Both the position numbers and the translations under genes were made by a program. Of a stretch of DNA of 33,813 nt, positions 1-33,813 are shown in pieces. How positions within the stretch are numbered: position 1 is the first letter of the stretch; each line of letters opens with the position of its first letter. Below the pieces are notes generated by a model. The model saw only the letters and a program-made list of their open reading frames with translations. It was not told the DNA's origin and ran no database searches. The stretch comes from Clostridia bacterium (GTDB lineage Bacteria > Bacillota > Thermoanaerobacteria > Thermoanaerobacterales > Thermoanaerobacteraceae): the NCBI GenBank assembly GCA_012840485.1, contig DULG01000087.1, positions 1-33,813 on the forward strand. Reading direction: 5' to 3'.

Positions 1-641
1 TTACCAGCAGTTCTATTCCTAAACATGAACACATTATGGAACTTGTCAAGAGTGGTATTCCTATTGTCATAATGGATAGACGTGTTGATTCTGAAGACAT
101 TTACGGAGTTTTTCTTGATAACTATGAGGGTGGTTATATTGCGACAAAACATCTCATAGATTTAGGACATAAAAAAATTGCATGTATAACGGGACCACTT
201 AATATTAGTAATGCAAAAGAAAGATTGGAAGGATATAAAAGAGCACTATTAGATAATGGTATTGAGATAGATGAGATGCTTATATTTGAAGGAGATTATA
301 AAATAAATAGTGGAATAATTGGAACTGAAACATTGTTAGATACAGATAAAGATATTACAGCTATTTTTGCTTGTAATGATTTAATGGCATATGGTGCATA
401 TAAAACTATACGTTCATATGGGTACAAGATACCGGATGATATTTCAATAGTAGGGTTTGATGATATACAGCTATCTCAAATTTTAGAACCACAGTTAACT
501 ACTATAAAGCAACCTGCATATGATATGGGTTTAACTGCAGCTAGGATGTTGATAAAACTAATTGAAAAAGAAGGTGCAGAGGAAAAAACTTTTATTTTTG
601 AACCACAATTAATAATAAGGCAAAGTACAAAAAGCATTTAA
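1..641 (+). CDS. LacI-family transcriptional regulator, C-terminal part (5' end outside the window)
   Basis: The reading frame is already open at the first base, and about 213 residues are visible. They match the periplasmic-binding-like effector domain of LacI/PurR regulators: a segment like GIPIVIMDRRV, then DNYEGGYIATKHLIDLGH, then IACITGP, AIFACNDLMAYGA, and the C-terminal IPDDISIVGFDDIQLS with LTTIKQPAYDMG. The DNA-binding helix-turn-helix lies upstream and is not seen. The next genes encode a nucleoside hydrolase, a transporter and ribokinase, so a ribose or nucleoside effector is a reasonable inference, though the sequence does not fix the ligand. An internal ATG at 36 is not the true start because the family fold extends upstream of it. 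Confidence 0.93.
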   Translation, partial: TSSSIPKHEHIMELVKSGIPIVIMDRRVDSEDIYGVFLDNYEGGYIATKHLIDLGHKKIACITGPLNISNAKERLEGYKRALLDNGIEIDEMLIFEGDYKINSGIIGTETLLDTDKDITAIFACNDLMAYGAYKTIRSYGYKIPDDISIVGFDDIQLSQILEPQLTTIKQPAYDMGLTAARMLIKLIEKEGAEEKTFIFEPQLIIRQSTKSI

Positions 642-789
642 TATTAAAGTTTTTAATTTTATCTTTAATATGTTAAATTTCAGGTTGATAATGAAGAAAA
701 TATAAATACAAATCCATAATAATAAACTTTAAAAATCAAACAGTTATTTTACCTTTAAGATTTGTTATATAGGGAGGTAAAAAAACAAG

Positions 790-1215
790 ATGAAAATAGA
801 AGAAAATGGAGTTACAGCAACTATTTTTACCGAGTTGCGAAAAAATGGTCCATTTGTATACTATAAAGAAAATGATATTAATATTGCTTTGACAAATACT
901 TTATATAATGTTGTAATTTATGATGATTTTAGTCAACCTATTGGGATGGCACGTATCGTAGGAGATAATAGAATTGCATTCTTTATTAAAGATTTTGTTG
1001 TAATTCCTGAAAAACAAAGGCAAGGTATTGGAACATTAATAATGCATTATTTATTTAATTATATTTCCAAACATGCTTGTGAAAATGCTTATATTGGTTT
1101 AATGAGTACCCCGGGTAAAGAGGGTTTTTATGAAAAATTTGGGTTTATCCGACGTCCTAATGAACAGTATGGTGCGGGAATGGTTTTATATTGGAATAAA
1201 GCAAATATCTTCTAG
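790..1215 (+). CDS. Single-domain GNAT N-acetyltransferase
   Basis: This 141-residue protein has a GNAT fold. The central beta strand and acetyl-CoA pyrophosphate loop are seen as DFVVIPEKQRQGIGTLIM (the R/QxxGxG/A motif is RQGIG), followed by the C-terminal GFYEKFGFIRRP typical of small GNATs. The acceptor substrate cannot be read from the sequence. It starts at an ATG 12 bases after AGGGAGG (771-777), a slightly long spacing. The stop is 11 bases upstream of the nucleoside hydrolase start, so the two genes are very likely co-transcribed. Its role in a nucleoside locus is unknown. Confidence 0.88.
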   Translation: MKIEENGVTATIFTELRKNGPFVYYKENDINIALTNTLYNVVIYDDFSQPIGMARIVGDNRIAFFIKDFVVIPEKQRQGIGTLIMHYLFNYISKHACENAYIGLMSTPGKEGFYEKFGFIRRPNEQYGAGMVLYWNKANIF

Positions 1216-1226
1216 GAGGGATAAAA

Positions 1227-2150
1227 ATGGTAAAAAGAAAACCTATTATAATTGATACCGATCCAGGGATTGATGATGCGGTTGCAATTGCAATTGCTCT
1301 CTTTAGTGAGGAACTTGATGTTAGGTTAATTACAACTGTTTCTGGTAATGTGGATGTAGATAAAACAACTAATAATGCTTTAAAATTGCTTAAGTTTTTT
1401 AATAAAAAAATTCCTGTAGCTAAAGGAGCAAATGCTCCATTAATCAGAGAAGCAACAAACGCTTCTAATGTCCATGGTGAAAGTGGTATGGATGGCTATG
1501 ATTTTGAAGAAGGAGATATGTCTAATCTTTTAAAAGAGAATGCAGTTAATGCTATGTACCACACCATAATGACCAGTGATGAACCACTTACTTTAGTTCC
1601 AATTGGACCTTTAACAAATATTGCATTACTATTGAAAGTTTATCCTGAAGTAAAATCAAATATTGAGCAAATAGTCTTAATGGGTGGTTCCACGAGCAGG
1701 GGTAATAAAGGTGTGTTATCAGAATTCAATATTCATTTTGATCCCGAAGCAGCAAAAATAGTATTTTCAGCTGGATTACCAATTGTTATGGTAGGACTCG
1801 ATGTTGGGTCTAAAGCGTTAGTATATCCAGAAGATAGTGATAAAATTAGAGGATTTAATCGTACTGGGGAAATGATTTATTCGCTTTTCCAACATTATCG
1901 TGGTATTGGCTTAAAAAAAGGGTTAAAAATGTATGATAGTTGTGCCATTGGTTATCTATTAAAGCCAGAGATGTTTACTGTTGTTGATTCCTATGTTGAT
2001 GTTGAATTAACAGGAACTTTAACATCAGGAGCGACAATTGTCGATTTAAAAGGTTATCTAAAAAAACCTGCGAATGCTAAGGTTTGTATAGATATTGATG
2101 AGGAAATGTTTAGAAAGTGGTTTATGGAGGCGCTTCAAAAATGTAATTAG
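1227..2150 (+). CDS. Inosine-uridine-preferring nucleoside hydrolase family protein
   Basis: This 307-residue protein belongs to the IunH/Rih family, which cleaves ribonucleosides to base plus ribose in the cytoplasm using a bound Ca2+. The N-terminal DTDPGIDDA (residues 10-18) supplies the metal-binding aspartates. VPIGPLTNIALLL, LMGGS (about 152) and NIHFDPEAA (168-175) are the further family signatures. The loop that reads HDP or similar in many members is MYDS here (Tyr236-Asp237): the Ca2+ ligand Asp is kept, but the leaving-group-activating His is replaced by Tyr. Substrate preference is therefore uncertain. It follows the GNAT gene after 11 bases, with AGGAGGG as ribosome binding site, and ribokinase downstream would use the ribose. 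Confidence 0.92.
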   Translation: MVKRKPIIIDTDPGIDDAVAIAIALFSEELDVRLITTVSGNVDVDKTTNNALKLLKFFNKKIPVAKGANAPLIREATNASNVHGESGMDGYDFEEGDMSNLLKENAVNAMYHTIMTSDEPLTLVPIGPLTNIALLLKVYPEVKSNIEQIVLMGGSTSRGNKGVLSEFNIHFDPEAAKIVFSAGLPIVMVGLDVGSKALVYPEDSDKIRGFNRTGEMIYSLFQHYRGIGLKKGLKMYDSCAIGYLLKPEMFTVVDSYVDVELTGTLTSGATIVDLKGYLKKPANAKVCIDIDEEMFRKWFMEALQKCN

Positions 2151-2175
2151 TAATTAAAAAGCAAATTATTAGTTT

Positions 2176-2260
2176 TTTTAAATTAATTTAAAAGGGTTTT
2201 CATAGAATTCCCTCTGCTTTGAGATATATTAATTGAAAAGAAAAATAAACAGGGGAATTC
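2176..2260. repeat. Palindrome and inverted repeat in the hydrolase-transporter gap
   Basis: The 190-base gap holds a perfect 18-base AT palindrome at 2176-2193 (TTTT AAA TT AA TTT AAAA). It also holds an inverted repeat in which GAATTCCCT (2205-2213) faces GGGGAATTC (2252-2260) across 38 bases, with one mismatch. The first could be a weak terminator after the hydrolase gene. The second could be an operator pair or a long-loop hairpin. Neither is followed by a proper T-run, and no good promoter was found. Confidence 0.3.
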
Positions 2261-2340
2261 TTTGAAAATATATATTAGAGTCATTAAAAAACAAATATTT
2301 AAGGATTTAAGAATAAAAAAATAGGAGGTTGATTAATTTT

Positions 2341-3747
2341 ATGGAAACATTTTTAATGTACTTTTTTGGAGTAGTAGCTTTTGGCCTTGTTATTTACCTG
2401 TTAATTAAAAAGGCTGACATTAAAACTACTTTATTCGGAGTTGGTATTCTTCTACTTTATGTAGCTATTCTTATGGGTAACCAGGTAACAAAAACTGGGT
2501 ATCCAATTTTAGCTCCCTTACAAGTAGTAGTTGATGCTTTTAAATCGATTCTTCCAAAAGCAGGATTAATAATATTAATTTTAGGTGGCTATACACGATA
2601 TATGAATGTCATTGGTGCTAATGAGGTTACAGTTTATACTCTTACAAAACCGTTGAAAGGAATAACATCTCCATGGGTTTTAGTACCATTTGTATTTTTG
2701 ATAGGAAATTTTTTATCATTAGTTATTCCTAGTGCATCTAATTTAGCAATAATTTTGCTTGCAACCTTATATCCTGTATTAAAAAGAGCTGGGATGTCTA
2801 CTCTTACAGCAGCAGGAGTTATTGCTACTACAGCTACAATAATGCCTACTCCTTTAGGTGCTGACAATGTTGCAATTGCAGAAGAACTTGCAAAGCATGC
2901 AGAATTTGCTGGGTTAACGACTACAAAATATGTATATGGTTATCATGCACCAGTTTCTATACCAACTTTGTTGTTAATGGCTGTTGTTCATTATTTTTGG
3001 CAAAAGTATATGGATCAACGACAAGTGAAAAAAGGTATATCGGTCATTGAAAATGATATTGATACATCTAAAGCTGTAAATATTGAAGGTGGTACACTTT
3101 ATAAAGTCGTTTATACAATTTTGCCCTTATTACCAATAATTTTGTTATTATTATTCTATTTACTTGGGGCTATAGGAGGTCCTTCTATTGATTTATCTGT
3201 TGAATTAGCTGTATTAATTAGTTTTGCAATTGCTATTTTTTCTGAATTGTTTAGAAAACGTGATGGGAAAAAGGTTATGAAAGATATTGAAACTTTTTTT
3301 GATGGGATGGCCAGTATGTTTGGTGTTGTTGCTTTACTAACGGCTGCAACGGTTTTTGTTAATGGCTTGCAAGCTATTGGGTTAATAAAAGGTTTAGAAT
3401 CTATAATGCAAAATACTAGTGCACCTGGATTTGTGTTACCTCTTATTTTAGTGCTATTAACAGGATTAGTTGTTATTTTAAGCGGCAGTGGTACAGCTTT
3501 ATTTTATGCAATGGTTCCTTTAATGTATAATTTAGCAAGTGTTGCAGGAATAAGTCCATTTGCGGTAAGTATTCCAATGGGACTTGCAGGCAATTTATTG
3601 CGAGCAGTTTCCCCAGTATCTGCTGTTGTTGTAATAGTAGCTGGAGCTACAAATCAGAATCCAATAGAAATTGTAAAACGAACATCTGTACCAATGATTG
3701 CGGGGGTAATATTTATGTTTATTTTATCCATGATTATGTTTTTATAA
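2341..3747 (+). CDS. DcuC-family membrane transporter, probably for nucleoside or ribose here
   Basis: This 468-residue, strongly hydrophobic protein has about 12 membrane segments and a hydrophilic loop near residues 225-255. It resembles the anaerobic C4-dicarboxylate carrier DcuC family: an ILGGYTRYMNVIGANE segment near residue 85, then SLVIPSASNLAIILLATLYPVL and a TIMPTPLGADNVAIA loop. DcuC itself exchanges fumarate and succinate, but this gene sits between a nucleoside hydrolase and a ribokinase, so a nucleoside substrate is inferred from context only. A TTG at 2329 abuts AGGAGG (2323-2328) with no spacing and cannot serve as the start, so the ATG 12 bases after the site is chosen. Confidence 0.85.
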   Translation: METFLMYFFGVVAFGLVIYLLIKKADIKTTLFGVGILLLYVAILMGNQVTKTGYPILAPLQVVVDAFKSILPKAGLIILILGGYTRYMNVIGANEVTVYTLTKPLKGITSPWVLVPFVFLIGNFLSLVIPSASNLAIILLATLYPVLKRAGMSTLTAAGVIATTATIMPTPLGADNVAIAEELAKHAEFAGLTTTKYVYGYHAPVSIPTLLLMAVVHYFWQKYMDQRQVKKGISVIENDIDTSKAVNIEGGTLYKVVYTILPLLPIILLLLFYLLGAIGGPSIDLSVELAVLISFAIAIFSELFRKRDGKKVMKDIETFFDGMASMFGVVALLTAATVFVNGLQAIGLIKGLESIMQNTSAPGFVLPLILVLLTGLVVILSGSGTALFYAMVPLMYNLASVAGISPFAVSIPMGLAGNLLRAVSPVSAVVVIVAGATNQNPIEIVKRTSVPMIAGVIFMFILSMIMFL

Positions 3748-3773
3748 AATTTGTTGATAATAGTATAAGGAAT

Positions 3774-3811
3774 GTATACACGCAGACATTATAAAATGAC
3801 TGCGTGTATAC
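3774..3811 (+). terminator. Long stem-loop after the transporter gene, probable terminator
   Basis: A perfect 12-bp stem, GTATACACGCAG (3774-3785) with CTGCGTGTATAC (3800-3811), is extended after one A/A mismatch by CATT/AATG around an ATAA loop. It lies 27 bases after the stop codon. The downstream run is interrupted (attg then atttttg), so termination may be incomplete and a regulatory role is possible. Confidence 0.55.
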
Positions 3812-3901
3812 TATTGTAAAATATTTTTGCTTATTATATTTTTTCAAGGTGATTTTTACATTACTAACTAGAAAATGGATAATTAATATTTAAGTTTTGA
3901 T

Positions 3902-3913
3902 AAATACGTATTT
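3902..3913. promoter_or_regulatory. CG-centred palindrome, candidate LacI-family operator
   Basis: AAATACGTATTT is a perfect 12-base palindrome with a central CG, the hallmark of LacI-family operators. It lies 14 bases upstream of the -35 box of the ribokinase promoter. A LacI-family gene begins this locus, so autologous control is plausible but inferred. Confidence 0.4.
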
Positions 3914-3927
3914 TTAAATAAAAAAGT

Positions 3928-3956
3928 TTGATATTATTTTACTAATTTATTATGAT
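3928..3956 (+). promoter_or_regulatory. Sigma-A promoter for ribokinase
   Basis: TTGATA (3928-3933) and TATGAT (3951-3956) are separated by 17 bases, and each differs from the consensus hexamer at one position. A second TATAAT lies at 3962-3967. The transcript would have a leader of roughly 160 bases. Confidence 0.6.
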
Positions 3957-4127
3957 ATTATTATAATGAAGTGTTATTTACTCAAGAAATAAAAAAGTTT
4001 TAAAAGCAATTTAAAAGGTTAATTTAAATTAATAAATTTTAAAATCAATGTTCTTATTTACATTTATTTTGAGAATTTCAAAAATCATATTTTGTATTGA
4101 TACTTACAATTATATGAGGTGATTGGC

Positions 4128-5030
4128 TTGAAAATAGCAGTAATAGGTAGCATTAATAGAGATTATACCGCACAGGTTAAAAAATTACCAGAAAAAGGCG
4201 AAACAGTGATTGCATCAAATTACAACATTTCTCTTGGAGGTAAAGGAGCAAATCAAGCTGTGGCAGCAAAAAGACTTGGAGCAGATGTGTATATGATAGG
4301 TGCTGTAGGCAATTTTGATAATGGAGAGGATATAGTAAAAAAATTAAAAGAAGAAGGAATTGATATTTCGGGGATATTGTATACTGATGAAGTTACAGGT
4401 AATGCTATGATAACAATTGATGAATCAGGTTTTAATACAATAGTCGTATATCCTGGTGCTAATTCCAAATTAGACTCTTTCTGGATTGAAAGACATAGTA
4501 AAATTATTGAAGAGGCGGACTTTGTGATTTTACAGTTAGAAATTCCTTTAGAAACTGTCGAAACAGCTGTTAAGCTTTCAAAAAAGTACAATGTAAAAGT
4601 CATTTTAAATCCAGCTCCAGCTTGTCAGTTGCCTGACGATTTGTACAGATATATAGATATAATTACTCCTAATGAAGTAGAGCTGGCGCATTTAACAGGT
4701 ACAACAGACGTAAAAAAAGGCGCAATGAAACTAGTTGAAAAGGGAGTTAAAAAAGTTATAGTCACACTTGGAGAAAAAGGGAGTTACTATACAGATGGTT
4801 ATGAAGAGATATTTTCAGAAGCTATATCTGTCAATAGTATAGACAGTACGGCGGCTGGTGATTCTTTTAATGCAGCACTTGCTGTAGCATTAGGAGAGGA
4901 TATGGATATTAAATCTACTCTTAGGTTTGCTAATATTGTAGGTGCACTAACTACTACAAAGATAGGTGCACAAGATTCTTTACCTTATAGAGAAGAAGTA
5001 GAAAAATTGCGAATTAAGCTAGGAGAATAA
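4128..5030 (+). CDS. rbsK: Ribokinase
   Basis: This 300-residue PfkB-family kinase phosphorylates ribose to ribose 5-phosphate with ATP in the cytoplasm. The first strand and substrate region are VIGSINRDY, the N-terminal signature is GGKGANQAVAAKRLGA (from residue 37), NPAPA lies near 160, and the C-terminal signature is DSTAAGDSFNAAL with the catalytic Asp near residue 245. A GTG nine bases upstream (4119) overlaps the ribosome binding site GAGGTGAT, so the TTG at 4128 is the better start; it gives the usual MKIAVIGS beginning. Context with the nucleoside hydrolase supports ribose as substrate. It has its own promoter and a terminator 100 bases after its stop. Confidence 0.93.
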   Translation: MKIAVIGSINRDYTAQVKKLPEKGETVIASNYNISLGGKGANQAVAAKRLGADVYMIGAVGNFDNGEDIVKKLKEEGIDISGILYTDEVTGNAMITIDESGFNTIVVYPGANSKLDSFWIERHSKIIEEADFVILQLEIPLETVETAVKLSKKYNVKVILNPAPACQLPDDLYRYIDIITPNEVELAHLTGTTDVKKGAMKLVEKGVKKVIVTLGEKGSYYTDGYEEIFSEAISVNSIDSTAAGDSFNAALAVALGEDMDIKSTLRFANIVGALTTTKIGAQDSLPYREEVEKLRIKLGE

Positions 5031-5129
5031 TTATTTTTTGTAACAAAACTTGTAGGCTTAATATTAAATGGTAATTAATAATAACAAAAACGAAACAAAT
5101 TAAAAAGTAGGCTTGGCAGTTACCTTTAG

Positions 5130-5159
5130 AAAAGAGTGGATAATTTAGCCACTCTTTTT
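5130..5159 (+). terminator. Intrinsic terminator after ribokinase
   Basis: A 10-bp stem, AAAAGAGTGG (5130-5139) with CCACTCTTTT (5149-5158), encloses a 9-base loop and runs into T residues. The A-tract on the left arm makes it potentially bidirectional. It isolates the ribokinase locus from the murR operon. Confidence 0.85.
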
Positions 5160-5253
5160 ATTTGTAGGTATTTTGGGGCAATAGTTAAAAAACAAGAATG
5201 GCATAAAATTTATGAAGTAAAACTACATATTTTTTTTAAAAAAAAGAAGGAAT

Positions 5254-5281
5254 TTTACAACTTGTGTCGAATATATATAAT
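5254..5281 (+). promoter_or_regulatory. Promoter of the murR-to-glcD operon
   Basis: TTTACA (5254-5259) and a perfect TATAAT (5276-5281) are spaced 16 bases apart. Transcription would begin near 5288, only about 28 bases before the chosen murR start. This excludes the longer open frame that begins at 5136. No other strong promoter was seen before 22939. Confidence 0.7.
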
Positions 5282-5315
5282 AGCAGAAAACAAAATGAAA
5301 AAGAGGATGCGAAAT

Positions 5316-6164
5316 ATGAATGATATTTTAACAGCGATTAGAGAAGCTCACCCAACTTTCAAACCTTCTGAAGCAAAAATTGCAAAGTATGTTTTGGAGA
5401 ACGCTCATCTTGTCTCAGAATTGTCTATTAATGAACTTGCCAATGCCTGTGATACAAGTGAAGCGAGTGTTATAAGGTTTTGTAGGACTATTGGGCTGAA
5501 AGGGTTTCAAGAATTAAAAATCAAAGTCGCTGTATCTTTATCAAAACAAACAAAGAAATTAGATGGCGGTATTAGCGATGAAGACGATGTAACCGATGTC
5601 ATCCAAAAGATTGCTAATTTCAATAAACAAGCTATTGATAACACTATTTCTTTGTTGAATATTGATAGTGTAATGAGAGCGGTAGAAGCATTGGCTAATG
5701 CCAGTAAAATTGATTTTTATGGTGTTGCTGCTTCAGGAATGGTGGCATACGATGCGATGTTGAAATTTTCAAGGATAAATATACCTTGTACTGCTTATCA
5801 GGATACTCATCTTCAATTAACCTCTGCAGTAAATCTAAAGAAAGGAGATGTTGCCTTTGGAATATCTTACTCGGGCGCGACAAAAGAAATAGTGGAAGCT
5901 ATCCAGGTAGCTAAAGAAGCTGGTGCTACTACTATAAGTTTGACAAAATATGGTCAATCTCCTTTGGTAAAAACAGCCGACATAAATCTCTTTGTTTCTT
6001 CTGAGGAAGCTATGTTTAGATCAGGAGCCATGGCTTCAAGAATAGCGCAGCTTACTGTTATTGACATACTTTTTATTCTGGTGGCAAGGAAGAAATACAA
6101 TGAGGTTGTCAAATATCTTGAAAACACCAGTGAAATATTGTCTATGCGCAAAATATATAAGTAA
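5316..6164 (+). CDS. murR: RpiR/MurR-type transcriptional regulator
   Basis: This 282-residue protein has the RpiR architecture. An N-terminal helix-turn-helix (about residues 1-75, with [13 protein letters not shown] and [20 protein letters not shown]) is followed by a SIS sugar-phosphate-binding domain (about 120-260, with [15 protein letters not shown] and [14 protein letters not shown]). In E. coli MurR senses MurNAc-6-phosphate and represses murQP. Its position directly before murQ supports the same role. Of several in-frame starts, the ATG at 5316 is chosen because AAGAGG lies 9 bases upstream, the promoter lies just before it, and [13 protein letters not shown] is a typical RpiR beginning. 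Confidence 0.9.
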
Positions 6165-6199
6165 TTCAAAGAAATAGTTCGAAGAAAGGATTGGGTTTC

Positions 6200-7108
6200 A
6201 TGGTATTGGAAGAATTAATAACTGAAGGAAGAAATCCTGATACGATGGATATAGATAGATTAAGTACAATTGATATGTTGAAAAAAATTAACAACGAAGA
6301 CAAAAAAGTTGCTTTTGCTGTAGAAAAAGTTATTCCTTCCATTGCTGAAGCAATTGATAAAATTGTAGAAAAGATGAAAAAAGGTGGCCGTCTCATTTAC
6401 ATAGGGGCTGGGACCAGTGGTAGGATAGGTATTTTGGATGCTTCAGAATGCCCTCCTACATTTGGAGTAGATCCTGGACTTGTAGTTGGGATAATAGCTG
6501 GAGGCGATAGGGCTATCAGAAATGCTATAGAAAGTGCAGAAGATGATATGAAGGCAGGAAGGCAAGATCTTATTAATATTAATTTAACATCTAATGACAG
6601 TGTTGTTGGCATTACTGCTAGTGGAAGAACCCCTTATGTAATTGGTGGGTTACAGTATGCAAAAGAAATAGGAGCTCTTACAGTAGGGCTATTTTGTAAC
6701 AAAAACGAAAGCATTTCAAATATAGTTGATGTAATGATTACTCCAGTGGTGGGGCCAGAAGTCATAATGGGTTCTACACGTATGAAAGCAGGAACAGCGC
6801 AGAAGTTAGTATTAAATATGATATCTACTGGTGCAATGATAAAATTGGGAAAAGTATATAGCAATTTAATGGTAGACCTGCAACCTAATAATGAAAAATT
6901 GATAGAAAGAGCACGACGAATGGTGAAATTAGCTACAGGTGCAAATGAAGAATTAATTGAAAAAACTCTTCAAGAGACTAATTATAATGTGAAATTGGCA
7001 ATTTTAATGATTGTAGCGGATGTTAATAAAGAGGAGGCAAAAAAACTTCTCAGTTTAGCAGATGGATATATTGCTGAAGCTATAAAGTTGAAGGATAAAG
7101 TCTTATGA
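6200..7108 (+). CDS. murQ: N-acetylmuramic acid 6-phosphate etherase
   Basis: This 302-residue SIS-domain enzyme cleaves the lactyl ether of MurNAc-6-phosphate, giving GlcNAc-6-phosphate and D-lactate. The N-terminal [13 protein letters not shown] is the family signature. [20 protein letters not shown] (from residue 69) carries the sugar-phosphate loop and Glu83, and Glu114 lies in ESAED; both match the catalytic pair numbering reported for E. coli Mur[13 protein letters not shown] and [17 protein letters not shown] follow as expected. A TTG at 6191 directly abuts AGAAAGGA, so the ATG nine bases further on is the likely start. The gene lies 35 bases after murR. Confidence 0.97.
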
Positions 7109-7138
7109 ATGAAAGCATAAGGGAAGGAATGAAAATTT

Positions 7139-8209
7139 ATGACTTTTAATTCTAAGGGATTAGAGGAAGCTTTTAACCTAGTTGACAAGGGAATAAAGGA
7201 AGGGGTTTTTCCTTGTGCCGCAGTGGCTGTTGGCAGCAAAGAAGGGGTTTTAAAGGTTGATATCAAGGGGAATAAAAGAATTTATCCTTATGTAGAAAAA
7301 CTTAATAGAACTTCATTGTTTGACCTAGCCTCTTTAACGAAAGTTGTTGCCACTACTATGTTATTGATGCGCATGATAGAAAAGGGACTTATATCTGTAT
7401 ATGATAGAGTAACTGAATATTTACCTTCTTTTGATAAAGATGGGAAAGATAAAATTACTGTTTTCCAACTCATTACTCATACTTCAGGCTTGCCAGCATT
7501 CTTTCCGTTTTATGAAAAATGTAAAGGCTATGAGGATGCTATTAATTATATATGTGAAGAAATAAATATAAGAGAGGTAAGAGAAGTAGAATACAGCGAT
7601 TTAAACTTTATTTTGCTTGGGAAAATTCTTGAAACGATTGGAGAAGAAAGGCTTGATAAGTTATGCCAAAAAGAAGTGTTTGAGCCACTTGGAATGAAAG
7701 AAACCTTGTTTAACCCCAAAAAAGAAGATGTTGCTCCAACGGAAAAAGACAAAGATACAGGAGAGATAATATGCGGTGTATGCCATGATGAAAATGCTAG
7801 ATTTTTCGGAGGTATTTCCGGTCATGCGGGGCTGTTTTCTACTATAGATGACCTTGTAAAATTTGCTGATATGCTTGTCAATTATGGGAAGATAGAAGAT
7901 GAAATATTTTTGTCCTATCCTCTGTTTAAACGCATGATAACAAATTACACAGAAAATTTGGGAGAAAGCAGAGGGTGGGGCTGGGCAATAAAAGGTAACA
8001 CTTCGGCAGGAGGAGACTTGTTTACGGAAAGAGCCTTTGGGCATACAGGATTTACAGGTACCTCTCTTTGGGTTGACCCTGAATATGGAATTTATGTAAT
8101 ATTATTGACTAACAGAGTGCATCCAACTAGAGAAAATGTTAAGATAATTAGATTTCGCCGCTTGTTTCATAATGCTGTGTTGGCAGCTTTGAATTGGGGG
8201 AATTATTAA
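7139..8209 (+). CDS. AmiE-like serine hydrolase (beta-lactamase fold), probable muramyl-L-alanine amidase
   Basis: This 356-residue protein has the class C beta-lactamase/esterase fold. The nucleophile motif SLTK is at residues 65-68, the second-motif tyrosine is Tyr152 in EYSDLNF, and HTG (302-304) lies in GHTGFTGT. CHDENA followed by GGISGHAGLFST is characteristic of the B. subtilis YbbE/AmiE group, whose founder releases stem peptides from MurNAc. It has no signal peptide, unlike AmiE of B. subtilis, so it probably acts in the cytoplasm on imported muropeptides. The amidase role rests on context and family, and an esterase remains possible. Its stop overlaps the namZ start (TAATG), suggesting translational coupling. 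Confidence 0.85.
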   Translation: MTFNSKGLEEAFNLVDKGIKEGVFPCAAVAVGSKEGVLKVDIKGNKRIYPYVEKLNRTSLFDLASLTKVVATTMLLMRMIEKGLISVYDRVTEYLPSFDKDGKDKITVFQLITHTSGLPAFFPFYEKCKGYEDAINYICEEINIREVREVEYSDLNFILLGKILETIGEERLDKLCQKEVFEPLGMKETLFNPKKEDVAPTEKDKDTGEIICGVCHDENARFFGGISGHAGLFSTIDDLVKFADMLVNYGKIEDEIFLSYPLFKRMITNYTENLGESRGWGWAIKGNTSAGGDLFTERAFGHTGFTGTSLWVDPEYGIYVILLTNRVHPTRENVKIIRFRRLFHNAVLAALNWGNY

Positions 8210-9351
8210 TGGTTAAATGCGGTATTGATGTTATAGAAAAACATGGAAAGATATTTAAAAATAAAAGAATTGGTCTAATTACAGCGCCTTCTGGAGTAAC
8301 TAAAGATTTAAAATCGACTATTGACGTATTATACGAAAATTTTAATCTTACTGCTTTGTATTCGCCTGAACATGGAGTAAGAGGTGAATTTCAAGCAGGG
8401 GAAAAAGTAAAAGAGTATGTAGATGAAAGGACGGGAATTAAGGTTTATAGCTTATACGGGGAAACTAAAAAACCGACTCCACAAATGCTTGAAAATATAG
8501 ATGTTATGGTTATTGATGTTCAGGATGTTGGATCAAGATATTACACTTATTTATACACTATGGCTTATGCTATGGAAGCTTGTAGAGAAAACGGGAAAGA
8601 ATTTGTGGTATTAGACAGGCCTAATCCTGTTGGCGGTGTAAAAGTAGAAGGCAATATGTTAGATACCAATTTTCGATCTTTTGTGGGGTGGTATCCTATC
8701 ATCCAACGCTATGGACTTACAATAGGTGAATTGGCACAACTTTTTAACACAGAATTTGGTATCAATTGTCAGCTACATATAATAAAGCTTGAAGGCTGGC
8801 AAAGGAATATGTATTATGACGAAACAGGGCTTTTATGGATCAACCCTTCACCAAATATTTCTTCTCTTGACGCTGCTATTTTATATAGTGGTACTTGCCT
8901 TTTTGAAGGCACAAACATCTCGGAAGGGAGAGGAACTACAAAACCTTTTGAAGTTATTGGAGCACCTTGGCTTGATCCTTATAAGCTTGCAGATGCAATG
9001 AATGAAAAAGGGCTTAAGGGAGTTATATTTAGACCAGTTTACTTTATTCCTTCTTTTTCAAAACATAAAAATGAGATATGTAAAGGTGTTCAAATTCACA
9101 TAAAAGATAAAAAATCTGTTGATGCTGTAGAGGTTGGTATTAGACTTTTATATGAAATAATCAAAATTAGTGGTGAAAATTTTGAATGGTTGCCTCCTTT
9201 CGGAAATAGCAAAAACTATTTTATAGATTATCTTGCCGGAACAGATGAACTAAGGCTTATGAAATATGAAGAAGATGAACTTATTGAAAAATGGAGAAAG
9301 GATAGCAAAAAGTTTGAAACGATAAAGCAGAAATACCATCTTTATCAATGA
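8209..9351 (+). CDS. namZ: Exo-beta-N-acetylmuramidase (DUF1343, GH171)
   Basis: This 380-residue protein is a clear member of the DUF1343 family, whose B. subtilis member YbbC/NamZ removes terminal MurNAc from glycan ends. Conserved blocks are SPEHGVRGEFQAG (52-64), DVQDVGSRYYTYLYTM (103-118), DRPNPVGG (136-143), NPSPN near 222 and an EGTNISEGRGTTKPFE block near 245. An upstream in-frame TTG (8194) overlaps the GGGGG ribosome binding site, so the ATG that overlaps the previous stop by one base is chosen. No signal peptide is seen, in contrast to the exported B. subtilis enzyme. The amiE-like, namZ, nagZ series contains the same three genes as the ybb cluster of B. subtilis. Confidence 0.94.
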   Translation: MVKCGIDVIEKHGKIFKNKRIGLITAPSGVTKDLKSTIDVLYENFNLTALYSPEHGVRGEFQAGEKVKEYVDERTGIKVYSLYGETKKPTPQMLENIDVMVIDVQDVGSRYYTYLYTMAYAMEACRENGKEFVVLDRPNPVGGVKVEGNMLDTNFRSFVGWYPIIQRYGLTIGELAQLFNTEFGINCQLHIIKLEGWQRNMYYDETGLLWINPSPNISSLDAAILYSGTCLFEGTNISEGRGTTKPFEVIGAPWLDPYKLADAMNEKGLKGVIFRPVYFIPSFSKHKNEICKGVQIHIKDKKSVDAVEVGIRLLYEIIKISGENFEWLPPFGNSKNYFIDYLAGTDELRLMKYEEDELIEKWRKDSKKFETIKQKYHLYQ

Positions 9352-9368
9352 AGAAAGGATTGAAAGTT

Positions 9369-10946
9369 ATGAGAATTGATGAGATGACTTTAGAAGAAAA
9401 GATAGGTCAGATGCTAATGGTTGGTTTCCCTTCTCCTACTTATGATGACCATATTAAAGAATTAGTTAGGGAATATAAAATTGGCAATATTATACTATTT
9501 TCTCGAAATGTCAAGGATGGAAAGCAACTTAAAAATTTGTGCAATGATATTCAGAAAGATGTAATCAAAAACACACGCATTCCTGCTCTTATTTCAATTG
9601 ACCAAGAAGGCGGAATGGTAACAAGAATTTATAAAGATGCCACTTATTTACCAGGCAATATGGCTATAGCAGCAACAGACAATCCTGAAAATGCGTATAA
9701 AATAGGAGAATTAGCAGGGAAAGAGCTCAGGGCATTGGGTATAAACATTAATTTTGCACCAGTACTTGATGTTAATAATAATCCTTCTAATCCTGTAATA
9801 GGGGTTAGGTCTTATGGAGAAAATCTCGAAAAAGTAGCTGAGTTTGGAGTTAACTATATAAAAGGATTGCAAAAAGAAGGAGTTATAGCTACAGCAAAGC
9901 ATTTTCCGGGTCATGGGGATACCTCTGTGGATTCTCATCTGGATTTACCTTTAGTGGAGCATGAGAAAGAAAGGCTTTATAAAGTAGAGTTATATCCATT
10001 TAAAAAAGCAGTAGAAAATGGCGTAGATGCAATAATGACAGCCCACATTCTTTTTACGGCTTTTGAAGATAATAAATTACCTGCTACTTTATCATATAAT
10101 ATTCTCACCAATATTTTAAGGAAGGAGTTTAGATTTAAGGGGATAATCATAACAGACTGCATGGAAATGAATGCAATTGCGAAATATTTTGGTACCGCTA
10201 AAGCAGCTTCAATAGCAGTGAAGGCTGGAGCTGATATAGTTTTAGTTTCACACACAAAGAAATTGCAGATAGAAGCTTTTAATGAAATAAAAGAAGCAGT
10301 TTTGCGTGGAGAAATACCAATTGAAAGAATAAATGAGTCTGTTGAAAGAATAATTAAGTTAAAGGAAAAATACAAGCTCTTCGAAAACCCATATCCAGAT
10401 GAAAATAAAATTAAGATTCTAGTAGGAAACGCAGAACATAAGGAGATTGCAAAAAGTATAAGTTTAAACAGCATTACTGTTGTTAAAGATGAAAATAAGC
10501 TTTTACCAATAAAAACCCAGAAAGTATTAGCCATTTCTCCTGAAACAGTGCCAATTTCAGGTGTTGACGATGCATTGATGGAAAAGCTCTCTTTTGCAAA
10601 AGAATTTGTAAAAAGGTTTGGAGGAGTAGAAAAGACTATTCTCGTAAATCCTGATGAAAATCTTATAACCCTCTTAATAGAAGAAGCAAAAGACAAAGAA
10701 ATTGTTGTAATAGGCACTTACAATGCTAGTTTAAATGAGGGGCAAGTAAGACTTGTAAGGTCATTATTAGAGGTTAATAGAAATATTATCGTTGTTGCCT
10801 TAAGAAACCCTTATGATTTACTAAAGTTTAAAGAAGTTCCTACATATCTTTGCACTTATGAATACACTCCACTTGCTATAGAAAGTGTTTTGGAGATTTT
10901 AAGTGGAAATTATGTGCCACAGGGTAGGCTACCTGTTTCCCTGTGA
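9369..10946 (+). CDS. nagZ: Beta-N-acetylglucosaminidase, GH3 family
   Basis: This 525-residue GH3 enzyme removes GlcNAc from GlcNAc-MurNAc fragments. ISIDQEGGMVTR (about 76-87) and APVLDVNNNP precede KHFPGHGDTSVDSH (177-190), the loop with the Asp-His acid/base dyad typical of NagZ. The nucleophile is Asp263 in TDCMEM. A C-terminal alpha/beta domain (about 355-525) makes it a two-domain type like the B. subtilis enzyme, but no signal peptide is present. The ATG at 9348 overlaps the namZ stop but has no ribosome binding site. The ATG at 9369 has AAAGGA 9 bases upstream and gives the normal MRIDEMTLEEKIGQM start. Confidence 0.95.
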   Translation: MRIDEMTLEEKIGQMLMVGFPSPTYDDHIKELVREYKIGNIILFSRNVKDGKQLKNLCNDIQKDVIKNTRIPALISIDQEGGMVTRIYKDATYLPGNMAIAATDNPENAYKIGELAGKELRALGININFAPVLDVNNNPSNPVIGVRSYGENLEKVAEFGVNYIKGLQKEGVIATAKHFPGHGDTSVDSHLDLPLVEHEKERLYKVELYPFKKAVENGVDAIMTAHILFTAFEDNKLPATLSYNILTNILRKEFRFKGIIITDCMEMNAIAKYFGTAKAASIAVKAGADIVLVSHTKKLQIEAFNEIKEAVLRGEIPIERINESVERIIKLKEKYKLFENPYPDENKIKILVGNAEHKEIAKSISLNSITVVKDENKLLPIKTQKVLAISPETVPISGVDDALMEKLSFAKEFVKRFGGVEKTILVNPDENLITLLIEEAKDKEIVVIGTYNASLNEGQVRLVRSLLEVNRNIIVVALRNPYDLLKFKEVPTYLCTYEYTPLAIESVLEILSGNYVPQGRLPVSL

Positions 10947-10961
10947 GAGGATGAAGGTCAT

Positions 10962-11882
10962 ATGAAATATGTCATTGGAATTGATGGTGGCGGCACAAAA
11001 AGTGTAATTTCTATAGCAGACCTGCAAGGTAACATTATTGTTACTGAACAGGGAGGCCCTACAAACATCAGGTCTGAAGGAGAGTCTCAAGTATACAATA
11101 CTTTGAGGTATTTAATTGAAAGTACAGTAAAAAAAGCTAATTTGAAGATAGAGAAATGCGAAGCTATTTGTATTGGCACAGCAGGAGCAGGAAGAGAAGA
11201 AGAACAAAGGATCATAAAACAATATATACAAGCTATGGGAATAAAGAGAAATATTATAATAACCAATGATGCAGAAATAGTTATAGCTGAAGTAACAAAG
11301 GGGAAAGCAGGCATAGCTGTAATTGCAGGCACAGGCTCGATTGCATATGGAATAGGTAAAAATGGAGAAAAAGTGAGGATTGGTGGCTGGGGTCATATTG
11401 TCGGGGATGAAGGAAGTGCATACTACATCGGTATTGAAGCAATCAAAGCTGCTTTGAGGTGTTACGATGGGAGAGAATCTTACACGGAATTACTGCCGAT
11501 GACAATGAAAGAAATTAATATAAAAAATCCGGAAGAGTTTGTAAAGTTTGTATATAGAAAAGATATCATAAAAAGTGAAATTGCTTCACTGGCTAAAGTA
11601 GTTGATGAAGCATATAAAAAGGGAGACAAAAAGGCTAAGGAAATTCTTTTAAAGGCAGCGGAAGAACTTTTCGTTCTCGCAAAAACAGCGATAAAAGGCA
11701 TAAGAGCTGAAAAAGACAGTATAACAGTTGTTGCAAGTGGCAGTGTTTTTATAAATAACGTATTTGTCTATGAAGAATTTGTTAAATTACTTACCAAGAA
11801 ATATCCAAAGGCAACTATCGAAAAGTTAAAAGGTGATGCTTCAAGAGGGGCTGTAGCAATAGCTTTAAAGTCTATTAGATAA
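10962..11882 (+). CDS. murK: Amino-sugar kinase of the BadF/NAGK family, probable MurNAc/GlcNAc kinase
   Basis: This 306-residue ASKHA-fold kinase carries the phosphate-1 loop GIDGGGTKS (6-14), the adenosine/phosphate-2 element VIAGTGSIAYGIG and the sugar-binding block GGWGHIVGDEGSAYYIG typical of N-acetylglucosamine kinases. Within a muropeptide cluster it fits MurK, known from Clostridium acetobutylicum, which phosphorylates both MurNAc and GlcNAc at C6. It would feed MurQ with MurNAc-6-phosphate and NagA with GlcNAc-6-phosphate after NamZ and NagZ release the free sugars. Specificity between the two sugars cannot be decided from the sequence. The gene lies 15 bases after nagZ. Confidence 0.85.
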   Translation: MKYVIGIDGGGTKSVISIADLQGNIIVTEQGGPTNIRSEGESQVYNTLRYLIESTVKKANLKIEKCEAICIGTAGAGREEEQRIIKQYIQAMGIKRNIIITNDAEIVIAEVTKGKAGIAVIAGTGSIAYGIGKNGEKVRIGGWGHIVGDEGSAYYIGIEAIKAALRCYDGRESYTELLPMTMKEINIKNPEEFVKFVYRKDIIKSEIASLAKVVDEAYKKGDKKAKEILLKAAEELFVLAKTAIKGIRAEKDSITVVASGSVFINNVFVYEEFVKLLTKKYPKATIEKLKGDASRGAVAIALKSIR

Positions 11883-11911
11883 ATTATACAATATAGGGAA
11901 GGGTAAAAGAG

Positions 11912-13102
11912 ATGGATAGACTCTTTAAGATTTATCATAAAGAAGAAAGATTAGTAATAGGTTTGATGTCAGGTACTTCTGCTGATGGAATTGATGCTGC
12001 TCTTGTAAAAATTGATGGGAAGGGAATACAGACAAAAGTTGAACTTTTGGAATTTGAGAATCTCTCCTACAGAAAAGAGGTCAGAAATAAAATATTTGAA
12101 CTTTTTGACCCTCAAACGAGTACCGTAGAAAAGATTTGCCATATGAATTTTCTGTTAGGGGAGTTATTTGCAGAGGCAGCTTTAAAAATTATTGAAAAAG
12201 CCCACTTGACACCAGAAAAAATTGATTTAATAGGTTCTCATGGTCAGACGATATATCATATTCCTAAATCAATTGAGGACTTGGGTTATCAAATAAAATC
12301 TACTTTGCAAATTGGTGAGCCAGCAGTTATTGCAGAAAGAACAGGTATTGTGACAGTGGCTGACTTTAGAGTAAGAGATGTAGCTGCAGGAGGAGATGGA
12401 GCTCCCTTAGTACCTTATACTGAGTATATATTATATCGTCATCCGTTAAAGACAATAACATTACAGAATATTGGCGGTATCGCAAATGTTACTATATTGC
12501 CAGCGGCATGTGACCTTGAAGACGTAATTGCTTTTGATACAGGTCCAGGCAATATGGTCATTGATGAAGTAGTAAAAAGGTTGACACAGGGACAGTTAAA
12601 GTATGACGAAGAAGGTGCCTTAGCTAGTAAAGGCAATATTAATGAAAAATTGTTAGAAGAACTTTTGAAAGATGAGTATTTTGAAAAAAAGCCTCCTAAA
12701 ACTACAGGTAGAGAATACTTTGGGAAAAATTATGTGGATAAGTTGATGGAAAGAGCTTTTCAGTTAAAAGTAGATAATTATGATTTAATTGCTACAGTAA
12801 CTGCTTTAACGGCGAAGTCTATAGTAAAAAGTTATAAAGACTTTATAATGCCTACATACCAAATTGATAAAGTAATCATTGGTGGAGGAGGAAGCTATAA
12901 TAAAACCCTTGTCAGAATGATAAAAGAAGGTTTACCAAATATTGAAGTGGTTACTCAAGAAGAGATAGGATTTAATAGTGATGCTAAGGAAGCAATAGCC
13001 TTTGCTATCCTTGCGAACGAAGCTATAAATGGCAATTTTAATAATGTACCGAGAGCAACTGGTGCTAGACATCCGGTAATAATGGGAAAGATTTGTTTAT
13101 AG
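11912..13102 (+). CDS. anmK: Anhydro-N-acetylmuramic acid kinase
   Basis: This 396-residue member of the AnmK family opens the 1,6-anhydro ring of anhydroMurNAc while phosphorylating it to MurNAc-6-phosphate. GLMSGTSADGIDAAL (18-32) is the family signature. IGSHGQTIYH, a TVADFRVRDVAAGGDGAPL block, the catalytic-region DTGPGNMVIDE and the C-terminal GGGGSYN all fit. The length is slightly above the E. coli enzyme (about 370), through a short N-terminal extension. Its product joins the MurQ pathway. The substrate is made by lytic transglycosylases, which are not encoded in this window. It starts after GGGAAGGG, 29 bases past murK. Confidence 0.95.
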   Translation: MDRLFKIYHKEERLVIGLMSGTSADGIDAALVKIDGKGIQTKVELLEFENLSYRKEVRNKIFELFDPQTSTVEKICHMNFLLGELFAEAALKIIEKAHLTPEKIDLIGSHGQTIYHIPKSIEDLGYQIKSTLQIGEPAVIAERTGIVTVADFRVRDVAAGGDGAPLVPYTEYILYRHPLKTITLQNIGGIANVTILPAACDLEDVIAFDTGPGNMVIDEVVKRLTQGQLKYDEEGALASKGNINEKLLEELLKDEYFEKKPPKTTGREYFGKNYVDKLMERAFQLKVDNYDLIATVTALTAKSIVKSYKDFIMPTYQIDKVIIGGGGSYNKTLVRMIKEGLPNIEVVTQEEIGFNSDAKEAIAFAILANEAINGNFNNVPRATGARHPVIMGKICL

Positions 13103-13115
13103 TAGGAGGTAAATT

Positions 13116-14090
13116 ATGAGCATTGTTTATATCAATTTAACAAAGGATAAAGCCCTAGAATTAACAAATTTATGGAATAAAGAAATAGGTGGTAGTTTTC
13201 CTCTTCGAGAAGAACTATTTTACCAAAATAGTTTTGAGGACGTAAACGTGCTTTTAGAAGGTTCATGGATTGCTGTAGATGAAAAAAATCAGAATGCGGC
13301 AGGATTTGTGATATCAAAAGTATGGAAAGAAGATATGGAATGCATAAAGTCAAAAAAAGATATAGGGCATATTCAAGTTCTGCTGGTTGCTTCTGAGTAC
13401 AGAAATAAAGGGATAGGTAGTGAATTACTTAAAAGAAGTGAAAATTCTCTTAGAGAAGCAAGAGTTAAGACGATATTGTTAGGGCAGGATCCTTGGCATT
13501 ATTTCCCTGGTATCCCTTCTGAATTTGAACTAACGGAAAAATGGTTTAAAAAGCGTGGTTATGTTAAATATGGCGAAGAATACGACATGTATTGTAACTT
13601 AGCAGCTACAAAACCTTTAGAATTACCTAGTTTTCCAGATGTTAAATTTAGAATGCTAGACAAAGAAGAAAAGGAGGATTTCCTTGCATTTTTAAATAGA
13701 TGTTTCCCAGGGCGATGGGAATACGAAGCAATCCATTATTTCCAGCGGGGTGGCACAGGACGTGAGTTTGTAGTTGCGGAGAAAAAGGGTCAAATAATAG
13801 GTTTTTGCAGGATCAATGATAGTAGATCTCCTCTTATTGCACAAAATGTGTATTGGGCTCCATTATTTGGAAATGAAGAATTGGGAGGTATTGGGCCTCT
13901 GGGTATAGATGGCAATGAAAGAGGTCATGGTTATGGCTTAGCGATTGTTCAAGCCGGAATGTACTTCTTATATAAAAGAGGGATCAAAAACCTTGTGATA
14001 GATTGGACTGGTTTGGTAGATTTCTATGGAAAGTTAGGTTGTAAAGTTTGGAAAAAATATATCAAGTATAAAAAAGAATTAAATAATTAA
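13116..14090 (+). CDS. Tandem-GNAT N-acetyltransferase, GlmA-like
   Basis: This 324-residue protein contains two GNAT domains. The first (about 1-165) has VASEYRNKGIGSELL with the CoA loop RNKGIG (96-101). The second (about 175-324) has GIDGNERGHGYGLAIVQAG with RGHGYG (269-274), followed by LVDFYGKLGCKVWKKY. Clostridium acetobutylicum has a two-domain GNAT, GlmA, that acetylates glucosamine and glucosaminides and is linked to the MurK kinase. The architecture and context here fit that role, possibly re-acetylating de-N-acetylated wall sugars so that NagZ and NamZ can act. The acceptor is inferred. The gene is 13 bases after anmK with AGGAGG as ribosome binding site. Confidence 0.8.
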   Translation: MSIVYINLTKDKALELTNLWNKEIGGSFPLREELFYQNSFEDVNVLLEGSWIAVDEKNQNAAGFVISKVWKEDMECIKSKKDIGHIQVLLVASEYRNKGIGSELLKRSENSLREARVKTILLGQDPWHYFPGIPSEFELTEKWFKKRGYVKYGEEYDMYCNLAATKPLELPSFPDVKFRMLDKEEKEDFLAFLNRCFPGRWEYEAIHYFQRGGTGREFVVAEKKGQIIGFCRINDSRSPLIAQNVYWAPLFGNEELGGIGPLGIDGNERGHGYGLAIVQAGMYFLYKRGIKNLVIDWTGLVDFYGKLGCKVWKKYIKYKKELNN

Positions 14091-14124
14091 AAATCTAGAT
14101 ATGGCAAAAGAGAGGAGATTGAAA

Positions 14125-14841
14125 ATGGCTAAAAAATTACACATTATGGCAGTAGGAGCACATTGTGGTGATATGGAGTTAGTTGCAGGAGGAGTAATTG
14201 CAAAATATACTAAAGCAGGGCATGAAGCTAGCATTGTACATCTTACTCCTGGAGAAAAAGGCCATCCACGTTTAAGTCCAGAAGAATATGCAAAGCAGAA
14301 GATTGAGGAAGCAAAACGAGCAGCTGAAATTTTAGGTGCAGAGCCTATTTTCTTACCTTATAGAGATGCTGAACTACCTGTAAACGACGAAGTTAAATTT
14401 CGTTTAGCAGAAGTTATACGAGAAAAGAAGCCTGATGTAATAATTACCCACTGGAAAAATAGTATGCATCCAGACCATGCCAATACCCATTTAATTGTGG
14501 ATGGAGCCATATTGATTGCTGCCTTGCCAGCTTTTGAGCTAAAAAATCCTGCCCATTCAGTTAGAGGAGTTTTTTACGGAGAAAATTGGGAAGACCCCTA
14601 TGGGTATGAGCCTGATGTTTATGTGGATATTACTTCCACATATGATATATGGGTGGAGGCAATAAAGCAGTATCAGTTTGTTACAGGAGGTATATCTTCT
14701 TTCCGTTACTTAGATTATTATACACATTTAGCTGTTGTAAGAGGTTGTTTAATGGGAGTTAAATATGCCCAAGCATTCATGATGCCAGAGGGTGCTAACA
14801 AAAGGCGTGGAGGATCTTTACCGGGATTTACTTTAGAATAG
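14125..14841 (+). CDS. PIG-L/LmbE-family deacetylase with altered active-site motif
   Basis: This 238-residue protein is of the PIG-L fold, whose members are Zn2+-dependent N-deacetylases of GlcNAc-containing substrates (for example BshB and MshB). The usual N-terminal AHPDDxE reads AHCGDME here (residues 12-18). His13 and Asp16, which would bind zinc, are kept, while the first Asp of PDD, the usual catalytic base, is Gly15. The third zinc ligand region is intact as HPDH (115-118). TPGEKGHPRLSPEEYAKQKI and ENWEDPYGYEPDVYV look like a distinct subfamily. The ATG at 14101 has no ribosome binding site; the one at 14125 has AGGAG 7 bases upstream. It is flanked on both sides by tandem GNATs. Confidence 0.85.
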   Translation: MAKKLHIMAVGAHCGDMELVAGGVIAKYTKAGHEASIVHLTPGEKGHPRLSPEEYAKQKIEEAKRAAEILGAEPIFLPYRDAELPVNDEVKFRLAEVIREKKPDVIITHWKNSMHPDHANTHLIVDGAILIAALPAFELKNPAHSVRGVFYGENWEDPYGYEPDVYVDITSTYDIWVEAIKQYQFVTGGISSFRYLDYYTHLAVVRGCLMGVKYAQAFMMPEGANKRRGGSLPGFTLE

Positions 14842-14856
14842 AAGGTGTTGAAAAAA

Positions 14857-15810
14857 ATGAGCTATATTGTAAGAACTTATCAGGGTGGAGATGAAAAGGG
14901 TATAGTAGCTGCTTGGCAAGAGAGTCTACCTTATGACCCTATCAATTTAGAACTATTTCGATCTAAAGTGTTATTAGATCCCAATTTTGATCCAGAGGGA
15001 GCAATTGTGGCAGTAAATGATAATAATCAAGTAATCGGTTTTACACTTGCTTTAGTTCGACGGTTACCAATGTATAAAGATGATTTAGAATTAGAAAATG
15101 GTTGGATTACAGTGTTTTTTGTACAGCCCAATTACAGAAAACAAGGAATTGGAAGTAAGATGTTTGAAAAGGCAAAAGAGTTTGTATATAAGAAAGGCCG
15201 CAAATATATATTTTTCTCTTCATATGCTCCAAATTACTTTTTACCTGGAATTGATGAAAAGACTTATCCGGAAGGATACAATTTCTTACTTAAACAAGGG
15301 TTTGTCAAATTATATTCTCCTGTTGCGATGGATAGGTCATTATTAGATTTTACAATTCCAGAAGAAGTAAAACAATTGAGAGAAAGGAGGGGAAAAGAGG
15401 GATTTAGGTTTTTGCTGGCAGAAGACAGGCATTTGTTTGAGTTAATTGAACTTGCCAACACAGTTTTTAACCCAGATTGGGGACGGGCAATACGTGAAGG
15501 AATTTTACGAGGGTTACCGATGGAACAAATACTTGTAGCTGAAAAAGATAATAAAATTGTTGGATTTTGCTTATATGGTGCATATGAAGGAATTCGCGAA
15601 AGGTTTGGCCCATTTGGTGTTGACCCTTCAATGCAGGGATTGGGTTTAGGGAAAATACTTTTAAATCAATGCTTATTTGAGATGCGATGTAAAGGGCTCC
15701 ATAATGTATGGTTTTTATGGACTGGAGAAGAAAGTGCAGCAGGGCATTTATATAAAAAGACGGGTTTTAAAGTGACGAGGAAGTTTCATGTGATGAGGTT
15801 TAGCTTTTAA
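14857..15810 (+). CDS. Second tandem-GNAT N-acetyltransferase
   Basis: This 317-residue protein has the same two-domain plan as the GNAT gene upstream. Domain one carries FFVQPNYRKQGIGSKMFEKA with the CoA loop RKQGIG (94-99). Domain two carries GVDPSMQGLGLGKILLNQ and ends in SAAGHLYKKTGFKVTRKFHV. Sequence identity to the first tandem GNAT looks low apart from the architecture, so the two probably differ in acceptor. Both have an HYFPGIP- or NYFLPGID-type segment in domain one. Candidate starts at 14845 and 14848 sit on the ribosome binding site GAAGG, so the ATG at 14857 is chosen. Confidence 0.8.
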   Translation: MSYIVRTYQGGDEKGIVAAWQESLPYDPINLELFRSKVLLDPNFDPEGAIVAVNDNNQVIGFTLALVRRLPMYKDDLELENGWITVFFVQPNYRKQGIGSKMFEKAKEFVYKKGRKYIFFSSYAPNYFLPGIDEKTYPEGYNFLLKQGFVKLYSPVAMDRSLLDFTIPEEVKQLRERRGKEGFRFLLAEDRHLFELIELANTVFNPDWGRAIREGILRGLPMEQILVAEKDNKIVGFCLYGAYEGIRERFGPFGVDPSMQGLGLGKILLNQCLFEMRCKGLHNVWFLWTGEESAAGHLYKKTGFKVTRKFHVMRFSF

Positions 15811-15848
15811 AAGTAGAGGAAAAGCTTCTAAAGGGGGAAAGGGGAATC

Positions 15849-18800
15849 ATGTTAGGAAGGAGTTTTGCTATATTTCTGGTTTTTATGTTTGTCTTCACTA
15901 TGAGTCCTGGGGTGTCTTTAAAGGTATTTTCACAAGATTCTTCTTTGTCATTGCCAATTGTCAATTGTGCTTTAATAGAAATAGTACCAAACCCTGTTAG
16001 GCTTTTACCAGGAGAAGAAAAACAATTTTCAATAAAAGCTTATAATGAAAAAGGAGAAGAAATTGCTGTTCCTTTAGAACAAGTCATTTGGCGTGCTGAG
16101 AGGGATATTGGTACAATTTCCAATGATGGGGTATTAATGGTGCCTCAAGTAGTTGAAGGGTTAAAATATGGCTATGTAGAAGCAGAATATAATGGAATGG
16201 TAGCAAAGGCCTTGGTTATAGTTGGTAACAAAATTGCAGAAGTCATTGAAGACTTTGAAAATATAGAGTTGAATGGAAAAGTTATATTGAGTACAGGGAC
16301 AATTACACAGGCTGGTAGTTTGCCAGCGACCGCAACAGTTCAGTTGGCAAAACGACCGGAACCTGTACTTTATGGGGAACATTCTGCAAAATTTATGTAC
16401 GATATGAGAGGAACTACCGGGACAACGGCAACTTATCTTAGTTTAAGAGATATTTCTACTGGTAGTTTAGATAGACCTATTCCTGGTATTCCTAAAAAAA
16501 TTGGTGTTTGGGTTTATGGTAATCAAAATAATCATTGGTTACGCGCAAGGTTAAGAAATAGCGACGGAAAAATGTTCCCTGTGGATTTAACGACAACGGC
16601 TAATTTTAATTGGACAGGATGGAAATATGTTACAGCAAATATTCCTTCTGATCAAAAAGGACCTTTTAAATTCATGGATTTGTATATTGTAGAGACAAAA
16701 GATACAAACAAAGATAGTGGTTTTGTCTACTACGATCGCTTAAGTGTGTTCTATACTGATACTGATGTTTTTGGTGTTGATATTATTGGGCTTACTCCTA
16801 TGCAAGTAGGAGAGACTAAACAAGCAAAGGTAGCTATTACACTTAAAAACAGCACATCCCCAGAAATAGTTAATAGTGGTATTACATACCTCAGTAGTAA
16901 TCCAAATGTTGCTTCGATTGACAATGAAGGTAATGTTATTGCTTTGCGCCCAGGTAAAACCACAATTGTGGCATTATATGGTAATGCAGAACCTGCTTTC
17001 TTTGAACTTTTAATTACGGAGAGTGAACCGATAGTTGATATACTTGAAATTTATGGTCCTGAAAAAATTGAAGCAGGAATGACAGGAAATTTACAAGTGT
17101 TTGCCAAATTTAATGGTTACGATAATAAAATTGAAGTTACTAAAGAAGTAAATTTTATTAACCAAAATCCAGAAATTGCTACTGTCAGTAAAGAAGGCAT
17201 TATCCAAGCATTATCAGAGGGGGAAACTACAATTATTGCTAAATATAAAAATAAAGAAGCTTTATATTCATTAAAAGTAACAAAGCCCACTCCTGTATTG
17301 TCAAAAATTGAATTAACAGGTTTGAAATCAATGACTGTGCAATCTGAGCTCCAAGCAAAAGTAATAGGTGTTTATACAGTATTGGGGGAAGAATATGAAA
17401 GAATTGAAATTAAAGAAGGTGTTACTTTTAAGAGTAGCAGACCAGAAGTAGCAGAAATTAACCAACAGGGGCTTGTTAAAGCTAAATCAGTAGGGGTTAC
17501 AGTAATAACAGCTAATTATTTAAATAAAACAGCTAGTTATGTGCTTGTTGTCAATAAGGAACCTATTACACCTAAAAGAGAATTTAGGGCTGCTTGGATT
17601 GCCACAGTAGATAATATAGATTGGCCTAAGAAGGGAGTCTATGATCCGGAACAACAAAAGCAGGATTTTATTGAAATATTAGATAAGCTGAAGGATATAG
17701 GAATGAATGCAATCATAGTTCAAATAAGACCAACAGCTGATTCATTCTATCCTTCTAAATATTTTCCGTGGTCTCATTGGTTGACAGGAATACAGGGTAA
17801 AGATCCTGGCTATGATCCTTTGGCCTTTATGATTGAAGAAGCTCATAAAAGAAATTTGGAATTTCATGCTTGGATTAATCCTTACCGTGTAAGTATGGGT
17901 GACGATTTAAATGCTCTGGTTGACAATCATCCTGCAAAACAGCATCCCGAGTGGGTTGTATCATATGGTGGGAAGCTATGGTTTAATCCAGGTAACCCTG
18001 AAGTAAAAGAGTATATTATAAATAGTATTATTGAGGTAGTTAAAAATTATGATATTGATGCTATTCATTTTGATGATTACTTTTATCCATATCCTGTAAC
18101 AGGTGTGGATTTTCCAGATGAGGAATTGTATCAAAAATATGGTGTAGGATTTGAAAGTAAAGAGGCTTGGCGTAGAAACAATGTGGATACCTTGATATCA
18201 GAATTATCACAAAAAATAAAAGCAACAAAACCTTATGTTAAATTTGGCATTAGTCCTTTTGGAATTTGGCGCAACAAATCCACTGATACAAATGGGTCAG
18301 AGACGAATGGATTTCAAAGTTATGATTCTCTATACGCTGATACAAGGAAATGGGTTCAAAATGAATGGATTGATTATATAGTACCCCAAATTTATTGGTA
18401 TTTTAACTATTCTCCAGCAGCTTATGAAAAACTAGTAGATTGGTGGAGGCAGCAAACTGCAGGCAAAAATGTACATCTATATATTGGTCATGCTGCTTAT
18501 CGAGTAGGAGCTGACGATGTTAATTGGTTGGATCCCGACCAACTCCCTAATCAAGTGTTATACAATAGAAATTTTGAAAATGTATATGGCAGCGTCTTTT
18601 TTGCCACAAATAATCTGCTTAAAAATCCTTTAGGGGTAACGGATCATTTAAAAGAATTATTTAAATATCCTGCGTTGGTACCACAAATGGAGTGGTTGAC
18701 TACTAATTTACCTTCGCAACCAATCAAAGTAAAAATAAATACTAAAGAGGCAGGGATTGAATTAAAATGGGAAGATGTAACACCTGAGAATACTGCTTAT

Positions 18801-19607
18801 TATGTGATCTATCGCGTAGAAGGGGAGGAAGTACCCAGTATCAATGATGCAAAAAATATTCTGGCACTCGTTAGGAAATCTAATGGTTTTCAACAGACTT
18901 ACCTGGATTTAAATGTTTTACCAGATAAAACTTATAGTTATGCAATAACGGGAGTTAATAGGATAAACGAAGAAGGTGTACCAATTTATATTACTGTTAA
19001 AGAAGCTTCACAAGGGAAAGTAATTGTAGTAGGTAATACAACTACTTATCTTTTAGAAAAGGACAAACTAGAAGAAGAAATTAATGATAAGCACAAAAAA
19101 GAATTAAAGTTTGACTTGACCGATATAGGTACAACAAGCCAAAAAGAATTAGAGATACCTTTAGAAGTTTTAAGATTATTGGAAAAAGGTAATAAAAGAA
19201 TAATAATAAAATCAGATGAGATAACCTTAGAGTTCAACTCAAAAACCGTTGTTGCACCAAAAAATATTTTTAAGCTTATTGAAGAGGAAGGTTCACTGAC
19301 CATAGCTATAAATAACAAAGGGAAAATAGAAGTAGACAGTTTTAATTCACTTACTAATGCCTATGAGGTAATATTAAAGGCAGGAGATAAAGTGGTAAAA
19401 ATTAAAGAACCATTTAAGATAAGCTTTAATTTGCCTGATAAAAATGATTTTAAAAAAGTTGGAGTTTATTTCTGGGAAGAGAAAAATGGTAGATGGGAAC
19501 ATATTGGGGGAAAAGCTGACAGCAAAGCAAATACGATAACTGTAGAAGCAAAACAAATGACAATTTATACTGTTTTTGAACATGAAAAAAATTTATACCA
19601 TAACTAA
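15849..19607 (+). CDS. Large secreted GHL10-family (YngK/DigH-like) glycoside hydrolase with Big2 repeats
   Basis: This 1252-residue exported protein starts with a signal peptide (hydrophobic SFAIFLVFMFVF, likely cleaved after VFS near residue 28). It continues with a Big-like domain (about 40-130), a jelly-roll segment resembling a carbohydrate-binding module (about 131-305) and three Big2-type repeats (about 308-570, each with an I-A-T-V-S-x-x-G-type strand). The catalytic GHL10 domain spans about 576-935, beginning KREFRAAWIATVDNIDWP and containing AIHFDDYFYPYP. A fibronectin III-like domain (about 958-1055) and a hydrophilic C-terminal domain follow. E. coli DigH, of the same family, cleaves denuded peptidoglycan strands. 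Placement here suggests a surface enzyme supplying glycan fragments. No LPXTG or SLH anchor was seen. Confidence 0.85.
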   Translation: MLGRSFAIFLVFMFVFTMSPGVSLKVFSQDSSLSLPIVNCALIEIVPNPVRLLPGEEKQFSIKAYNEKGEEIAVPLEQVIWRAERDIGTISNDGVLMVPQVVEGLKYGYVEAEYNGMVAKALVIVGNKIAEVIEDFENIELNGKVILSTGTITQAGSLPATATVQLAKRPEPVLYGEHSAKFMYDMRGTTGTTATYLSLRDISTGSLDRPIPGIPKKIGVWVYGNQNNHWLRARLRNSDGKMFPVDLTTTANFNWTGWKYVTANIPSDQKGPFKFMDLYIVETKDTNKDSGFVYYDRLSVFYTDTDVFGVDIIGLTPMQVGETKQAKVAITLKNSTSPEIVNSGITYLSSNPNVASIDNEGNVIALRPGKTTIVALYGNAEPAFFELLITESEPIVDILEIYGPEKIEAGMTGNLQVFAKFNGYDNKIEVTKEVNFINQNPEIATVSKEGIIQALSEGETTIIAKYKNKEALYSLKVTKPTPVLSKIELTGLKSMTVQSELQAKVIGVYTVLGEEYERIEIKEGVTFKSSRPEVAEINQQGLVKAKSVGVTVITANYLNKTASYVLVVNKEPITPKREFRAAWIATVDNIDWPKKGVYDPEQQKQDFIEILDKLKDIGMNAIIVQIRPTADSFYPSKYFPWSHWLTGIQGKDPGYDPLAFMIEEAHKRNLEFHAWINPYRVSMGDDLNALVDNHPAKQHPEWVVSYGGKLWFNPGNPEVKEYIINSIIEVVKNYDIDAIHFDDYFYPYPVTGVDFPDEELYQKYGVGFESKEAWRRNNVDTLISELSQKIKATKPYVKFGISPFGIWRNKSTDTNGSETNGFQSYDSLYADTRKWVQNEWIDYIVPQIYWYFNYSPAAYEKLVDWWRQQTAGKNVHLYIGHAAYRVGADDVNWLDPDQLPNQVLYNRNFENVYGSVFFATNNLLKNPLGVTDHLKELFKYPALVPQMEWLTTNLPSQPIKVKINTKEAGIELKWEDVTPENTAYYVIYRVEGEEVPSINDAKNILALVRKSNGFQQTYLDLNVLPDKTYSYAITGVNRINEEGVPIYITVKEASQGKVIVVGNTTTYLLEKDKLEEEINDKHKKELKFDLTDIGTTSQKELEIPLEVLRLLEKGNKRIIIKSDEITLEFNSKTVVAPKNIFKLIEEEGSLTIAINNKGKIEVDSFNSLTNAYEVILKAGDKVVKIKEPFKISFNLPDKNDFKKVGVYFWEEKNGRWEHIGGKADSKANTITVEAKQMTIYTVFEHEKNLYHN

Positions 19608-19696
19608 AATTTAGCTTATATGGCTTAAACATAATATTAATAATCTCTACAATTAATTTATAGTAAAAATATAAGGATGTAAAAGGAGAAAAACCT

Positions 19697-20494
19697 ATGA
19701 GAATAATAGTCCCAATAAAACAAGTACCTGAGACGAGCAATGTAAAAATGGATCCTGTGACAGGAACAATGATAAGAGAAGGAGTAGAAAATGTAGTAAA
19801 TCCTCTTGACCTATATGCTATTGAAACAGCGATAAGGCTAAAGGAAAAATACGGAGGAAAGATAATTGTTATATCAATGGGACCTGAAAAAGCGGTGGAG
19901 GCAATAAAAGAAGCAATTGCAATGGGATGTGATGATGGGATACTTTTATCAGATAAAAAGTTTGCAGGATCCGATACATTTGCTACTTCCTATGTTTTGG
20001 CAAAAGCTATTAAACAAACAGGAGATTTTGACCTTGTAATATGTGGAGAAAGAGCTACAGATGGAGACACAGGACAGGTGGGGCCAGGTATTGCTTCTTT
20101 TTTAGATTTACCTCTTTCCACTTTTACAAGTCAAATCCTATCAGTAGAAAATGGGAAAATTACAGTAAAAAGGCTTGTTGAAGAAGGATATGAGGAAATT
20201 GAAATGATGCTTCCAGCAGTGTTAACAGTGGTCAAGGAAATAAGCGATCCAAGGTTGCCTACTTTAAGAGGCAAATTAAAGGCAAAAAAGATGGAAATAC
20301 CTATATGGGATGCACAAAAAATAGGTGCTGAAGGACAAAAGATAGGGCTTAAAGGTTCACCTACAAGGGTTGTAAAAATATTTACACCTAAAGTGACAAG
20401 AGAAGGTGAAAAAGTCATTGTAAAAGATGAAAAAACCTTACACCAAGCAATTGATAAAATTATAGATTATCTCATTGAAAAAGAACTTATTTAA
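19697..20494 (+). CDS. etfB: Electron transfer flavoprotein beta subunit
   Basis: This 265-residue EtfB has the N-terminal IIVPIKQVPETSNVKMD, the core DLVICGERATDGDTGQVGPG and TLRGKLKAKKMEIPIW near the C-terminus. With the following etfA and FAD dehydrogenase genes it matches the order of lctBCD, the lactate dehydrogenase/ETF complex of Acetobacterium woodii, in which lactate oxidation is coupled to NAD+ by electron confurcation with reduced ferredoxin. Whether this EtfB holds FAD (bifurcating type) or AMP cannot be settled by eye. The 89-base gap before it contains no clear promoter or terminator, so it is probably the continuation of the muropeptide operon. Confidence 0.93.
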   Translation: MRIIVPIKQVPETSNVKMDPVTGTMIREGVENVVNPLDLYAIETAIRLKEKYGGKIIVISMGPEKAVEAIKEAIAMGCDDGILLSDKKFAGSDTFATSYVLAKAIKQTGDFDLVICGERATDGDTGQVGPGIASFLDLPLSTFTSQILSVENGKITVKRLVEEGYEEIEMMLPAVLTVVKEISDPRLPTLRGKLKAKKMEIPIWDAQKIGAEGQKIGLKGSPTRVVKIFTPKVTREGEKVIVKDEKTLHQAIDKIIDYLIEKELI

Positions 20495-20506
20495 GGAGGC
20501 TTCATA

Positions 20507-21511
20507 GTGAAAGAAGTATGGACTTTAGCAGAATTTCGACATGGCAAATTAAATCCCATATCATTTGAATTATTAAACAGAGGTAAAAATCTTGCTCAAA
20601 AATTAAATACATCTCTTGCTTCTGTCGTGATAGGCTATAACATAAAAAAAGAGGATATTGATGAACTTATAAAAAGAGGGGCAGATAAAGTATATGTAGT
20701 AGATGATATAAGGTTAGAAAATTTTATGGTAGAAACTTATGCAAAAGTGATTTTAAAGCTATTAGATGAATATAATCCAGATATATTTATAGCTGCTGCT
20801 ACAACAATTGGTAGAACTTTAATGCCATATATTGCGGTGAAAAAACAAACAGGCCTTACTGCTGATTGTACAGTTCTTGATATTGAAGAAGAAACAGAGA
20901 ATCTTCTGCAGACAAGGCCAGCAATCGGAGGGAATATTCTTGCTACAATAAAAACGCCCAATACAAAGCCTCAAATGGCTACAGTAAGGCCTCATTCTAC
21001 AAAACCTTCACCACCTGATAAAACAAAAAAAGGGGAAGTAATCTACAAGCAATTTGATAATGAGGCATTTAATGCTAAAACAAAATATATAAAGTTTGTA
21101 AAGGATGAGTCACAGCAAATAAACATACAGGATGCCAAAATAATAGTAGCAGGAGGAAGAGGCTTAGGAAAAGCAGAAAATTTCAAATTGATAGAGGAGT
21201 TAGCAGACCTTTTAGGTGGAGCGGTAGGGGCTTCCCGCGATGTTGTTGATAGAGGGTGGAAAACTTACCCTCATCAGATAGGGTTAAGTGGGAAGACCGT
21301 CTCACCAGCACTATATATTGCAGTTGGCATCTCTGGCGCAATCCAGCATATAGCAGGTATGCAAACTTCAGAAAATATAATAGCAATAAATAAAGATCCT
21401 GAGGCACAGATATTTAAAATTTCAAATCTTGGTATAGTTGGTGATTTACATGAAATACTGCCCCTTCTTATAGAAAGAATCAAGGAATATAAGAAAAAGG
21501 GGGCGAATTAA
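20507..21511 (+). CDS. etfA: Electron transfer flavoprotein alpha subunit
   Basis: This 334-residue EtfA has the C-terminal FAD-binding domain clearly visible: IIVAGGRGLGKAENF, GASRDVVDRGWKTYPHQIGL and GISGAIQHIAGMQTSENIIA. The N-terminus starts directly with the ETF fold (EVWTLAEFRHGKL), so there is no added ferredoxin-like iron-sulfur domain as found in some clostridial EtfA proteins. It starts at a GTG with AAGGAGG, 12 bases after etfB, and its stop immediately precedes the next start. It would form a heterodimer with EtfB that takes electrons from the downstream dehydrogenase. Confidence 0.94.
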   Translation: MKEVWTLAEFRHGKLNPISFELLNRGKNLAQKLNTSLASVVIGYNIKKEDIDELIKRGADKVYVVDDIRLENFMVETYAKVILKLLDEYNPDIFIAAATTIGRTLMPYIAVKKQTGLTADCTVLDIEEETENLLQTRPAIGGNILATIKTPNTKPQMATVRPHSTKPSPPDKTKKGEVIYKQFDNEAFNAKTKYIKFVKDESQQINIQDAKIIVAGGRGLGKAENFKLIEELADLLGGAVGASRDVVDRGWKTYPHQIGLSGKTVSPALYIAVGISGAIQHIAGMQTSENIIAINKDPEAQIFKISNLGIVGDLHEILPLLIERIKEYKKKGAN

Positions 21512-22921
21512 GTGTACAACAAATTAACTCAGGAAATCATAGACGAATTAATAAAAATAGTAGGAAGTAACAATGTAATATATAACAATTTTGAAGCATT
21601 AGAAGCCTATTCTCACGATGAAGTTGCAGAAAAACATTATGCCCATATGCCGGAAGCTGTTGTAAAACCTTCATCAGCAGAAGAAATAGCACAAATAATG
21701 AAACTGGCAAACAAATACAAAATTCCTGTTACACCCAGAGGTGCTGGAAGTGGCCTTTCTGGTGGAGCAGTACCTGTATATGGTGGTATTGTTTTATCCG
21801 TCGAAAAAATGAATAAGATTCTTGAAATAGATAAAGAAAATCTGGTAGTAGTTGTTGAGCCTGGGGTTGTGACGAATGAAATTAATAATGCTGTTAAAGA
21901 ATATGGCCTATTTTATGCAGGATATCCTATGAGTGTAGAAACCTGCTATATAGGAGGCAATGTTGCAGAAAATGCAGGTGGTGGAAGAGCAGTTAAATAT
22001 GGAGTAACTGGGAGATATGTTTTAGGATTAGAAGTGGTGACTCCAACAGGGGATATCGTACATCTTGGCGGGAAAGTGATGAAAGATGTTACTGGATATG
22101 ACCTCATTCACCTTATGGTAGGTTCTGAAGGGACACTGGGGATATTTACAAAGATATACCTTAAACTTATGCCACTTCCTCAAGCAAAAGTAGATTTGCT
22201 GGTGCTGTTTCATGATATGGATACTGCTATTAAAATAGTACCAAAAATCATGACGTTTGGAAGAATAATACCTACCTCAATAGAATTTATGGATGACTTG
22301 TCATTTAAGGCAGCATGTAGATATCTCAATGAAAAGATACCCTTTGAAGAAGCAGGAGCAATGCTTTTAATAGAACTTGACGGAAACAATAAGACAGAAT
22401 TAGAAGAGCAGTATGAAATTATAGGAAACTTGTGCATGGAAAATGGCGCAATAGAAGTATATATTGCTGATAATGCTACTACTTCAGAAAGAATATGGAG
22501 GATAAGGCGGAACATAGCAGAAGCATGGAAACAGTTTAGCCCTCATCAAAGCCTTGAAGATGTGGTTGTACCTATATCGGAAATACCAACATTCATAAAA
22601 AAGGTAAGAGAAATCTCCGAAAAATATGATATACCTATTCCCTGCTATGGACATGCAGGAGATGGCAATATACACGCAACACCAATAAAGAAGCCAGAAC
22701 TTTCTATGGAAGAATGGCATAAAAGACTAAAAGAGCTTTTAATAGACCTTTATATGATTGTAAAAGAACTTGGTGGAACAATAAGCGGTGAACATGGTAT
22801 AGGACATAAAAGAAAAGATTATTTACCACTAGTATTAGAGCCACAGCATATAGAAATGATGAGAGTAATTAAAAAAGCACTTGACCCAAATCTAATACTT
22901 AATCCAGGAAAAATAATATAA
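21512..22921 (+). CDS. glcD: FAD-linked oxidase, probable ETF-dependent D-lactate dehydrogenase
   Basis: This 469-residue GlcD/LctD-type flavoenzyme has an N-terminal FAD-binding 4 domain (VTPRGAGSGLSGGAVPVYGG, then VETCYIGGNVAENAGGGRAV and VTGYDLIHLMVGSEGTLGIF). Its C-terminal FAD-oxidase domain contains YGHAGDGNIHATPI and GTISGEHGIGHKRKDY, whose histidines bind substrate or metal in the family. Members oxidise D-2-hydroxy acids such as D-lactate or glycolate. Direct linkage to etfBA and to murQ, which releases D-lactate, makes D-lactate the best substrate guess. It starts at a GTG immediately after the etfA stop (TAAGTG), indicating translational coupling. It is the last gene before the opp promoter. 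Confidence 0.9.
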   Translation: MYNKLTQEIIDELIKIVGSNNVIYNNFEALEAYSHDEVAEKHYAHMPEAVVKPSSAEEIAQIMKLANKYKIPVTPRGAGSGLSGGAVPVYGGIVLSVEKMNKILEIDKENLVVVVEPGVVTNEINNAVKEYGLFYAGYPMSVETCYIGGNVAENAGGGRAVKYGVTGRYVLGLEVVTPTGDIVHLGGKVMKDVTGYDLIHLMVGSEGTLGIFTKIYLKLMPLPQAKVDLLVLFHDMDTAIKIVPKIMTFGRIIPTSIEFMDDLSFKAACRYLNEKIPFEEAGAMLLIELDGNNKTELEEQYEIIGNLCMENGAIEVYIADNATTSERIWRIRRNIAEAWKQFSPHQSLEDVVVPISEIPTFIKKVREISEKYDIPIPCYGHAGDGNIHATPIKKPELSMEEWHKRLKELLIDLYMIVKELGGTISGEHGIGHKRKDYLPLVLEPQHIEMMRVIKKALDPNLILNPGKII

Positions 22922-22938
22922 AAAAGTTCACTAACTCA

Positions 22939-22966
22939 TTGACAAATTTAAAATATATGGTATAAT
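22939..22966 (+). promoter_or_regulatory. Consensus sigma-A promoter of the opp operon
   Basis: A perfect TTGACA (22939-22944) and a perfect TATAAT (22961-22966) are separated by 16 bases. It lies only 17 bases after the glcD stop, and transcription would begin near 22973, leaving a leader of about 157 bases. A promoter this strong is expected to need regulation. Confidence 0.85.
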
Positions 22967-23041
22967 AAAAGGGGGTTTGTATGCAATAATAAAATGACCA
23001 GATATTTAGGAATTTACTACAATTATTAGCAAAAGGAGGGA

Positions 23042-23055
23042 TAAGGACGTTTTCA
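23042..23055. promoter_or_regulatory. CRE-like site in the opp leader
   Basis: TAAGGACGTTTTCA matches the right half of the CcpA catabolite-response consensus TGWAANCGNTNWCA fully and the left half poorly (three mismatches). It lies about 70 bases downstream of the predicted start point, where a bound repressor could act as a roadblock. This is a candidate only. Confidence 0.3.
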
Positions 23056-23129
23056 TAAGACAAAGCAATAATTTCTGTAACAAACAAAAGTTCAAGTAAA
23101 TCTAAATAAATACAGATAGGTGAGGATGA

Positions 23130-24149
23130 ATGCTAAAAAAGATTTTATCTAATTACTTTTTCATAAGATTAGTAAAAGCTTTAGTGACAATTTTTGTAGT
23201 GGCAACATTTACTTTCTTCTTGATTAGGCTTATGCCAGGTAATCCATTGGATATATTTATTGCGACTCAATTAGCACAAGGTGTTCCTTTGCAAGAAGCT
23301 CAAGAAAGAGCTGCCTCCTTATTTCATATTGATTTAAGTAGGCCTATGATGTTACAGTATTTAGATTATTTAAAAAATTTAGCAAGAGGAGATTTTGGAG
23401 TTTCTATTATATCTACTAATACTCCAGTAAGTAAGATAATATTGCGTTTTTTGCCTTGGACTCTATTTGTAGTTACTGTTTCTCTATTTATTAGTTTTAT
23501 CGGAGGTATATTGCTGGGTGTTGTTATGGCATTGTATAGAAATAGCTGGATAGACCAAATACTATCCTTTCTTGCTTCAATTATTTCATCAATACCCAAC
23601 TATGTAATAGCTATGTTGATAGTGGTATATTTTGGTGTAAAATTAAAATGGTTTAATATAGCTGAAATACGCGGTTCTCTGTCTCCCGGCGTTAAACCAG
23701 AATTTTCACTGTACTTTTTGAAAGATGCTTTTTACCATGCGATGCTGCCAATTATAGTGTATGTTTTAACTACGATAGGGTCATGGATGTTAGTAATGAA
23801 ATCCAGCACGATTTCTACCTTAGGAGAAGATTATGTAGAAGTTGCTAAAGCAAGAGGTATAAAAGAAAGCAGAATAATGACTAGTTATGTAGCGCGAAAT
23901 GCTATACTTCCTTTGTTTGTCTCATTAGCAATTTCTATAGGATTTGTAGTAGGAGGTTCTCCTTTAATAGAAAGTATTTTCGTTTATCAAGGGATAGGTT
24001 TAAAACTTAGTGATGCGATTACTACGAGGGATTATCCTGTAATGCAAGCTATATTTTTGATTATAACTGCTTCTGTAGTGGTAGCTAATTTTTTAGCAGA
24101 TCTTTTGTTAGGAGTATTAGATCCTCGAATTCGTACTTCAAGAAATTAG
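23130..24149 (+). CDS. Opp/Dpp-type ABC transporter permease (OppB-like)
   Basis: This 339-residue inner-membrane permease has the first membrane segment followed by FFLIRLMPGNPLDIFIA, the standard DppB/OppB beginning. It has about six transmembrane segments in total, and the EAA-type loop reads YVEVAKARGIKESRIMTSYV, which contacts the ATPase. AGGTGA lies 6 bases before the ATG. It is the first gene of a permease-permease-ATPase-ATPase-small protein-binding protein operon. The family carries peptides and, in thermophiles, also oligosaccharides, so substrate must be judged from the neighbourhood, which is peptidoglycan breakdown. Confidence 0.93.
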   Translation: MLKKILSNYFFIRLVKALVTIFVVATFTFFLIRLMPGNPLDIFIATQLAQGVPLQEAQERAASLFHIDLSRPMMLQYLDYLKNLARGDFGVSIISTNTPVSKIILRFLPWTLFVVTVSLFISFIGGILLGVVMALYRNSWIDQILSFLASIISSIPNYVIAMLIVVYFGVKLKWFNIAEIRGSLSPGVKPEFSLYFLKDAFYHAMLPIIVYVLTTIGSWMLVMKSSTISTLGEDYVEVAKARGIKESRIMTSYVARNAILPLFVSLAISIGFVVGGSPLIESIFVYQGIGLKLSDAITTRDYPVMQAIFLIITASVVVANFLADLLLGVLDPRIRTSRN

Positions 24150-24213
24150 CATTTACTTGTGCAATTAAAACATAATAAAAAATAAAAAAGTGTGGGAGAG
24201 GAAAGGTCATCAG

Positions 24214-25080
24214 ATGAAGAATATACTGATTAGCTTAAAAGATTCTCTTAAAATTATGATGAGGAATAAAGTAGGGTTTATAGGTTTTCTTGGAACGATA
24301 TTCTTTCTTTTACTAGCCTTTGTAGGGCCCTATCTTATGCCTCTTAATATGAAGGCAGATCTCAATAGCATTTATACGGGTCCGACAATAGGACATCCTC
24401 TTGGAACAGACTATCAAGGTCGAGATATATTGATGCAAATACTACATGGAGGTAGAGAAGTAATTTATGTAGCTTTAATGGCAGCTTTACTTACAATTTT
24501 AATTGCTGCCACTTTTGGAGCCCTAGCAGCAGTAGCAGGGGGGCTTATAGATACTGTATTAAATGGTTTAGCAGAAATAATTATTACGATTCCACATTTT
24601 CCATTGTTACTTGTTTTAGCTTCCCTCATTAAATTTAAATCTCCGACAGGCTTAGCTGTCATACTAGCTGCTATTGGATGGGGAGGATTGATGCGATCTA
24701 TACGTGCTCAAGTGTTATCGCTAAAAGAAAGAGATTATGTAGAAGCAGCAAGGGTTTTAGGGTTGCCAATAAGCCATATAATTTTCAGAGAAATTCTTCC
24801 TAACATGTTAAGTTACATTTCCGTACAATTTATTCTAAGTATGACTAGTGCAATTTATGCACAAGTAGGTTTAATTTTCTTAGGAGTTGTGCCTATGGAA
24901 CAACACAACTGGGGCGTAATGATTACGTTAGCGTGGAATCAGGGGGCTTTGTTCAACAGCAGAGCGCAGTGGTATCTGTTAGTTCCAATAACCATTATCG
25001 TATTATTACAATTATCATTGATCACTATGACGCGTTCAATGGAGGAACTGTTCAACCCAAGATTAAGAAGAGGAGGATAA
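24214..25080 (+). CDS. Opp/Dpp-type ABC transporter permease (OppC-like)
   Basis: This 288-residue permease partners the OppB-like protein. After a short cytoplasmic N-terminus and a first membrane segment (GFIGFLGTIFFLLLAFVGPY) comes the family motif HPLGTDYQGRDILMQILHGG. The EAA loop is YVEAARVLGLPISHIIFREI. A GTG at 24190 would add eight residues but has no spacing-correct ribosome binding site. The ATG at 24214 has AAAGG 7 bases upstream. The stop is immediately followed by the first ATPase gene. Confidence 0.93.
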   Translation: MKNILISLKDSLKIMMRNKVGFIGFLGTIFFLLLAFVGPYLMPLNMKADLNSIYTGPTIGHPLGTDYQGRDILMQILHGGREVIYVALMAALLTILIAATFGALAAVAGGLIDTVLNGLAEIIITIPHFPLLLVLASLIKFKSPTGLAVILAAIGWGGLMRSIRAQVLSLKERDYVEAARVLGLPISHIIFREILPNMLSYISVQFILSMTSAIYAQVGLIFLGVVPMEQHNWGVMITLAWNQGALFNSRAQWYLLVPITIIVLLQLSLITMTRSMEELFNPRLRRGG

Positions 25081-25081
25081 T

Positions 25082-26113
25082 ATGGCTACAAAACACATTA
25101 TTGTAGATGACTTAAGCGTAGAATATTTAGGAGCTACAAAAAAGATCTATGCTTTACAGCATGTTTCTCTTGATATAAATAGGGGAGAATCGATAGCATT
25201 GGTTGGAGAAAGCGGGTGTGGTAAATCTACTTTAGGGGTTTCGTTTATAAATTTACTACCTCTCAACAGCAGAATAACGAGCGGCACTATAAAATTTATA
25301 AGTAATTCAAAAGAAATTGACATTTTTAAAACACCTACTTCTGAATTACAAAAACTTAGATGGTCAAAAATTGTAATGATGGCACAAGGGGCTCTCAATG
25401 CTTTTAATCCAGTGATGCGTATTAGAGATCATTTTATAGATACGGCTTATTCACACGGATGGAAGAATAAAACAGAGATATTAAATAAGGCACGCTACCT
25501 TTTAAAAAGAGTTCATCTAGATAGTGAACGTGTGCTGTCATCGTTTCCTCATGAATTGTCGGGAGGAATGAGACAAAGAGTACTGCTTTCTTTAGGGTTA
25601 TTACTAAATCCTGAGGTTGTTATTTTAGATGAGCCAACAACAGCTTTAGATATATTGACACAAAGGAACATAATAGAGTTGCTTAAAGAATTAAAAAAAG
25701 AATTTAATTTTACCCTTATATTTATTACTCATGATTTAAGTTTGGCAGCGGAATTAGCAGATCGCGTAGCGGTAATGTATGCAGGAAAGGCGGTAGAAGT
25801 TGGCGATGTTTATGACATTTTTGCCACCCCTTATCATCCTTATACTGCGGGATTAATTACATCAACTCCAAAATTAAGAGGTGAAAGTACAGAGGTAACT
25901 TCTATTCCCGGTTCTCCTCCTAATTTATCCGAGATATTTAAGGGCTGTCCATTTTATGAAAGATGTCCTTTGAGAAGTAACGTATGTATAAATAGTCAGC
26001 CTAAATTAACTGCTGTAGAAGAGAAAGATGGACATTTAGTAGCTTGTCATCATGCAAGTAAAAACACTTTAGAACACATAAAACAAGGGGATTGGCTATC
26101 AACTATTCAATAA
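25082..26113 (+). CDS. Opp-type ABC transporter ATP-binding protein (OppD-like)
   Basis: This 343-residue ATPase contains Walker A GESGCGKST, an unusual Q-loop region MMAQGALNAFNPV, ABC signature LSGGMRQR, Walker B VVILDEPTTALD and the switch histidine in FITHDLS. The C-terminal oligopeptide-transport extension has the four-cysteine pattern CPFYERCPLRSNVC plus a later Cys in VACHH. It would pair with the OppF-like ATPase as a heterodimer powering import. It starts at an ATG just after AGGAGG, one base after the permease stop. Confidence 0.95.
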   Translation: MATKHIIVDDLSVEYLGATKKIYALQHVSLDINRGESIALVGESGCGKSTLGVSFINLLPLNSRITSGTIKFISNSKEIDIFKTPTSELQKLRWSKIVMMAQGALNAFNPVMRIRDHFIDTAYSHGWKNKTEILNKARYLLKRVHLDSERVLSSFPHELSGGMRQRVLLSLGLLLNPEVVILDEPTTALDILTQRNIIELLKELKKEFNFTLIFITHDLSLAAELADRVAVMYAGKAVEVGDVYDIFATPYHPYTAGLITSTPKLRGESTEVTSIPGSPPNLSEIFKGCPFYERCPLRSNVCINSQPKLTAVEEKDGHLVACHHASKNTLEHIKQGDWLSTIQ

Positions 26114-26131
26114 AATAGTGAGGGATTTAAA

Positions 26132-27145
26132 GTGGAAGAATTAATGATTGAGCTTAATAATATAACAAAGTTTTACAGAAAACGCAATAAAGTTATTAAG
26201 GTAATAAATAAGGTAGATTTAAAATTTAAGGATGATGAGATCCTTTGTTTAGTGGGAGAGTCTGGGAGTGGCAAGACCACTTTAGGGAAAATTATTGCAG
26301 GATTAATAGAACCAACAGAAGGAGAAATAAAATACAATGGCAAACTTTTGAAACAAATGGGAAGCAAAGAAGCAAAAGAAATTAGAAGGGCTATACAAAT
26401 GATCCATCAGGATCCCTTTGCTTCACTAAATCCTGTTAGAAGTGTTTATCAAACTTTGTCTACTCCTTTGCTATACTATAACATAGTGAAAGGAGAAAAG
26501 GAGACCAAAAAGAAAGTATTAGAGCTATTAGAAGTTGTTGATTTAACGCCGGCAGAAGATTTTATATACAAATATCCCCATCAACTTTCAGGTGGACAAA
26601 GGCAAAGAGTAGCAATTGCGAGAGCTTTAACTGTCAATCCAAAATTTATAGTAGCAGATGAACCAGTATCAATGGTAGATGCTTCCATTAAAGCAAGTAT
26701 AATAAATACACTAAAGCGAATCAGGAAAGAATTTAAGGTAGGATTTTTATTCATCACACACGACTTAGCTTTAGCACGCCTTTTTGGTGGGGATGGCAAA
26801 TTAGGTGTAATGTACACTGGTAGAATAGTAGAATACGGTTTTACGGATGACATCATAGGAAATCCTAAACATCCATACACTATAACTTTATTGTCAGCAG
26901 TGCCGGAACCTGATCCAGCTGTTACCCGAGCCAAAAAGAGAGTTAAGCTTAGAAGCGATGATATTCCAAGGCTTGACAGTTTACCAGATGGATGCCACTT
27001 TCATCCTCGTTGTCCTCTGTTTATAGAAGGGAAATGTGATAAGTTATTGCCAGAATTAAGAGCCATTCATTCGAGACATTATGTAGCATGTTTTGTAGAA
27101 GATGCAGAGAGAAAGATATTGGAGATGACCAGAGAAAATGATTAA
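26132..27145 (+). CDS. Opp-type ABC transporter ATP-binding protein (OppF-like)
   Basis: This 337-residue ATPase contains Walker A GESGSGKTT, Q-loop MIHQDPFASLNPV, signature LSGGQRQRVAIARAL, Walker B FIVADEPVSMVDAS and the switch FITHDLA. The C-terminal extension repeats the Cys-rich pattern (CHFHPRCPLFIEGKC, then YVACFVE). The signature is more canonical than in its OppD-like partner, whose LSGGM form hints at asymmetry between the two nucleotide sites. The start is a GTG with AGGGA 6 bases upstream. The last 8 bases overlap the following small membrane protein gene. Confidence 0.95.
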   Translation: MEELMIELNNITKFYRKRNKVIKVINKVDLKFKDDEILCLVGESGSGKTTLGKIIAGLIEPTEGEIKYNGKLLKQMGSKEAKEIRRAIQMIHQDPFASLNPVRSVYQTLSTPLLYYNIVKGEKETKKKVLELLEVVDLTPAEDFIYKYPHQLSGGQRQRVAIARALTVNPKFIVADEPVSMVDASIKASIINTLKRIRKEFKVGFLFITHDLALARLFGGDGKLGVMYTGRIVEYGFTDDIIGNPKHPYTITLLSAVPEPDPAVTRAKKRVKLRSDDIPRLDSLPDGCHFHPRCPLFIEGKCDKLLPELRAIHSRHYVACFVEDAERKILEMTREND

Positions 27146-27341
27146 AGAATTTTTAAAGCGTGCTTTACAAATAAGTTTATGGATTATTTTAGTGGCAACA
27201 GTGTTATTAATTTTTGAGGAAAGAGGTAGTGCTGAATACTTTATTACTTTGTTTAGTCTAATAATTGGAGTAATTTTCCTCTCAATTGCATTGATTGTTT
27301 ATTATGTTCACCTTAAAAGAGCTCAGAAGAATGATACTTAA
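27138..27341 (+). CDS. Small two-helix membrane protein within the opp operon, function unknown
   Basis: This 67-residue protein has two hydrophobic segments, about residues 11-27 (ISLWIILVATVLLIF) and 36-58 (ITLFSLIIGVIFLSIALIVYY), with a short acidic link and a positively charged C-terminus. The ATG overlaps the end of the OppF-like gene (ATGATTAA), which strongly suggests translational coupling and supports it as a real gene. I do not recognise a named family. Between the ATPase and binding-protein genes it could be an accessory subunit or a stabiliser of the permease, but that is a guess. Confidence 0.75.
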   Translation: MIKEFLKRALQISLWIILVATVLLIFEERGSAEYFITLFSLIIGVIFLSIALIVYYVHLKRAQKNDT

Positions 27342-27458
27342 AAATAAACGCTTTTTAAAGGGGGTGAGAGACTATTAATTAGTAAATAATAAAATTTTGA
27401 TTACAACAAGATAAGTATTAAAATTTAGGGAAAATAATAAAATGGGGGTAAGGTGTTT

Positions 27459-29315
27459 ATGAAAAAATATTGGGCGTTGCTGTTAGTAGTGGTAATGCTT
27501 TTGTCAAATGTGTTAGTTGGATGTTCTTCTCATCAAACTCAACCTGCACAAAATGCTACTTCCAAGGAAGAACAAAAGAAAGAAGTAGTTTTACATGGGG
27601 CATGGGCATATGATGTTCCACCAAAATCACACTTTAATGTATTTGTAACTGGTGCTCTTACTATGCCTGGCAGTCCTTACACTGCTTTGATGACTAGTCC
27701 GCTTGCTTTTTATCATTGGAATGACGGGTCATGGGATAAATATCTTGCTACTGATTGGAACCTAGATAAAAATAATTCAACTCTGACAATCAAATTACGT
27801 CAAGGCGTAAAATGGTCTGACGGTACTACATTTAATGTAGACGATTTAATCACTTATTTATGGATTGCTCGTGCAAAAGGGTATATGGTATGGAGATATA
27901 TAAATTCTTTTGAAAGAGTAGATGATTATACTATTAAGCTCCACGTGAATTCAATTAGCCCAGTTGTTGAGTATTATATTTTAAGAATCTCACCGCAGCC
28001 TAGGTCTGTTTATGGAGATTGGGCTAAGAAGTTTGAAGATTTATATACCACCTATAAAGATACAGTAAAGAAGTTAAACGAATTAAAAGGAGAGGAATTG
28101 AATAAATTTAAAGAAACAGCAGAATACAAAGAATTTAATAACAAACTCAAAGCTCTATTAGATGAATTTGATACTTTCCGTCCTACTGATTATGTAGCTT
28201 CTGGTCCTTTTAAGATGGATACACAAAATATTACAGAGGCTCAATTAACACTTGTAAAAAGACCGGATTCTTGGGTTGCTGATAAAGTAAAAATAGATAA
28301 GATTGTCATTTACAACGGTGAAACAGCTCAAGCAACACCGCTTGTGTTGGATAAGAAGATTGATTTTGTAACCCACGCATTCCCGCCAGCAACAGAACAG
28401 CAATTTGTTCAAATGGGATTGCGTATTATTAGATTCCCATATTATACAGGTCCTGCGATATTCTTTAATAACAATATTTATCCTTTCAATAGGACAGAAT
28501 TCAGGCAAGCTCTTGCATATGCAATTGATCGTCAACAAGCAGGAACTGTTGCTTTAGCAAAGTCAGGTATTGCAGTTAAATATATGTCTGGTATGTCAGA
28601 TAATTTGTTAAATGTATGGCTGGACAAAGATACTATAAGTAAGTTAAATCAATACGAATACAATCCTGCAAAAGCAGAAGAAATTTTAAAATCAATAGGT
28701 TTCCAAAAGAAAGATGGTCAATGGTATGATGATAAAGGAAAGAAGCTTGAATTTGAATTAATGGTACCTTCAGATTTCTTGGATTGGAGTGCAGCAGCTG
28801 ATAACGTAGCACAACAACTTACAAACTTTGGAATTAAGACTTCAATAAGAGGTGTAGTATGGAGTCAGTATACCACAGAAATGAACAAAGGCAATTTCCA
28901 GATGGGCTTCTTGCCATGGGGTTCAAGTACTCCGCATCCACAATTTGCATACATGGCAGCCCTTATAAACTATAACGGTGGTGGCAAAGGTAATAAAGAA
29001 ATGCCTGGACAGAACTTCCCACTTGTTCAAAAGTACAATGGTGAGGAAATTAACTTTGATGAGTTAATTACAGAAGTTGGTAAAGGAGATATGGAATATC
29101 AGAAGCAAATTGCCAAGAAGTTAGCTTTAGCATTTAATGAATTACTACCTGTAATACCTTTATTCGAAAGGTATTCTAATGCTCCTGTACTTGATGGAGT
29201 TAATGTAACAGGTTGGCCACCAGAAGGAGATCCTCTTTTGGCAAATGGTTCAGCTGACTCCTTCCTTGTACCGCTTGTTATGAACGGAACATTAAGAGGA
29301 GTAGATAATAAATAA
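27459..29315 (+). CDS. ABC transporter solute-binding lipoprotein, family 5 (OppA/DppA-like)
   Basis: This 618-residue lipoprotein precursor has a signal peptide ending in the lipobox LVGC (Cys22), so the mature protein is anchored at the outer face of the membrane. The SBP family 5 signature is visible as LTIKLRQGVKWSDGTTFNVDDL, and FNRTEFRQALAYAIDR is the typical mid-protein block. A charged, helix-rich insertion lies near residues 195-240. The ligand is not readable. Position next to muropeptide enzymes suggests muropeptides or amino-sugar oligosaccharides. A GTG at 27453 overlaps the AAGG ribosome binding site, so the ATG at 27459 is preferred. The operon ends at the terminator that follows. 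Confidence 0.93.
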   Translation: MKKYWALLLVVVMLLSNVLVGCSSHQTQPAQNATSKEEQKKEVVLHGAWAYDVPPKSHFNVFVTGALTMPGSPYTALMTSPLAFYHWNDGSWDKYLATDWNLDKNNSTLTIKLRQGVKWSDGTTFNVDDLITYLWIARAKGYMVWRYINSFERVDDYTIKLHVNSISPVVEYYILRISPQPRSVYGDWAKKFEDLYTTYKDTVKKLNELKGEELNKFKETAEYKEFNNKLKALLDEFDTFRPTDYVASGPFKMDTQNITEAQLTLVKRPDSWVADKVKIDKIVIYNGETAQATPLVLDKKIDFVTHAFPPATEQQFVQMGLRIIRFPYYTGPAIFFNNNIYPFNRTEFRQALAYAIDRQQAGTVALAKSGIAVKYMSGMSDNLLNVWLDKDTISKLNQYEYNPAKAEEILKSIGFQKKDGQWYDDKGKKLEFELMVPSDFLDWSAAADNVAQQLTNFGIKTSIRGVVWSQYTTEMNKGNFQMGFLPWGSSTPHPQFAYMAALINYNGGGKGNKEMPGQNFPLVQKYNGEEINFDELITEVGKGDMEYQKQIAKKLALAFNELLPVIPLFERYSNAPVLDGVNVTGWPPEGDPLLANGSADSFLVPLVMNGTLRGVDNK

Positions 29316-29322
29316 GACTTTA

Positions 29323-29365
29323 AAAAGTAAAGGTAGACATAGTTTTGTTGTCTACCTTTACTTTT
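29323..29365 (+). terminator. Strong intrinsic terminator of the opp operon
   Basis: A perfect 17-bp stem joins AAAAGTAAAGGTAGACA (29323-29339) to its complement at 29349-29365 across a 9-base loop, and the stem runs into a T-rich tail (TTTTCTCTT). It starts 8 bases after the binding-protein stop. Confidence 0.9.
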
Positions 29366-29393
29366 CTCTTAATGAAATATAAAAACATTCCAA

Positions 29394-29408
29394 TTACATA
29401 TATTGTAA
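29394..29408. promoter_or_regulatory. Inverted repeat at the nagA promoter, candidate operator
   Basis: TTACA (29394-29398) and TGTAA (29404-29408) form a perfect inverted repeat with a 5-base spacer. It covers the position of the -35 region of the predicted nagA promoter, where a bound repressor would block RNA polymerase. The regulator is unknown; MurR or a GntR-type NagR are possibilities. Confidence 0.35.
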
Positions 29409-29418
29409 AGTAATAATA

Positions 29419-29427
29419 TGATATAAT
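29419..29427 (+). promoter_or_regulatory. Extended -10 promoter of nagA
   Basis: TGATATAAT is an extended -10 element (TGn followed by a perfect TATAAT). No good -35 hexamer is found at 16-18 bases, which the extended element can compensate for. It lies 43 bases upstream of the nagA start and just after the opp terminator. Confidence 0.6.
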
Positions 29428-29470
29428 TAAAGTAATGGGGAAATTATAATTGATAAAGGAGCTGGTTTCT

Positions 29471-30628
29471 ATGAAAAGCCTTTTATTAAAACACGTCGAA
29501 ATATATACAGAGACAGAAATAATATACGATGGAGATTTATTAATATCTGATGGAAAAATTATAGAGGTTGGAAAGAATTTAAGTTCAAGTGAGGCAGAAG
29601 TAATTGAGCTAAATGGCAAAAAGGTGGTACCAGGTTTTATTGATATACATACGCATGCTGGTGCTGGGTATGATACAATGGATGCTACATATGAGGCATT
29701 AAATACTATTTCTATTCATCTTGCAAAGCACGGAGTTACTTCTTTTTGCCCTACTACCATGACAATGGATGTACCTTATATTTTAAATGCTCTTAAAAAT
29801 GTGAATGAGACAATGAGAAAGGGTACAGAGGGAGCACAAGTTTTAGGTGCGTATGTGGAAGGACCTTTTATAAGCAAGGAACACAAAGGAGCACAGGATG
29901 AAAGATATATTTTAGAACCAAGCATAGAGATAATGGACAAATTTATTGAGGCTTCAAGTGGTAATATAAAAGTGATAGCAGTGGCGCCTGAAAATGATAA
30001 AAATGGGGAGTTTATAGAATACGTAACTAAAAAGAACATGAAGGTATCGCTAGGACATACAAACGCTACTTATGAAGAGATGAAAAATGGAGTCGACCAT
30101 GGAGCAAATATAGCAGTCCATGCTTACAATGCCATGAAGGGTCTTCATCACAGAGAACCTGGTGCTTTAGGAGAAGTTTTTTTGGATGATAGATTGTATG
30201 GTGAATTAATATGTGATTTTATACATTCACATCCTGCAGCGGTAAAAATATTTTTAAAAATAAAAGGAATAGATAAAGTGATATTAATTTCTGATGCTAT
30301 GTCCGCCTGTGGTTTAGGGGATGGAGAGTATAGCCTTGGAGGACAAAAAGTTATTGTAGAAAAAGGTGTAGCCAGATTAGAAAATGGTTCTTTAGCAGGA
30401 AGTACTTTGACATTGGATAAAGCTGTAGCAAATATAACGACACTGGGGATACCGCTTTTTGAGGCAATTAAAATGGCTGCCACAAATCCTGCAAAAGCAA
30501 TTGGCATATATAAGAGAAAAGGTAGCATTGCTATAGGAAAAGATGCGGATATAACTATCTTAAACAATGATTTAACTGTAGATATGACAATAGTAGGTGG
30601 AAAAGTAGTATATTCTAAAAAAGAGTAG
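29471..30628 (+). CDS. nagA: N-acetylglucosamine-6-phosphate deacetylase
   Basis: This 385-residue amidohydrolase converts GlcNAc-6-phosphate to glucosamine 6-phosphate and acetate, the step after MurQ and MurK. Metal and catalytic residues are visible: His60-Thr-His62 in FIDIHTHAGAG, Glu130 in YVEGPFI, His196 in LGHTNAT, His217 in VHAYNAMKG and Asp275 in LISDAMSACGLGDG. The C-terminus carries ATNPAKAIGIYKRKGSIAIG as usual. A TTG at 29450 lies upstream of the ribosome binding site AAAGGAG (29455-29461), so the ATG 9 bases after that site is the start. The next enzyme, NagB, is not encoded in this window. Confidence 0.96.
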   Translation: MKSLLLKHVEIYTETEIIYDGDLLISDGKIIEVGKNLSSSEAEVIELNGKKVVPGFIDIHTHAGAGYDTMDATYEALNTISIHLAKHGVTSFCPTTMTMDVPYILNALKNVNETMRKGTEGAQVLGAYVEGPFISKEHKGAQDERYILEPSIEIMDKFIEASSGNIKVIAVAPENDKNGEFIEYVTKKNMKVSLGHTNATYEEMKNGVDHGANIAVHAYNAMKGLHHREPGALGEVFLDDRLYGELICDFIHSHPAAVKIFLKIKGIDKVILISDAMSACGLGDGEYSLGGQKVIVEKGVARLENGSLAGSTLTLDKAVANITTLGIPLFEAIKMAATNPAKAIGIYKRKGSIAIGKDADITILNNDLTVDMTIVGGKVVYSKKE

Positions 30629-30652
30629 AGGAGGAAGTTAATTAAAGAAAAA
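30628..30652 (+). promoter_or_regulatory. Displaced ribosome binding site before the second AmiE-like gene
   Basis: GAGGAGG (30628-30634) is a strong site, but the first in-frame ATG (30653) is 18 bases away, too far for normal initiation. An in-frame ATT at 30641 is 6 bases away and could be a rare AUU start, adding four residues (Met-Lys-Glu-Lys). Confidence 0.4.
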
Positions 30653-31897
30653 ATGGCACGAAAAAATAATAGTATTAGAAAAGGTAGCCCTGAAGAAGTG
30701 GGTATGTCAAGTGAGATATTGAAGAGAATAGATTTGCTTGTAAGTGATGCTATTGATCAAGGTATAACTCCAGGTGTAGTAGTACTAATTTCAAAAGAAG
30801 GGGTAATAGTAAAAAATACAGCCTATGGCTATGCACAAAAATATGATATGGGTAAAGTTTTAGAGAAGCCAAAAGAAATGAAAAGTGATACAATTTTTGA
30901 TTTAGCCTCTGTGACTAAAGTAATGGCTACGACACAAGTGATAATGCAACTGATGAGTGAAGGGAAACTAAAAGTTACAGATAAGGTAGCTAAATACATT
31001 CATTCTTTTTCACAAAAGGGAAAAGGAAATATAACAATTGCTGACCTATTGACCCACACATCTGGATTGTCACCATGGAAACCTGTATATTATCACGCCA
31101 ATAATCCACGACAATCTTTAGAATATATTTGCAGTCTTCCTTTAGAATATGAAACAGGTAAAGATAGAAGATACAGTGATTTAGGTTTTATGATATTGGG
31201 CTTTGTAATAGAGGCGATAACGGGTAAGAATATTGACGAATATGCAAGGGAGAAAATATATTCTCCACTTGGTATGAAAGATACTATGTTTAATCCTTTG
31301 GACGATTCAAGAAATTTAAAAGAAAGAATAGCTGCTACTTCTTGGGGAAATCCTTTTGAGTATAAAATGATTGCTCAACCGGGATGGGTTTATTCTATAG
31401 AAGAAAAAGTAGAAGATTGGGATGGTTGGCGCCATTATACCCTTATTGGGGAAGCTAATGATGGGAACTGTTTTTATGCAAATAATGGTATTGCCGGCCA
31501 TGCAGGGTTATTTTCTACTGCTTATAACCTTGCGATTTTAGGTCAAACAATGTTAAATGGGGGAGAATATTGTGGGGTTAAATTATATGATAGTTGGATA
31601 TTGGAAGAATTCATCTCTCCCAAAAAACCTCCTTCTAATTGGAACCTTTATAAATACGGATATGGATGGGAAATAGCACGTAGTAGTTATATGGGAGATT
31701 TAATTTCAGAAAGAGCCTTTGGACATAGTGGTTTTACAGGTACACAAGTTATTTTTGACCCTACGTATAATCTTCAAATTATAGTGCTTACAAACAGACA
31801 AAACAATGGGGTTGATGAAAGTGGAAGATATTTGAGCACTTTTGAATTAAGTAGGAATATTTCTAATATAGTGTATCAATCAATGTTTTCACATTAG
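30653..31897 (+). CDS. Second AmiE-like serine hydrolase (beta-lactamase fold)
   Basis: This 414-residue protein of the class C beta-lactamase/esterase fold has SVTK at 86-89, Tyr174 in RRYSDLGF, and HSG (358-360) in GHSGFTGT. ANNGIAGHAGLFST replaces the CHDENA-GGISGHAG block of its shorter paralogue at 7139-8209. The extra length is mainly a segment near residues 225-275 rich in aromatic residues, which may shape a different substrate pocket. No signal peptide is seen. By context it is a muramyl amidase or esterase on imported fragments. A true penicillinase is unlikely because it is cytoplasmic. The start may be upstream (see the displaced ribosome binding site). Confidence 0.85.
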   Translation: MARKNNSIRKGSPEEVGMSSEILKRIDLLVSDAIDQGITPGVVVLISKEGVIVKNTAYGYAQKYDMGKVLEKPKEMKSDTIFDLASVTKVMATTQVIMQLMSEGKLKVTDKVAKYIHSFSQKGKGNITIADLLTHTSGLSPWKPVYYHANNPRQSLEYICSLPLEYETGKDRRYSDLGFMILGFVIEAITGKNIDEYAREKIYSPLGMKDTMFNPLDDSRNLKERIAATSWGNPFEYKMIAQPGWVYSIEEKVEDWDGWRHYTLIGEANDGNCFYANNGIAGHAGLFSTAYNLAILGQTMLNGGEYCGVKLYDSWILEEFISPKKPPSNWNLYKYGYGWEIARSSYMGDLISERAFGHSGFTGTQVIFDPTYNLQIIVLTNRQNNGVDESGRYLSTFELSRNISNIVYQSMFSH

Positions 31898-31930
31898 AAA
31901 TCAAAATAATTTTTTAAGGGGGAAAGTAAT

Positions 31931-32992
31931 GTGTTTAAATTAGGGTGGCTTGTGCCTGAAAACGAAGAAAGTATCGATTCCTTCTTAAAATATGGCGAAA
32001 AACTTTCTCATGTGAGCCCTACTTGGTTATGGTTCGATTCTAATGCAAGTTTGCATGTTTCAGTTTCTGAAGAAGAGATTTACAATTTTTTAGCTTTATC
32101 TAAAGAACGAGGGTTAAAAGTTGTACCTTTAGTGGTTAATGAAAAATTTGATGCTGATGTGGCAGGTGCTATATTAGGAGAAAAAAATTCGAGAAGAAAG
32201 GCGGCTGAAGAACTTGCCCGTTTTGCAGAAAAATATCAAGTGAAGGGAATAAATTTGGATTTTGAAGGAACATTTGGATTGTGGAGAGATCACTATACTG
32301 AATTTGTAAGAGGAGTTGCAAAATTATTACATGATATAGGGATGGAAGTGTCTGTAGATGTGGTGTGTCAAACTAATCCTCCAAAGCCAATTGATGCTTT
32401 AAAGGAAAGTGAGAGTGAAGATTCTGCTAAGTGGATATTATCATGGGCAGATTCTTATGATTACAAAGGATTAGGTGAAGTGGTTGACCAGTTTATATTA
32501 ATGGGGTATGATTACCATGCAAGAGGATTAGAGCCTGGACCTGTTGGACCCTTATGGTGGTTGCGCAAAGTATTAGATTATACTTTAAATATTGTTCCAG
32601 CAGAGAAAGTAGTATTAGGTTTGCCTTTTTATGGAAGAGGATGGACTTCAAAAGAGCCAATGAAACCAGAAGAATGGACACCACGGGAAGTGGCATCTGA
32701 GTTGCCAATACGCAGTGCTTCAGAGGCTGGCTTTGAACCAGGAGATGCCTATAATTATGCACAAATTGAAAAAATGCTTGACAAATTTGTAAGACAAGGG
32801 CGCGATCCCCTTGAAGCTTCACCTTGGGGCATATGGGAATTGGAAGATGGAAGAATTAGAGTGGTTTATTATGATGACGTTGAAAGTTTAAAGGAGAAAC
32901 TTTTATTAACAAAAGAATACAATCTACTAGGAACAGCATTTTGGCGGTTAGGTCATGAGGATTTTAGAATATGGGAAGTATTGGATATATAG
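31931..32992 (+). CDS. GH18-family glycoside hydrolase, YaaH/SleL-like catalytic domain without export signal
   Basis: This 353-residue TIM-barrel protein has a GH18 catalytic motif, GINLDFEG (107-113), with Glu112 as the predicted acid and Asp110 beside it; the usual leading aspartates are replaced (Gly, Asn108). LMGYDYHARG and GLPFYGRGW are further GH18 landmarks, as in spore cortex-lytic YaaH/SleL enzymes. Unlike those it has no LysM domains, and the N-terminus (FKLGWLVPENEES) shows no signal peptide. It probably acts as an intracellular N-acetylglucosaminidase on imported muropeptides. The start is a GTG with AAGGGGGAAAG upstream, 33 bases after the previous stop. Confidence 0.85.
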   Translation: MFKLGWLVPENEESIDSFLKYGEKLSHVSPTWLWFDSNASLHVSVSEEEIYNFLALSKERGLKVVPLVVNEKFDADVAGAILGEKNSRRKAAEELARFAEKYQVKGINLDFEGTFGLWRDHYTEFVRGVAKLLHDIGMEVSVDVVCQTNPPKPIDALKESESEDSAKWILSWADSYDYKGLGEVVDQFILMGYDYHARGLEPGPVGPLWWLRKVLDYTLNIVPAEKVVLGLPFYGRGWTSKEPMKPEEWTPREVASELPIRSASEAGFEPGDAYNYAQIEKMLDKFVRQGRDPLEASPWGIWELEDGRIRVVYYDDVESLKEKLLLTKEYNLLGTAFWRLGHEDFRIWEVLDI

Positions 32993-33068
32993 GGGATAAG
33001 TAAAATTTGAAAGATAGATAATTTTTGATAAAGTTTTATTGAACATATTAGTGGAAGGCAGACAATAT

Positions 33069-33105
33069 AAAAGGGCAAAGGTAAGAAAAAACTTTTGCCT
33101 TTTTT
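33069..33105 (+). terminator. Hairpin with T-run just before mupG, terminator or attenuator
   Basis: A 13-bp stem including two G-T pairs joins 33069-33081 (AAAAGGGCAAAGG) to 33092-33104 (CTTTTGCCTTTTT) across a 10-base loop, ending in a T-run. It lies 76 bases after the GH18 stop but only 18 bases before the mupG start, leaving no room for a promoter between them. Any mupG transcript must pass through this hairpin. Confidence 0.75.
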
Positions 33106-33122
33106 AATAAGGAGATGAGGGA

Positions 33123-33813
33123 GTGGCTGTTGGAATTTCGGTTTACATTACAGAAGATTTTACACATCAAAAGAACAAGGAATATATAAAAATGGCAAAA
33201 GACAATGGGATAAATATGGTTTTTACGTCGATGCATATGCCTGAGGTTGAATATGATAAAAAATTAAATGAATTTGAAGATTTAATTAAATATATTAAAT
33301 TACTAGATATGAAATTAACTATTGATATTTCGCCTGTAACAATGAATATATTAAATTCCTCAATAACAGATTTGAAGTCCTTTTATGATTTAGGAGTAGA
33401 TTGTTTAAGGCTTGACTATGGTTTTACTGTAGAGGAAATAGCTGAAATGACAAATAACAAATATGGAATTAAAATAGAGTTAAATGCCAGTACAATAACA
33501 AAAGAAGAAATAGAGAAATCGATAAAGTTAAAGGGCAATCTAGATAATTTGACAACTTGCCACAATTATTATCCTAAACCGTATACAGGTCTTTCTTATA
33601 AGTTTTTTAAAGAAAAGACAATGATGATAAAAAATTACGGACTTAAGGTAGCGGCATTTATTCCTTCTTTGGAAAATAGGAGAGGACCAATATATGAGGG
33701 ATTGCCGACGCTTGAAATGCATAGAAACATAAAACCTTACACAGCAGCGAGACATTTAATTTATTCTGGGTTGATAGATGACATATATTTTGGGGATGCA
33801 TATGCATCTATAA
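33123..33813 (+). CDS. mupG: 6-phospho-N-acetylmuramidase (DUF871), N-terminal 230 residues, runs off the window
   Basis: The frame opens with GTG at 33123 (AAGGAG 8 bases upstream) and is still open at the last base, so about 230 of roughly 360 residues are seen. VGISVYITEDF, TLTIDISP-like LTIDISPVT, the LDYGFT block, ELNAST, CHNYYPKPYTGLS, AFIPSLENRRGPIYEGLPT and IDDIYFGDAYAS are the successive landmarks of the DUF871 family. Its S. aureus member MupG splits MurNAc-6-phosphate-GlcNAc into MurNAc-6-phosphate and GlcNAc in the cytoplasm. That product feeds MurQ. The final TAA of the window is out of frame. Confidence 0.92.
   Translation, partial: MAVGISVYITEDFTHQKNKEYIKMAKDNGINMVFTSMHMPEVEYDKKLNEFEDLIKYIKLLDMKLTIDISPVTMNILNSSITDLKSFYDLGVDCLRLDYGFTVEEIAEMTNNKYGIKIELNASTITKEEIEKSIKLKGNLDNLTTCHNYYPKPYTGLSYKFFKEKTMMIKNYGLKVAAFIPSLENRRGPIYEGLPTLEMHRNIKPYTAARHLIYSGLIDDIYFGDAYASI

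Follow-up and report, generated by a model that had tools for sequence, protein, structure and literature searches.

A mupG gene without its MurP partner in a Thermoanaerobacteraceae genome, probably orphaned by operon break-up

The stretch of DNA analysed here (the window, 33,813 nucleotides, which is the whole of contig C75) ends inside a gene for MupG, the hydrolase of MurNAc-6P-GlcNAc, and raises the question of how this enzyme would obtain its substrate where the partner phosphotransferase system (PTS), MurP, is not in sight. The initial annotation offered two answers, namely a PTS gene following mupG beyond the window or a kinase phosphorylating the disaccharide in the cytoplasm. The absence of the partner PTS stood up to the searches described below, whereas the downstream PTS gene did not, and a third reading, deletion of the operon around mupG, fits best.

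The mupG gene across a contig break

The features at the right end of the window are as follows:
33069..33104, + strand: stem-loop with a U-tract, terminator-like (z -4.2), directly 5' of the mupG ribosome-binding site
33092..33813, + strand: segment homologous to sister genomes, starting about 30 bases before mupG and ending 2 bases past its stop on contig C85
33123..33813, + strand: mupG, first 230 of 361 codons (MupG_N / GH170), open at the window end, with the remainder at C85:1-522

The open reading frame at the edge, which had been read as mupG, matches MupG_N (PF19200, E 1.7e-82), and searching the genome with both MupG domains placed the remainder, with MupG_C, at the beginning of C85. 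The last 127 bases of C75 are exactly the first 127 bases of C85 and occur at only those two places in the genome; breaks in a k-mer assembly leave exact overlaps of this kind at contig ends. Joined, the two parts encode a full-length protein of 361 residues with both MupG_N and MupG_C. Since a single alignment of ~1.1 kb to sister genomes (92-95%) crosses the join, we regard the connection through the 127-base overlap as well supported though not proven. A plasmid search returned only distant homologues (<60%). The stem-loop in front of the gene was absent from the list produced by a simple terminator scan, because its A-U rich stem exceeds the limits of the scan. In G008 (L021), a sister genome, a comparable terminator-like stem of different sequence separates mupG from murP.

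PTS genes of this genome and mupG operons of its relatives

No PTS gene lies within the window, as the initial annotation had remarked, and reading on past position 33,813 refuted its proposal of one beyond, with no PTS gene found across the first 16 kb of C85. The mupG gene is followed by a short repeated sequence, described below, and then by a yhf operon. The start of yhfZ, whose product passes the NCBIfam yhfZ model, is ~205 bases past the mupG stop; genes for a PRD protein, YhfU-, YhfT-, YhfS- and YhfX-like proteins and a phosphopentomutase-like protein come next, the middle names (YhfU to YhfX-like) being assumed from gene order and from the E. coli yhf operon. The sole Glc-type EIIB in the genome is that of a NagE-like protein on C87, which scores above the curated cut-off for GlcNAc-specific EIIBC. 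Two further EIIC proteins are encoded, one on C32 with EIIB, EIIA, YdjC and GH4 partners, as in a chitobiose-type operon, and one on C22 fused to EIIB. A MurP query against the genome gave only a 75-residue match, to the EIIB domain of NagE, and on the EIIB, EIIC and MurP searches together we reject a MurP elsewhere in the genome.

MupG_N was found in 15 of 24 genomes of the order. The closest MupG relatives (91-95% identical) are those of Caldanaerobacter subterraneus DSM 13054 (G010), Thermoanaerobacter sp. A7A (G008) and T. thermocopriae (G011), where mupG directly follows the gene for a 457-residue EIIBC; the Thermoanaerobacterium copies of the same clade are, with one exception, preceded by such a gene too. 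This EIIBC scores below the curated NCBIfam cut-offs for both the MurNAc and the sucrose models, so we call it MurP-type, MurP being its closest counterpart by context. Where the contigs of the relatives reach far enough, the order is murR-EIIA-EIIBC-mupG-murQ, followed in G008 and G010 by yhf. Because the outgroup Thermoanaerobacterium carries the same order, we consider the murR-EIIA-murP-mupG-murQ operon ancestral. Orthologous mupG genes of the Thermoanaerobacter/Thermoanaerobacterium operons (L016, L020, L021, L022 and L023) are 72-95% identical to that of the window, which shares the yhf flank with L020 and L021. Unlike the window, all five operons keep the MurP-type EIIBC gene directly 5' and murQ directly 3' of mupG. 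Here no MurP-type EIIBC gene adjoins mupG, and no murQ is linked to it, another murQ of the window being 26 kb away. In a tree, the window MupG is nested among MurP-linked copies and groups with those of G008 and G011.

The S. aureus mupG-murQ-murP-murR operon (PMC6262408) shares the enzyme family, with both Pfam domains, and its functions are those of the ancestral operon of this lineage; in contrast to it, the present locus has lost murP, the linked murQ and murR, and an ABC importer/kinase cluster is present instead. Among 398 sampled genomes of the phylum, 44 have a MupG homologue, and in ~30 of these a comparison of coordinates by hand placed a MurP homologue within ~2 kb of it. The remaining MupG homologues examined belong mostly to a second GH170 clade beside a lactose/cellobiose-type PTS, or are distant paralogues without a PTS neighbour. 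Operons at L046:4192-9130 (G263) and L048:1541-9153 (G286) hold murQ, mupG, a gene for a MurK-like kinase and murR, in L046 also anmK, beside a lactose/cellobiose-type PTS. As these kinase-mupG operons sit beside a PTS, their arrangement suggests that GlcNAc set free by MupG may be the substrate of the kinase; in S. aureus, the fate of this GlcNAc is not assigned to a step (PMC6262408).

Deletion scars and the state of mupG

Both sides of mupG carry traces of rearrangement. To its left, a GH18 gene adjoins, and murR, EIIA and murP are all missing. On the right, homology with G008 and G010 is lost after the mupG stop and returns close to the yhfZ promoter, with murQ missing in between. The place of murQ is taken by a 106-base multicopy sequence (L007:535-640, contig C85), copies of which (L062-L068, L070-L073 and L082) are present in this genome at nine or ten positions and also in other members of the genus; one copy in G004 is near or adjoining a UPF0236 transposase gene. 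All sites examined have a TTGA -35 box that begins 16-18 bases past the end of the 106 bases. A target preference of this kind, upstream of promoters, is documented for ISLre2 and TnGBS elements (PMC3942029). Given this spacing and the link to the transposase, the 106 bases are very likely the end of an ISLre2-type insertion sequence that landed upstream of the yhfZ promoter. No remnants of murP or murQ beyond chance matches were found at the scars.

Decay of mupG was considered and rejected: the gene has no stop and has lost no conserved residue, and all 34 near-invariant columns of the family are kept (34/34). On the branch leading to this genome (G000), mupG accumulated 14 nonsynonymous against 18 synonymous changes, far fewer nonsynonymous ones than the neutral expectation of about four fifths (p ~1e-6), and the ratio does not differ between this branch and that of G008 (p 0.49). 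Three unique substitutions (L133S, T268I and S280L) fall on positions that are invariant elsewhere, too small a number to build an argument on. Because of this purifying selection and the conserved residues, we infer that the enzyme has been functional for most of the branch to this genome, and MupG is probably still an intact, active hydrolase of MurNAc-6P-GlcNAc here.

The PTS-free route and the supply of MupG

The presence of an Opp importer, MurK, AnmK and NamZ in the window, listed in the initial annotation, was borne out by open reading frames and domain matches. The genes of the PTS-free wall-sugar route and their neighbours are as follows:
5136..6164, + strand: RpiR-type regulator, MurR-like, of the NamZ-type cluster
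6191..7108, + strand: MurQ of the NamZ-type cluster, 84% to the copy in the NamZ cluster of G010 and ~71-74% to mupG-linked copies
8194..9351, + strand: NamZ exo-N-acetylmuramidase (domain match), without an evident signal peptide
9348..10946, + strand: NagZ-type GH3 beta-N-acetylhexosaminidase (domain match), without an evident signal peptide
10962..11882, + strand: MurK, MurNAc/GlcNAc kinase (domain match, similarity to 8zo3)
11912..13102, + strand: AnmK, anhydro-MurNAc kinase (domain match)
19697..22921, + strand: EtfB, EtfA and an FAD lactate-dehydrogenase-like protein, inside the wall-sugar cluster and also beside the cluster in G005 (L033)
23130..29315, + strand: OppB, C, D, F and OppA, ABC importer (domain match for OppA only), absent at the corresponding place in G005
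29450..30628, + strand: NagA-like amidohydrolase, GlcNAc-6P deacetylase by context
30653..31897, + strand: beta-lactamase-fold serine hydrolase (domain match)
31931..32992, + strand: GH18 glycosidase with no signal peptide evident, occupying the position of murP to the left of mupG

The gene set of a non-PTS route (Opp, NamZ, NagZ, MurK, AnmK, MurQ and NagA) is thus complete in the window, and the parallel, unphosphorylated NamZ route proposed earlier is plausible. The best solved relative of MurK is the MurNAc/GlcNAc kinase 8zo3 (E 4e-73), and the absence of signal peptides in NagZ and NamZ was judged by reading the N-termini. The Opp importer is a candidate entry for cell-wall fragments; EtfBA and the FAD lactate-dehydrogenase-like protein possibly form an electron-transferring system oxidising the D-lactate from MurQ. 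The MurK/NamZ/NagZ/AnmK cluster of G005 (L032-L033) is a close parallel, with the block from NagZ to GlcD (window 9348-22921) 91-100% identical, but G005 has neither mupG nor murP and lacks Opp genes at that place. With mupG and yhf closest to G008, two lineages seem to be combined in the window locus as in a mosaic. G010 has a MurP operon alongside a NamZ-type cluster that includes another murQ, and the mupG-linked murQ is frameshifted there, as would be expected of a copy made dispensable by the other; alternatively, the frameshift may be a sequencing error.

We consider it probable that mupG is an ordinary GH170 gene for a MurNAc-6P-GlcNAc hydrolase, orphaned by operon break-up and route replacement. 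Break-up of the ancestral MurP operon would account for the missing partner PTS. In an ancestor of this Thermoanaerobacter-group genome, murR-EIIA-murP-mupG-murQ would have preceded the yhf operon. The left side would have lost murR, EIIA and murP, and the block of NagA and GH18 genes would have come to adjoin mupG; on the right, an ISLre2-type element would have inserted ahead of the yhfZ promoter, and murQ and most of the element would then have been deleted, leaving its last 106 bases. Wall sugar would now most likely be imported by Opp, split by NagZ and NamZ, phosphorylated by MurK and AnmK and passed on to MurQ and NagA. MupG, left without a dedicated supplier, may idle or tidy up MurNAc-6P-GlcNAc arising from a side activity of MurK or of another PTS. 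Several points speak against this reading: selection on mupG does not differ from that on its MurP-linked sisters, whereas a mere relic should decay, and the gene may thus earn its keep; both deletions end at the edges of mupG and leave it whole, which could indicate selection; and the connection of C75 to C85 depends on the 127-base overlap.

MupG would have a working role in a kinase route, in which MurNAc-GlcNAc, imported by Opp or made inside the cell by GH18, would be phosphorylated by MurK at the 6-OH of MurNAc and the product split by MupG as part of an ATP-driven branch. MurK, Opp, GH18 and MupG lie in one region, mupG is intact and constrained, the hydroxyl targeted by MurK is free in MurNAc-GlcNAc, and the G263 operon (L046) unites murQ, a MurK-like kinase gene, mupG, anmK and murR. 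We nevertheless think such a route unlikely: no report of disaccharide kinase activity was found, and the MurK paper makes no mention of disaccharides (PMC10465942); the kinase-mupG operons L046 and L048 adjoin lactose/cellobiose-type PTS genes; NamZ makes phosphorylation of the disaccharide unnecessary; and G005 has the NamZ-NagZ-MurK-AnmK cluster without mupG. It is likewise improbable that MupG owes its retention after the loss of MurP to cytoplasmic phosphorylation of imported MurNAc-GlcNAc by MurK, which would be an ATP-driven, PTS-free route to MurNAc-6P-GlcNAc. Supply in trans, with the chitobiose-type EIIABC (C32) or the NagE-like EIIBC (C87) importing and phosphorylating MurNAc-GlcNAc, appears doubtful. 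It has a precedent in ChbE of L. paracasei, which shares the GH170 fold family with MupG and works with a cellobiose-type PTS (PMC12791066), and the L046 and L048 operons join mupG and murQ to a lactose/cellobiose-type EIIC, a PTS of a type that this genome has. ChbE, however, acts on chitobiose and belongs by context to another GH170 clade, while the window MupG branch groups with the MurP copies; the C32 system, equipped with a deacetylase (YdjC) and a GH4 of its own, resembles a chitobiose operon, and NagE is above the GlcNAc cut-off. That a MurP PTS is present and was missed is conceivable in a draft of 91 contigs, one of which ends inside mupG, but is very improbable given a completeness estimate of 100%, the lack of any MurP match and the assembly of both mupG flanks, which hold other genes.

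Across genomes, the association of MurP loss with NamZ (p 0.045, kinship uncorrected) is only suggestive. One other genome, G019 (L026:9177-10673), has a MupG of the same clade, on a long branch, together with a NamZ-NagZ-MurK-AnmK cluster and no MurP. As an independent second loss of MurP it was set aside: besides the long branch, a fragment of a cellobiose-type, not MurP-type, EIIC precedes mupG and other PTS genes are nearby, and it is not a clean parallel.

The locus is a clear case of pathway rewiring, not proof of a new route. With mupG probably orphaned by operon break-up, it offers a natural example of a wall-sugar pathway that would have switched from PTS import to ABC import and kinases and left one enzyme of the old route stranded intact. 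Continued supply of the stranded MupG would require that MurK or another PTS accept a disaccharide.
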